From: Phytoseiulus persimilis
Lineage: Eukaryota; Arthropoda; Arachnida; Mesostigmata; Phytoseiidae
DNA length: 64,000 bases
Assembly: GCA_037576195.1 (NCBI GenBank)
Contig: CM075103.1
Coordinates: 34,184,723-34,248,722, forward strand
Direction of reading: 5' to 3'
Below, in pieces: positions 1 to 64,000 of the stretch. Position 1 is the stretch's first letter. Every line of letters starts with the position of its first letter. A program made the translations under genes and the position numbers. The notes under the pieces were generated by a model. That model had not been told where the DNA came from and made no database searches. It was given only the letters and a program-made list of their open reading frames with translations.

Positions 1-2
1 AG

Positions 3-1877
3 AGAGCTCGAGAGCTTACCCCAGAATTGGACGAGGAGGCAACGAGAGCAGCGGACACAAAGAAGCAGCTCGCAAACCTCAGCATCATTATCAGGGAGAA
101 GCTAAGGACCCAAGTCAAGAACAGGGCGGAGAAGATAAAGGAATTGGCACCGAGGAACACGGCTAGCAACGTTAAATCTCTTACGGAGGAAATAATCGGA
201 GCTGCAGGGCTGCTCGAGAGAGAGATTGTGTCCCTGGTGACCAACTTCCTTGGTGAGGCCCTCCAGACCCAAGGCAACTCACGGGAATCTGAAATCGATG
301 AACTAGAAGAGCTTGATCGTACCATAGAGGAACAAGAAGACCTCTTGAAGGAATCAGCAAAGGAGCTGAAAGAGGCCAAACAAAAGATATCAGAACTTGA
401 GAAAACAATCTCAGAGATGAAAACAGCAGGGGAACAAAGAACCATAGCTCCGGAAGTGAGTAAAGAAGAAATAGAAAGGGCGATGACCATTGAAATAAGA
501 GAAGCAATGGAGAAAGCCCGGGATCTTCAAACACTGACAGCCATAACCGAGAAACAGTGGCCAAAAGAAATCTTCAAGAGAACGACTTTCACGAAAGCAG
601 GAATCGGTGGCAACAGGAAGTGCAAAGTCCTACTGCATAACCCAGAGGACAAAGACCCAAGAACTCTGCATATACTTAATCAACTGGCTCAATCATTTTC
701 ATCAATAGGCGAAATCAACACCCTAAAAGATGGAGAAGTTGCGACAACAACGATGACGGTCTCGTCCCTGCGCAGGGCGGGAGACCAAGAACCACAGGAG
801 GACAAGCGCTTCCTAACAATAGGCATTATCGGTAAGGACGCCGCTGAGGAGCAAACAGCTGATATCCTAAGGAAGATCTTCGAAGAAACAAACAAGGTGT
901 GCTCAGAGGAAGACAAGATCCTTATGAGCATACCACGAGATGCTAACGCAATGAAACTTAGAAAAATCACAGAAGCCTGCATCACATACTTCGGAGCTAG
1001 AGGGTCATTTGAACTTTCAACTAAAACTGCAAAGGGAGAAGAGAAGAGCCCCAAAGAGAAGAGGCACCAGAAATCTCACACAACAGTTGCGATTGGATCA
1101 AAGGGCCAAACCTTCGCTGAAATCCTTAAGAACCTGAAGGAAAAAGTCAACCCCAGAGAACTAGGGGTTGACATTCGGGGCTGCTCCCAAGCAGGGGAAG
1201 AGGTACGTCTACAAATTAAAGAAACGTCTAAAGGCGGCAGAGAAAGACTTCAGGCCTACGTGACTGGCACACTCAACTACGAGGCAGCAGTTAAGGGACC
1301 GAAACTGCCAGCAGCGCTAATGCTAACGGGTTTGGACCCGATCATCACCGAAGAAGAAATTGCGGCTGAACTGAGCAAAATGCTACGACACAAAGATCGT
1401 GATATGCTAAAAGTTGAGAGGATTGGACGAAACAGCCGAGGGACCAGAGTCACAGTCATCAGACTCACCCACCCGGACGCCGACAGACTTCTCAAGAAAA
1501 AAACTGTGCAAATCGGGTGGAAAGCCTGCTTCATCCAGGAATGGATACAAGTTCCTAGATGCTACAAGTGCAACAAGTCAGGCCACAAGACGATGACCTG
1601 CAAGGAAACGGAGGAAAAAGAAAAGACCTGCTGCGAGTGTGGTCTGGCAGGCCACACTATCAAAGACTGCAAGACCGACGCAGGGGAGTACTACTGTGTG
1701 GATTGTGATGCAAAAGGACACCCAAGCAGCCGCGGGGCATGTCCCAAATACAGAGAAATCCTTGCGGGGCTGCGAGCACAAGCAGCCAAATGGAGACTTG
1801 AAAGGGCAACGAGAGGTAGCGGGGCGCCACCAAAGGCAAACCAAAACCCGACGGAACCCAAAGAAGGCAACGATTGA
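3..1877 (+). CDS. R1-clade ORF1, Gag-like nucleic-acid-binding protein (5' partial)
   Basis: The frame is open from the window edge and no ATG start is visible, so the N-terminus lies outside. The first third is rich in E, K and L and probably coiled coil (EELDRTIEEQEDLLKES). The middle resembles the RNA-binding region of non-LTR ORF1 proteins. The C-terminus carries three cysteine/histidine knuckles: CYKCNKSGHKTMTC, CCECGLAGHTIKDC and CVDCDAKGHPSSRGAC. Proteins of this type coat the element RNA and form the ribonucleoprotein. The stop is 100 bp before ORF2. I see no frameshift or nonsense codon. Confidence 0.88.
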   Translation, partial: RARELTPELDEEATRAADTKKQLANLSIIIREKLRTQVKNRAEKIKELAPRNTASNVKSLTEEIIGAAGLLEREIVSLVTNFLGEALQTQGNSRESEIDELEELDRTIEEQEDLLKESAKELKEAKQKISELEKTISEMKTAGEQRTIAPEVSKEEIERAMTIEIREAMEKARDLQTLTAITEKQWPKEIFKRTTFTKAGIGGNRKCKVLLHNPEDKDPRTLHILNQLAQSFSSIGEINTLKDGEVATTTMTVSSLRRAGDQEPQEDKRFLTIGIIGKDAAEEQTADILRKIFEETNKVCSEEDKILMSIPRDANAMKLRKITEACITYFGARGSFELSTKTAKGEEKSPKEKRHQKSHTTVAIGSKGQTFAEILKNLKEKVNPRELGVDIRGCSQAGEEVRLQIKETSKGGRERLQAYVTGTLNYEAAVKGPKLPAALMLTGLDPIITEEEIAAELSKMLRHKDRDMLKVERIGRNSRGTRVTVIRLTHPDADRLLKKKTVQIGWKACFIQEWIQVPRCYKCNKSGHKTMTCKETEEKEKTCCECGLAGHTIKDCKTDAGEYYCVDCDAKGHPSSRGACPKYREILAGLRAQAAKWRLERATRGSGAPPKANQNPTEPKEGND

Positions 1878-1977
1878 GCAGCGGCATCAGGACCCCAGCT
1901 AGAACCCGGCTGGGAGGTTCAAGGCCGCAAGAAGAAAAGTACAAGGAGATACGGCAACAACCAACCACAGCCTAACA

Positions 1978-4900
1978 ATGATTAAAATCCTACAAATTAA
2001 CCTTAATAGGAGCAACTACGCACACGACGAACTTCAAGAGAAAGTCAGAAGGGATGGAATCGAACTATGTATAATCAGCGAAGCGAACCAGAGAATCTCT
2101 AACGAAAATGCAACGAAAGACCAAGGGTGGATCGCTGATGAAGAAGGCGATGCAGCGCTGTGGTGGACAGGCAAGAACACCAAACATAGGATCCTAAAAG
2201 CAAAAGTGTCGAAAGGAATAGCCACCATTCTCCTTGACAGTGGAATCTTTATCATGAGCGGGTACATCTCACCTAACCCAGCAAAGAGAGACGAGTTTAA
2301 GCAATATCTCATAGACACGGCCCAAATCATTGGGAAGAGCAACGCCCAAATGAAAGTGGTCGCAGGGGACTTCAATGCAAGATCGACGACCTGGGGAGAC
2401 AACGTAACATCAACTAATGGAGAAGATGTGGAGGAGTGGGCGGCGGCCTTGGACATGGATATCATCAACGACGGCAGAGTACCAACATTCAGATCATGCA
2501 GGCAGCCTGGATCGAGGAGAGCACATGTAGTCGTTGCTGAATCATACATTGACCTCACCTTGACGACGAGACCTGAGAGAATACTGGAATGGCGAGTCAA
2601 TGAACTGGAAGAGTCGGGGAGCGATCATCACTACCTGGAATACTCTATTGAAACAAACCGAACAGAGGGACCGAAGCCACTCCGAAAAGGATGGAGAGGG
2701 AAAGACCTCAAACGGGAAGAACTCTGTAAGAGCCTAGATGAAAGCTGCGAAAGTATCAAAGAGCGAGGCATCGAACTCAATGAATACAACATAACAGAAA
2801 TCCTAACGAAAGCCTGCGAGGCGGCATCGCCGCAAAGGGGCAGAACCAGCGCAAGTAGGAAGCCAGCATACTGGTGGACCGAAGAAATTGCAGACCTAAG
2901 AAAAGAAACCCTTAAAGCAAGAAGACAGTTCGTCCACGCTAGGAAACACCTCGAATCAGACCCAACGAGGTGTAAAGAAAGGTGCATAGAATACCTTGCA
3001 GCAAAAACCAAATATCAATACGAGATAAAGAACGCCAAGAAAAGTAAATGGAAGGAATTCTGCGAATCGCTGAGGAACGATATATGGGGCATACCCTACC
3101 AAGCCATTAGAGGCAAACTGGGAACCAAACCACTACCTATACCAACCGAAACCGCGGAAAATGCAATCAAGAAACTCTTCCCTCAAAGGGACAACTTTGA
3201 CAGGCAAAACCTCAAAGTGGACAGCGATGACATCCCACGAGTAACAACGGACGAAATAGTTGCAGCAGCTAACAGAATGAAGGAGGGAAAGGCGAGCGGC
3301 CCAGACGGGATCCCACCGGAAGCTGTGAAGACCCTAATAAAGAGAAACCCAAAGATGATGGCGAAGATGATTGACAACATAATCAGGAAAGGTACATTCC
3401 CAAAGAAATGGAAAAACGCGAAACTCCTGCTTTTACCGAAAGGGAAAAAGGATGCGTATCGGCCGATATGCCTCCTGGACACGATGGCGAAGGTTGCGGA
3501 GACAATCATCAACGGTAGACTTCTCGACGAACTGGAGGGGAACAACGGACTCTCGGAAAGCCAATACGGCTTCAGAAGAGGCCGATCCACCCTGACAGCG
3601 ATTGAATTTCTCATGCAAGAAGTCAAGAAGGAATACGACATACGGGCAGACTACAAGTCCAGGAAGACTGGAATACTAATACTACTGGATGTGAAAAACG
3701 CATTCAACTCAGCAAGTTGGAAAGCAATCCTCAGCAGCCTAGAAAGGAGGGGTATCTCAGCATACCTCAGGAATATTGTAAGCTCCTACCTGGAAGACCG
3801 ATGGGTCACATGGGAGGACAGAAGATATGAAATGACAGCGGGGGTTCCACAGGGGTCGGTCCTAGGACCCACCCTGTGGAACGTCGCCTACGACGATGTG
3901 CTGAGACTTCAACTCCCCGAGGATGCCCAGACCATCGCATATGCGGATGATCTGGCATTATGGGTGAAGGCAAAGACCACGGAAGAGCTGGAAATCAAGG
4001 CAAACCAGTCTCTCGAGATGATAGCCTTTTGGATGAAGCAAAATGAAATCGAACTGGAACCCACTAAGACTGAAGCCCTCATGCTGACAGAAAAGAGGGT
4101 AGGACATAGAGCCAACACGCCTAAACTGACACTAGAAGGACATGATATAACGATCACCAAGCATGTCAAATACTTGGGGATCCACCTACAAAAAGGATTC
4201 ACCTGCATCCACCACGTGAGAGCTGCGACAGAAAAAGCAGCGAAAGCAGCCAACGCAATAGGAAGGATCCTACCGAGGACATACGGCGCAAGAGAGGACC
4301 AAAGGCGCGTGCTGGCGACGGTATCGGAATCGATAGCACTCTACGGGGCCCCCGTGTGGGCCTCCTGGGCGATGAAGAAGCCGGGTAACTGGCGAGCACT
4401 GGAACGAACGCAAAGAATAATGGGCATCAGAATCACAAGATGCTACAGAACGGTGTCAACGGAGGCTATATTGGTCCTTGCGAGAACAACTCCATGGCCC
4501 TTGCTGGCAGAGGAGAGAGCGAAGATCTACAAAATGCGGCGAGATACTGAGGACGAAGACTCTACTGAGACGGAAACAGAAGTCAAAGATGAAACGATGA
4601 GCAAATGGCAAAAGCGATGGGAAAACAGCGACAAAGGCAGCTGGACAAGGAGATGTATACCGAACGTGGGAAAATGGGCTGAAAGAAACTGGGGTGACCT
4701 AACCTACTACACGACCCAGATGCTAACAGGACATGGAAATTTTGGAACCTACCAAAAGCGCTTCAAACTCAGCACAGAAGATGTGTGCACATACTGCCAC
4801 ACAGGAGAAACCGACGATGTACATCACACAATCCTGGTATGCCCAGCATACCGAGAACAAAGGGATAACATAATGGCGAGCGACATCCCGGAACTAGTAG

Positions 4901-5043
4901 CAGAAATGCTAGACACAGAGGACAAATGGAACTGGATAACTCGAACAGTGGACAATATCATGCGAAGAAAAGCTGAACTTGAACGAGAGAAGAAGATGGA
5001 GCGGCGGGCTGCACAAGGAGGCAGCGTTCGCGACATTGTATAA
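1978..5043 (+). CDS. R1-clade ORF2, endonuclease and reverse transcriptase
   Basis: This is a 1021-aa protein from a clear ATG. Residues 1 to about 230 are an apurinic/apyrimidinic-type endonuclease, with VVAGDFNARSTTWG near residue 130 and SDHHYLE near 215; it would nick the target site. The reverse transcriptase spans about 390-680, with KASGPDGIPPEA, SQYGFRRGRST, GVPQGSVLGP and the catalytic YADD near 654. A C-terminal CCHC finger (CTYCHTGETDDVHH, near 937) is typical of R1-clade ORF2. Together these domains carry out target-primed reverse transcription. All catalytic motifs are present and the frame is uninterrupted, so the protein may be active. Confidence 0.92.
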   Translation: MIKILQINLNRSNYAHDELQEKVRRDGIELCIISEANQRISNENATKDQGWIADEEGDAALWWTGKNTKHRILKAKVSKGIATILLDSGIFIMSGYISPNPAKRDEFKQYLIDTAQIIGKSNAQMKVVAGDFNARSTTWGDNVTSTNGEDVEEWAAALDMDIINDGRVPTFRSCRQPGSRRAHVVVAESYIDLTLTTRPERILEWRVNELEESGSDHHYLEYSIETNRTEGPKPLRKGWRGKDLKREELCKSLDESCESIKERGIELNEYNITEILTKACEAASPQRGRTSASRKPAYWWTEEIADLRKETLKARRQFVHARKHLESDPTRCKERCIEYLAAKTKYQYEIKNAKKSKWKEFCESLRNDIWGIPYQAIRGKLGTKPLPIPTETAENAIKKLFPQRDNFDRQNLKVDSDDIPRVTTDEIVAAANRMKEGKASGPDGIPPEAVKTLIKRNPKMMAKMIDNIIRKGTFPKKWKNAKLLLLPKGKKDAYRPICLLDTMAKVAETIINGRLLDELEGNNGLSESQYGFRRGRSTLTAIEFLMQEVKKEYDIRADYKSRKTGILILLDVKNAFNSASWKAILSSLERRGISAYLRNIVSSYLEDRWVTWEDRRYEMTAGVPQGSVLGPTLWNVAYDDVLRLQLPEDAQTIAYADDLALWVKAKTTEELEIKANQSLEMIAFWMKQNEIELEPTKTEALMLTEKRVGHRANTPKLTLEGHDITITKHVKYLGIHLQKGFTCIHHVRAATEKAAKAANAIGRILPRTYGAREDQRRVLATVSESIALYGAPVWASWAMKKPGNWRALERTQRIMGIRITRCYRTVSTEAILVLARTTPWPLLAEERAKIYKMRRDTEDEDSTETETEVKDETMSKWQKRWENSDKGSWTRRCIPNVGKWAERNWGDLTYYTTQMLTGHGNFGTYQKRFKLSTEDVCTYCHTGETDDVHHTILVCPAYREQRDNIMASDIPELVAEMLDTEDKWNWITRTVDNIMRRKAELEREKKMERRAAQGGSVRDIV

Positions 5044-5109
5044 ACTGTAAATATGTTCATCTTGGCCGAAGTAATATAACCCAGTTCCGGTACAAAATGA
5101 AATAAACTT

Positions 5110-5133
5110 GCATGGGGGGAGGGTCCCCCATGC
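5110..5133 (+). other. 3' UTR hairpin of the R1-clade element
   Basis: A perfect 9-bp stem (5110-5118 with 5125-5133) closes a 6-base loop, seven bases before the poly(A). Stem-loops at the 3' end of non-LTR RNAs are often the structure bound by the reverse transcriptase. That role is inferred here. Confidence 0.6.
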
Positions 5134-5153
5134 CCCCAGAAAAAAAAAAAAAA

Positions 5154-8100
5154 GTCAACTTCCGGTAGTCAGTCTTAGTGGGGGTCCAATAGCCACAAGT
5201 CGTAGTCTCCAATAGACAAGAGAACAACTCAACCCGAGAGAGCGATACGAATCCGAGTTGAATCATTCTCTTGGAGTAGATCAGATTGGGTCATGTGTTA
5301 GAAAAACTATGGGCGAGCGACCCTGCTGGAGTCTCGGAAGCTTCCCAAGTACACACTTGGGAGTCAGTCATAGTTGGGGTCCAATAGTCGTAGTCTCCAA
5401 TAGACAAGAGAACAACTCAACCCGAGAGAGCAATACAAACCCGAGTTGAATTATTCTCTCGGAGCAGGTCGATTCAGGTTTGGTGTCAGGAAAACTCTGG
5501 GCGAGCGACCCTGCCAGAGTCTCGGAATCTTTCTGAGTCCACACTTGGGAGTCAGTGATAGTGTAGGTCCAATACTCACAAGTTGTAGTCTCCTATGGAC
5601 AAGAGAACTGCTCAACCCGAGAGAGCGATACAAATCCGAGTTGATTCATCCTCTTGGAGTAGGTCGGGTTAGTATATGTGTTAGAAAAACTCTGGGCGAG
5701 CGACCCTGCCAGAGTCTCGGAATATTTTCGAGTCCAACCTCGAAAAGACTGAACATCGGCAAACAAGCTAACACACCGATAGCAAGTCGATTCGGAGTCG
5801 TGCCGTAGGGCTGCGGTCGGGGTTTTTCTCAAGTCCACACTTGGGAGTCAGTCTTAGTAGGGGTCCAATAGCCACAAGTCGTAGTCTCCAATAGACAAGA
5901 GAACAACTCAACCCGAGAGAGCGATACAAATCCGAGTTGAATCATTCCTTGGAGTAGATCAGATTGGGTCATGTGTTAGAAAAACTCTGGGCGAGCGACC
6001 CTGCTGGAGTCTCGGAAGCTTCCCAAGTACACACTTGGGAGTCAGTCATAGTTGGGGTCCAATAGTCGTAGTCTCCAATACACAAGAGAACAACTCAACC
6101 CGAGAGAGCAATACAAACCCGAGTTGAATTATTCTCTTGGAGCAGGTCGATTCAGGTTTGGTATCAGGAAAACTCTGGGCGAGCGACCCTGCCAGAGTCT
6201 CGGAATCTTTCTGAGTCCACACTTGGGAGTCAGTGATAGTGTAGGTCCAATACTCACAAGTTGTAGTCTCCTATGGACAAGAGAACTGCTCAACCCGAGA
6301 GAGCGATACAAATCCGAGTTGATTCATCCTCTTGGAGTAGGTCGGGTTAGTATATGTGTTAGAAAAACTCTGGGCGAGCTACCCTGCCAGAGTCTCGGAA
6401 TATTTTCGAGTCCAACCTCGAAAAGACTGAACATCGGCAAACAAGCTAACACATCGATAGCAAGTCGATTCGGAGTCGTGCCGTAGGGCTGCGGTCGGGA
6501 TTTTTTCCAAGTCAACTTCCGGGAGTCAGTCATAGTGAGGGTCCAATGGCCACAAGTCGCAGTCTCAAATAGACAAGAGAACAACTCAATCCGAGAGAGC
6601 AACACAAATCCAAGTTGATTCATCGTCTTGGAGTAGGTCGGGTTAGGTTTGGTGTCAGGAAAACTCTGGGCGAGCGACCCTGCCAGAGTCTCGGAATCTT
6701 TCTGAGTCCACACTTGGGATTCATAGTGTAGGTTCAATAGTCACAAGTCGTAGTCTCAAATATACAAGAGAACAGCTCAACCCGGGAGAGAAATACAAAT
6801 CCGAGTTGATTCATCCTCTTGGGGTAGGTCGGGTTAGGATATGTGTTAGAAAATCTCTGGGCGAGCGACCCTGACGGAGTCTCGGAATATTTCTGAGTCC
6901 AACCTCGAAAAGACTGAACATCGGCAAACAAGCTAACACATCGATAGCAAGTTTACTCGGAGTCGAGCCGTAGGGCTACGGTCGTTTTTTTTTTTCAAGT
7001 CCACACTTGGCACTCAGTCTTAGTGTAGGTCCAATAGTCACAAGTCGTAGGCTCAAATATACAAGAGAACAACTCAAAACTCAACCCGAGGGAGCAATAC
7101 AAATCCGAGTTTATTCATCCTCTTGGAGTAGGTCGGGTTAGGATATGTGTTAGAAGAACTCTGGGCGAGCGACCCTGCCGGAGACTCGGAATATTTCTAA
7201 GTCCACACTTGGGAGTCAGTCATAGTGGGGGTCCAATAGCCACAAGTCGCAGTCTCCAATAGACAAGAGAACAACTCAACCCGAGAGAGCAACACAAATC
7301 CCAGTTGATTCAGCGTCTTGGAGTAGGTCGGTTAGGTTTGGTGTCAGGAAAACTCTGGGAGAGCGACCCTGCCAGAGTCTCGGAATCTTTCTGAGTCCAC
7401 ACTTGGGAGTCAGTCATAGTGTAGGTCCAATAGTCACAAGTTGTAGTCTCCTATGGACAAGAGAACAACTCAACCCGAGAGAGCAATACAAATCCGAGTT
7501 GATTCATCCTCTTGGAGTAGGTCGGGTTAGGATATGTGTTAGAAAAACTCTGGGCGAGCGACCCTGCCAGAGTCTCGGAATATTTTTCAGTCCAACCTCG
7601 AAAAGACTGAACATCGGCAAACAAGCTAACACATCGATAGCAAGTTGACTCGGAGTCGAGCCGTAGGGCTACGGTCGGTTTTTTTTTCAAGTCCACACTT
7701 GGCACTCAGTCTTAGTGTAGGTCCAATAGTCACAAGTCGTAGGCTCGAATATACAAGAGAACAACTCAAAACTCAACCCGAGGGAGCAAAACAAATCCGA
7801 GTTGATTCATCCTCTTGGAGTAGGTCGGGTTAGGATATGTGTTAGAAGAACTCTGGGCGAGCGACCCTGCCGGAGACTCGGAATCTTTTCGAGTCCCACC
7901 TCGAAAAGACTGGACATCGGCAAACAAGCTAACACATCGATAGCAAGACGATTCGGAGTCGAGCCGTAGGGCTGCGGTCGGGATTTTTTTCAAGTCAACA
8001 TTCGGGAGTCAGTCATAGTGTAGGTCCAATGCTCACAAGTTGTAGTCTCCTATGGACAAGAGAACAACTCAACCCGAGAGAGCGATACGAATCCGAGTTG

Positions 8101-8217
8101 AATCATTCTCTTGGAGTAGATCGGGTTGGGTCATGTGTTGGAGAAACTCTGGGCGAGCGACCCTGCGGGAGTCTCGAAAGCTTCCCAAGTCCACACTGGG
8201 GAGTCAGTCATAGTTGG
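5154..8217. repeat. Satellite array with 187-195 bp and 296-304 bp units, higher order 679 bp
   Basis: The marker AACCCGAG (or a close variant) recurs at 5231, 5419, 5614, 5910, 6097, 6292, 6589, 6779, 7083, 7278, 7472, 7775 and 8071. Spacings are 188, 195, 296, 187, 195, 297, 190, 304, 195, 194, 303 and 296. Long units equal a short unit plus about 105 bp containing ACATCGGCAAACAAGC. The pattern short-short-long gives a 679-bp higher-order repeat at 5231-5910 and 5910-6589, which then becomes irregular. Apparent ORFs here are periodic artefacts. Confidence 0.95.
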
Positions 8218-8443
8218 TGTCAATAATCTTAAGATTCCATACTCCCGACATATTTGAATAATCGCGCCACCGGGAAATTTGTCTCCTTGTGGCGCGGAAA
8301 GAAAAATAACATGTGTGTGTGAAGCCCTTGCGGCACAGCAGTGAAAAATCGTGTTTTCTGTTCGGAACATTTTCCTCCCCTCAACAGCCCATTGGAATCC
8401 TGAGCACTCCACTATCAGCGATCTACGTTCCCAACCCTTCACA
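8218..8443 (+). repeat. BEL/Pao 5' LTR
   Basis: This 226-bp direct repeat is identical to 14231-14456 as far as I can read. It has TG...CA ends and a GTGTGTGTG tract in the middle. It should contain the promoter and the polyadenylation site. Confidence 0.93.
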
Positions 8444-8564
8444 TGGTGCCGTGACCTAGGATTAGTGCCAGGATTTCTCCAAATTCAGCCCCGGGGAATA
8501 ACCGACACGCGATACTGAAGCAGGCCTAACTAACTCCACCACTGCGAGAACCAGTTAGCCAAAG

Positions 8565-11500
8565 ATGGATCAAGGAGCGGAGCACCAGCGGAAAAAGGAC
8601 CTCAGGGAACTTCGAACGCGCAGGACGGTCCGCAGGAACAAAGCAACGCAGGATATTCAGGAGCTAACAAATAGGCAGACCGACGACAATCCACCCACTT
8701 TGGAGTCTATCGAGGCAGCCCTAGCCCTAATATCCGAACATCAAGAACGGCTCCGAGATCTTGACAACCAGATCCACGACTTGCTGGAGACCGATGAGGA
8801 ACTTGAGCAGGACGCCACGGGCGCCGAGACCTACGAGGCTCAGTTGGCTGCGGCAGTTGCATCTCTAAGAGCCGCTATTCAAAGCCGAACAAGGCGAGAG
8901 TTCGAGGGTTCCGTCGGCAACCGCGAAGCTAACTTATCGGCGGATCTGCGGCCATACCAGTCTACTCCGCATCAATCACATGACCTTGGCCGGAGTTCAT
9001 TCGATGATCGCGCAGAGCAAACCCCAGTTGCTCACACGGCGGATCGAACGGAGGATGCTCGAGGCCTCTCAAACGCGCCGGTCGTCCCGTGTCGGGGACA
9101 GCGACCGTGCGATCTAACTCCGGCAGTCTTCGACGGGAACCGGTTGAGGTATCGTGCATTTATTCAACAGTTTGAAAACTACGTCAGTCGACAGGGAGAT
9201 CTGTCGCCCATGGAGAAGCTAATCGTGCTGAGCAAACATCTGAAGGGCGACCCGCTTGAGCTGGTGATCGAGCTGCCGCTGAGCGATGCGAATTACGAGG
9301 TCGCTTTGCGCACGCTTGAGCGAAATTACGCGTCAACTTCTTCCGACGTGTCTAGAATACTCGACAAGCTCAGAGTGCTGCCTAGAGTTCTCAATCCATA
9401 CGACCTGGCGGCGCTCCGGAAGCTCGTGGTCATGGTACAGCAGAACATCGCCGCGCTCGATGCCAATGGGATGCCACTGTGTAGATACGCTCCAAGTCTG
9501 CAGTGTGCCGTCGAGGCGGCCCTCCCGGTGCGCATGCGCCAGGAGTATCATCGCTTGAAACAAATGGACCGACGTTATGGTGCGCTCGCTGGTGAGATCG
9601 AGCCGTCTGCACAACAATCAACGGCGACAGCTGATCCAGAGCGAGAGCTGAACCGGCTGCTTGAGTTCTTGCGTGACAGAGTTGAGGAGCTTGAGGAGTC
9701 CCGACCTGCCGAGTCCGGCGAGCGCCAGAGTGGGAAGAACGGGTTCGAGAGGCATCGGCCTGACCACAACGTCCAGAACAGGCGGCAACTCTGCACTGTT
9801 GCAGCGGGTGTTTCGTCAGGGCAGAACCAACAGAGATTCAAGCCAAAACCGTGTCTGTTTTGTGAGTCGGAGCGACACCGATCGTCACGGTGTGATTCAA
9901 ATCTGACGATCGACCAGCGACGGCAGATCCTCACCGCGCAAAATCGTTGTTTTGGGTGTTTGCGACCTAGCCATCAGAGTCCAGCGGAGTGTCCCGGTCC
10001 GCGCGCTCCATGCGGCAAATGTCGCTCAAAGTCCCATTACACCGCAATGCATCACGGCGCGCCGCAGGTCGCGAGCTCGGCTGTGACCGTTGCGGTTGCT
10101 GGTTGTCATCCTCCTACGAGTACCTTGCTGTGGACTGTGTCGGCGTTCGTGGTGAATGGCGGATCGAAAATTCCCATCCGGGCCTTCATCGATAGTGGAA
10201 GTTCACTAACGTTCATCTCTCCCTCTCTTCGAACCATGATTAGAGATCACCCGGTGGGTTTCAGCAACTTGAATCTGAAAACACTTTCCGGCGCACACAG
10301 CTTGCAAGATGTCCCAATCTTCTCCGTTCGACTGGCGAGCACCGACAATAAACACACCATGGAATTACTCGCCTATGAATACGACTTCGACGTTTCCCCG
10401 CCGAACCTGATTTCATCGGCAGTACTGGAGAAGATCCACCGCTTCCACAAGATCCACCCGCTTGCCGATCAGGCGTACCTCGACGAGCGGAGCTCGCAAA
10501 GTCCGACAATGTTGATCGGCATGAACCAGATGCACAAATTTATGTGCAGAACTCCAGCTGAGGCAGTAACCGAGGAAATCCTAGCGTATCAGACGAAGTT
10601 TGGTTGGGTGATCGGTGGCGATGTCCATCCTCAAGAGCCTCGGGTCACTGGTGAGGTTGCCACGGCGCATGCCATTTGCTGCTCCATCGCAATCGGGGCG
10701 ACAGCCGATGATCTCTCCCCAGCAGCAAAGGCTGTTCAAAAAATATGGGATTTCGACACAATGGGAATCAGGGACTCAGCTCTAGAGGGCAAATGGTCTG
10801 CGGATGAGGAGGATGCAATCAGGCAGTTCAGATCCGGGTTGTCATACAACAACAACGAATATACCGTCGCGATGCCGAGACGAGCATCTATCCGCCTTCT
10901 TCCGAACAACCTCAATGTTGCACAGCGGAGGCTGAGCTCCAAGCTTCGCCACCTGACTCAGGAGCCTCGTGCGCACCAGCGCTACCATGAAGAACTCATG
11001 AGCTTCGTCAGAGATGGTCACGCCTTGGAGGTGGAAACACCTATCAATATCAGAGCGAACGACAGCGATGGAAGTTACTACATGCCTCATCACCAGGTGG
11101 TCACACAAACACCTACTGGTGACAAGTGGAGAATCGTGTTTGATTGCTCTTCTAGTGAGCGCGGGCTCACCTCTTTGAACGACCATTTGCTTCCTGGGCC
11201 AAATATGAACCCAGATCTTGTGACCTTACTTCTCAACTTTAGGCTGCATCCAGTGGCTTTGTCGGCTGACATAACGAAGGCGTACATGCGGATCCGCCTG
11301 CAGGACGCCGACCGAAGACTGTTCCGATTTTTATGGCGAGCACCGGGTACCACTGAAACAAAATGCTACGAGATGTGTAAGGTGACTTGGGGAGCCAGAC
11401 CGAGCGGCTTCTTACTGGCGGCCGTTATCAGAGAACACCTTCGCAAAGGCAATGGGACCCGCGATGTAGAAATCGGGGACTCGCTGTACGCAGACGACTA

Positions 11501-14123
11501 CCTCTGTAGTTTCCCGGACACCAGCGGGGCCGTTCGGACGGTTGACCACCTGCGCGATGTCTTCAGTTCGGCCAACATGGAATGGGCCGAATGGAAAACA
11601 AACTGTGAGGTCGTGAGGAGGCATCTCATCGAAGACTGTGGTTCATCCTTGGAAATGAACTCATCCAGCTCTGGCGTGCTGAAGGTACTCGGCGTGCAGT
11701 GGATGCCGAGTCAAGACATCCTGAGATTCGCCATGCCAAATCTTGGCGAACATGCACAGAGAAAAAATGTCATCACCAAGAGACAGGCGTTGGGCTTCGT
11801 GGCGTCAGTGTATGATCCCTTGGGGATGATGATTCCCTACACCATAAGAGGGAAACTCATTATCCAGAGGATGTGGTCGAGGGGTCTCCGGTGGAGTGAG
11901 CATCTGCCGAACGAGAGTCGAGAGGAGCTGATCGATTGGTTGATGGAACTAAATCTCTTCGAGCGCTTGCGGATCTCTCGACAATTCGCCCCACGGCGGG
12001 AGATTCCTACCGCGTACGTCCTACATATGTTCTGCGACGCCTCACAAACAGCGTGTGCAGCCGTGGCATATTTGGAAAGTCGTTACGCGGGCAGTGAGCC
12101 CACGTATGCACTTATCATGGCAAAGTCCAGACTCGCGCCGCGCCAGGCACCTACTCTACCCCGTCTGGAGCTCCTGGCCGCGCTATACGCCGCTCGTCTG
12201 AAACAGTTCCTCGTGACGAGAATGAGGATCAAGTTTGAGCGCGTCTTCTTCTACACAGACTCTACCATAGCTTACCACTGGGTGACCGCGACGAACCCTG
12301 GCTCCTGGCGGCCGTTCGTGAGCAATCGTGTCAACGAGATCCGCGGCTCCTCTGAGCCATCGCAGTGGTACCACGTAGGGGGAGATGCGAACGTGTCGGA
12401 CTTGGCGACACGGGGAGTCCACGCGGACACCTTAATCGACTCTGAGGGGTGGTGGAGCGGTCCAGATTGGCTCCGGCTACCGCGCGCAGACCAGCCAATC
12501 AGCCAACCGCGACTCGAAATGGAGGCACTCGGTCCAGTAAAAACCGAGATGCGAAAGGTGGTTGCTGGAGTCGTGGCAGTTGACGACACAATCGACTTGG
12601 AGCGCTTCAGCACGGCAGGTCGCGCCATCCGTGTCATCGCAAACGTACTGCGATTCATCGAAAATGTGCGCAAATCGGAACCCAGACAGACGGTGGCAGA
12701 ACGCAGACACAAAGCAGAAGCACTGCTCATCAGGGCGGCCCAAGCCAAACATTTGCCTGACGAAATCAACGCCGTGCGGTCCGGGGAAAATCCACCAAGC
12801 CATTCCAAACTGGCTCCATACAAACTTTTCATAGACCACGAGGGAGTTCTCCGAATCAAGACTCGCCTGCGAGAAAGTCCGTTCCTATCGTTCGAGGAAA
12901 GGAATCCCGCCGTCATTCCACCGGAGTCTCGATGGGCTCGCTTGCTGATAATCGACGCTCATCGCGTGAACGCTCATTTCGGGGTGTCTACAGTTTTGAC
13001 AATCCTGAGGAGACGCTATTGGATTATCAGGGGACGGCAAATCGTTAAGGCTATACTCAGAAAATGCGCCACTTGCCGCCGAGCACAGGCGAAACCGGCG
13101 GAACAGATCGAGGCCCCGCTCCCCACTCCACGATCCTCGCTGCACGCCCCCTTCTCCGCAAGTGGTGTCGACTATGCTGGCCCATTCTACACGAAACAGC
13201 GACAGGTGATCGTCAAAACTTTCGTGGCTCTTTTCACATGCACGGCCACCAGGGCGATTCATCTGGAAGCGGTCCCGAGCATCTCAACACCTCAGACTCT
13301 ACTCGCCGTCCGCCGATTTCTCGCTGCGTTTCCGGCTTGCAGGTCCCTCATCTCGGACAATGGATGTTCATTTGTGAAGGCTTCAACAGAAATCAAGAAG
13401 CTGTTCAACACGATGAAAGACAAAGAACTTCGCGAATTGCTACACGAGCGAGCGATCGAGTGGACCTTCAATTACCCGCGGGCACCGTGGCGCGGAGGTT
13501 TTTTCGAGAGATTGGTCGGTGTGCTGAAAAAGTCGTTGATGAAGACTCTCGGACGAAGCCTGATTGGCTTCGAAGAGTTCCGAACCATCCTCTGCGAATT
13601 GACAGCAGTGGTCAACAGCCGACCATTAACCTATGTCTACACGCATCCTGACGAGGTGACTCCGATCACTCCAAGCCATTTCATCCGCGGAGGACCACAT
13701 TTCACACCTCTTGCTCAAACCCTTCAAGTTGATCGGTTGAGGAGCAATGAGATGGTTACTGCGGGGGAGGCCCGCCGGAGTTTGGCCGAAAGGACGACTT
13801 ACTTCAAGAACCTATCTGTCCGTTGGTTTCGAGAGTACCTTTCATTACTCCGATCAGCAAATACCACGCGCGGTGCCCCCAGAGCCCCCATAGAAACTGG
13901 TGATATCTGCCTCTTAAAGGAAGACAACAGGCCGAGAGTCAGGTGGGAGCTCGTCAAGGTCGAGAGCGCGCACCCGGGACGAGACGGAATGATCCGATCC
14001 TACACAGTGAGGAATCAGCACGGTCATCTGTTGAGAAGAGCCGCACAATGCTTGATCCCGTTGGAAGTCGCAGCATCTGAGGAGAACGCTGCCGTCGGCC
14101 AAAGTGATCTCCCCAGCTCCTAG
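8565..14123 (+). CDS. BEL/Pao gag-pol polyprotein
   Basis: This is an 1852-aa ORF from an ATG 121 bp after the 5' LTR. The N-terminal region is coiled, followed by a DUF1759-type Gag domain from about residue 184 (LTPAVFDGN). Cysteine/histidine knuckles lie at about 428-495 (CLFCESERHRSSRC, CFGCLRPSH). An aspartic protease of the DUF1758 type has FIDSGSSLTFIS near 540. The reverse transcriptase has YADDYL near 974, and the RNase H has FCDASQ near 1155. The integrase has an HHCC zinc region (near 1465-1505), then D near 1535, DNG near 1597 and E in FFERLVG near 1646. The end is a DUF5641-like tail. Every catalytic motif is present and nothing interrupts the frame. Confidence 0.95.
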   Translation: MDQGAEHQRKKDLRELRTRRTVRRNKATQDIQELTNRQTDDNPPTLESIEAALALISEHQERLRDLDNQIHDLLETDEELEQDATGAETYEAQLAAAVASLRAAIQSRTRREFEGSVGNREANLSADLRPYQSTPHQSHDLGRSSFDDRAEQTPVAHTADRTEDARGLSNAPVVPCRGQRPCDLTPAVFDGNRLRYRAFIQQFENYVSRQGDLSPMEKLIVLSKHLKGDPLELVIELPLSDANYEVALRTLERNYASTSSDVSRILDKLRVLPRVLNPYDLAALRKLVVMVQQNIAALDANGMPLCRYAPSLQCAVEAALPVRMRQEYHRLKQMDRRYGALAGEIEPSAQQSTATADPERELNRLLEFLRDRVEELEESRPAESGERQSGKNGFERHRPDHNVQNRRQLCTVAAGVSSGQNQQRFKPKPCLFCESERHRSSRCDSNLTIDQRRQILTAQNRCFGCLRPSHQSPAECPGPRAPCGKCRSKSHYTAMHHGAPQVASSAVTVAVAGCHPPTSTLLWTVSAFVVNGGSKIPIRAFIDSGSSLTFISPSLRTMIRDHPVGFSNLNLKTLSGAHSLQDVPIFSVRLASTDNKHTMELLAYEYDFDVSPPNLISSAVLEKIHRFHKIHPLADQAYLDERSSQSPTMLIGMNQMHKFMCRTPAEAVTEEILAYQTKFGWVIGGDVHPQEPRVTGEVATAHAICCSIAIGATADDLSPAAKAVQKIWDFDTMGIRDSALEGKWSADEEDAIRQFRSGLSYNNNEYTVAMPRRASIRLLPNNLNVAQRRLSSKLRHLTQEPRAHQRYHEELMSFVRDGHALEVETPINIRANDSDGSYYMPHHQVVTQTPTGDKWRIVFDCSSSERGLTSLNDHLLPGPNMNPDLVTLLLNFRLHPVALSADITKAYMRIRLQDADRRLFRFLWRAPGTTETKCYEMCKVTWGARPSGFLLAAVIREHLRKGNGTRDVEIGDSLYADDYLCSFPDTSGAVRTVDHLRDVFSSANMEWAEWKTNCEVVRRHLIEDCGSSLEMNSSSSGVLKVLGVQWMPSQDILRFAMPNLGEHAQRKNVITKRQALGFVASVYDPLGMMIPYTIRGKLIIQRMWSRGLRWSEHLPNESREELIDWLMELNLFERLRISRQFAPRREIPTAYVLHMFCDASQTACAAVAYLESRYAGSEPTYALIMAKSRLAPRQAPTLPRLELLAALYAARLKQFLVTRMRIKFERVFFYTDSTIAYHWVTATNPGSWRPFVSNRVNEIRGSSEPSQWYHVGGDANVSDLATRGVHADTLIDSEGWWSGPDWLRLPRADQPISQPRLEMEALGPVKTEMRKVVAGVVAVDDTIDLERFSTAGRAIRVIANVLRFIENVRKSEPRQTVAERRHKAEALLIRAAQAKHLPDEINAVRSGENPPSHSKLAPYKLFIDHEGVLRIKTRLRESPFLSFEERNPAVIPPESRWARLLIIDAHRVNAHFGVSTVLTILRRRYWIIRGRQIVKAILRKCATCRRAQAKPAEQIEAPLPTPRSSLHAPFSASGVDYAGPFYTKQRQVIVKTFVALFTCTATRAIHLEAVPSISTPQTLLAVRRFLAAFPACRSLISDNGCSFVKASTEIKKLFNTMKDKELRELLHERAIEWTFNYPRAPWRGGFFERLVGVLKKSLMKTLGRSLIGFEEFRTILCELTAVVNSRPLTYVYTHPDEVTPITPSHFIRGGPHFTPLAQTLQVDRLRSNEMVTAGEARRSLAERTTYFKNLSVRWFREYLSLLRSANTTRGAPRAPIETGDICLLKEDNRPRVRWELVKVESAHPGRDGMIRSYTVRNQHGHLLRRAAQCLIPLEVAASEENAAVGQSDLPSS

Positions 14124-14230
14124 TTATTGTGCCAAAAGTTTTCAGTCGAATGACTTTCTTTAAAAATGACGGCCTAAATTTCACCCATCTGATCTCATTG
14201 TAAAAAAAACTTCAGTTTTTTGGCCGGGAC

Positions 14231-14456
14231 TGTCAATAATCTTAAGATTCCATACTCCCGACATATTTGAATAATCGCGCCACCGGGAAATTTGTCTCCT
14301 TGTGGCGCGGAAAGAAAAATAACATGTGTGTGTGAAGCCCTTGCGGCACAGCAGTGAAAAATCGTGTTTTCTGTTCGGAACATTTTCCTCCCCTCAACAG
14401 CCCATTGGAATCCTGAGCACTCCACTATCAGCGATCTACGTTCCCAACCCTTCACA
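14231..14456 (+). repeat. BEL/Pao 3' LTR
   Basis: This is the 226-bp partner of 8218-8443. The preceding TTTTGGCCGGGAC is a weak polypurine tract candidate. Confidence 0.93.
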
Positions 14457-14584
14457 CGGCAAATGTATTTACGTACCACTCCGTTACGGAAATTCATTTT
14501 TCGTACCCCGGACCCGAGGATCCTTACTACTTATGATCGGCTTCGTCTGTCAGTTTGTCCTCGTTTCTCCTGGAATACATGGGG

Positions 14585-14998
14585 GTGATTCCGGCACCAA
14601 TCCGACCTTCACTTTTCGAGTGTGGACGGGTGATTCTGGGACTAATCCGACAATATTCTTCCGAGTCTGGAGGGGTGATTCCGGGACCAATCTGACAATC
14701 TTCTTCCGAGTCTGGAGGAGTGATTCCGGTACCAATCTGAGCATACTTTTCTGAGTCTGGAGGAGTGATTCCGGGACCAATCTGAGCATACTTTCCTGAG
14801 TCTGGTGGGTTGATTCCAGGACGCATATGACAACATTTTGCTGAGTCTGGAGGAGTGAGTCCGGCACCAGCCTGAGCATATTTTTCCGAGTCTGAAGGAG
14901 TGATTCCGGGACCAATCTGAGCATACTTTTCTGAGTCTGGTGGGTTGATTCCAGGACCAATCTGACAATATTTTGCCGAGTCTGGAGAGCCGAAAGCT
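14585..14998 (-). repeat. 45-bp minisatellite array, about nine units
   Basis: GTGATTC recurs every 45 bp (14585, 14630, 14675, 14720, 14765 and on). As 45 is a multiple of three, the minus strand stays open and reads a 15-residue repeat like ITPPDSEKYAQIGPG. This does not show it is a gene. The same unit appears in the opposite orientation near 15800, 16825 and 48885. Confidence 0.92.
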
Positions 14999-15677
14999 GG
15001 ATCAGAGAGCGGTCGATACCTGATTCTCGCTCCGTTCGGTCTTGTGACTATACCTCTGTTCTCTGACAATACTGTAACGAAGGTTTCCGCTGTCTGCCAA
15101 AGCTCGCACTAGGTGAGGTCTTAAGATCTGGGTGACGAAGAAGCTACGACTCACGGAGTAAGAAGACGAACTTACTCGGACACAACTGGGAGCGGGGGCT
15201 GGATGCTTAGTCCACCTTGGACGCTAGGGCAGCGGAAGAAAGGGACGTTTTGAGGACGGTCACAACTTGTCGGCGTGCAAATCTACTCTTCTACTCTCAA
15301 GTTTTTTTCATTCGTTTCCCTCCTGCAGGCTCTTCCTCTTCTAGCCGGTCGCGTTCTTGCTTCACATTGGTCCCGGATGCCTTCGCTCTTTCACTATTGA
15401 TGTCTACCCCGCACCTGCGCCCTCGGTTGCAATGCCGGTTTCACCGCCAGCGCATAATACACATGTGGCCCCTGTGATCGTTATATTATCCGGCTACCAG
15501 CTCATGAGACACTTTTCTCTGAATCTATCTTCTCATTCGGTTGATTGGTACATGCTGTTATGGTCAGATGGACTCCGGAATTACCTCCTCAGAGTCTAAA
15601 AAGTATGGTCAGGTCGATCCTGGACTCACCCTATCAGACTCCGAAGAGTATGTTCAGATTGGTCCCGGAATATAACC
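14999..15677. other. No gene recognised; one stray 45-bp unit near 15630
   Basis: Only short unconvincing ORFs are visible. A single diverged copy of the 45-bp unit (CCCTATCAGACTCCGAAG, about 15627-15673) is in plus orientation. Nothing else is identifiable. Confidence 0.6.
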
Positions 15678-15790
15678 GAATTCATTTGCCGTACTATTGC
15701 CGTACATTCGAATTCATATAAGAGAATTCATTTGCCGTACTATTGCCGTACATTCGAATTCATATAAGAGAATTCATTTGCCGTACCACG
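15678..15790. repeat. 46-bp tandem repeat, about 2.4 units
   Basis: GAATTCATTTGCCGTAC starts at 15678, 15724 and 15770, giving a 46-bp period. The units are near-identical, so the expansion looks recent. Confidence 0.88.
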
Positions 15791-15799
15791 TAAAATGAT

Positions 15800-15912
15800 G
15801 TCTAGTCCCGGAATCACCTCTCCAGACTTGGGAAGTAATGGTCAGATCGGTCCCGGAATCACCCCTCCAGACTTGAAAAGTAAAGGTCAGATTGGTCCCG
15901 GGATCGCTCCGA
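15800..15912 (+). repeat. 45-bp minisatellite, about 2.5 units
   Basis: Units with CCCGGAATCACC-CTCCAGACTTG match the 14585 and 48885 arrays, in plus orientation. A single further unit lies at about 16825-16870. Confidence 0.85.
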
Positions 15913-16049
15913 GAAATCGATGGTCGGTGATCGACCCCCTGGGGCACGGCAATCCATATACTTCAACGAAGTCGCTCAGGGGGTCCACGGTTGACCCCGT
16001 GGTCGACAGGTGGAGTTGCTATTCACGAACGCAGAGCAGCACCTACGCA

Positions 16050-16428
16050 CGCAACTCCCACAATTACACCAGATCTCATTGATGAAGATCCTGGTGACAT
16101 TCATGCCTGTAAAATACTCCTACGTAACCAACTAACCGTCCTTGCGACTGTATATATGAATCCGGGAAAATCGTTCGAACTCATTGAAGAGTTCCTACTG
16201 AAATATGACCATGTTCTGTCCCCTGGTATACAAAACCAGAGAACTTCACTGATTCTATGCGGTGATTTCAATTGGAACCTGAAAGACCCCCTCAAAAATG
16301 GAAACAATATCGAATTTATGCGAAATCAATTTGAAAATCTTGAACTAATAACCGATCCTGAGGTATTGACAACACGTGGCCGAACATGCATCGATATCGT
16401 ATTCTCGGGAGGCACTCCGGAGCACTGA
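16050..16428 (+). pseudogene. Endonuclease/exonuclease/phosphatase fragment of a retroelement or Helentron
   Basis: A frame ending at 16428 reads LTVLATVYMNPG, then SLILCGDFNWNL, then TTRGRTCIDIVFS. These are the middle and late motifs of the endonuclease/exonuclease/phosphatase fold (the GDFN block and a late T-x-IDxVF block). This domain occurs in CR1-like non-LTR ORF2 proteins and at the end of some Helitron-group (Helentron) proteins. The N-terminal E motif, the late SDH block and any reverse transcriptase or helicase are missing, so it is a truncated relic. I cannot choose between the two sources. Confidence 0.6.
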
Positions 16429-16872
16429 AGATAAGACCGTCGAAAACAAATTGAGGGGGGCTCTGGGCGGAAGAACTCGAGAAATTTTGGACACATGCCA
16501 CCGCCATTGATGAGAAATCTCAATACTGCTGAAGCATTTTCCCCTCTCGAGGGGTTGGGACACCCCCCCCTCTCGTTCTTTTGTAGGTGTTTCAAAACCA
16601 ATCCACCGTACTTTCCAATTCATTTATCGACGAATTTTGTCTGTATCCCGGCTTGACGCTAGGTTGTTCGCATTTCTGCGCCCCGGTTCAACCCGGGGAT
16701 GAACCGTTCCTGTTTTTTTTCCGGAGCGAGGGAAATTTGAATTCAAGTTGAATTTCATGTGGTGAATCTTGGTGTCTTGTCATAGGTCAATGACAATGAA
16801 GTGATGGTAGGTGAGGTAATGTCCAGATCGGTCCCGGAATCACCCCTCCAGACTTGGAAAGTAATGGTCAGA

Positions 16873-17015
16873 AAAGTTCTTAGATTGGTCCAGACTACCC
16901 GACTATGGAGTTGCCGGGTCGATCTGACAACTCCGGATTTCCGGGGGGAAAAAAAAGTTGTCGGATCGACCCGGCAACTCCATAGTCGGTTAGTCTGGAC
17001 CAATCTAAGAACTTT
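16873..17015. repeat. Foldback: 60-bp inverted repeat with a 23-bp loop
   Basis: Arms 16873-16932 and 16956-17015 are reverse complements with about two mismatches, and contain CCGGCAACTCCATAGTC. The loop includes a G-run followed by an A-run. It could be the core of a non-autonomous element or a replication-generated palindrome. A weak echo of the arm (TGGAGTTGCCGGGCG) lies near 17160. Confidence 0.9.
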
Positions 17016-17469
17016 TTGCCATTGGAAAAATTTTCGAATTCGGCATCCCTGAGGAGCTACGGGCCTAAATGCAAAGAGTACGCGATCTTGTCAGGTGGTC
17101 GATCCTGACGTCGAGGTTGAAACGATCTTTCGTCCTTCTCACAGATCCTGAGCTAGAAATCTGGAGTTGCCGGGCGTTTGAGCAGCATCCTATCCTGCCT
17201 CGACTTAAGCACTTTCGAATTCGATCGGTTGACTTTAGAAGTTTGTCGATCAGTTTTTTGAGAAAAGTTGAAAAAAAAAAATGCAATTTTTAGGCTGATT
17301 TAGAAAACTCAATTTTTTACCGATTCACGAAATTCGACGAGAAAAAGACGCGCCGTCCTTCCAGCTATCAAACGCAAAAAGATTTTCCAGAATCTGACCA
17401 TTTTTCACCGAGCTATGAGCAAAAGAAGAGAGGGTAAGAAAGTTCCCGACTTACGATGACCACCCTGTA
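17016..17469. other. No gene recognised
   Basis: The stretch is AT-rich in its second half, with A-runs near 17270. No coding or repeat signal is convincing except the arm echo near 17160. Confidence 0.5.
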
Positions 17470-18449
17470 GATCGTTCATTGTGCATCGGTTAACAAGTCG
17501 AGTTCTCATAGACCTGGTTTTCGATCAAGGCGCTGAGCGCGTTCCGAGCTCGAAGCGAGGGCAAGCCGTCTGCGCTCGCTCTTGGTAAGTTCGTGGACCT
17601 CTGAGAATGCACTGAGAACGAGCTGAATTCGAGGGAATCGCTGAGATCTCAAGTAACTCAGGTTGTCGCAGAATGTACTTTCTGATATTCGTCTCGATGC
17701 GGTCCAATGAGCTGAAGCTTCTTCCACGGCTTACGTTTCAAATTGTAACGTCTAGGACCGATTTGTGGCACGTGAGGACACCCGAGACGGTCGTTTTTCG
17801 GTCCTCTTTCGTTGCGCGCTCAGCTCTCCAACGACCAATCGATTAGAAGGGGTCAGGATGCTTTCGCTTTCATGCTGTTCGCAGTTTTCCTGTGCGTCTT
17901 TTTAGACCCCAGACTCGGAACGTTAGAACAGCTCTAGCTGCGGGTTTTTCCGGACAAGTAAAATATTATATGAAGCGCAGCGGAACTTCCCATTCCCGGA
18001 AGCGATGATGAGTCGGAATGCCCATGCATCTCCAGGGACGGCCGTTGAAATCGAGCATGGTCAGATTCGGGTACGACGGAAATGTTACCAAGAGCGCTCG
18101 AACACGTTTGACAGCATAACTGCCATGAAGTATCCCTCAGTCCCTCCGATGACCACCTGTATTTTCAGCCCTGAGCGGCTTCGTTGTAATCGCGGCTTCG
18201 AAGAGGATACTCTCTCCACCTAACTAGAGCCTGCTTCACTATGGGGTGCAATGCCCTGCGGGTGAGATCTTTGGGAGCAAGAGGAATTGCGTTATCCCGC
18301 GGCGCTAGTTTATTCCGGGGGGTTAAGCTATCCATGTGTGGTCTCGCGTCACGCATGGGGCCCATGCGACTTGTGGCGCTAAGAACGCCCTTTCATAGCG
18401 ATAGAAAGGAAGTTTCATTGAAGGAATATTCGAGCGTCAGCACCTGGAA

Positions 18450-20258
18450 ATGCCGAGAATATCCGAAGTCTCTCTCACCATCGATAATTCAAGTTCGAGC
18501 CAACCTCCGAGTCGTTTGCGTCGCTACTCAAGAAAACGGAGGACGACGGCGCGCCGAGATCAAGATAATCACGAGTATTCAGGCTCCTCAAATGGAGTGA
18601 AGGCGGTATGTTTAGCGATTCAGACACGGAGGCCCCCCGAACTGGAGCAGACCGTGATGACAGTAAGTCCGACGACTCTGAGGAATCTATCAGCTACGGA
18701 ATGGACAATCTTCCGCAAGCCCTGGAACCAGTATTTGCATGGCACGATGTTCGGGAAGATCTCCTGTCTCAAATCAGGTTTTTGAGCCGAGAGATGGTCA
18801 GACCGAACGAGTCGTTTCCTTCGAACTTCGATGACCTCCAGCCTGCTCAAGTGTTCGATCTATTCTTCGACCGAGAAGTGATTCATTGTTTGTGAGACCA
18901 ATCGAAACGCTAAGCGGTATGTCAGCTGAAGGAGCATCGGTCCGAGAAATAGAGCAAGAAGATGGGAAGACACTGTTCAGGATGAGATCAGAACATTTTT
19001 CGGATTCGCTATGTACATGGGCCTCGTAGTCTACCCAGATATCACTGACTACTGGCGCTCGACTGGTCTGTACAGAAGTGAGCTCGTGCCCTAAACAATG
19101 AGCCGGAATAGGTTCCAGCTCCTAGGTTTCATACAGAACTCAAACAACGAGGATGGGGACAGCGCCGATCGATCCCGTGAGTTCATCACGATTCTGAACA
19201 TGCTTCAGGAGAAATTCTGCAGGGCGTTCGAACCAGGGGAAGCTGACCATCGATGAGTCGATGATCCCTTCCAGGGGCAGACTCCGTTTCAAGCAATACA
19301 TGCCTGGGAAGTGTCACCGGGATGGGATGAAAATGTTCGAGCTTCGCAGCACTGATGGATATGTGTTCCGAATCAGGGTTTACACAGGCAGAGTCATAGG
19401 CGTTGCCAAAAATATTCCATCGGGCGTCGCACTAGAGCTCTCTGACCCTTATCTTAATGAGGGGCGAACGTTGACAACCGATAATTACTCCACGTCGGTG
19501 ACGCTCGCGAAAGATTTGTTGAGAAGTCGTACACATCTATTGGGACCTGCGCAAGAACAGGAAGCATCTGCCTCTGAGTCTAAGGCACGAGCGCTTGACG
19601 AGAAAACAAATTGTTTGAAGGATATCCAGCGAAAGCATAGTCGTTGCGGAATGGAAGGACAAGAGAGACTTGCTCTTCCTCGGTACGAAACACGGTCTTT
19701 GAGTGGTGGTTTCCCGAGAATCAGGGGGGGGGGGGGGGCATTCGGAACCAGCGTTGGAAGAATCAAGCCAGTCGCCACACTCAATTGCAACAGCTCCAAA
19801 CAAGGGGTAGATATGTCGGTACAGATCACTAGTCACCACTCTCCCTTGAGGAAGACCATGAGATGGTATCACAAGCTTGTTTTCGAACTTATTCTCAATA
19901 CAGCCGTTGGGAATGCAAGAATCATCTTCAACAAGCTAACGGGACGAAACTCTTAATCGAGCACTTCCGAACAGCTCTTGTCGAGGATCTAGCCGGATTT
20001 TCCGGTGCCTCGCGCAGTAACTCCCTGCATCGTCCAACTCATGAATTTGTTCGGAGTGAACACACGGACAAAAGGAATAGAAAGATTCAGGACAAATGTC
20101 AAGGTTGCTATGCACGGCTTTCAGCTTCTCTGGGTCGTTCCGAGGCCATGAGCGAGATGATTAAAGCGAACTCTAAATGCCAAAAATGCGGAAAATGCGA
20201 TCGATGGTTCTGTATATCATGTTTCGCCAAACGTCATGAGAACCTATACTTATCGTAG
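18450..20258 (+). pseudogene. piggyBac transposase, degenerate
   Basis: Fragments in several frames give a recognisable transposase. The N-terminus is basic and serine-rich (18450). An acidic segment follows, with QVFDLFFDREVI near 18850 and YMGLVVYPDITDYWRSTGLY near 19015. The catalytic core has IDESMIP at 19249-19266, TLTTDNYSTS near 19472 and a third aspartate in GVDMS near 19805, so the DDD triad survives. A cysteine-rich C-terminal domain (CQKCGKCDRWFCISC, near 20180) ends the protein. At least four frameshifts or stops, and a homopolymer of G at 19728-19737, destroy the frame. Confidence 0.88.
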
Positions 20259-20435
20259 CACTGTCTGTGCATCATCCGAGGAAAGGTTGAGCCGCTTCCT
20301 CTAGAATTTTTCCCTCGTTTCTTCATTGAATATCTGGCCCTTCTTATCTCTGAGTTTCCCCACTGCCACGGGGGCGCCAGCGTCCCTCAGTCCGGTCACT
20401 ATGGGTGGCACTGGGCGGTCAAATTTCCCGATTCC

Positions 20436-20540
20436 GCCCGACTTGAGCGGAGGCCCGATTCGAGCGAAGTCCCGATCTGAGCGGAGGCCCGACTCGAGCG
20501 AAGGCTCGGTTTGAGCCAAGACCAGATTCGAGCGGAAGCC
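20436..20540. repeat. 17-bp minisatellite
   Basis: About six diverged units like CCCGATTCGAGCGAAGT. The same 17-bp family recurs at 22437-22520, 29262-29395 and 33040-33125. Confidence 0.8.
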
Positions 20541-20957
20541 AACAGCGGCTGTCGTACTGTCGCTCGCGTTGGAGTTTGGTCCGGCACCTTTTGATGGCGA
20601 TCATGATTGGAGGAACGCCGCAGCCCTCGTTTGTTGAGCCGCTGCCATACAACTCTGCTCACGGCGAAAGCCTACGTTCTCTGAGTCCAATACATCGAGT
20701 GAGTTCAAGACACCGATCGCTGATTTGTGGGCTTGCGCCTCGTCGTAGAGCTGCTGTCAACGCCGCTCGCTACGCTCGCGGGACACTCCTATTTTCGCTA
20801 GTCGGTGGGCCCCAAATGGCGGAGACGCAAAGAATGATAGTGGTCAACGATGAGCAAAGGCTGCCCTCTGGTCGAACCCACGAAGCTCAACGACATACTT
20901 GCTTCGCACTCCGGCACAACGCGCTCACGCAGTCCTGCCTAGCTCTACATAAACCGA

Positions 20958-22359
20958 GGTTCTTTTCTACTAGGCGTCAGCCAAGTTAGCGCTCAGCGAA
21001 ACACTCCTTCAGCATGGCGGAAGGCGAGCTGAGGAGAAAGCCCGCGAGGATTCGAACGGGCGAGCGAGGTGGTCGACAGCAAGAGGATCTGAAGGAGTGC
21101 GGGGGATTGGGTAAGGTTAGGTTAGGTTCCTGGCGAGCGAGCGAAGCGATGCGAGCAGACCGACAGCAAGTGTGTCCGAAGCAGTGGGGGGGATTGGGTG
21201 AGGTCAGGTTAGGCTGGCGAGCGAGCGAAGCGATACGAGCACCTTCCAATTCGAGTCAGTGACAACCAGTTTAGTTTGGAAAACCGTTAACAGTGTTGGA
21301 GGGGCGGGGTTGACGAGATTCAAATAAAAACCAGGAGAGACATGATATTCAAATATGCAGTATAATAAAGTTCGATCGACGCTTTCGAGCCCGTGTCATT
21401 CATCATGTCTGTGAGCCTTTTTACGTTGCCTTCCACTGAAGCTGAGGCAGTAGCTTTCTTGCAAGGAAGAGGAATCTTCGCGAAGGAGCCGAAATGCTGC
21501 AGAGGACATTCGTTACGGCTATACGTCGAGTCCAATCGGATTTCCTGGTGGTGCGCCCCATGTGAGCTTCGGCTCGGTTTGCGCAATGGAACATGGCTGG
21601 AAGGTTCTCGAGTGCCATTGGTTACCACGATACGGTTCCTCTACGCATGGGCAACTGAACTATTGTCAACGTCATGGTGTGAAGATGAACTCGCGATGTC
21701 GCATGCCACAACGTCTGCCTGGAGCGCTTCTGTGCGAGAAGTCTGCTTCCAATATCTTCAATATCGGCCCAAAACGAAGATCGGTGGTCCTGGTGTCGTC
21801 GTCGAAGTCGACGAGAGCGTTTTCTCCAAGAGGAAGAACCATGCAAGTCGTGTTCGTCCCCAGCAGTGGGTCTTTGGCGGCCTCTGCAGATCAACCAAAG
21901 CCTGTTTTGTTGTCACGGTACCGAACCGAACAGCCGACACTCTGTTCCGAGCCATTCGTGACCACATCGAAGTTGGCTCCGTCATCTACAGTGACTGTTG
22001 GAAGGGGTACAAGACTGCGGACTTGGACAGAGCTGGATATACTCATCTCACTGTGAACCACAGCAAGAACTTCGTGAATCCCGAGACTGGGGTACACACT
22101 CAGAATGTGGAGCGTTTGTGGGGCTCTGCGAAATGGCGGAACAAGCGGCATCGGGGCACCGCCCGCTCGCAACTCGATTCCTATTTGGTAGAGTTCATGT
22201 GGAAGAAACAGGTAGTCGGCCCACCGTTCGAGGCTCTGCTTGCCGCCATCGCTTCCTTGCATCCTCCTCACCCATCCTCCTCTCCCACTTGCTAAGTCAC
22301 CACTACGGCGTTTTGGCGCTCGTAAACTCAACTCGCCTGACGCCTATTAGAAAAATACC
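20958..22359 (+). mobile_element. Complete Merlin-superfamily DNA transposon
   Basis: This 1402-bp element is flanked by an 8-bp target-site duplication TAAACCGA (20950-20957 and 22360-22367). Its ends are imperfect inverted repeats: GGTTCTTTTCTACTAGGCG on the left against GGTATTTTTCTAATAGGCG on the right, both followed by TCAG. It interrupts the duplicated block: in the inverted paralogue, 32605-32640 is contiguous across this point and matches an empty site. It holds one intact transposase ORF. Tandemly similar GGCGAGCGAGCGAAGCGAT segments at 21130 and 21220 lie 5' of the gene. Confidence 0.93.
21405..22295 (+). CDS. Merlin transposase (ISXO2-like DDE)
   Basis: From the ATG at 21405 this is a 296-aa protein. 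An in-frame GTG 12 bases upstream is not a likely eukaryotic start. The N-terminus has a zinc-ribbon-like set (EPKCCRGH, then WWCAPCEL). The ISXO2-like core gives the DDE triad: D136 (VVEVDESVFSKRK), D197 (IYSDCWKGY) and E236 (HTQNVERLWGSAKWRNK). Length and motifs match Merlin transposases, which are the eukaryotic relatives of bacterial IS1016 and ISXO2 transposases. A TATA-like GTATAATAAAG lies about 45 bp upstream. There are no stops or shifts, so it is probably functional and could mobilise this copy. Confidence 0.93.
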   Translation: MSVSLFTLPSTEAEAVAFLQGRGIFAKEPKCCRGHSLRLYVESNRISWWCAPCELRLGLRNGTWLEGSRVPLVTTIRFLYAWATELLSTSWCEDELAMSHATTSAWSASVREVCFQYLQYRPKTKIGGPGVVVEVDESVFSKRKNHASRVRPQQWVFGGLCRSTKACFVVTVPNRTADTLFRAIRDHIEVGSVIYSDCWKGYKTADLDRAGYTHLTVNHSKNFVNPETGVHTQNVERLWGSAKWRNKRHRGTARSQLDSYLVEFMWKKQVVGPPFEALLAAIASLHPPHPSSSPTC

Positions 22360-22382
22360 TAAACCGATATATTCGAAAGGAA

Positions 22383-23690
22383 TGAAGTGAAATAAGTTCG
22401 AACCACACCAGCGTCTTTCGCACCGCTGCTGTCCGCTGTAATCGGGCTTCCGCTCAAACTGGGCATTCGCTCAAATCGGATCTCCGCTCGAATTGAACCT
22501 CCGCTCGAATGTAGAGGCACCAAATTTTCCTTAGCATGGGTGGCAGTGAAGCTGTTAAGCCTCTCCCGCGAACTCCACAGATTCGCTTCTGAACAGCGGA
22601 ATGCCAAAACGGCGGACTGCGGGCGCGGAAATCAGCCAGCGCTCTTCGAATTACGGTCTCCTGAATGCGAGAAGTCGCAATCCTTCTGTTCTAATGTGGA
22701 GTTTCCGAACTCACCCGTTATAATCTTCTGACATTGGAACCCTACGAAGGGTCTCGAGGAGCTTCTCTCAGAAACCATTGTAGACCTCATCCAGCCCGTC
22801 CCCGGAAATGTCGCCCCCCTAAGAAGTGCCGCCCGAGAACCTCTAAAATATCGAGCATCGATCCCTCCATCAGAGGGAGTCAGAAGCTGACGGCGGTGGG
22901 CCGTTTGATTCATCATGAAAACACAACAGGACACATGTATCGTAACGAAAGCATTTATTCACATGGTTTTTTTAATCACACAAAATCATCCAGAGAGGCA
23001 TACCTGCATCGGAAACACGGGTATCCATCTGCGCTCGTCTATCGAGAAACGTGTTCCGGTACTTTGGCAGACTAATCAACTTCCTGGACCAAAACTTTCG
23101 GCTCATCAGAGCTCAGCGGAGCACCGCCCGTGGCACGGAGTACGATGAGCTCACTGTCGCTTTCGGAATCGTAGTCCGTTTCGGACTCCGAGCTCTCACT
23201 CGACTCATCAGGCCACGAGACGCTGTGTTGCAACAGCCTCGGGTCGACCACTTCGAATACGACGAGGTCGCCGAACATCTCTCTGACCTCTGGTGTTATC
23301 TCAAGTAACGGCTGTTCGGCGTCATCTTCGTCGGAGTACGGTTCTCGCTCGGCCGGAACCTCAGAAGTGACAACTTCTACGTCGGAAACGATGCCGAGGC
23401 TGTCCAGCTGGTCGTAGAAGACCACGGGCTCCACGGGTGAAGCCGATGTTACCGACATGGTTTCCTCGTTGCAGTTCATCTTCGGAGAGGTGTGGGTCGA
23501 TGTTAGTCCAGAGGCGAAATGATGAGTTCTGTGCTGTGCGCTCGCCGAGATCATCCTTTATAGTTTCGCAGGGGTGTTGGGGAAGGGTGATGGTCGTTTT
23601 GATTGGTGCTCTGAATCGACGGCCGTCAGAAACACCACCCCGCAGAGACGTCTCCTAGAGCGCCAGCACTGATTCTCTCTCTCATGATGA
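22383..23690 (-). mobile_element. Unit X copy 1: gene for a short acidic protein with its own promoter
   Basis: This is homologous, in reverse orientation, to 31750-32620, and its middle matches 26060-26460. On the minus strand it runs from a TATA box (23557-23563) through the acidic ORF to AATAAA at 22954-22959, then a tail with GGCGACATTTCCGGGG (near 22805) and the 17-bp minisatellite (22437-22520). The family has at least three copies in this window. I do not recognise it. Confidence 0.7.
23072..23479 (-). CDS. Unrecognised acidic 135-aa protein of unit X
   Basis: The ATG at 23479 is preceded about 80 bp upstream by ACTATAAAGG, and AATAAA lies about 110 bp after the stop. The protein is strongly acidic, with a serine/aspartate tract (SSESSESETDYDSESDSE) that would suit casein kinase 2 phosphorylation. 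A more hydrophobic centre reads PLLEITPEVREMFGDLVVFE. There is no signal peptide or membrane segment. Two other copies are broken: 26139-26400 lacks a matching start and 31817-32220 has two nonsense codons. It is either a transposon accessory protein or a captured host gene; no function can be assigned. Confidence 0.55.
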   Translation of the reverse strand: MNCNEETMSVTSASPVEPVVFYDQLDSLGIVSDVEVVTSEVPAEREPYSDEDDAEQPLLEITPEVREMFGDLVVFEVVDPRLLQHSVSWPDESSESSESETDYDSESDSELIVLRATGGAPLSSDEPKVLVQEVD

Positions 23691-24129
23691 GTCCAACTAT
23701 TTCGGTACCGCAGTTTGCAAAGAGCGAGAAAGAGACTTCTGATGGGGTTGGACTGAAACCGCAAGGGCTCTGCGGAATCACGGCTCTGAACTACCCCGAG
23801 CTGAAGCAATTCCGGTTTCTTGGCCCGGGCCGATCGGAATACCTTGCTAAGCAAACTTGTACCCGATCGCCCATACTCTGGTGACTCTCCGACTGATGCG
23901 ATAACTCCTCTGAAAACACCTGTATGCATGAATATAGCTCCAGCTTCCCTCTACCTACTTGAAGATGGAAGCCGCCTGTTTATCGCAATACAACAACGCC
24001 TCCGATTCGAGTCCTTGCTTCTCGAGCCTCACAAACCCTCGGGCTCGGTTCCTATTCCCAACTCTGAGGCAGCTCCAGAGCTGATCAACTCTACGATTAC
24101 CCAGAATCAAGAGCCAAGGCGCCCACCCG
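23691..24129. other. No gene recognised
   Basis: Several short open stretches lack motifs or homology to the rest of the window. Confidence 0.5.
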
Positions 24130-25158
24130 GCAGAGACCCGGAACCAGGAATGCTCGAATTCGTGCCTACCCCACCAGGATCAACAGAGAACCGGCGGTCT
24201 CAGCTCCGTTGGTCATATTCTTCCGGGAAAGCGCTGCATGTAATAATATCAGCACCTCTAAATGCACTTCCATAGCGAAAACGTTCCGAGTGATAATCAG
24301 AAATCCGTCCCGGAAGCTTGTCGGATGCTGGCGGTACTGAAGCCTTTCGTTTTTGCCTGCCGTCAAGCCATGGAGACGCGCTACGTCTTTCCGTTCAAGA
24401 ACCTTTAAAACTCAATAAGGCGATTCGGGTATGCAGGTCGGGAGCTGACGGCTTTGGGCCGTCTGATTCATCATGAAAACACAACAGGTCGCATGTATTG
24501 TAACGAAACTTGTTATTCATGTTGGGTCCTTCTGTTTGACCCCAAAGAAGGAATACGATTCGGCTCCGACAGAATCGTTATCTCATGAAGAGACCCACTT
24601 CATATAGTTTATTGAGTCAGCAGCGGCGTCCCCAACAATTCTATGGGTCATTCCATGACACAAAATCATTCAAAGACGCATATTCGCAACTGAAACACGG
24701 GTATTCTATCTGCGTTTATACCATCACACATTGAGCTCAGCGAGCATTGCCTGCGGTACCATGCCCAGGATAAACAAGCTCAATTTGAATTGGATACACA
24801 CGTTCGTTGAACCACTCCGCATTGTTAGTAGTACTCACTCGGGCAGTGGTACTTCAGGAGTGATCGGGATATGTATTCTCCAGCAGATCGACGCACCTGA
24901 GGTGGTACGTGTGATCAACCAGAGCAAGCAGAGCGTCGATGCGAATGCTGTCGAACTTGTTCTGCGGGGAAGTATTCGTTCCCACGCAGTATTTCAGAAC
25001 AGTAAATGAGTCCGAATCATCGGGTTTTCCGTTGAGAGGAGTCAAGGTGGGACGCCGCCGTCTGCTGTCTAACAATCTAAGCAAAACCGCGATAACGCAG
25101 AATCAGGAGCCAAGGCTGCCACTCGGTAAAGATGTGCATGATGTTCCAAAACGGCACG
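24130..25158 (-). mobile_element. Unit X' copy 1 (inverted partner of 35850-36915)
   Basis: About 1 kb matches 35850-36915 in reverse complement. It shares with unit X the tail around TTTCATGATGAAT and GACGGC, so X and X' are related families. Homology stops at 25158 after CCAAAACGGCAC. A 76-codon open frame (minus, 25084-24854; KYCVGTNTSPQN, LLRCVDLLEN-like) is conserved between both copies but has no ATG, so it would have to be an internal exon or a relic. Confidence 0.7.
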
Positions 25159-25544
25159 GACGAGTCGAGCTCGCCGGATGCGCAAGCCTCGCAGTTTGCG
25201 GAATTGATAGTTTATGATCTGGTGTCGGGTCCGCCAACGATCACGCTGTAGCTTCGCTTTGACTCGTCGCAACAAACACTCTTTTCGTTTCATATGATCC
25301 AATTCCAAACGCACGGAATAACTCGCGAGAAGCCGAAAATTGCGAACCCACTCGGACGACATCTCGCACGGAAAGGCTACGCTGAATGGAAAAGCCGTTG
25401 GAGATTGAGAGATCAGGGCGAGATCTCCGATTCGAATTGGAAGAAACGGATTTCGCGCTGTCCCGTTAGCCTCAACGTCCTCAGAGTTTCATTTTCGTCG
25501 ATCCCCGTTTCTGCCAGTTTCGATTGCTTTCCTTGTGAATCTCG
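25159..25544. other. No gene recognised; 5' flank of a Merlin relic
   Basis: There is no coding signal apart from short basic frames. The downstream part may be the 5' region of the second Merlin copy. Confidence 0.4.
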
Positions 25545-26064
25545 TTGTGCGTCACCATGCTCAAACTCCCGAGAACCGAGTGTGCTGTGATTGAGTTCTT
25601 CCAAAAGAAGGGTCTTTTGCACCGAAGGCGGTCTTGCAAGCAGGCCACGAACTCCAGCTCCTCGCAGAAGCCGCGCGACCTTGCTGGCGTTGCCATCGAT
25701 GCGAACTCGACATCGGCCTGCGACGCGGAAGCTGGTTCGACGGCACTAAGGTTCCCCTGAAGTCTAAGGTTTGGCAACCGAGCAGGCAACTATCGCGTGG
25801 TGTAAGGCAGAGCTGGGATTCAGCACGAGCACGACGACCGCCTGGACTGCAGCTCTGCGCGACTTTCGCCTCGCCGAAAGCCCCGGCGACAAATCGGGGG
25901 ACCAGGAACAATCGTCGAGATAGACGAGAGCATGTTCTCAAAACGGAAGAATCATGCCGGTCGCATGTTCCCACAGCAATGGGTGTTCGGTGGGATCTGC
26001 CGCGAAACCGGAGAAAGTTTCATGGTTGCGGTGCCCGACCGATCGGCCCCAACCCTTACCCCAA
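25545..26064 (+). pseudogene. Merlin transposase relic, 3' truncated
   Basis: From the ATG at 25557 the frame reads RTECAVIEFFQKKGLLHR. Shifted frames continue with WRCHRCELDIGLRRGSWFDGT and then IVEIDESMFSKRKNHAGRM and FPQQWVFGGICRETGESF. This matches the intact Merlin at 21405 but is clearly diverged, so it is a different lineage. The first catalytic D is present (EIDES). Sequence stops at about 26064 in the middle of the core, where unit X copy 2 begins, so the second D and the E are gone. Confidence 0.85.
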
Positions 26065-26138
26065 CGCATACTCGCATCGGAAAAACGGGTAACATCTGCG
26101 TTCATCTATCGAACATCGTCTGCCGCTGCTTCGACCGA

Positions 26139-26400
26139 CTAATAATGAAGTTTCTGGACTAAAACTTTCCGCTCGTTGGAGCTCAGCGAAGCATCACCCG
26201 TAGCACGGAGCGGGATGAACTCACCGTCGCTTTCGGAATCGCAGTCCATCTCGGACTCCGAGCTCTCACTCGACTCATCAGGCCAGGAGACGCTATGTTG
26301 CAAGAGACTCGGGTCGACCACTTCGAATACAATGAGGTCGCCGAACAACTCTGTGACCTCTGGTGTTATCTCGAGTTGCTGTTGGTTATCTTCGTCCGAG
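26139..26400 (-). pseudogene. Acidic protein of unit X, copy 2, lacking its start
   Basis: The frame reads QQLEITPEVTELFGDLIVFE and then the serine/aspartate tract, matching the 23072-23479 protein. The N-terminal segment with MSVTSASP is missing and is replaced by unrelated sequence. Confidence 0.6.
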
Positions 26401-26599
26401 GACGGTACCCGGTCGGCCAGAACTTCAGGCCACCGCTTGTCCGCTCCAAGGAACCCCAAGGACCCCCGCCCTCAAAATTCACGATTTGGGCTGGAAATCG
26501 TAATGCTTCAGCACCCGAACGACTTTTTTTCGAGGCGGGCGGCGATATTGCACTACGCCTCACTCTGGAACTCGGCTGAGCCTCCTCGGAATCATCCGC

Positions 26600-26860
26600 T
26601 CACCAGCACCGGAACGAGAACCTGCTGGCAACTATTGGTCCATTCTCCGCTGATGACGACAACAGAACAAAATACATGTATTTGTTCAGATCTGGACCAC
26701 CGTGTGATCTGGTTGTTGATATTTGTTGTTGTGGTAGTTGACGTTCCAAAGAGTCGTTGAGCTGACGAGCACGTTTCCCTCGCTGAATGTTCGGAAACTG
26801 CATCAGATCGAATTGAAACAATCGAATCGTTTGTGATATTCCCGTACAGATCCCCACCAT
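26600..26860 (-). CDS. Unrecognised 86-aa ORF of unit X (copy 2)
   Basis: An ATG with a good context (GATGG) opens an 86-aa frame reading GISQTIRLFQFDLMQFPNIQ. The inverted partner at 31350-31610 has the same start, the same length and the same stop, with only a handful of differences. An overlapping frame (ELVDGGDLYGNITND, minus, to 26592) is longer here but broken in the partner. Conservation could reflect recent duplication rather than selection. Confidence 0.35.
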   Translation of the reverse strand: MVGICTGISQTIRLFQFDLMQFPNIQRGKRARQLNDSLERQLPQQQISTTRSHGGPDLNKYMYFVLLSSSAENGPIVASRFSFRCW

Positions 26861-27145
26861 CGACTAGTTCCCGAATTGTCGCGTGGAACTCGGACTCCAC
26901 AACTCAACGGTTCGGTCGAAGACGAGCTCGATCCTATCTTTCCTCGGCGACTAGCGAGTCAGACCGCGGCTTCGTAATTTCGGAGCGACAGAATTTCGAG
27001 GTGCTCTCGGAAGGCCAAGTTCAGCAAAAGCGAGCATTTCGAGAATGAAGAAAAGGAGGATGAAGTCCAATAGCGTACCGACCTTCGACGATGCCCGGGG
27101 CGGACCTCCGGCCTGATGCCCCGTGCGGGCTGGCGCGGAACTTCT

Positions 27146-27945
27146 ATCTCAGATGATGTGACAGCATGATACCAATTTATTCAATATTCATGTGTATGTA
27201 TGTGATGAAGCCACAATACGCAAGAGACCTCGGAATCTGATTATTCTTGTACTCATGAGACGAATCTTATATTGAGAGATCGTGGAAAAACCGTCGGCTG
27301 ATGCGATCATATCCGAAGAAGATTCACGATAACCTCTCTGGGAATCGCGCCAGGAATCGAATGAGGAATTCGATTGCGGAAGCTTCCACGCTCTGAACTA
27401 TGAAACCACGATAGCTTGTTATGGCATCCGTTGCTTCGAATTTCGGTAGCTCCCCGGAACGACCAGGTTAACTATTCAATCCAGTTGCGTTCTGACTGAA
27501 GTACTAGCGGGGCTATGGAGAAACTTTCTCGCTTGTTGAGCGGTGTGAGGGTCTGAAGATGAGTTCTTGGATGCTGCGTACGGAAGATCGTGATTCGGTG
27601 CGCGCATGCGCTCCCTGTTCTGAGGCCACAGGTTCGCGAAGAAGAGAGAATGGCTCTCGAGCTTCCCCTCCCAGACTTATCAGGAGACGATTAAAGTTAT
27701 TTGACGACGCGGACGTTATTCTGAACGCTCATTCCGCGAGTGAAAAGACGGATTATCTCACAGACTGTGTGAGCGCGTTTCTCACACTGTCAAGATGGCC
27801 CTGTAGCCTTGATGGCTGGGGCGGACCCCCCCCCCCTCACGGTACGCTAGTGATGAAGCCAAAATAGGAGTAACCGCCCCGCACGGCATGAGACGAGCAC
27901 GTCGTAGCCTTCGTCGATATCGAGGATGACGCTGAATGTTTCGGA
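27146..27945. other. No confident gene; possible retroelement relic near 27650
   Basis: A frame near 27640-27800 (MALELPLPDLSGD, then KLFDDADVILNAHSASEK after a shift) has a protein-like look, but I cannot place it. It may belong to the same relic as the zinc knuckles at 28440. Confidence 0.35.
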
Positions 27946-28046
27946 ATGCTGAGTGATTCGGAGATCTGTGCAGCAGTCACGGAGCCCAGTGCGAGCCAAT
28001 CCGAGGCGGGAGAACTCGGGGCGATGGAAGCCGAGAAGAACCCTTC

Positions 28047-28776
28047 GTGGCGCGTAGGGGCCAACAGATGTTCTGCAAGGGTTGTCGGTTGTCAGGACAT
28101 TCATGGAAGAGAACGTGGGGAGCTTCGGAGAGTTTTGCGCCGTGTAGAACAGAGTTCCCAAGATGCGTGTTCAGAGTAGAACAACGGGCTTCTTCCGGTG
28201 GCGGTGCGGAGCTCCATCTCGAGATACAATACGAATAACAAAACTGAGGATATGGGAGTAACTATAAAAATAACTGGAATATTGTTATCGACACGAAATG
28301 TATCATCTTCTGGATGCCAGTCATCACATTCGCAGGCTATGCAAACCGTCAGATTCATGAAGAATGAGCTCACCTCGGCTTTAAGAGAAAAAAACACGTA
28401 TAAGAGACTTCATCCGATTTCTCGAGTTGGCTCTTATAAGCGTGGTCGACTTACCTGCGCAGTGAGACCATGGATCAACCCGCCAAGGTGCTACAGCTCC
28501 CAAGACATTGGACACAGACCTCTCGATTGTGAGACCGAGAGTGGCACGGACAGGAAGTGTTATCGGTGTGGAGAGACAGGCCATCTCAGCGAGGAATGCA
28601 CGAAGGACTCATCATCCCTCGATTGCGCGAAACGCGAAGTCGATAGCCATTCTTCATCCTTAACCGCCTTCTCTGTCTTCAGAAACATTCTTGCCGCTGA
28701 TAGGCAAGAAGACAAAGAGAAGGAAGCCTCAAAGAAGGGGGGAACTGAGCTCGGAAGAGCGGGAAATAGCAGATAA
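28047..28776 (+). pseudogene. Non-LTR ORF1 (Gag-like) relic with zinc knuckles
   Basis: The clearest part is at 28480-28640: RCYSSQDIGHRPLDC (a decayed knuckle) followed by CYRCGETGHLSEEC and SSLDC. The spacing matches the triple-knuckle C-terminus of R1- or CR1-like ORF1 proteins. Upstream, CKGCRLSGHSWKRTW (28071) may be another knuckle in a different frame. No reverse transcriptase follows. Confidence 0.65.
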
Positions 28777-28919
28777 GACTCTGAGGGAGACAGTATCTGC
28801 CGCCGAAGCAAACGGACAGTGGCTAACTCTTCAAGGACACGAGAAAACTATCACAGGGAAACATGATCGCGGTCCTCTAAATAAACCTTGAACGCATCAG
28901 CATCACGCTGCACATCTGG

Positions 28920-29400
28920 AGATGGGGCCCGGCACCTTTAAGTGGCGATCATGACTGAAGAAGAGCTGCAGCCCTCGTTTCCTGAGGTTATAGTGAACGA
29001 AATAGATGATCAGGATGCGGTGCAATCGGGCCGGAACCCCGTCCTCGGCATCAACGAAAACCTACATATGTTTTTCGTGTACCATTGTTTGAGGGCGCGC
29101 AAGACACCGACTGCTCCATTGTTGGCTTGCGCTCGCTGAAGAACTGACTATCGACGCCGCTCGAAATGCTTGCGGGGCACCCTGTTTCTCGCTTGTCAGT
29201 GGGACCTAAATGGCGGAGATAGATTCGAAATGAGTTTGAACCCACACCAGCGTCTCCCGCGGCGCCGCTGTCCGCTCAAATCAGGCTTTGCTCAAATGGG
29301 GTTTCCGCTCAAATGGGGACTCCGCTCGAATCAGGCCTTCGCGCAAATGGGGACTCCGCTCAAATTTTACCTCCGCTCAAATGTAGCGGCACCGCGTAAC
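28920..29400 (+). repeat. Third copy of the block-tail sequence with a 17-bp minisatellite
   Basis: 28920-29220 matches 20575-20830 (GGCACCTTTAAGTGGCGATC-like start, TCGCTTGTCAGTGGG-like end) and the inverse of 32760-33010. 29220-29400 matches 22383-22520, including the 17-bp units. This shows the two segments are normally adjacent, as in the right-hand block. Confidence 0.75.
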
Positions 29401-30000
29401 CCGCGCGTACACGAGAACGTCATGCCATCAAAATGAAGCTTCGGCATGGGAGGTACCGGCGGGTTCTCGAAGCGCCGTAGGGTGTACTTCAAACCGAGGT
29501 ACGGCTGGGCATCCGGTGAACAGCGGGAACGACCGAGATGAAGCTTCGGGTGGAGGTGCCGATTGAATCTTGATATCCCTGGGTCGCACTGGGAGATATG
29601 TGTGGTACCAATCGCGAAAACCTCGTGATACTCTTTTCTCGTATCAGTTTCTCCAGTCTCTACCCAGAAGGTTCGTTGTGTTCAAATCGGACCCGATTTG
29701 GGGGAAAGAGTTTTCGAGATGCCGGATTTTCGAGCTCCCTGGATTTTTTTCCAAGGTGCCGGGTTTTCGAGCTGCCGGGTTTCCGAGCTCCCGGTTGCAC
29801 ACCTGCGGGAGAAGGGATTGAGAGCCTTCAGGAAGACCACCAGAGAACCTCAGGTAACGAGGGTTCTAGGGAGCTACGAATGGGGACCAAAATACTACTC
29901 CGGGTGGGAGAGTATCTCGTGTAGCGCACAGTACGCAACCCACACAGAAAGTGTAGTCTGGGCTCGGGAAGTAGTGGTGGGTAGACGCAGCATCGTAGTG
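29401..30000. other. No gene; short degenerate repeats near 29710-29800
   Basis: The phrase TTTTCGAGCTGCCGGG and variants recur three to four times at about 29712-29795. Nothing else is recognised. Confidence 0.5.
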
Positions 30001-31085
30001 GTAACTTCCAGCCTAGCGACGGCTGAGCATGAGCTGACATGCTTCCCTCAAGTGAACTGAGCTGAAATTTCTTTCAATTAACAATGGTTGACTCTTCGCC
30101 TGCGATGACAACTCACTCATCACGCCGGAATGGCAGAGATTGCAGAAAATCCTAAAAATTCAGACAAAACACTCGCCAAAGCCTATATTCGACGAAAAAT
30201 CCGGACAGCAAACTTCCGTTCTCAAGACTGCGTCTGATAAGACGAATCCTACGTCAAAAGGATAAAACGATGACGAGACAGGAGAAGTGATTCATATGAT
30301 GCCATAAACTTCGCTAAAACTGATCAGCTAAGCATGGGGGAATATTGCACCATTCTTGGGATCTCGATCCTGAGCTACAGCCACTCTTTTCCTGGAAGCA
30401 GACACGTCGGTAATCGCTAAGCGTGTCCGCGAGAATAACATAGATCCATTTTTTTTTGCAGCGCCTCGAGAATATGATTTTCAAGCTCGTACGGGGAGAG
30501 AAGTGCGCGTCAGCGCACATACATCAAGCGACGCGGGCGAGGAGAGACGGCACCACTGACTCGAGCGAAACGCCCTAGGGTTAGCGAAAGCAGAAGTGAT
30601 GTTTTTCCCCGGAATTTTCGATTAAATGGGGTGCGCTTATTTTTGTGAAAAGAGAGGAAGGAGTGCCTAAATAAAGCTATTCATTATTTATAGAGCATCG
30701 CTGTTAATACGCTTGTTCTGCTGACTGGCCGACCTATCGAGATCTCAGCCAGGGCTCCAGTAGCCGGTGGAACAAGCCAAGCGAGCAGCGTCCTCGGAAC
30801 GATGGATGGGAAACATCAATTGCACTGACTGCGTGGAGCGCGTGGGAGCAGCCGGCGCTTTGTAAGGAGTTTGAAGTCCTCAGCACTCCGTGGAGTGCGA
30901 ATCATCCCAGGCCACGCGAGAGTCAACAGGACGTTTTTTCGTCGACAGCTGGTAACTAAATTCTGCTCCTGACGAACCCGGGAACGAAAGAAGATATCAT
31001 TGTTTGATACGGAATGCTCTGCGACGCGGGGAACAGGTTGGGTTTGTGGGAGGCGTCGTCGTCGTCGGGGGGAAGATTCGTTCGC
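30001..31085. repeat. Repeat R, copy 1 (inverted partner at 63105-64000)
   Basis: 30001-30424 matches the reverse complement of 63590-64000, and 30650-31085 matches 63105-63565. The 224 bp between (about 30425-30649) are absent at that place in copy 2, but pieces occur at 62885-63022 and 49975-50035. A GTCGTC microsatellite near 31050 is longer in copy 2. Confidence 0.88.
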
Positions 31086-31349
31086 ACGGGGCATCAGACC
31101 GAAGGTCCGTCCGGGGCGTCGGCGAAGGTCGGTACGCTACTGCACTTCATCCTCCTTTTCTTCATTCTCGGAATCCTAGCTCTTGCTGAACCTGGCCCTC
31201 CGGAAGCACTTTCAAAATTCTGTCGCTTCGAAATACGGAGTCGCTGATTGACTCGCTGGTCGAAGAGGAAAGATTGTATCGATCTGGTCTTCGACCGAAC
31301 CGATGAGTTGTGGAGTCCGAGTTTTACGCAACAATTTGAGACCTAGTCG

Positions 31350-31610
31350 ATGGTAAGGAGCCGTAGGGGAATATCACAAACGATTCGATTGTTTCAATTC
31401 GATCTGATGCGGTTTCCAAACATTCAGCGAGGGAAACGTGCTCGTCAGCTCAACGATTCTTTGGAACGTCAACTACCACAACAACAAAAATCAACAACCA
31501 GATCACACGGTGGTCCTGACCTGGACAAATACATGTATTTTGTTCTGTTGTCGTCATCTGCGGAGAATGGACCAATGGTTGCCAGCAGGTTCTCGTTCCG
31601 GTGCTGGTGA
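31350..31610 (+). CDS. Unrecognised 86-aa ORF of unit X (copy 3)
   Basis: This partner of 26600-26860 starts with the ATG at 31350 in the context GTCGATGG and ends with the same SFRCW. The second to seventh residues differ (VRSRRG against VGICTG) and the rest is nearly identical. No known domain. Confidence 0.35.
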   Translation: MVRSRRGISQTIRLFQFDLMRFPNIQRGKRARQLNDSLERQLPQQQKSTTRSHGGPDLDKYMYFVLLSSSAENGPMVASRFSFRCW

Positions 31611-31816
31611 GCGGATGATTCCGAGGAGGCTCAGCCGAGTTCCAGAGTGAAGCATGGTGCAATATCGCCGCCCCCGTCGGAAAAAAGTCGTTCGGGTGCT
31701 GAAGCATTACGATCTCCAGCCCAAATCGTGAATTTTGAGGAAGAGGGTCCGTGGGGATTCTTGGAGCGGACAAGCGGTGGTCCGCGGACCCCCTCGAGGA
31801 GTCCGCCTCTCTGAAG

Positions 31817-32220
31817 ATGAACAGCATCGAGGAAACCATGTCGGTTACATCGGCTTCACCTGAGGAGCCCGTGATCTTCCACGACCACCTGGACAGCCTC
31901 GACATCGCCCTCGACGTGGAAGTTGTCACTTCTGAGGTTCCGGCCGAACGGGAACCGTCCTCCGACGAAAATGACGACGAACAGCAGTTACTTGAGATAA
32001 CACCAGAGGTCAGAGAGATGTTCGGCGACCTCGTCGTATTCGAAGTTGTCGACCCGATGCTCTTGCAACACAGCGTCTCGTGGCCTGATGAGTCGAGTTA
32101 GAGCTCGGAGTCCGAGATGGACTGCGATTCCGAAAGCGACGGTTAGCTCATTCCGCTCCGTGCTACGGGTGGGGCTTCGCTGAGCTCCAACGAGCCGAAA
32201 GTTTTAGTCGAGAAACTTCA
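31817..32220 (+). pseudogene. Acidic protein of unit X, copy 3, with two nonsense codons
   Basis: The ATG at 31817 opens a frame reading ETMSVTSASPEEPVIFHDHL that matches copy 1 closely. A GAG to TAG change stops it at 32099-32101 just inside the serine/aspartate tract, and a second TAG follows near 32145. Confidence 0.65.
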
Positions 32221-32634
32221 TTATTAGTCTGTCGAAGCAGCGGAAGACGTTGCTCGATAGATGAACGCAGATGGATACCCGTGTTTCCGATGCGAGCATA
32301 CGTCTCTGGATTATTTTGTGTCATTTAATAAACTGTGTGAATAAATGCTTTCGTTACCATACATGTGTTCTGTTGTGTTTTCATGATGAATCAGACGGCC
32401 CGCCGCCGTCAGCGCCTGACTCTCTTTACATGAAGGGATCGATGCTTGAGATTTCAGAGGTTCTCGGGCGGCACTTCTCAGGGGGCGACGTTCCCGGGGA
32501 CGGGCTGGATGAGGTCTACAAGGGTTTCTGAGAGGAGTTCCCGATTCGGGCGGACAGCAACGGTGCGGGAGACGTTGGTGTGGTATGAACTTATTTCACT
32601 TCGTTCCTTTCGAATGTATCGATTTCATGTAGAG

Positions 32635-35205
32635 CTAGGCAGGACTGCGTGAGCACGTGGTGCCGGAGTGCGAAGCAAGTATGCCGCTGAGCTTCGTGGG
32701 TTCGACCAGATGGCAGCCTTTGCTCATAGTTGACCACTATTATTCTTTGCGTCTCCGCCGTTTGGGGCCCACAGACTAGCGAGAACCGTAGTGCCCCGCG
32801 AGCGTAGCGAGCGGCGTTGACAGCAGCTCTACGACGAGGCAAGCTCTTAAATCAGCGATGGGTGTCTTGAACTCCCTCAAGGAATTGGACTCAGAGAACG
32901 TCGGATTTCGCCGTGGGCAGTGTTGTATGGCAGTGGCACAAGAAACGAGGGCTGCAGCTCTCCTCCAGTCATGATGGCCATCAAAATGTGCCGGACCAAA
33001 CTCTAAAGCGAGGGACGGTACCACAGCCGCTGTTGGCTTCCGCTCGAATCGGGTCTTCGCTCAAGTCGGGTCTTCGCTCGAATCGGGCCTCCGCTCAGAT
33101 CGGGCCTCCGCTGAAATCGGGCGGAATCGGAAGATTTGACCGCCCAGTGCCACCCGTAGTAACCGGACTGAGGGACGCCGGCGCCCCCGTGGCAGTGAGG
33201 AAACTCAGAAATAAGAAGGGCCAGATATTCAATGAAGAAACGAGGGAAAAATTTTAGAGATAGCGGCTCATCCTTTCCTCAGATAATGCGCAGGCAGTGC
33301 CACGATGATTATAGGTTCTCATGCCGTTTGGTGAAACATGATATACAAAACCATCGATCGCATCTTCCGCATTTTTGGCACCTAGAGTTCACTTTAATCA
33401 TCTTACTCATGGCCGCGGAACGACCCAAAGAAGTTGAAAGCCGTGCATAGCAACCTTGCCATTTGTCCCGAATCTTTCTATCCCTCTTGCCCGTGTGTTC
33501 ACTCCGAACAAATTCATGAGTTGGACCATGCTGGGGGTTCCTGCGCGAGGCGCCGAAAATCCAGCTAGATCCTCGACAAGAGCTGTTCGGAGATGCTTGT
33601 TCCCGTTAGCTTGTTGAAGATGATTCTTGCATTCACGGCGGCTGTATTGAAGAAGTTCGAAAACAACCCTGTGATACCATCTGATGGTCTTCCTCAAGGG
33701 GGGTGGTGACTAGCGATCTGTACCGACATATCTACCCCTTGTTTGGAGCTGTTGCAATTGAGTATGGCGACTGGCTTGATTCTTCTAACGCTGGTTTCGA
33801 ATGCCCTCCTTGATTCACGGGAATCCACCACTCAAAGAGTGTGTTTCGTACTGAGGAAGAGCAAGTCTCTCTTGTCCTTCCATTTCGCAACGACTATGCT
33901 TTCGCTGGATATCCTTCAAACAATTTGTTTTCTCGTCAAGCGCTCGTGCCTTAGACTCATGCTTCCTGTTCTTGCGCAGGTCCCAATAGATGTGTACGAC
34001 TTCTTAACAAATCTTTCGCGAGCGTCACCGACGTGAAGTAATTATCGGATGTCAATGTTCGCCCCTCATTAAGATAAGGGTCAGAGAGCTCTAGTACGAC
34101 GCCCGATGAAATATTTGTGGCAACGCCACTGACTCTGCCTCTGAAAACCCTCACTCGGAACACATATCCACGAGGGCTGCGAAGCTCGAGCATTTTTATT
34201 CCATACCGGTGACGCTTCCCAGGCATGTATTGCTTGGAACGGAGTCTACCTCTGAAAGGGATCATCGACTTATCGATCGTCAGCTTCCCCCTGGCTCGAA
34301 CGCCCTGCGGGATTTCTCCTGGAGCATGTTCAGAATCGTGATGAACTCACGGGATCGATCGGCGCTGTCCCCATCCTCGTTGTTTGAGTTATGTATGAAA
34401 CCTAGGAGCTGGAACCTATTCCGGCTCATTGTTCAGGGCACGAGCTCACTCCTGTACAGACCAGTCGAGCGCCAGTAGTCAGTGATATCTGGGTGGACTA
34501 CGAGGCCCATGTACATAGCGAATCCGAAAAATGTTCTGATCTCATCCTGAACAGTGTCTTTCCATCTTCTTGCTCCATTTCTCGGACCGATGCTCCTTCA
34601 GCTGACATACCGCTTACCGTTTCGATTGGTCTCACAAACAATGAATCACTTCTCGGTCGAAGAATAGATCAAACACTTGAGGTCATCGAAGTACGAAGGA
34701 AACGAGTCGTTCGGTCGGACCATCTCTCGGCCCAAGAACCTGATTTGAGTCAGGAGATCTTACCGAACATCGTGCCATACAAATACTGGTTCCACGGCTG
34801 GCGGAAGATTGTCCGTTCCGCAGCCGATGAGTTCCTCAGAGGCGTCGGACTTACTGTCATCACGGTCTGCTCCAGTTTGGGGGGCCTCCGTGTCTGAATC
34901 GCTAAACATACCGCCTTCACTCCATTTGAGGAGCCTGAATACTCGTAATTATCTTGATCTCGGCGCGCCGTCGTCCTCCGTTTTCTTGAGTAGCGACGCA
35001 AACGACTCGGAGGCTGGCTCGAACTTGAATTATTAGCGATTCCCTCGAATTCAGCGCGTTCTCAGTGGTCCACGAACTTACCAAGAGCGAGCGCAGACGG
35101 CTCGCCCTCGCGCTTCGAGCTCGGAACGCGCTCAGCGCCTTGATCGAAAACCAGGTCTATAGGAACTCGACTTGTTAAGCGATGCACAATGAACGATCTA
35201 GTCCG
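32635..35205 (-). mobile_element. piggyBac-type element remnant, copy B (right arm)
   Basis: This is the reverse-complement partner of 17470-20949. It includes the tail segment (32640-33010), a 17-bp minisatellite (33040-33125) and the transposase relic. It lacks the 840-bp segment of copy A. The block joins unit X copy 3 directly, without a Merlin insertion. Confidence 0.82.
33407..35041 (-). pseudogene. piggyBac transposase, degenerate, copy B
   Basis: Minus-strand pieces: N-terminus (35001-34750), core with MIPFRGRLRSKQYMPGKRH (from 34265), TLTSDNYFTSVTLAKDLL, and a C-terminal stretch (33697-33407, RKTIRWYHRVVFELL). The breaks are partly at different places from copy A, so the copies decayed independently after the duplication. 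Confidence 0.85.
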
Positions 35206-35849
35206 CAGTGCCTGTGGTTCCGCCTGTGTGTATGATGCGAGTTAAGACTATGAATGATATCATACTCATCTGTCCTGGATCATCCGTCTCTTCTCTCAAT
35301 GAGGGAACTCGATTGAACGAATTTTCGACTGCCCATGCTATTCGCTAAGACCTCGACGAATCGGTGAGTTATCGAAGTCCAAAGTGAGAAGTCTTCATGA
35401 CGGAACATAAGTGACCATTATCGGGAAAACAGTCCTCATCGTGATCCTTCCGAGCAATAGTGTTCGGTACCGTGGGTTTTGGTTTGTGCGAGGGCACTTC
35501 TCACGTATTAGGACTTCACTCAGGCGACATGTTTTCATTTTGCTGCTCGTAAAATTGGTCAAGCACGGTATCTATCTCTGTTCCGCACTTCGAGAAAATT
35601 TTCGCTCCGAGGGGCATCAGATTGAGGTTCTGCTCCGGGCATCACCGAGGGTCGTTACGCTACTGGGTTCAGTTCCAGATCCATGGAAAATCCATTAATC
35701 CGGATGCTTTGGATATCCGATCGACTCGCTGCTCGCCGAGGAAAGCTCGTATCGAGCTCTTCTTCAACCGTGCCGAGGAATAGTGAAGTCCAACTCTCAA
35801 GTTGGAAACTCGAGTCGGAAGGCGAGAACTAGTCGATGGTAAGGAGCTG
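35206..35849. other. Unit X-like leader near 35590-35850; otherwise nothing recognised
   Basis: 35600-35850 resembles the leader of unit X copy 3 (GGCATCAGA..., GTTACGCTACTG, then CTAGTCGATGGTAAGGAGC), which links X' to X. No gene is seen at 35206-35590. Confidence 0.5.
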
Positions 35850-36915
35850 TACGGGAATATTACAAACGATGGTACCGTTTTGGAACACCATGCACATCTT
35901 CGCCGAGTGGCAGTCTTGGTTTTTGATTCTGCGTAATCGTTGCGTTGCTCAGTTTGTTTGACGGCAGACGGCGGCGTCCCACCTTGACTCCTCTCAGTGG
36001 AAAAACCGATGATTCGGACTCATTTAGTGTTCTGAAATACTGCGTCGGAACGAATACGTCCCCGCAGAACGAGTTCGAGAGCATCTGCATCGACGCACTG
36101 CTTGCGCTGGTTGATCCCACGTACCTCCTCAGGTGCGTCGATCTGCTGGAGAATACATATCCCCATCACTCCTGAAGTACCACTGCCCGAGCGAATACTA
36201 CTAACAATGCGAAGTGGTTGAACGAACGTGTGTCTCCAATTCAAGTCGAGCTCGTTTATCCTGGGCATGATACCACGGGCAGTGCTTCGCCGAGCTCAAT
36301 TTGTGATGGTATGAACGCAGATAGAATACCCGTGTTTCAGATGCGAATATGTGTCTTTGAATGATTTTGTGTCATGGAATGACCTACGTGAATTGATGGG
36401 GACGCCGCTGCTGACTCAATAAACTATATAAAGTGTGTCTCTCCATCAGATAACGATTCTGTCGGAACCGACTCGTATTCCTTTCGCCATGTCATTTTTG
36501 GAGGCCGAACAGAAGGACCCAACATGAATAACAAGTTTCGTTACAATACATGCGACCTGTTGTGTTTTCATGATGAATAAGACGGCCCAAAGCCGTCAGC
36601 TCCCGACCTACATACCTGAATCGCCTTATTGAGTTTTGAAGGTTCTTGAACGGAAAGACGTAGCCCGTCTCCATGATTTGACGACGGGCAAAAACGAAAG
36701 GCTTCAGTACCGCCGGCATCCGACAAGTTCCCGGGACGGATTTCCGATTATCACTCGGAAGGTATCACTTATTCGCTATGCAAGTGCATTTAGAGTTGCT
36801 GATATTATTGCATGCAGCGCTCTCCCAGAGGAATATGACCAACGGAGCCGAGACCGCCGGTTCTGCTGTTGATCTTGGTAACGTGAACACAAATTCGAGC
36901 ATTCCTGGTTTTGAA
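35850..36915 (+). mobile_element. Unit X' copy 2 (inverted partner of 24130-25158)
   Basis: Starts with the shared leader phrase GTACGGGAATATTACAAACG, then a frame reading LVDGKELYGNITNDGTVLE to a stop near 35931. The 76-codon frame without an ATG follows (35945-36175; KYCVGTNTSPQNEFES), then CTCAATAAACTATATAAAG near 36415 and a tail with GACGGCCCAAAGCCGTCAG. Confidence 0.7.
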
Positions 36916-37949
36916 CTCAACTTCAGACTCGTTCCCCAGTTTTCGAGGCTGGCCACGCCTTCTCGCAGTTCTCCTTCGATCAAGCTCCGACTGGAACTTC
37001 AGTTCTCAGCCACTCGAAGGAGTGGGACAAGATATCCTCAGTTCGGGGAGCATGACTTGCAGCTAAGGAAGGACACCCATGCCTTCCATCCTTTCCGCCT
37101 CGGATGAAGATTTCGGAGCTCATCCATTTTGAAACAATGCCTTGTTCTTTGAGATCTCCCCCCAAAGAAACTCATCTTCAGCGGCCGAAGAGTCAACTAT
37201 AAACAGCGACTTCGACGACACAAGCAATCCCTCTCCGGTCTCCGCAAGGACCGAGACAGCTGCCCTCGCAGGAACCGGGTCGGAGTTGTGGCTCGTAGTG
37301 AATGCTGATGGGAGCGGCTTGACGAAGCAGTTGGCATCCGTTGGAGCTGGCTAGAAAACGGGTGAACGAGTTATAGTGATGGTGAGCTCAATAACACATA
37401 AGTTCACGCTGATGCCGCTCCTTCCCTCGGATGGACGCCACTCAAGCTGCTTGATGTTCCAGCCGGACGGGGAGGCCAGCTTCTTCAGAGTTCCGAGAAA
37501 ACGCCTCACAGGTCGTGGAATGTCACATTTGCAATATATTGGCGGAGCAGCTCATGATGGGATGGATTCTGTACCGAACTAATTTCTCCCAATGGTTGGC
37601 TCCTGGTCGGGTTTCAAAGATCACTCGAGCAATCAATCAATTCGAGGTTAACATCCTCCCCAAGCCCACGGAAGCTTAACAGCCTCTATAGCATTCCGCC
37701 GGCGGCATTCTGCATCTATTTTCACAACTCTTTCTGCAAGAAGCGGAGTTGTCTTCCCAGAAGCGCATATTCCGATGCGAACCATAACGTACGGTGGATT
37801 ATGGCGGCGTCGAGCTGACAAAGGAGCTTCTGGGGCCTCGGGAGACCGAATTCCGTGCGGAAAATTGCGAGTCTGCTTGTTTGTTGATTACTTTCCGTCG
37901 GTGCAGACAGTAGCATAACCATTCTTTCTTTCATATCGAGGGTTCATGC
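36916..37949. other. No gene recognised
   Basis: Short frames only (such as 37142-37354). None has a motif or a partner elsewhere in the window. Confidence 0.5.
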
Positions 37950-38739
37950 TTTATGGTTCAATTCGGACCTTCATGTATATATAGTGTTTTAAATATGACA
38001 CATCGGCCTTTAACTTCAGGCCCGAACGAGCTCAGCGGATCCTATGTTTTTACGCATTCCACGCATCAGTCCTCTGGGAGTCGTTTTGTTGCTTCCACGG
38101 CAGATCGATTCATCTTCGTGTTCAGCCCCAGGCTGGTTGGGAGGTTATCCGTCGTGTGGTGTGCATCGTTACATTGGAATATCACATGTCCTAGTGGTTC
38201 CACTAGTGATGCCACTTCCATTTCATGTCGGTTCCGGGTCGGTGGAGAAAGGGGACGAGTACTCCTTCGTGAGGAGACCTGCAGCTCTGGCAAGTGCCAG
38301 GAGGGCGGATCCCCCACTATTGTCGTATATGTGAACGGCAGTTGTTCTCGACTCCTTGTGTATTCGATACAGTTCGTGTGAAGATTCACTGGCCATTCAT
38401 TCTGTGAGGAGCCAGATATTGAAAGGCGCTGTACATGAGAGAACTCTGACGTCAGGCTGTTAAACGTCGATGCACGTATGAAAAGAGTGGCAAGTGGCGA
38501 CGAGAAGTAAAAATGAGAGAGGTGTTTTCGGCTGCAGAGAGAACAGAGAAGAAGAATCGTGCCGGTGAATCCAACAGAGTAGACGCCACGCAATAAATCC
38601 AATCAGCGAACAGAGTACCTGTGTCGTTACTCCGTGCACGCCTTGAAAAGGCAGATTACACTGCAGCGGTGGTCAAGAATCAAAAACGGAGGACTGGATA
38701 AGAATCGAGCGGAGTGACACCACGTGAGAAGCTGTGAAG
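37950..38739 (+). other. Presumed 5' region (LTR and leader) of gypsy element 1
   Basis: It contains TGTATATATAGTG (37973), CAATAAATCCAATCAGCG (38590) and a purine-rich leader into the gag ATG. As the element has no 3' end here, LTR boundaries cannot be fixed by comparison. Confidence 0.4.
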
Positions 38740-41475
38740 ATGGATCCAGACAAGCTCGAGAGGATGTTCGAGTCAATGAGTGAGATGATGATGGAGTTGA
38801 GGAAGGAAAGAGACGAACTGAGGGCCAGACTGGACGAGAAACCAGCACCGGCCGAGATGAGGGAGCGACTGTGCGAGACAACTTCGGGACTGAGACTGTT
38901 CTCAGGAAGAGGTACCGTGACTGTTGCAGAAGAGTGGTTGAGCGATATCGAATTGGCGAGAGAAGCCGGTGGGTGGTCAGAAAATTACACTAAAAGCGTA
39001 GTGTTCAGCAAGTTGGTTGGCGCGGCGAAGTGCTGGCACCGAGATCATGGTAGCAAATGCGCGACCTTTGCGGAGTGGAAGAGGATGTTTAAGGAGGCGT
39101 ATATCCCAGAGCAAGACACCCCGAAATTGATAGACGAGTGGCTGCATAGCAAACAGGGAAGGACAGAAGATTTGCAGAGTTTTGTTAGGCGACAGGAGCA
39201 TCTTGCGCTGAAGTTAGGAATCAGATCCAAGGTCATTAAGCGGCAACTGCTTTCCGGATTGAGACCGGAATATGACTCAGCGATTTCGGGCGTGAGCATG
39301 AGGGAACACTCAAATACGACGGAGCTGATCCGAGATTCAGAGGAAGAAGCGGGCCTTTGGAGAGTGAGGTCGGAAATCAGTGGAAGTCGGGGTTCTAGGA
39401 GCGGATTCAGATCAGGCATGGCAATGAGGTGCTTCTTTTGTCATCGCGATGGACACCGTCGAGTCGATTGTCCAGACAGGACCAACGATCAGAGTTATCA
39501 AGGGAATCCACCGGATCATCGCGGAAATGAGGGTAGATCGTATGGGAATAGTCCAGGATTCGAGGGATACGGAGCTAGTGGAAGTAGGGTGCATGGAACT
39601 GGAGCTCATAGCGGAGGATGGAATGGAGGACGATTTCAAAGGGAGCAGAGCGGAGATTGGCGTCAACAATCGAGAGAGTCGGAAAGAGGGCAGCCAAATC
39701 AGTCCAGGGTTAGGGAGATGACGTGGAGTGATCCAAGCCCAGTGCCGGCGAGCAGGCAAGCGACGAGTGCTAGACCTAGCGCGCGAGATTCGCCATTCAG
39801 AGAGCAGCCATCGAATCCGACTCCAGGGTCGAGCGGAACGTCAGCAATAACTTGCTTCAAATGCGGAAATAGAGGGCATATAGCTAAGGAATGCCGAAGC
39901 GTACGTCGAGCAGAGGAGGGAGTTGTAGGCAACGAGGAGTTTTTCAGCTTCGAGGAAATTGATCCAGATAAGCTGGTCTCAGAGAAGGATAGAGGCAGAA
40001 AAACTGTGTACATCAACGGAAAACAGTGGTCAGCTCGAGTAGATACAGAAGCGGACGTTAGCATTATAACAGAAGAAGCAGCGCGGGAACTGGGATTAGA
40101 ATTGGGTCCGAGTCGGGTCAGGAGTATAGGAGGAGGATCGTATGAGCCCATGGGAGAGGCAGAAGTGCAGCTAGAGGCTGATGGTCTGAGAACAGAGAGC
40201 GTGACGTTGACAGTCTTGCCGAATGATGCAATGAATGCTGAAGAGATTCTACTAGGAAAAGACTTGTTTGACCGAGGGTTAGTGACAGCTTATTGCGAAG
40301 GAAGAGCGTGGATACTGAGAGAAGAAAGTTTCAAAGAAATTGCGAAAATCCTACCTAAAGAAAGCGCGAAAGTAGAACTCAAGGTGACAGATAGAGTAAC
40401 TCTAGAACCAAAGACAGTGGCATTGATCAGAACGACGCCAACGGAGAGAAAAGAGGGCTGGTTATTGATAGAAGAAGAAACGAACTTGGGAGCCTTATGC
40501 GAAATTCAAGGGGAGAAGTTGTTGGTTCCGGTGGCGAATACCGGGGAAACGGAAATCAGGTTGAAGGAGGGCACCGTAATAGCGAGAGGCAGATCAGTCG
40601 AAGACGAAGAGTTTTACAAACTCAAGTGGGATGAGACAGGTGTTAGCCAAATTAGGGCAGGAATCGTAGATGCGTTGGACGAGATCAGTGCAGCGGACGT
40701 CGACACGGAAGAAAGCGTGCCGCAGGTTTACAAAGACGAGCTCTTGAGAATTTTGCGTGCTCATAGGAAAGTCGTAGCGACCTCAATGATGGATCTTGGC
40801 AGAACTGAACTAACGAAATACGACATCGAGGAAGTCGAGGGTAGTCAGCCAGTAAGATGCAAACCCTTCAGGTTGTCAGAAGTGGAAAATCAGGCCTTGC
40901 GGGAGATAATCCAGCAAATGGAGGAAGCGGGGATGATTCAGCGCTCTAGATCCCAATACGCAAGTCCGGTGCTGCTGGTGAAGAAAGCGGATGGGGGTTG
41001 GCGCATGGTGATTGACTATCGAAAACTGAACGCGCAGACGGAAAAACTTTCCTTTCCGTTGCCAATCATTGATGACATTCTGGACGAAGTAGGCGGAAAG
41101 AGCATGTACTCCACTTTCGATCTCGCATGGGGATACTTTGAAATTCCAATGACGGAAAGAGCAGCTCAAAAAGCAGCGTTCGTTACGAAAGAGGGTCACT
41201 ATGAACCGAGAGTACTGATGATGGGTCTGTGTAATGCGCCGGCAAGATTTCAAGAGCTCATCGTCAAAGTCAGAGACATGGTAGGCCGTCAACAAGCGTT
41301 TCCATTTCTCGACTATCTGATCACAGCGTCGAACTGTTATGAGGAGCATCTGAGGCAGATCGAGAAGATTCTGGTGGCGTTGGAGAAAGCGGGGCTTACA
41401 GTGCGACTCAAAAAGTGTAAATTTTTCAAAAAGCAAGTTCAATTCTTGGGATTATTCAATTCTTGGGTAGTCTAA
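38740..41475 (+). pseudogene. Ty3/gypsy element 1 gag-pol, truncated in reverse transcriptase
   Basis: From the ATG at 38740 (an upstream in-frame GTG is ignored) one frame runs 911 aa. Gag is followed by two knuckles, CFFCHRDGHRRVDC (39430) and CFKCGNRGHIAKEC (39853). The protease at about 40037 reads RVDTEADVSII, with E where aspartic proteases have G. The reverse transcriptase begins near 40860 and includes VIDYRKLNAQT and MMGLCNAPARF. Its catalytic box reads FLDY, where element 2 has FLDD, so it is inactive. Homology ends near VQFLG (41455), where a minisatellite begins, so RNase H and integrase are missing. Confidence 0.9.
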
Positions 41476-41935
41476 TCTTGGGGGTTCATTTCCAGAAGCC
41501 AACCTTTGGCTTATGCTAATTTACACGTGCCTACCTTAGGCTAAGGCTAATTCCCACAAGCCAACCTTAGACTAATCACCTTAGCACACCTTAGCCGAAT
41601 TTCCACAAGCATACCTTGGCCTAAGGCGAATTCCGACAAGTATGCCTTAAGCTAAGGCTAATTTCCACAAGCACACCTTAGACTGATCTTGAGACTGAAT
41701 TTCCATAAGTATGCCTAAACATTAGCTGAATTTCCGCGAGCATACCTTAGCCTAAGGCTTGAGCAAATTTCCACAGACATGCCTTAGCCTTAGGCTAATT
41801 TCCACAAGCATACTTTAGTCTAAGGCTAAGGCTAATTTCCACAAACATCCCTCAGACTAATCTTGAGGGCTAAATTCCACAAACACCCCTCAGACTAAGG
41901 CTGATTTCCACGAGCAGCTCAGGCTATTTTGCACT
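41459..41935. repeat. Irregular minisatellite of CCTTAGCCTAAGGCTAATTTCC type
   Basis: About 12 to 14 diverged units of roughly 30-40 bp with the cores TTCCACAAGCATACCTTAG and CTAAGGCTAA. The array directly truncates the gypsy reverse transcriptase. Confidence 0.88.
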
Positions 41936-41966
41936 GAGAAGCCTAGGTTGCGCCTGAGCCTCTAAC

Positions 41967-42150
41967 GTTGCGCATGCGCAACTCTCAGCAACACACTTTT
42001 TCCTCAAATTAGGTCATCACCAGCACATGGTGCACGTTTGTCACATGCTCGCAGGTGAGGCACACATTTTTCGATACGTGCGTGTACGCAGGGAACGTGC
42101 ATGTGATCCTTCCACTATATAAGGCCCGTTCTGAGCATTTTTCTTTGTTT
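41967..42150 (+). promoter_or_regulatory. Promoter with an NRF-1-like palindrome and TATA box
   Basis: A perfect 16-bp palindrome GTTGCGCATGCGCAAC (41967-41982) contains the NRF-1 consensus. A TATATAA box (42116-42122) follows 134 bp later, with several CACATG/CACGT-type motifs between. Transcription would start near 42147. I infer promoter function from this layout and from the clean first AUG in the downstream spliced leader. Confidence 0.55.
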
Positions 42151-42413
42151 GTGTGGTAACCTCGGTCCACGCAAGCCGACAGCTCCCGAGCTGTCACCAA
42201 CTTTCACCTATTCAATGTAAGTACCAGGTGGTTCTACACATGTTCTGATGTCAACGAAGAATATTCACAAGCCTGTGTTTAAAAAATACTCTTTTCACAG
42301 ATCCTCATCTAGATTTGAATTCATCATATTATTTCATTCTCAAACATCACTCTTCAATCAAGTTCATCCCAGCTCAAATCACATTCATCGCCGACACCAC
42401 AATCATCGTTATC

Positions 42414-43082
42414 ATGGCTCATTTTTCACCATCATCAAATTCATCTAGCGAGGACCCGGACGACATAATGCGCGATATCTGGCGAATCATCATTCCATCT
42501 AAACGGAGGGACCGGAATCTGGAACACACAATACTCACAACACTAGCACAATGCCCCCTGGTGCGCCGTTGTCGAATTCTTCATGAAGCACGGCGTACCC
42601 ACACTGTTGCAGTTCAGACCCCATGCCGGGCGCTGTACGCACCCTTTCACATTCTTGTGAGGTGTGTTCAGCGGGTGTCCGCCCGCTTGTTCGATGAGCT
42701 CTTACCTCATAGTGGAATTCAAATCCATTATGTGGTCTCTCGACAAGTGTGGCGGCACCATTTCCGGCATGCGCGGTCCAGCACCAACGAACTGCTGGCT
42801 CATAACATCGAGCCAAACAGTGCGTCCGGGCACACACAACACGCACCTGAACAACAACACAGCAACAGACAACAGCATGAACAACAACAACAGCAGCAAC
42901 AAGAACCACAACACGAACGTAATCAGGAGGAACAGGGAACAAGCACTTCATACACACATGGATTAACACATGACAGCGAAATTCTTCTATGGGCTATATC
43001 AATTAGCCCATCGTTGAATTCCTGTCTGGTAACACTCGAAACACATCACTTCAACACATATATTAACAACGCAGCAATGTAA
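42414..43082 (+). CDS. Unrecognised 222-aa protein with a leader intron
   Basis: A probable leader exon (about 42147-42218) ends CAAT|GTAAGT, and a likely 82-bp intron (42219-42300) ends CTTTTCACAG. The spliced leader contains no ATG until 42414 (ATCATGG), whereas the intron contains two. The protein starts MAHFSPSSNSSSEDPDD, then a basic region (PSKRRDRNLEH), an arginine-rich middle, a Q/H/N-rich tract from a CAACAG repeat (42840-42930) and a hydrophilic end. No known domain. The +1 frame over 42550-42830 also reads protein-like (WCAVVEFFMKHGVPTLLQF), so an ancestral frameshift is possible. It could be an orphan gene or a captured viral early gene. Confidence 0.5.
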   Translation: MAHFSPSSNSSSEDPDDIMRDIWRIIIPSKRRDRNLEHTILTTLAQCPLVRRCRILHEARRTHTVAVQTPCRALYAPFHILVRCVQRVSARLFDELLPHSGIQIHYVVSRQVWRHHFRHARSSTNELLAHNIEPNSASGHTQHAPEQQHSNRQQHEQQQQQQQEPQHERNQEEQGTSTSYTHGLTHDSEILLWAISISPSLNSCLVTLETHHFNTYINNAAM

Positions 43083-43477
43083 GCGGCGAAAGAATCAAAA
43101 CCGTGGACAACTATCTGAACATCATCTCTGCGCGTTTAGATAACATTGAGAACGAGTTGCGCGCGAACTTGTACGAAAGCCGATTACATCCCATTCTTAA
43201 ACTGGATCGTAGCTTGATACGTCAACGAGTATCCGATTCACCGCCGCTAATTAGGACATCAACGCCCAATTCTAATAGAACTAAAAGCGAAGCAAATGAA
43301 TTGACACGAGACGCAGGACATGAAAGTCGGAAGAGAGGGAGAAATGAGCAGACCCCCAGTACTTCGAGTGGAGTTGGACGTCGGACAAAGAGGATGAGAA
43401 ACACTTCCGATCAACAAGGTTGTTCGGAAAGAGTCGGAGAAATAATTGAAATATGTTCTGATTCTGACTCCTCGTAA
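43076..43477 (+). CDS. Unrecognised 3' coding segment: basic patch and acidic tail
   Basis: An open frame without an ATG begins after a TAA at 43064. It contains a predicted helix (NIISARLDNIENELRAN), a basic nuclear-localisation-like stretch (GRRTKRMR) and an acidic end (EICSDSDSS). A branch-like TATTAAC followed by CAACGCAG (43061-43074) could be an acceptor, making this a later exon of the 42-kb gene. This is inference from position and from the lack of a start. Confidence 0.35.
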   Translation, partial: NVSGERIKTVDNYLNIISARLDNIENELRANLYESRLHPILKLDRSLIRQRVSDSPPLIRTSTPNSNRTKSEANELTRDAGHESRKRGRNEQTPSTSSGVGRRTKRMRNTSDQQGCSERVGEIIEICSDSDSS

Positions 43478-43689
43478 TCTTATAGTTTTTAAAAGAACGT
43501 CATGAAATGGAAATAGAGCCCTAATCCACATTTTTACGTGAATCACATCTGGTCGTATCTATCAACTAATCAAAATGATAGCTAGTAACTCTCGACGCGA
43601 TGTAAGAATTCTTTATTTCTGCAGGGGAGGATATATTCATAAAAATCAGTGCTTAATTTGAGTAAAGTTGTGAAATACATAAAAAAAAA

Positions 43690-44652
43690 TAATCAAAGGC
43701 GTTGCTGCTTTGGAGATGGTTGCCCTGATACACAAAAATTGTCCCCAGTGAGGCTTCTACGTTTCATCACTCCAGGACTGTGAGAGTTCCATAGGGTTCT
43801 GTAACGCATTAAGTCAGAACCGAGCGCTGAAATTTGCACTCGTTGTTTCACACCACCATCGGGATCAGTCTGGCGTAGAACATTTGGACGATCAGTCTGT
43901 CGTTGATCGAAGAGAACAATTGAACTCTTGCTTTTCGATTTGCTCTTTCATACCGAACCTTGACTTTCTTTCGATCATCATTTAGTTCGGTGGCTGGTGC
44001 GACAGGGACTGGTTCAACCAGGTCTCCTTTCATGACTTCCCAAACATCTACGGTTTGTTGTAGGAAGATGGGCATTAAGGATTCCCAACTCAAATAGTTT
44101 TGACCAAACAGACCTCGGGTCACTAGGCATGGGGCAAGCCTGGTATAGTTCGAGTCGGATAAACGGGGCTCTTGCTCGTCCTTCTTTGGCGCAGCAGGTT
44201 CGTCGTCCTGCGCAGCCAGTTTGTATTGGTAGTCGTCGTCTGCCAAGGCCCTAGGTAGGTCACTCCGAGTGGGACCGATGTCAAAAGGAAGTATTTGTAC
44301 TTTCACTCACTCTCAGGTACTCTGGAGTATCGTGCTGATAACGTGTCGAAGATTCCGTGCACTGTAAACTTCATCTGAATGGAGAGAGCCTCTGGTTCCG
44401 TATACTCGAAGAGTCGTAAGCACCGTTCGTCAGAAAGCGGACTGAGAACTGATACAGCGTCGGCGTAGCATACGCGACGATTACGACGACTACACTTTAG
44501 TGAGGTAAAGGAAGCTGCTTTTATATCCTATGGATCAGGGTTACATGAGAGGGTTGCTATAGACGTGCGCTTCCATCAGGGAGGCCGTACCATGGCCATC
44601 GGCTCGTCAGCCGATGCCGCTGTATGCTTGGCCGTCTGAGCGAATTATTACA
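43690..44652 (-). mobile_element. Ty1/copia 5' fragment (LTR plus start of gag)
   Basis: On the minus strand it starts TGTAATAATTC at 44652. The LTR of about 309 bp has a TATA box (GGATATAAAAGCAGC, 44515-44529) and ends near 44344. Then comes a primer-binding site TTATCAGCACG (44331-44341), of the copia ATCAG type, and a gag start. The rest of the element is missing. The right edge lies exactly inside the protease coding sequence of gypsy element 2. Confidence 0.75.
43848..44306 (-). pseudogene. copia Gag N-terminal fragment
   Basis: The frame contains NYLSWESLMPIFLQQTVDVW, the typical copia Gag start (a Y-x-x-W motif, then a W about 16 residues later), followed by NRKARVQLFSSINDRLI. It ends at 43848 without the rest of Gag. 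Confidence 0.7.
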
Positions 44653-47600
44653 AGGGGATCGAATGGCAAGCGAGAGTGGACACCGAAGCGCAGCTGAGCG
44701 TCATTCGTCAGAGTGCGGCGGAGGCTCTCAACTTGAAGATCAGCCCAGGAACAGTTCGACGAGTTCGAGGAGTAGGCGGAGATTGCAACATGCTAGCTCA
44801 AGCGACAGCAAGTCTAGCGGTGGACGGCATCGAGGCGAAGAAAGTCACGTTGACGGTCTTGCCGAACGAGGCGATGGAAGGAGAAGAAATTCTGATAGGG
44901 AAAGATTTCCTAGACGATCCAGGGTTGGCGACCGTATATCGTAGGGGAATGGCCTGGGTGGTAGAAGAACGAGCGATCGAAGACATCGCCAAGCTGCTGC
45001 CCCAACAGGGGAAGAAGGTGAAGCTGAAGCTACAGGAGGAAGTGACTCTAGAACCGAGAACAGTGTCATTCGTGACCACCACTCCGATCGATGGCGATAC
45101 AGTTCCAGTTGCAAATCCAGGAGAATACGAGCTCATCTTGAAGCCAGGGACAATCGTGGCGAGAGTAACCTTAGTGGACGAAGAAGATCTTTTCAGGCTG
45201 GAGAAGAAGGCAGGCAAGGAGAAGGAAGCCACCATCGGACAAATAACGACCAAAAAACCAACGGAGAAGAATTGGATCAAGGAAAGTGAGATAGACGTCG
45301 GACCCGCACTGCCGAAGGCCGTGCAGGACGATGGTCAACAAATCGGGAGGTTGTCGCGACATCGATGGTAGAACTAGGTCGGACGTCATGGGCCGAATTT
45401 GACATCAACGAAGTGGAAGGAAGTCAGCCGGTCCGAGCCAAGCCATATCGTTTGGCGGCACCGGAGAAAGAAGTTGAAGGACGGTCATCGACTATCGGAA
45501 GCTGAATGCACAGACGGTGCGACTGAATTTTCCTTTACCACTCATTGACGAGATCCTAGACGAGATAGGAGGAGGAGAGATGTATTCGACATTCGATTTG
45601 GCGTCGGGATTCTTCCGAATCCCAATGAAAAAGAAGGCGGCAGAGAAAGCAGCATTCGTGACACCAGGAGGTCACTTTGAACCGAAGGTGATGATGATGG
45701 GACTCTGCGACGCACCAGCAGCATTCCAGGCATTGATGATGAGGGTCAGAGATAGAATCAGGTCCCGGCAGACACTTCCATTCTTGGATGACCTGATATC
45801 CGCATCAGACCTCTACAACGATCATCTTGACAGGATCGAGGCGATTTTCGTAGCGCTGAAGGCAGCGGGGTTAACCATTAGATTGAACAAATGCAAATTC
45901 TTTAGGACATCGGTACAATTTCTTGGATTCACAGTGGCGAAGGATGGAATCAAGCCAGGAACTCAAAAGCTCGGGGCGGTCTGGGAGTTCAAGCAACCGA
46001 AGGACGTTCACGCCATGAGAAGATTCCTTGCGCTGACATCGTTCTTCAGAAGGTTCGTGAAGGATTACGCAACTATAGCATGTCCGCTGACGGAGTTGCT
46101 GAGGGAGGAAGCGAAGTTCGAGTGGACGAAGGATTGCGAAGAGGCGTTCGCGAAGCTGAAGGCGTCGCTGACAGGAGCATCGTTGGCTCGTTTCGAAAGA
46201 GGGAGACCAACTCAACTACACACAGATGCTTCACTTGTCGGCCTTGGCGCAATACTGATGCAGGAAGCCGAAGGGAGGTGGAGAATGGTCTACGCAATAA
46301 GCAGGAAGCTTTCGAACACAGAGCGAAATTATCATTCGACGAAGTTGGAACAACTTGCAGTAGTCCGGGCAATGGAGAGTTCCCGGCACTACTTGCTGGG
46401 GATCCCGTTCGTTGTGGTGAGCGACTGTGTAGCGGTCTCAGCCCTGAAGGCAAAAGGAGGATCCACACAACTGAACCGTTGGCTCAGCCGAATCGCGGAT
46501 TTCACGTTCGAAGTCAAACATCGACCAGGGACAGGCATGGCGCACGTGGATGCTTTATCACGAGAACCGCATGAAGAAGCTCAAGAAACGGAAGACGTAG
46601 ACTTACCAACGGACGTAGCAACGGTGAACATGGTACGAGCCGAAGAAGATCAGTTTAGAGCGGTGCAAGCAACGGATAAGGACACCCAGAGAAGGATGAA
46701 GATTTCGGCAAAAGAGGAGCAGGACAGAACAAGCCAAGAAAGAGCGTTCATTGGAGGAGGATTCATTTTGCATCTAGGACTTCTACACAAGGAAATGGAA
46801 GGCCGAAGGCTGTACGTGGTTCCGAAGAGACTGAGAAAATACATATTGGTGCTGAATCACGATAAAGCTGGACACTTTGGAATGGAAAAGACGATGGAGT
46901 TGCTCAAGAGGAGATATTGGTTCCCGAAAATGAAGAAGTACACGAAGTTTCATTTGCGAGCGTGCCTGGATTGCATCTATAACAAGGAGAAAAGTGGCAG
47001 GGCAGAAGGCCTCACGAACATCATTCGATCGGAGAGACGACCATTTGAGAAGGTTTTCATAGATCACCTTGGACCACTGATGAAGTCAAATAAGAAGGAA
47101 CATCTCATAGCGTTGGTCGACGGATTCACGAAATTCGTTCTCCTGGGGGCAGTGTCTAGCACTAAGACAAAAGAAGTGATCAAGTTCTTGAAGGATTTCC
47201 TCACAATGCATGGCAATCCAGCGAAAATCGTCTCAGACAGAGGATCGGTATTCACATCGAAGGATTTCGAGGAACTGATGGAGGAAAATGGAATCACTCA
47301 CGTCGAAATTAGCACACAACATGCATGTGCGAACGGTCAGGTGGAGCGCCAACCAAACTTCAGCGAAAGTTCAGGGGTCCCATGACCATAACCAAGGTCC
47401 TAGCCAAGGATTCGTACGAATTGATGGAGCTCGGAGCGAATCAAAACTACGTTTGCACAGCTCATAGTTCACAGTTGAAATGGTTCCAACCTCACAACGA
47501 GGAAGACATCGAGGAAGATGAGGAAGACACATAAGAGAAGGCGCAGGAGGATGTCAACACAGGAGTCTCCAACGATATCTTGAACAAGAGCGACACGCAG

Positions 47601-47879
47601 CCCATGGATTGGTCTTCTGTCACGACACCAAGGCCACCGATGCGATTCGAAGGAGGATACTGAGACAGGTCACAGTTGTCATCGGAAGGAGATTCATCAG
47701 CGAATTCAGTGGAAGTGGAAGCGGACATTCAGACAACACAGCATGGAGAACCCAGGAGAATTGTAGATTTGAATTCAGCGATTATAGAGTCTCCTGGCGA
47801 GGATAGAGTAGAACCTCAACGTAGGCAGCAGCCTTCTAGGCAGGTCAAGTTTAGACCCGAGTTCAGATACTCTAAGTAG
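44653..47879 (+). pseudogene. Ty3/gypsy element 2 pol, broken, 5' end removed
   Basis: The protease starts immediately after the copia LTR (WQARVDTEAQLSVI), again DTEA. A shift near 45365 and a deletion of the early reverse transcriptase at about 45480 precede a long frame (45517-47385). That frame has FPLPLIDEILDEIGGGEMYS, the catalytic FLDD, RNase H (THTDASLVGLGA-type), the integrase zinc region (HDKAGHFGMEKT, CLDCIYNKEK) and IDHLGPL and VSDRGSVF of the integrase core. After NGQVER about 0.4 kb is missing and the frame shifts to the integrase tail (KLQRKFRGPMTITKVLAKDS). Two further stops (47532, 47662) interrupt a C-terminal tail ending at 47879. Confidence 0.9.
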
Positions 47880-47937
47880 TTCTGTTGAGGACAACAGCGT
47901 AGGTAGGTGTGCCGAGCGATTAGGTATGAAGTAAACA

Positions 47938-48728
47938 ATGCAGGAAAATCAGCTGGAAAAACAGCGGCAAGATTCAAATCAAGATGAAAATCGAGGCGCA
48001 AGAGGGTGCGCAAGGTTGGTGGAGATCCTGACGTGTCCGATCTGCCTCGAGGTGGCTGGACCCCCCGGTGCTGCAATGCATCAACGGTCACGGCGTCTGC
48101 TCGCAGTGTCGGGCTCGGTTGGACAGGTGCGGACAGTGTCGGACGCCGTTGGAAGGAGGAGTCCAGAGAAATCGCGCAATCGAGGCGCTGGCCACAGGGA
48201 TGACCTTTCCCTGCCGACATGAGGAGTTTGGGTGCGTAGAGCGGCCCGAGTGGAAGCAGAAGGCGTCGCATGAGCGGGAGTGCCGGATTAGAGGGACGGA
48301 GTGCCCGCTGCGCGAAGATGAGTGTCGTTGGCGAGGACCTAGCACGGAAGTCGGATGCGCAGACGGAGTTCCCAATGCGTAGGATGAGGCGGCCAAACTA
48401 CGAGGCCAGATGGATCTGGACCCAGCACGAGGAGTGGGTGGTGCTTGGAATCATGGTGGAGGCTACGTTCGACCTGGAGCCGCAATTGGTTCTAAGCCTG
48501 ATGGTGCTGGGAACGGAGGTGCGAGCGTCAGCATTTCGAGGGCGCATTTCGGTCATGACAGCCCAAACGCAACTGATTCGGGAAGGGACGCCGTTGAGTT
48601 CCGATGTCGAGGTCCGGGAAGCTATCCAGGCCGGGTGCGGCTTCTACATCGACGGGCGAGCAATAACACGACTCGACCGAGAGGGAACAATCCGCATCGC
48701 GGCGTCAATCGAAAGGAGTCAACAATAG
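47938..48728 (+). pseudogene. RING/SIAH-like E3 ubiquitin ligase, intronless and frameshifted
   Basis: From the ATG at 47938 the frame reads LVEILTCPICLEVAG, the first half of a RING finger. In a run of six C (48060-48065) it shifts +1 to LQCINGHGVCSQCRARLDRC and GQCRTPL, completing the RING. A SIAH-type zinc region follows (CRHEEFGCVERPEWKQKASH, CPLREDECRW). A second shift near 48340 leads to a C-terminal domain like the SIAH substrate-binding fold (GCGFYIDGRAITRLDREGTI, IRIAASIER), ending at 48728. SIAH proteins attach ubiquitin to targets for degradation. Lack of introns suggests a retrocopy or an intronless family member. It follows the gypsy tail by 58 bp. Confidence 0.78.
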
Positions 48729-48884
48729 AACCATTGTGATAGGTTAGCGTACGCTCGCGCACAACTAGAGTCATTATTCAGATCAGCCGGCCTTTGGCCG
48801 ACTGGAGTCGGCCGCGCTGCGCGCGGTTGGACTTTTCTCTCCCTTCACTGGTTCAGCATTCTGATTTCGAAATATATGATCGGA

Positions 48885-49204
48885 TTAGTCTCGGAATCAC
48901 CCCTCCAGAGTTGGAAAGAAATGCTCAGATTGGCCCCGGAATCACCCCTCCAGAGTTGGGAAGTAATGCTCAGATTGGCCCCGAATCACCCCTCCAGAGT
49001 TGGAAAGAAATGCTCAGATTGGCCCCGGAATCACCCCTCCAGAGTTGGAAAGTAATGCTCAGATTGACCCCGGAATCACCCCTCCAGAGTTGGAAAGAAA
49101 TGCTCAGACTGACCCCGGAATCACCCCTCCAGAGTTTGGAAGTAATGCTCAGATTGACCCCGGAATCACCCCTCCAGAGTTGGAAAGTAATGCTCAGATT
49201 GGTC
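48885..49204 (+). repeat. 45-bp minisatellite array, about seven units
   Basis: CCCGGAATCACCCCTCCAGA recurs every 45 bp; one unit is 1 bp short (near 48980) and shifts the open frame. Same family as 14585-14998 but opposite orientation, and more homogeneous. Confidence 0.92.
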
Positions 49205-49252
49205 CGTACTGAGGAAGAGCAAGTCTCTCTTGTCCTTCCATTTCGCAACGAC
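49205..49252 (-). repeat. piggyBac chip of about 48 bp
   Basis: CCGTACTGAGGAAGAGCAAG and the following bases to CGCAACGAC match 33850-33898 (piggyBac copy B) and the reverse of 19655-19700. It abuts the last 45-bp unit. Confidence 0.85.
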
Positions 49253-50402
49253 CTCGTTTGGGACAATAGTTCCATCATTTGCCACGATTCCCACCGGAGT
49301 CGGGCCTCTACATGCGATTTATGAAACGCCACATCAGTCTCACTTCGCTTCGTCTTGGTGCACTGGGGATCGCCTCACCGCATCTGCCATCTCTCGCTTC
49401 AATGTCTCCGTGCACTCCTTCCGTTACTATCCGCTGGGCGGCGCGGTATCTCCGTTCGGTTTCCCTCTCATCGGGAGGAACATGTCTAGGAATCCCGTTT
49501 CCAGTTTCGTCCATTCTGTCAGCACTAATCTTTGTGGCGCTTATCGAACCGCGCTCTCTGCCGATGTTTTGAGTCTTAATCAGTGCCCTGATCCTTCGTG
49601 AACTAACCATAATCCTGTGAGAGTGTTCGACGGTTTTGGTTGATTTCCTCATTGCTGCTTGAATATCAGCTCTGGGATCCGTATATGTTCCATATCGCTA
49701 CGCATTCGTGGTCAGATCCTGTCCGATTAGGTTGGCAGCTTTAGAGGAGTCCGTCATCGTTGTTTGCATTCTCCGTGGTGCACACAATTCTTGGTGCTTT
49801 TCTGTTTGTCTGCTGAATTGAGCAGCCGAAAATAGCCAGTTGTCCTAAAATCCCGCGTAAAACGAACCTCTCAGGTAACGGACTCCTCAGATAAATTCCT
49901 TCCGGGGGTCTATGGAGGTGGTTCTGCGCTCAATCTGACCATATTCTTTGGGGTCTTGAAAATTAAGAACACGAACCCCATTTAATCGAAAATTCCGGGA
50001 AAAACATCACTTCTGCTTTCGCTAACCCCAGGGTTAAGATCTGTGCTCGAGGCGAGAACTTCTATCCAAATTTGAGCGAGGAAGAAGCTTTCGCTTCAAT
50101 TTCATGGGATATCGGGGATTTCGGACCGCTTTATAATGATACGACTTTCCCAATCCAGGTCACATAGTCAGAGAAAATAGCCCCATTGGGTGCGGAACGG
50201 TTTCGATTCGTTGTCTGATAGATTCATCATTCCGAATGGACAACGAAGTTTCGATTCATTGCAGCGATTGTCTTGCTAATACTTTCATCGTGGTTCATGG
50301 AGAAGAGCTGGAAGCGGATTAGGGACCCTCCGAAGGCAGCGTCAGCAAGAACCGGATCTCTTCTTCGAGTATTGGAATATCGCTCCGTGGAGTTCGTCAG
50401 AA
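49253..50402. other. No gene recognised; a shared 60-bp patch at 49975-50035
   Basis: 49975-50035 is the reverse complement of about 30575-30640. A minus frame at 49652-49308 (MVSSRRIRALIKTQNIGRER) has no known motif. 50230-50402 is probably the 5' flank of the Tc1 element. Confidence 0.5.
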
Positions 50403-51235
50403 ATGGTACGAGGGAAACAACTGTCAGAGCGAGAGAAAGGCGAGATCGAAGCAATCTCAAGTGCTGAAATGAGCGTTCGAGACATGTCAAGGAAGCTCAA
50501 GCGATCACAATGCGTCATTCGACGGTTCTTGGGACATCCTCAGTCTTGCGGGACGCGTGACAGCCCCGGTCGGCCGGAGAAACGAATGAAAGGGATCGGC
50601 GTCGTGTCGTAAACTCTGCTTCTGACTCTACGATGAGTTGTCGCAAGATCAAAAATCCATTGGGGCTTCATGTCAGTCCATCCACCGTGTTGCGTATACT
50701 CAACCAGGACGAGCGTATCGTACGCTCGAATATGAACAAAGTTTCGCAACTCACGATCGATCACAAAGCACATTGAATGGAATTTGGGCGCTTGAATTTG
50801 ACAACAGACTGGCGCATGGCAGGTATCCCAGGAACTATCGCCAATTTTTGGTTGTAAGTTTGTGAGGGAGGATTGTCAACACGTTTTGCGTTTCAAGGTA
50901 ATATTCAGTGATGAGAAAAAGTTCAATCTGGACGGTCCCGATGCTCTCAGTGGGTACTGGCATGACTTCCTGAAAGAGGAACGGTTTTTCTCAAGGAGAA
51001 ATTTCGGAGCTGGATCTTTGATTGTTTGGGGAGCGTTCAGTTCTCTCGGAAAATTAGAACTTGGGCTTCCTTCTACAAAAATGAACAGCGAGGAGTATAG
51101 AGAAGTTCATTAGGGCTCTCTGGTGCCGTTTTCGTGGCGTCACAGCGATCGTGAATTCATTTTCCAACCAGATAATGCCTCGATCCACGTCAGTAAGAGT
51201 AGTGTTGCGTGGTTTAAGAAATAACGGACACGTTC
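50403..51235 (+). pseudogene. Tc1-type transposase, 5' part (split by a gypsy insertion)
   Basis: From the ATG at 50403 the helix-turn-helix reads LSEREKGEIEAISSAEMSVR and IRRFLGHP. After a deletion and shifts, 50862-51113 reads [20 protein letters not shown], with the D of the DD34E triad, and [16 protein letters not shown] further shift precedes SIHVSKSSVAWFKK near 51180. The gene breaks at 51235, where the gypsy element starts, and resumes at 62069. Several stops predate or postdate the insertion. Confidence 0.88.
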
Positions 51236-51316
51236 TTTGACGATGACTCCGTTTTAGGGAATGTTGGTGATGATTTATTGTTGTTGTCATGTGTCCCCTG
51301 GGCATGCTCTGCTACA
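51236..51316 (-). repeat. gypsy element 3 3' LTR (81 bp)
   Basis: Roughly eight mismatches to the 5' LTR. The polypurine tract AAGGGGAGA lies directly upstream (51317-51325 on the plus strand). Confidence 0.92.
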
Positions 51317-51977
51317 TCTCCCCTTCCGTACATTCGATAACATTACTATAACCATGGTGTCTCTCGATCTCAGCCTCGCATGCTTACCGATGATGCTGCC
51401 ATTCTCTCCCCCACACAGCAGACAAACGGTTTGAGAGTGCACCAATCGTATTTCCACCAAGAACAAGAGTTGGTGACTAGATATGAGGGGTTACCGTCTG
51501 GTCGCTCCACTTTGAGCGGTGAGATGGATTCACTAGACCCGTTACGATTACAAATGCATGCAGAGGCGTCGGTAATGAACCTACGATCGCCATGTCACAA
51601 TTTCAATTTGGCTGGTGTTGATATCGGTCTGCCCCTCCGAGATGTTCTGACCTGGGCGCCACCGTCGCTGGCATTATTCTTACTGACGGAGGTGTCCATC
51701 GGGGTCGGGGTTACGGACTCGCTGCCTGGCTGTGCTGACGCGGCTCGTATCCTCCTGATTCCCTGTCTTTTTCGAGGTGATTCGGCGGGTCTCTTGCGGG
51801 TCGTTCGTTCCCGAGTCGGCATGGTCGTCGAGATCCTCGGCGCAGCGGTCCGTGTAGCTGGTGTCCCGCTTTCCTTCGTTTGTGTCGCGCGTTGGTTGGC
51901 TTCTGGCTCTGGCGCCGTGGGTCTGTGGATGTGAACTTGAACGTTAGAGTCTGCGTGTTTGGCCGGGATTGCAGCAA
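51317..51977 (-). other. gypsy element 3 3' end and Pol tail
   Basis: Contains the polypurine tract and an arginine-rich open frame (51977-51711). Plus-strand frames here (51380-51934) are shadows. Confidence 0.6.
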
Positions 51978-52459
51978 GGTGGCGTCTGTTCCTTATCAGT
52001 TAAGCTCCGTCTTCGGTGCGAACCCGGTAGGTTCTCGGCTTCAACCGCTCGACACAGATTCCGGCTTTCCACTCGTGTGAATGGTCTGTGGGTTGGATTC
52101 GTACTCGTTGTCCGGCTGTTAGCTCGAAGAGTGGCCTCGCGCTTCTGTCGTAGGTGGTTTTCTGTCTTTCGCGTCTCCGTGCGATGTCTTGTGTGATTAG
52201 CGCTGCGTTTTGAGTCGCCGGGGCTGTTGCTTTGGTTGGGACGGTGGAGGCCGGTTTTCTTCCCAAGAATTTCTCCGCGGGCGAGGATCCGTCGAACTGA
52301 GGTGTCCACCTCCATTCGAGGAGGGCCTCCTGCAAATTCTGGCCGGAGTGTTCGCATTTCTTCACCAGTCTCTTGGCGGCTTTGACCGCGGACTCCGCTT
52401 TGCCGTTTGATTGGTGGTGGTGCGGCGAGCTGGCTTTGTGAGCCGTCTGCCAACGACGG
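51978..52459 (-). pseudogene. gypsy element 3 integrase, C-terminal part
   Basis: Resumes after the insertion with KASSPHHHQSNGKAESAVKA (the catalytic E region) and continues to YDRSARPLFELTAGQRVRIQ and RLKPRTYRVRTEDGA. A further arginine-rich frame to 51711 (TDPRRQSQKPTNARHKRRKA) may be the Pol tail. Confidence 0.85.
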
Positions 52460-53376
52460 TTTGGGTCCGGAATGCCGAAAACCCGAAATACCAAACGCCC
52501 CGAATCGCGAAAACCCGAAATGCCGAAAGGTGTCCCCCTCCCGTCGAAGAGCAGCTGAGACTTCTATGTCGAGCGCCGAGCCCGGCCGTGGAGGCTTACT
52601 CGAAAGCATTGACATTCGCGGAGGCCTGCCGGAATCATTCGCCGAAGCCTACCCGGATCATTCGGGAGCCGTTGTATGCTGGGTTGAGCCAAGCAAGGTT
52701 GTCGGGAATCTTGGAAATCTTATGACAGTCCTCGAAAGTTCGAGATTCTTTGATGAATGCCAGTCCTGATAAGCCTGCTCTGCCCGGTTAAACTTAAAAC
52801 TTGGCGAAACTTGAAGTCGAATTTTCGGAAGAGCTCGCCCTGTTCCGTACAAGAGTGGCTGATTGACCACGGAAAGCCCATACACGAGGCCATCTGAATC
52901 TGAAATCCTCATCTGTTCCCTTCAATCGTATCTGGTTGTATACGGAACCCGTACCGGCGCTCCTTTGACGATCAACGTCAGCGCTGAATTGAGAACAGCA
53001 TTGCAGATCTGGGAGCTATGCGCGGTTTCAAATAGGTTTTGGGTTGGTGGTGAAACGGGACCTCTTCGACCTCCGGGACCTTCCAGCGAAGCGGATTCCC
53101 GACTGCTCTCGTATTTGTGAGCGGCTGCTGTATGTTGGATACGATTTAAGAGGAGACTTGCTCACAGATTCGGATTTGAACCGTTCTGGAATCCATGGAT
53201 GTTAGTGCGCGCCGTCGAATCCACTTTCATAGCTGGAATCCGCACTCGGCATAGAAGCCTCGGTTGATGTTACACGAGACCCGAAGGATTTTCGGTATTT
53301 CGGGTTTTCGGGATTTCGAGCGTTCGCTATTTCGGGTTTTCGTTATTTCGGGTTTTCGGGATTCCGGGTGCACACC
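52460..53376. mobile_element. 917-bp non-autonomous DNA element in the gypsy integrase
   Basis: Flanked by GCCAACGACGG at 52449-52459 and 53377-53387 (up to 11 bp duplicated). Both ends carry inverted repeats made of CGGAATNCCGAAAACCCGAAATNCC-type units (52467-52525 and 53283-53368), themselves short tandem repeats of AAAACCCGAAAT. Duplication length of 9-11 bp and repetitive ends suggest a Mutator-like non-autonomous element. An internal plus frame (52407-52769) has no recognisable domain. Confidence 0.75.
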
Positions 53377-53387
53377 GCCAACGACGG

Positions 53388-54733
53388 AGAAAGCTCTGGA
53401 ATTCTTCGGATAGGTACCGCGGATCTGAGTCGGTATGTATTTCGTCCGCTTTGCCATATCTGGCGAATAGAGTGTCTGTCACGTTGACGACGGTTGCCGC
53501 TGTTGTGTCTCTCCTCAGCCGGTCAAGTTCGAAATAGTCTGAGAAACCGTCAACGGTCACAAGGTAATTATGGTTATTCCACACGAAAAGATCTTGATGT
53601 ATAACTTGCCACGGACGCGATGGTATCGGCTTCCCGATAAGAGGCTCGCGTTGTTGCGATGGCCGATACGTTTGACAGGTGTCACACGAGTCAGCTGTGT
53701 TTTTTATGTCGTTCTTAATGCCTGGCCAGAATAGGGAGTCTTTTGCTCGGCGGCACATTGAGTCGTATCCCAAATGCGATGCGTGAGTTTTCTTGAGGAG
53801 ATCGCTCCGGAGGACTTTCGGTATGACGACCGCCACGTCCTTGTATATGATGCCCTTCTCGTGCACGAGCTCGTCCCGTACGTTCCAGTAGCCGGAATTC
53901 CTTTTCTCCCTTTCCCGCCATCCGGTGCTGATCGCTTCAATGACTGCTTGGAGCTCCTCGTCCGCCTCGGTGGCGTTTGCGATACGTTCGAGAGTAGGAT
54001 CTGAGATTCTGGATGGATCGCAGTGCTCAATCTTCTCGATATCTATACGTCGTATCAGCTCTGGTGTATCTTCTGATTCTCTGAGAAGTGGATTTCTGCT
54101 TAGTGCGTCTGCCACAAGGTTGGTTTTGCCTTTGATGTATACGATGCGGATGTGGTACCGCTGGAGGGTCAGTCTCATTCTTTGAAGCCTCTTGGGGCAA
54201 GCGTCCAGCGGTTGGCTGAAGATAGCTTCTGACGGTTTGTGATCCGTCTGTACCGTGACGTCTGGGTTGCCGTATATGTATTTGTCGAACTTTGTGCACG
54301 TGACCAGGATCGCGAGACACTCTTTTTCGATGACTGCGTAGTTTTGCTCTGTCTTGCTGAGCGAGTGTGAGGTGTATGCGACTGGTTCCCCTTCTCGTAG
54401 GAGTACTCCTCCGAGTCCGAAGTTGCTGGCGTCTGTCTGAAGGATAATGGGTTTCGTTTGGTCGAAGTACGCTAGGGTCGGGGTTTCCGTCAGTCGCCTT
54501 TTGATCTCCTTGGACGCTCTTACCTGTTGGCTCTGCCATGCGAAATCGAACCTCTCTGTCTGACAAAGTCGTCTGAGAGGCTCCGTCAGCTCGGAGAGGT
54601 TTGGTGTGAATTGCAGCAGGTATTTCACGCATCCCAAGAAGGTTTGGATTCCTTTCACGTCGATAGGCCGTGGCATATTTCGTATAGCTTCGATCTTTCT
54701 CGGGTCGGCTCTCAGTCCTTCCTGACTGATGAT
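53388..54733 (-). pseudogene. gypsy element 3: RT thumb, RNase H and integrase, first part
   Basis: Resumes after the hAT with EGLRADPRKIEAIRNMPRP and TFLGCVKYLLQFTPNLSEL. RNase H follows (LQTDASNFGLGGVLL, VQTDHKP), then the integrase zinc region (HASHLGYDSM, CDTCQTYRPSQQ) and core (HQDLFVWNNHNYLVTVDGFS, IHTDSDPRYLSEEF). It is open throughout until the 917-bp insertion at 53376. Confidence 0.9.
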
Positions 54734-55441
54734 TAGAGATTGGATGTTCAGGCATTATGCCTAAAATGCCTGAAAGTGCCTATTACGTCGTCCATCCCAA
54801 CATTTCGCCTATTTTTGAGATTTCTCAGGCATTTTGCCTATTCTAGCTTTCCTTTCCAGTATCTGTGGTGAAAAAACGCAACATCCCCGTCAGGAGGCAG
54901 GATACGAGAATCATGCCAGAAGCAGAATAAGACCGAGACGGAATAACGATTCGAATGAATCGTAGGCTTCCAAACGTCGGCTTGGCGCAGAGCTCTAAGT
55001 AAGACTGAGCGCGGGGAATATGGGCTGCTGCATCATACTGTTCCCCTACGAGTTTGGTAGAGGGTGCGGCATGCTCACAGAGTAGGAGTCTAGGAGGCGG
55101 TACGAGTTCTTACTTCGGTGGCCTGGGTCCTCCGCCTCGTATTAATTGGTGATTCGGTGACAATCTCAACTACTCAACTTCATCATCCTCCTCCACGACG
55201 CATCGCTCCCCGGACGACATTTACGAGCTCATTCCATGTATTCGTTGGCGAGTGCACGACAAGCAAGCCGCACCCTCTGGGAAGCCATTTTGAACGTTAG
55301 CCGCGGAAACTCGAACAACGGTCAACGTTTCAAACGCTGAACTTCTGGTCAGCTCTGTGAAGTTCCTCATTTCCTCCGAAGTTCCCTCAGTGCCCCGCTC
55401 GTGGTTTCTGCACGAGCGTCTCCTCATTGTCAGATTGCGAC

Positions 55442-55516
55442 ATGTCCAACGGAGCGTCGAAATCGAGCCGAAGGCTGCAAGGCTATGTGAGGGAGTTCGG
55501 AGCAGAATCGCTCACG
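55442..55516 (+). pseudogene. hAT transposase, N-terminal 25 codons before the MULE
   Basis: The ATG at 55442 starts MSNGASKSSRRLQGYVREFG. The frame is cut after codon 25 by the MULE. The last 9 bases (TCGCTCACG) are the target duplication, three whole codons, so on removal the frame continues at 58229 without a shift. Confidence 0.8.
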
Positions 55517-58219
55517 GCGTAGCCCCACTTCCTCGAAAAGCGCTTCGCAGAGACCCATTTCGCAGAAACCCACGTCGTAGAAACCCACTTCGCAGAAACC
55601 CTTTTCGTAGGAATCCTCTTCGCTAAAACTTCTCCTTCCTCGCCGTAAGCTAACTTGGCGGGGAAGCGCCTCTCATTCATGACGAGCCGGAGCGCGCTTG
55701 ATCGGATGGCCGCTGTCCCAGCCGTCCATTCTCGCTTGATTGCTCAATTAGCCGCTGATCATTCTTGGTGCGACAAAATCCGAATGGGGGCCGCAGAGTT
55801 CCTGTTCCACTTGTCTGGGGTTGACTCACAAACCTGGCGGTCGAAAGGTCCTTTTCCCATACTGTAATTGGCAGACCATACACGGGAGCTCATGATTGCA
55901 AGGGCGGAAGCTCAGTCGAAGCTGTTCGATGGCAATCCATAAACATGGAATCGCGGACTCCGTGGAGACGTGGTCAGTTTCAATCATTCGATTCGCCCAA
56001 GATGAAATACCCTGAGGATGTTCAGATCGAATACAATCGCATGGCAAACTTGCCGTCCGATTCAGAGATATTCATTCATTCTATCCATTCTGATAACCAG
56101 TCGGCTGATGAGATGGAAGTGATCACATTTATTGCTTGATTGATGGCGGGTTTTCAGGCGATAGTAAGGATGGGGGAGGGGACATTCCCCTCGGTTGAAA
56201 CGATGACTGATTGCGTGCTACGAGCTCCATCCTACACAATCACGGAGAGGGTTCTCTTATCCCGCGTGAAGTTCACAATCCGGGAATGTTGGAGGCGACA
56301 TGATGCGTGTATGTGATGAGATCGATCTCATTCAGCTCAAGTTCGCCGACTAGAGAAATGAATCGCTCATTGAGTGCGCGGTACGTCGCGTTCACTCTCG
56401 GAAGCCGTTGTCCAGCGTCCAAGAGTAGCATCTGATTCCTGAAGGCTTCTTCCTGTGCTTTCAGATGCTTGATCATCTCGAAAAGGTTCACATGGCATTT
56501 CTTCACGATTTTGTTGAGCGCCTGATGCCACCCTTCAATATGGTTCGTCGTCCTCGCACCGAAGTTTGCATAATGATTCCACAACACACGTGGGAAAATG
56601 GTGTCATTCTCGAGCCATGTCTGAATGAAATACTCCTTGAACCTATCCAGTCTGTGGTATGCAGGGTGATCTGGACCAGGCGCATCCGCGTCGATCGCCA
56701 ACCACGCTTCATTAATGCGATTTAGGGGTACGAGGGCCAATGCGGCCATAGATCTGATTGTTCGCCTTATATCTCGTTCCCTATAATCGCTCGTGAGCCC
56801 GAATTCTTGTACCTTACGCCAGAGGGCCTGAGTGAAGTGAAAGTGGCAGCCTTTGAGCTCGGCTAGTGGGAACTCCTGTTTGATTGCTTGGAGAGCCGCT
56901 TGCTCAAAGTCGAGCTGGAATTTCGGCGGCTCAAAAACTTTACCGATTGATGCCGCGTAGGTCCTCAAAAGCGAGAACATTCGTACATAACACTCTTTGC
57001 TCTTGTTGGGTAATAGAAAGTACGCGTACGGTATCATTTGATGCTTATAGAAACCATGCAACGTGTAGAGCTGTGAGAACAACTTTGGAACGACCCTGAA
57101 AGTTCCGTCCATGTATATTGCATCGGTTTCGCACATGGCGACCATCAGTTGCACTGTACTGAAGCCTAGAATCCGCTCGTTTGCACCATCATCGAAAAGA
57201 TGGAAATCAGCTCCGTTCCGTGCCCTGGTCCACTCGCCTTCGATGACGATTTCCGAAAGCGATCGCGGAAGTTTTGGTCGCACCTTCGCTCGTGAGCGCT
57301 GGAGACCACTACGGACGGAATCGAACGATGGCAGCGAAGCCCCGACTTCTTCCGCATCGTGGTTCGCAGAGTGGCTGGTGACTGAGGTTGCCAACACGTT
57401 GGTGTAAACTTCCTTAATGCTCTTGTCCGCCCGAGCGAGAACTTCCATCTTCATCGCATTGACAGTTGAACGCTTTATGAGATCGCCATGATCTGGCGGG
57501 TGGTCGTGCACTCCACTTTTCCGAATGACCATTGGTTCCGGCGCCTAGAATAACCACTTTTTGTGATGGAAAGACAAAGTCGGCGGATACAAAGTTAGCT
57601 GTGATACAAAAGAGTATAGGGAATTCGTTGTCAGGAGTACTTACTTTGACTACGACCGCCCGCGCGGGGCATCCAGAACTCCTGAAGCGGACGCACCGAC
57701 AGTAAGATTTGCCATTCACACATTTGTCAACTTCGTACAGAAAACTTTCGATTCCGAACATGGGCTTTCCTTTAGACGAAGACAGTTCATTGATATTCAT
57801 CATGATAACTTCGAAAGCACAAAGCTGCCTCTCGATACGCCAATTTCAAACGACCCCGTAGGCTCGCCTGGGCATGTATCGTCCAGCGACATTTTTCCCC
57901 AGGATTTCCCCAGCCCCGAATCTGTGAGTAAACGTCGGATAGGGATGATAGACTCGTTGGGGTTCCCTCATGATCATCAATCAATGAGTCTGTCGAGCAA
58001 AAACAGGGCAAGGTGGAAAGGGCGGGATTCGATTGAGCGCGTCAAGGTTCGAAACTAGTGAGAGCCGCTTTCCCGGCGAATCAACCTCCGACGAGGAAGA
58101 CGAAGTTTTTGGCCGAGTGGGTTTCTGCGAAATGGGCTCCTGCAGAGTGGGTTTCTGCGAAGAGGGTTTCTGCGAAATGGGTTTCTGCGAACCGGTTTTC
58201 GACGAAGCGAGGTAGAACC
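55517..58219 (-). mobile_element. Complete MULE (Mutator-like) transposon
   Basis: 2703 bp, flanked by the 9-bp duplication TCGCTCACG (55508-55516 and 58220-58228). The ends are about 170-bp imperfect inverted repeats (55517-55690 and 58056-58219) that contain 15-16 bp tandem units like TTCGCAGAAACCCAC. One spliced transposase gene lies on the minus strand. The orientation is opposite to the host hAT. Confidence 0.93.
56273..57803 (-). CDS. MULE transposase with FLYWCH-like domain and one intron
   Basis: Exon 1 (57803-57645) has 53 codons ending CPARAVVVK. A 100-bp intron (57644-57545) has GTAAGTACT and TTATTCTAG borders, phase 0. Exon 2 (57544-56273) completes a 476-aa protein. The FLYWCH-like zinc region is split by the intron (C-x-C, C, then HDHPPDH). 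The MULE core has D199 (AIYMDGTFRVVP), D265 (QLDFEQAAL), the CHFHFTQALWRKV motif and E390 (TNHIEGWHQALN). All catalytic residues are present and both exons are free of stops, so it may be functional. Confidence 0.92.
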
Positions 58220-58228
58220 TCGCTCACG

Positions 58229-59619
58229 ACCGACGGACGGATTTTGACCTGCAAAATTTGTGAGAAGCCCATCAACGGCGAGAAGAAATATTACGTGCAA
58301 CAGCATATAGAGAGTGTTCTTCATCGGAATCGCTTGCGACGTAGAGGGAGCAGCAATCAAAGCGTTTGTCTGCCGGCAAACGTTCTGGAGCTCTCAAGCA
58401 AGGAGAAATCTTTCAGCATGGACCTCTGCCAGATGCTTGTGGAGTTCAACATACCACTGTACAAAGTGCAGCATCAGTCTCTCCAGAATTTCTTAGAGAA
58501 GTATTCCAAGCAGAAGCTCCCGGACCATACCACGCTCCGGAAAAACTGTCTCAACATGCTCTACGCTGCAACTATCCTGAGGATCCGTACCGAGGTCGGT
58601 GCGAATCGTATCTGGATATCGATGGACGAGACCCGAGACGCAAACGGCCAATACGTCGTCAACACAATAATCGGTTGTCTCTCGTCAGAAGCACCCTCTA
58701 CCCCCTTCCTGATAGTGTCAGAAATTGTGGAACGTACAAACCATGCAACGGACGCGCAAGCTTTCATGAACTCTCTCCGTGTGTTGTGGCCACAAGAGAT
58801 CTGTCATGACAAAGTTTTGCTCTTTGTTTCTGATGGGGCATCTTACATGAAAAAAGCCGAGGACGGTCTGAAGGTGCTCTTCCCAAAGATGGTTCACGTC
58901 ACTTGCTTGGCCCACGCGGTGCACCGTGTATGCGAGGAAGTCCGAATATTATTTCCTGCCGTAGACCATTTGGTCGCCAACGTGAAGAAGGTATTTCTCA
59001 AGTGCCCGTCCCGCATCCGCACTTTCCGAAGCGCAGCACCCGATCTCGCGTTGCCTCCCGAGCCCATAGTAACACGCTGGGGCACGTGGATTTCAGCAGC
59101 GCTGTACTATGCCGAAAACTTGGACGAAATTCAGCGCGTCTTCTCAGAGCTCGACGAAAATGAGGCTGCAGCTGTGAAGAAGTCGAAAGATTTGATGCTC
59201 GAGCCAAGCTTGAGATTTGATCTCGCGTTCATCGCCGCGACATTTTCCGCCATTCCGGCACTGATAGAAAAACTTGAGTGCACTAGTCAAACGCTCGGAG
59301 CGACCATCGGCATTCTCCGCGACGTGAAAAGAAAAATCGACGACGCCGAAGGTTCGATCGGGGAGCTACTCAGGAATAAGATGAGAAAAGTTCTCGATCA
59401 AAATCCCGGCTTAGAGACGTTGGCTAATATCCAGCAAGAAGATCTGGATCTATCGGTCTCGGAAATCGCATCCTTCGAGTATGCGCCGCTTGGACCGTGG
59501 ACGTCAAAAGGTCCTTCTCGAGGTATGAGTCGTTGCTCTCCGACCGCAGACACCGCTTGACGCCGGAGAACGCAAAGCTCCATATCTTACCGATGTGCAA
59601 CGTCATAGATACCGAATAA
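58229..59619 (+). pseudogene. hAT transposase (DUF659-like), main part
   Basis: A BED-type zinc finger comes first (LTCKICEKPINGEKKYYVQQ, then H). The DUF659-like core follows: LPDHTTLRKNCL, WISMDETRDANGQYVVNTII, VLLFVSDGASYMKKA and HVTCLAHAVHRVCE, then VTRWGTWISAALYY. Near 59490 one base has been lost: the frame drifts to a stop at 59560, while another frame continues with RSFSRYESLLSDRRHRLTPE, the hAT dimerisation end, to 59619. So this copy carries two breaks, the MULE and the C-terminal shift. Confidence 0.88.
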
Positions 59620-59782
59620 AGCTTCCCCACGTCATTTTCATTCTTTCCGGCGCTGTTTTTCCTCTCCTTCATTCAACTGCTGAAAATGCCTTTTTTTTGC
59701 CTATTTCAGGATATTGAGTGCCTTCTTGCCTGCCTTTTTCCCAGTTTTTTTCGTGCCTGAACATCCAATCTCTACTGATGAT

Positions 59783-60645
59783 ATGCCCCAGGAACTTGAC
59801 CTCCTTGACACCAAGTCTGAGTTTCTCCTCATTGAATTTGAGACCAACGTGGCGCGCGCGTTCGAAGAGTGCCTGGAGGTTTCGGTAGTGGTCGTCGGCT
59901 GCGTCTTCGGTTGTTTCGCCTTCGCCGTAAACGAGAGTGTCGTCGGCGACAAAGATCACTCCTCTTAGTCCGTCGTATGCTTGCATTTGCCTTTTCTGAT
60001 ACTCCTCTGGCGCGCTTGAGATACCCTGTGGAACTCTTCTGTATCGGAAGCGTCTTATGGGGGACCAGAACGTTGTTGCGTCTGCGCGGGCTTCATCGAG
60101 TTCCATTTGATAGAACCCGTCCCGAGCGTCAATCGCGGTGAATATTTTCGCTCTCTTCAGCTTGTGTAACGCCTCCTCCAGAGTTGGCATGGGGAACCGC
60201 GGTCGTTCCAGCGCCTTGTTCAGGAAGTGCGGATCCAGGCAGACGCGTAGTTTCTTCCCTTCCCGGTGAACCGGTACAATGTTGCTGACCCACTCAGTTG
60301 GGTAATCGACCTTCTCGATTATTCCTGCGCGTTCCATCTCTCGAAGGCGCTGAATGAGGGGCTCCACGATTGCTAAGGGGTTTTCCTGGGGGGTTGCTGC
60401 ACTGGTATTGCATTCGGTCTGATATAAAGTTTCACTGTTGATGGTGACTTACCGAGGCCGTTGAATATGTCCTCGTAAGCGTTTGTGAATGATTCTAGTT
60501 TCTTGTTTTGGGGCATTGATAGGAAGTTTAAGCATTCGACCTCGGTCGATACCCGGATGAGACCGAGTTCGGGGCAGGTTTGTGCAGAGAGTAGTGTGTC
60601 TACTTCGCAGTCGATAATCTGGAAGGTGAGCGTGTGACGCGCCAT
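59783..60645 (-). pseudogene. gypsy element 3 reverse transcriptase, first part
   Basis: A linker (to 60373) is followed, after a one-base loss near 60370, by the reverse transcriptase: MERAGIIEKVDYPTEWVSNI, LRVCLDPHFLNKAL, FTAIDARDGFYQMEL, RVPQGISSAPE, VADDTLVYG and VKEVKFLGHIIS. It stops at the hAT insertion. The last 8 bp are duplicated at the far side. Confidence 0.88.
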
Positions 60646-61900
60646 TGTGAATGACTGTTATCCTTGTCGATCCGAGTGTTCTTGTTACGCTGCGGTCATA
60701 CATCTTGAGGAGTGCTTTGTGTCTTTTGTCGATTCCGCTGGTGATGGTATGGTCTTTCTTCAGTTGTTCAAACTCGGACAGGCTCATCACATTGACTGTT
60801 GCTCCGGTATCCAACAGCGTCGTGAGTGTGGATGTTCTGTTCGGCGGCGATGTTTTGAGATTGAGCCTCGTGAACAGCTTCCTGGTCGGTTTGGTTCCTA
60901 TGTCCTGGGTTGCGTAGATCTGTTCCTCGTCGCTCCACTCGTCTTGGAAGTCCGGTTGGTCTTGTTCCTCGTAGAAGACGGCGTTAACTGTGATCGTGGG
61001 TCTGCAACTGTTTCTGTGTGGTCTCGCGCCGAGGTTAGGGTATCTTGAAATGGTATTGGGATGTCTCGAGCTGCTGGAGTTGATGTTCCTTGATCCGGGG
61101 TTGGAGCGCCTCGATCCGAAGTTTGGTTGATCTTTCCTACAGAATTCGCCGATGTGCCCTTTGTTGTGACATTTCTCGCATGATTTGTGGAACGCTGGGC
61201 ATGATCTGGGACCGTGTTTTTGACCACAATTGCCGCATCTTCTGGTGTTGGTGTTGAATGGGCGTTGCTGTCTCACGAAGTTGGTGTTCTCGACGGTTTG
61301 CTGTTCCTGTATGTTCTTGACCGTCTTCTCGTCGTCCTCGAACATCTCGATGATTTGTAACGCTCGATATGCGTCCATTTTCTCGTGGTCTTCTCGAAAG
61401 CAGGCTTCTTGAGCCTTAGGGTAGCTCGTACCGAGCACAAGAACGTCTCTCAGCATCTGCTTGGCTTCATCGCCGAATCCGCATTTCTTCACTTGTTTGT
61501 TCACTTTCTCGAAAAAATCTTCCGCTGTTCCTCCTAAGCTCTGTTTGGATCTGTAGAGCAGGTATCGCTGATAGATGATGTTGCTATGTGTATTGAAGCG
61601 TTTCTCCAAAACCGCGATGGTTGCCGTGAGCTGCTGGCACGCCCTCGTACCTTGTATGTCAGCGGTGTCGTTCTCAAATGTGCCAAGCTCCAAGTTGCGT
61701 ATAATCGTTCCGTTTTCCTCACCAAAGATCGCCCTGAATTTGGCTATTCGTATGTCGGGGTCTTCCCTGAACATTTTGTCCACGAGCGCGTAGTCTTTGA
61801 ATGCATCGATGAAGTCTTGCCAACGGGTTGAGTTGTCTTCTCCGCTGATCACCTTCATGGGTTTTGGCATGGGCATCCATGTGTCGCGGTTGGCCGTCAT
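60449..61900 (-). CDS. gypsy element 3 Gag and protease
   Basis: The ATG at 61900 lies 88 bp after the 5' LTR. Gag has RWQDFIDAFKDYALVDKM and IIYQRYLLYRSKQSLGGTAE, then CGNCGQKHGPRSC and CEKCHNKGHIGEFC knuckles. The protease site is LLDTGATVNVMS (canonical DTGA). A frameshift lies near 60650, after which this frame reads out of register; protease and linker continue in the frame 60645-60373. Confidence 0.85.
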   Translation of the reverse strand: MTANRDTWMPMPKPMKVISGEDNSTRWQDFIDAFKDYALVDKMFREDPDIRIAKFRAIFGEENGTIIRNLELGTFENDTADIQGTRACQQLTATIAVLEKRFNTHSNIIYQRYLLYRSKQSLGGTAEDFFEKVNKQVKKCGFGDEAKQMLRDVLVLGTSYPKAQEACFREDHEKMDAYRALQIIEMFEDDEKTVKNIQEQQTVENTNFVRQQRPFNTNTRRCGNCGQKHGPRSCPAFHKSCEKCHNKGHIGEFCRKDQPNFGSRRSNPGSRNINSSSSRHPNTISRYPNLGARPHRNSCRPTITVNAVFYEEQDQPDFQDEWSDEEQIYATQDIGTKPTRKLFTRLNLKTSPPNRTSTLTTLLDTGATVNVMSLSEFEQLKKDHTITSGIDKRHKALLKMYDRSVTRTLGSTRITVIHNGASHAHLPDYRLRSRHTTLCTNLPRTRSHPGIDRGRMLKLPINAPKQETRIIHKRLRGHIQRPR

Positions 61901-61987
61901 GCTGTCTTAGATCTTCCCCACGCACTTCCCGTCGGTAATTTTTTCACAGATCGTAGGTAATTCCAACAAGTTTCGCGAACTGCGCCG

Positions 61988-62068
61988 TGTAACGATGACT
62001 CCGTTTTAGGGAATGATGGTGATGATTCATTATTGTTGTCATGTGTCCTCTGGGCATGCTCTGCTACA
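61988..62068 (-). repeat. gypsy element 3 5' LTR (81 bp)
   Basis: Starts TGTAGCAG at 62068 and ends TCGTTACA at 61988 on the minus strand. Partner 51236-51316 ends TCGTCAAA. Confidence 0.92.
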
Positions 62069-62311
62069 CGTTCGTTGGACTGGCCAGCGCGTTCACCGGA
62101 TTGTAACCCGATCGAAAATTTGTGGAGCATTCTCGTAAGGGAAGTTTACTCAGGATATCGTCGATTCGATTCGAAGCAGCAGCTTGAATCAGCGATCCGG
62201 GCGGGCTGGGATGGAATTGAACCCTCTGTCACAGAGAATCTAACCGAAAGTATGAAAAATCGGATCTTCCTGGTGAGTAAGGAGAGGGCAATCCTATTCC
62301 TTACTGACTGA
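62069..62311 (+). pseudogene. Tc1-type transposase, 3' part
   Basis: The frame resumes with SLDWPARSPDCNPIENLWS, which carries the second D and the final E of the DD34E triad, and runs to ERAILFLTD and a stop at 62309-62311. Bases 62069-62073 (CGTTC) are the second copy of the gypsy target duplication. Confidence 0.9.
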
Positions 62312-62884
62312 CATCCCTCGGAACAGATGAGCTGCTCCAACACACTGAATTTCCTGGTTTTCTTGAGAGGTCGTATTTTTTTGACGCAGGAAAATATTAG
62401 GAATTATCAATGAAATTCCCCGAATATCCCGTTTTCGCCTCACTCGGGTCGGATGTCATAATTTTGCGGGAAGATCGCGCTATAGACGTCGTCGGAGCTT
62501 CCTCACCGTATTGTTTACATTATTCTGAAGAAATTCGGGGTGCGCTTATCATTATGAAGCGCACTGTATGACTTCCAATTGGACCGGCGAAGCCATGAGT
62601 GAGCATCGAGTCGATCGATATAGAGCCACATTACACATGAAATCGACAGATTTGCAGCATCAAATAATTGTGCGCAGATGCTATCAGCCCTGGCAGCCGA
62701 CACACGTGGTTCCTGAGCAAGATTGCCAGCTGTGAGAGCTCAAACGCAAAATTCTGCAAGATTGCCGAATCGAGACAAGACCTCAATCCTTAAGAGGGAG
62801 AGACACCGATTAGTTTCTGCCTCCAAATGGTCCAACAAGAAAGCATGACACTCTATTTGACGTCGTTCATCAGCATCCGAGCTG
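62312..62884. other. No gene recognised; flank of the Tc1 element
   Basis: A short phrase GGGGTGCGCTTAT (62538) is shared with 30635. The Tc1 terminal repeat could not be identified. Confidence 0.45.
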
Positions 62885-63022
62885 TCGCCAAGTCCCGCTC
62901 GCGAACGACCGAACGTTCCGCTCGAGTCAGTGGTGCCGTCTCTCCTCCCCGCGTCGCTTGATGTACGTGCGCTGACGCGCACTTCTCTCCCCTTACGAGC
63001 TTAAGAATCATATTCTCGAGGC
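62885..63022. repeat. Displaced segment of repeat R
   Basis: Reverse complement of about 30462-30590, including GTGCGCGTCAGCGCAC-like near-palindrome. In copy 1 this segment is internal; here it lies outside the copy. Confidence 0.85.
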
Positions 63023-63104
63023 GACTCTCGCCCCTCTCCCTCAACGCTCGAACAAGCTCGATGTCGCGGGATATCAGCGACGCCCCCGCGCTTCTGATGG
63101 CGGT

Positions 63105-64000
63105 TTCGCTTTGGTTTTTGCGAATCTTCACCCCGACGACGACGACGACGACGCCTCTCACAAACCCAACCAGTTCCCCGCGTCGCAGAGTGTTCGGTAT
63201 CAATCAATGATATCTTCTCTCGTTCCCGGGTTTGTCAGAAGCAGAATTTAGGAACCGGCTGCCGACGAAAAACGTCCTGTTGTCTCTCGCGTGGCCTGGG
63301 ATGGTTCGCACTCCACGGAGTGCTGAAGACTTCAAACTCCTCAGAAAGCGCTGGCTGCTCCCGTGCGCTCCATGCAGGCAGTGCGATGCATGTTTTCCAT
63401 CGATCGTTTCGAGGACGCTGCTCGCTTGGCTTGTTCCACCGGCCACTGGAGCCCTGGCTGAGATCTCGATAGGTCGGCCACTCAGCAGAACAAGCGCATT
63501 AACAGCGATGCTCTATAAATAATGAACAGCTTCATTGAGGAACTCCTTCCTCTCATTCGGCAGCTGCGTTTGGCTTGATGGCCAAACGCGCTGCGATTAC
63601 CGACGTGTCTGCTTCCAGGAGAAGAGTGGCTGTAACTCAGGATCGAAATCCCAAGAATGGTGCAATATTCCCCCATACTTAGCTGATCAGTTTCAGCGAA
63701 GTTTGAATGAATAACTCCTCCTGCCTCGTCATCGTTTTATCCTTTCGACGTAGGATTCGTCTTATCAGACGCAGTCTTGAGAACGGAAATTTTCTGTCCG
63801 GATTTTTCGTCGAATATAGGCTTTGGCGAGTATTTTGTCTGAATTTTTAGGATTTTCTGCAATCTCTGCCATTTCGGCGTGATGAGTGAGTTGTTATCGC
63901 AGGCGAAGGGGCAACCAATGTTAATTGGAAGAAATTTCAGCTCAGTTCACTTGAGGGAAGCATGTCAGCTCATGCTCAGCCGTTGCTAGGCTGGAAGCTA
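63105..64000. repeat. Repeat R, copy 2, running to the window edge
   Basis: Inverted partner of 30001-31085. At the place where copy 1 has 224 extra bp, copy 2 has a perfect 9-bp hairpin, GCGTTTGGC and GCCAAACGC with a 6-base loop (63565-63590 region). The repeat is not finished at the window end. Confidence 0.88.

Follow-up and report, generated by a model that had tools for sequence, protein, structure and literature searches.

A nested stack of transposable elements in a repeat-rich chromosomal stretch of Phytoseiulus persimilis

Elements at the locus

The window, that is, the whole 64-kb stretch of DNA analysed, contains a series of transposable elements inserted one inside another. Counted from the outermost inwards, these comprise a dispersed repeat (repeat X; level 1), a Tc1-type element (level 2), a gypsy-type LTR retrotransposon (level 3), a hAT element and a 919-bp MULE derivative (both level 4) and a MULE (level 5). 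The remainder of the window carries a LINE, a BEL/Pao element, two more gypsy-type elements and piggyBac-like and IS1595-like transposases. The features of the stack are:

49847–49976, plus strand: left piece of repeat X, in which the Tc1 lies; matched by locus L091 at 49847–49894 and 49906–49976
62567–62989, plus strand: repeat X, right piece; begins at the TA adjoining the Tc1
49972–51235, plus strand: Tc1-type element, left part, including a CGTTC copy (51231–51235); outer left terminal repeat missing
62069–62566, plus strand: Tc1-type element, right part; opens with the second CGTTC (62069–62073) and ends in CACTG adjoining the TA at 62567–62568
51236–62068, minus strand: gypsy-type LTR retrotransposon; 10833 bp with inserts, 4856 bp by subtraction
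61988–62068, minus strand: gypsy 5' LTR; 81 bp, TGTA...TACA
51236–51316, minus strand: gypsy 3' LTR; 81 bp, with the purine-rich tract GGAAGGGGAGA adjoining at 51317–51327
60452–61906, minus strand: first open frame of the gypsy, gag-like in its position, with a single in-frame stop below it and a frameshift probable near 60650
59783–60448, minus strand: gypsy piece encoding reverse transcriptase, interrupted by the hAT; RVT_1, E 6.1e-18
53390–54733, minus strand: gypsy piece encoding RNase H and integrase, with the 919-bp element on one side and the hAT on the other; RT_RNaseH, E 2e-29; Integrase_H2C2, E 1.6e-14
52458–53376, no strand assigned: 919-bp MULE derivative; 9-bp duplication GCCAACGAC at 52449–52457 and 53377–53385
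54734–59774, plus strand: hAT element; 5041 bp in all, 2329 bp once the MULE is subtracted
55442–55516, plus strand: opening 25 codons of the hAT transposase, ahead of the MULE; codons 23–25 are the duplicated TCGCTCACG
58220–59488, plus strand: hAT transposase, remainder after the MULE; open to a frameshift near 59489; DUF659, E 1.8e-12, above the cut-off
55516–58219, minus strand: MULE; 2704 bp, its long terminal inverted repeats containing tandem units of 15 bp
56276–57544, minus strand: MULE transposase frame; 423 aa; PF10551 (MULE), E 3.7e-14
57417–57845, minus strand: FLYWCH zinc-finger frame of the MULE, in a different frame from the transposase; PF04500 (FLYWCH), E 1.9e-8

Element ends, duplications and empty sites

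The first part of the right flank of repeat X has nine matches in the genome, all starting at 62560–62569, and a match to the left piece lies nearby in the same orientation in five of these nine places. The right end of the Tc1 (CAGTG) adjoins the TA, which is kept as an empty site in the relative L091, where the Tc1 is absent. The left junction with repeat X falls at about 49972–49976, with no second TA at this end of the window copy. Two other loci (L094 and L095) match the Tc1 from 49972 and then extend outward into the terminal repeat missing from the window, which was probably lost by deletion. A terminal repeat near 50127 was rejected as the left end, as homology to Tc1 copies extends out to 49972. 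The Tc1 occupies approximately 49972–62566, and the interval 50403–62311, originally given as its extent, is that of the transposase reading frame only. As the Tc1 is itself inserted in a dispersed repeat, the stack consists of at least five levels; the nesting described in the first-pass annotation holds, although its count of four does not. Adjoining one copy of repeat X (L096), the putative start of a pogo-like transposase was noted by eye.

Within the Tc1 transposase frame, an HTH_Tnp_Tc3_1 domain (50403–50609; E 2.8e-9) scores above the Pfam cut-off and a DDE_3 domain (62069–62308; E 3.3e-6) just under it (27.5 vs 28.6 bits), with no Pfam domain match to the middle piece (50802–51110). 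The DD34E spacing, with 34 residues from D to E, was read on an uninterrupted relative (L006), and the window copy incorporates a stop codon within the D-to-E stretch.

The two CGTTC copies flanking the gypsy-type element constitute a 5-bp duplication, and L006 has a single CGTTC at this site. Six of seven Tc1 loci run from 51234 straight to 62068–62070, the seventh (L005) stopping short of the site, which bears out the proposal that the gypsy splits the Tc1. A second copy of the element (L071/L073) has the same LTR ends and a GGCTC duplication. The LTR pair differs at 6 of 81 bases; longer LTRs were discounted, the direct repeat stopping at 81 bp. Together with the duplication, the TG...CA ends, primer site and purine tract are those of a gypsy-type LTR element, the primer site agreeing with the end of tRNA-Ser (confirmed with ARAGORN) in eight of nine bases, and in nine of nine in L070. 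The domain order on the minus strand is likewise of gypsy type, with RVT_1 followed by RT_RNaseH, Integrase_H2C2 and rve. The first three exceed the Pfam cut-off, with rve (E 3.2e-6; within 53390–54733) just below it. No Pfam gag match was found in the first open frame, for which a sub-threshold, unrelated match alone was returned.

The hAT is flanked by the 8-bp duplication CTGATGAT (54726–54733 and 59775–59782) and bounded by perfect terminal inverted repeats of 21 bp, the combination of 8-bp duplication and short inverted repeats that marks hAT elements. Its site is empty in all four gypsy relatives that reach it, with a single CTGATGAT in L078, and its insertion into the gypsy with an 8-bp duplication, as first described, is upheld. 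Exact 8-bp duplications flank other hAT copies (GTTATGTG in L054 and GTAATCAG in L060), and no clean one was found in copies L050 and L055. The coding frame of the hAT resumes across the MULE site. DUF659 is the sole domain match in the element: neither BED nor dimerisation domains were found, the 25-codon piece (55442–55516) has no Pfam match, the C-terminal piece (59494–59616; 41 aa) has no domain match at E up to 1, and a search of solved structures with the hAT frame gave no matches at E up to 0.1.

The MULE transposase and FLYWCH domains both exceed the Pfam cut-off, the former assigning the 2704-bp element to the MULEs. Its flanking duplication, TCGCTCAC, measures 8 bp (55508–55515 and 58220–58227), or 9 bp when a shared G is included (55508–55516 and 58220–58228). 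The longer reading, adopted in the first-pass annotation, is possible, but 8 bp is favoured because copies L030 and L032 begin GGCGTA. The duplications of these two copies are themselves imperfect, with one mismatch in 8 bp in L030 and none clean in L032. The insertion itself is confirmed by an empty site in five of the six distinct hAT copies tested, the sixth (L050) being deleted over the site, and L052 has a single TCGCTCACG at this position.

The smaller insertion in the gypsy is also substantiated, its site being empty in all six gypsy relatives that reach it, while its previously reported length of 917 bp and duplication of 11 bp are amended to 919 bp and 9 bp. The 11-bp duplication was rejected because all 20 copies of the family examined begin GGTTTGGG, with GG as the first two bases, and because the empty site in L079 reads GCCACCGACGG, with GG in the host; of the extra GG pairs, the left one belongs to the element, as its first two bases, and the right one to the host. 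Among the 20 copies, exact duplications occur in 16 (8 bp in eight and 9 bp in eight), with none in three and a 7-bp match with a mismatch in one. Both of the long relatives sampled (L080 and L097; three were seen) encode a MULE transposase, with 42–51% identity to the window MULE and, in L080, a MULE domain (PF10551; E 3.4e-5) below the cut-off. Judged on these relatives, the 919-bp element derives from a MULE by deletion. The duplications of 8 (or 9) bp at the 2704-bp element and 9 bp at the 919-bp element, together with inverted-repeat arms of more than 100 bp, are in keeping with the 8–11 bp duplications and long inverted repeats of MULEs. Four of the 20 copies are identical to the majority sequence across the core that was compared; the 919-bp family is probably a young non-autonomous MULE family. 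In the window copy, 6 of 581 sites carry private changes.

As a control for chance, k-mer pairs were drawn at random from the 12.6-kb stretch; 200000 draws yielded 235 matches for 5-mers, 3 and 4 for 8-mers (two runs) and 2 for 9-mers. The duplications are considered real because they are placed exactly at the element ends and relatives have empty sites. Their lengths agree with those at other genomic copies of the gypsy, hAT and 919-bp families. Of the 5, 8 and 9 bp earlier called typical of these families, 5 bp (gypsy) and 8 bp (hAT) recur in other copies, while the 9 bp of the MULE is best replaced by 8 bp. At every junction, host relatives elsewhere in the same genome run uninterrupted through the site without the insert, and the comparison that had been proposed, of each host stripped of its insert with its family, succeeded for each insertion.

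Order of events and alternative explanations

The nesting of Tc1, gypsy, hAT and MULE, with the 919-bp element also inside the gypsy, is supported by these sequence comparisons. Almost certainly, the stack results from at least five successive ordinary transpositions, in a repeat-rich part of a chromosome whose assembly spans 181 Mb. First, a Tc1/mariner-type element would have inserted at a TA of repeat X, after which a deletion would have taken away its outer left end together with some of X. Next, a gypsy-type retrotransposon would have integrated into the Tc1 transposase gene with a 5-bp duplication, followed by insertion into the gypsy of the hAT (8 bp) and of the 919-bp element (9 bp), the latter presumably mobilised in trans by a MULE transposase. 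As the last event in the hAT branch, an autonomous-type MULE would have entered the hAT coding frame with a duplication of 8 bp (or 9). The element ends, duplications, empty sites, domains and MULE parentage of the 919-bp element are direct observations, to which may be added that each move probably employed the transposase or integrase of its own family and that none of the steps is likely to have had a host function. The order Tc1, gypsy, hAT, MULE agrees with that first put forward, but the 919-bp element can be ranked only as later than the gypsy, and not against the hAT or MULE; likewise, the claim that every insertion was resolved stands for the nesting at the junctions, but not for the deleted left end of the Tc1 or the rank of the 919-bp element. 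No order is claimed from divergence, since the differences (6/81 between the LTRs; 6 private changes in the 919-bp copy) are too few and too family-dependent for dating.

In a stretch so dense in repeats, an assembler might have joined repeats from different places into a false stack. Such an artefact is exceedingly improbable, as every join coincides exactly with an element end and carries a duplication, the flanks continue a single host that is uninterrupted in relatives, the hAT frame continues over the MULE site, and duplications whose length is specific to the family would not arise from an assembler. It is also very unlikely that a ready-made composite, for example a gypsy already bearing the hAT and MULE, entered the Tc1 as one unit. 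The inserts do lie inside the LTRs, and a loaded gypsy could in principle move whole; however, the best-scoring matches listed include no second copy with two inserts together, and both the hAT (4/4) and the 919-bp element (6/6) are missing from the gypsy relatives that were tested.

Another explanation sees the locus as a trap for transposons, of which a piRNA cluster would be an example; insertions there would have been favoured or kept since small RNAs from it silence these elements. The LINE, BEL/Pao, gypsy-type, piggyBac-like and IS1595-like elements elsewhere in the 64-kb window are in line with this, but the inserts point both ways (gypsy and MULE on the minus strand, Tc1 and hAT on the plus strand) and neutral accumulation gives the same picture; we regard a trap as unlikely. 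Successive ordinary transpositions are retained as the preferred explanation.

Relation to known elements and implications

Nested transposon stacks were reportedly described in maize by SanMiguel and others in 1996. They constitute a well-known pattern, and the individual copies reported here are new with nothing different in kind. As in the stacks described for plant and animal genomes (in PMC3903597, among others), element lies within element, the events being put in order from which element interrupts which and dated from their duplications and terminal repeats; here, the participants are mainly DNA transposons of several superfamilies. For Muta1 and other Aedes aegypti MULEs, the account in PMC5225508 includes 8- or 9-bp duplications, long terminal inverted repeats, tandem repeats of 9–15 bp and many non-autonomous derivatives. 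The MULEs of the window resemble Muta1 in duplication length, inverted repeats and non-autonomous derivatives, with tandem units of 15 and 8/16 bp; the Aedes families are other than those found here, and the likeness is one of described features.

In the Mag lineage of gypsy-type elements, as tabulated for Culex, short LTRs of 119–304 bp occur with a length of ~4.9 kb, a 5-bp duplication and a tRNA-Ser-like primer site (PMC3286476), the 81-bp LTR of the window gypsy being shorter than those in that table. The window gypsy is like Mag in its short LTRs, ~4.9 kb length, 5-bp duplication and primer site, and by these features alone. The LTR of Bombyx mag is said to be 77 bp. Transposons of the hAT superfamily with a BED/Hermes-type DNA-binding region are the source of CGGBP1, which the N-terminal zinc-finger-like reading frame of the hAT presumably resembles. 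The window hAT shares hAT-like ends and the 8-bp duplication with BED/Hermes-type hATs, but differs from them in that DUF659 alone was matched, BED and dimerisation domains going undetected.

The stack has little significance beyond this case itself. If the locus were a transposon trap, the successive invasions that the lineage underwent could be read off from it; in any event, the stack gives the relative order of invasions. It illustrates how, within a single genome, empty sites can stand in for a family consensus as proof of nested insertion, and the long relatives of the 919-bp family, which carry a MULE transposase, are candidates for activity.

Order of insertion and empty sites

The order of events is set by interruption, because each element is interrupted by the next: repeat X, a dispersed repeat, by Tc1, Tc1 by a gypsy-type element, this by a hAT element and the hAT by a MULE. 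The first-pass annotation had given the order from Tc1 to MULE, which stands, and had placed the small element in the gypsy before the MULE, which is not fixed; this 919-bp element is later than the gypsy, and its order relative to the hAT and the MULE could be either way. The nested stack (window at C3:34184723-34248722) was compared with relatives in the 181-Mb assembly of 127 contigs. Introns, together with hAT, Tc1 and LTR elements, mark this genome as eukaryotic, perhaps that of an arthropod. The stack proved real, with good support, and of an ordinary kind. Relatives join the flanks at the gypsy, 919-bp, hAT and MULE sites.

Seven Tc1 loci were fetched in addition to the copy in the window. 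One flank runs directly into the other at the gypsy site in six of them, while L005 stops short of it. CGTTC is present singly in the uninterrupted Tc1 relative L006, on which the catalytic D-E distance is 34 residues and the gypsy insertion point falls between these two residues. The window Tc1 is a pseudogene irrespective of this insertion, because of a nearby stop codon and frame changes.

Gypsy-type element of the stack
51236-62068, minus strand, gypsy-type element with 81-bp LTRs and CGTTC on both sides

The two LTRs differ at 6/81 bases; their ends recur unchanged in another copy (L071/L073), which carries an internal deletion and is flanked by a GGCTC duplication. Of 9 bases of the tRNA-Ser end, the primer site shares 8 (all 9 in the closest relative, L070), and the tRNA-Ser genes were confirmed. 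Pfam searches placed the reverse transcriptase, RNase H and integrase pieces in the expected order (rve slightly under the cut-off), with no gag match in the first frame. Inserts aside, the frames contain one or more stops and probably a frameshift. The closest relative (G000, C3:33371053-33384418), on the same contig approximately 0.86 Mb from the stack, is itself interrupted by ~7.4 kb. When every gypsy match reaching the site in question was considered, 6/6 relatives align through the 919-bp site and 4/4 through the hAT site without an insert. A single CTGATGAT (L078) and a single GCCACCGACGG (L079) occur in the closest relative; most others are merely 67-77 % identical, and therefore the joined flanks are visible but the exact duplication is not.

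The joined hAT flanks were set against seven loci, of which two (L052 and L058) overlap, leaving six distinct copies. The MULE site is empty in five, with L050 deleted over it. In L052, with flanks ~95 % identical, TCGCTCACG is present singly, and the MULE duplication reported earlier was amended. This duplication corresponds to codons 23-25 of the hAT frame, which resumes in phase beyond the MULE.

The 919-bp element family

The small element, initially described as 917 bp long, was revised in length, class and duplication. Twenty copies were sampled from a longer list, including that of the window, and all open with GGTTTGGG. Exact duplications of 9 bp (8/20 copies) and 8 bp (8/20) predominate, with 7 bp and a mismatch in one copy and no duplication in three. 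At three places the element halves, split between adjacent query positions 579 and 578, are set 3.3-4.5 kb apart. The two of these long relatives sampled (L080 on C1 and L097 on C3, the C4 place being left out) encode a MULE transposase 42-51 % identical to that of the stack MULE. On this basis, the 919-bp element is classed as a deletion derivative from a MULE family other than that of the MULE in the hAT. The family looks young from its sequences: 4/20 copies (L018, L019, L022 and L023) are identical to the majority sequence across the core that was compared, and among 581 sites 6 changes are private to the window copy (52458-53376). Duplications of 8/9 bp and subterminal tandem repeats are also described for mosquito MULEs (PMC5225508). 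A 2026 arthropod MULE survey (PMC13359780) includes one element from Mesostigmata, 4315 bp long and coding for a transposase of 427 aa.

Repeat X as a fifth level

Four levels, within 50403-62311, had been proposed; Tc1 in repeat X makes five, and the Tc1 limits were also corrected. The right Tc1 end is CACTG adjoining TA (62567-62568). In the genome, the opening stretch of the right flank has nine matches, beginning at 62560-62569, and in L091 the sequence passes across the TA with Tc1 absent. On the left, repeat X extends as far as 49976; resemblance to Tc1 begins at 49972, within a terminal repeat kept whole in L094 and L095. Both flanks are present in the same orientation at 5/9 X places. 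Between the two junction points, L091 has ~330 bp of X and others have 1.3-1.5 kb. In the simplest reading, Tc1 would have inserted into X at TA, and a later deletion would have taken the left Tc1 end together with part of X.

The right part of X recurs, rearranged and inverted, at 30002-31080, where the flank right of the stack (62914-64000) reappears inverted with its pieces in another order and a 62-bp Tc1 left-end piece (matching 49972-50033) between them. Beyond one X copy, L096 (C4:1265500-1266500) holds a candidate frame resembling, by eye, a pogo-type transposase start. A related 45-bp unit, which resembles a portion of repeat X as found in L091 and L092, forms tandem arrays at 14582-14987, 15805-15905 and 48892-49202.

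Nesting in the surrounding sequence

Other elements in the window, from domain searches
1903-5040, LINE-type reverse transcriptase and endonuclease
8559-14120, BEL/Pao (open frame of 1854 aa)
19198-19953, DDE_Tnp_1_7 transposase (piggyBac-type)
21369-22292, IS1595-like transposase
38728-41472, gypsy-type
44640-47382, gypsy-type

Directly after the LINE-type frame, a unit of 188-195 bp is repeated in long tandem arrays (5167-8183). Additional gaps holding other sequence occur in three of the seven Tc1 loci (L004, L007 and L008; 230-1070 bp) and in the hAT copy L052 (~715 bp). These gaps, the split gypsy relative and the other window elements show that nesting is common here, as in other genomes; over one third of coding MULEs in maize and rice are reported to have nested insertions (PMC3903597).
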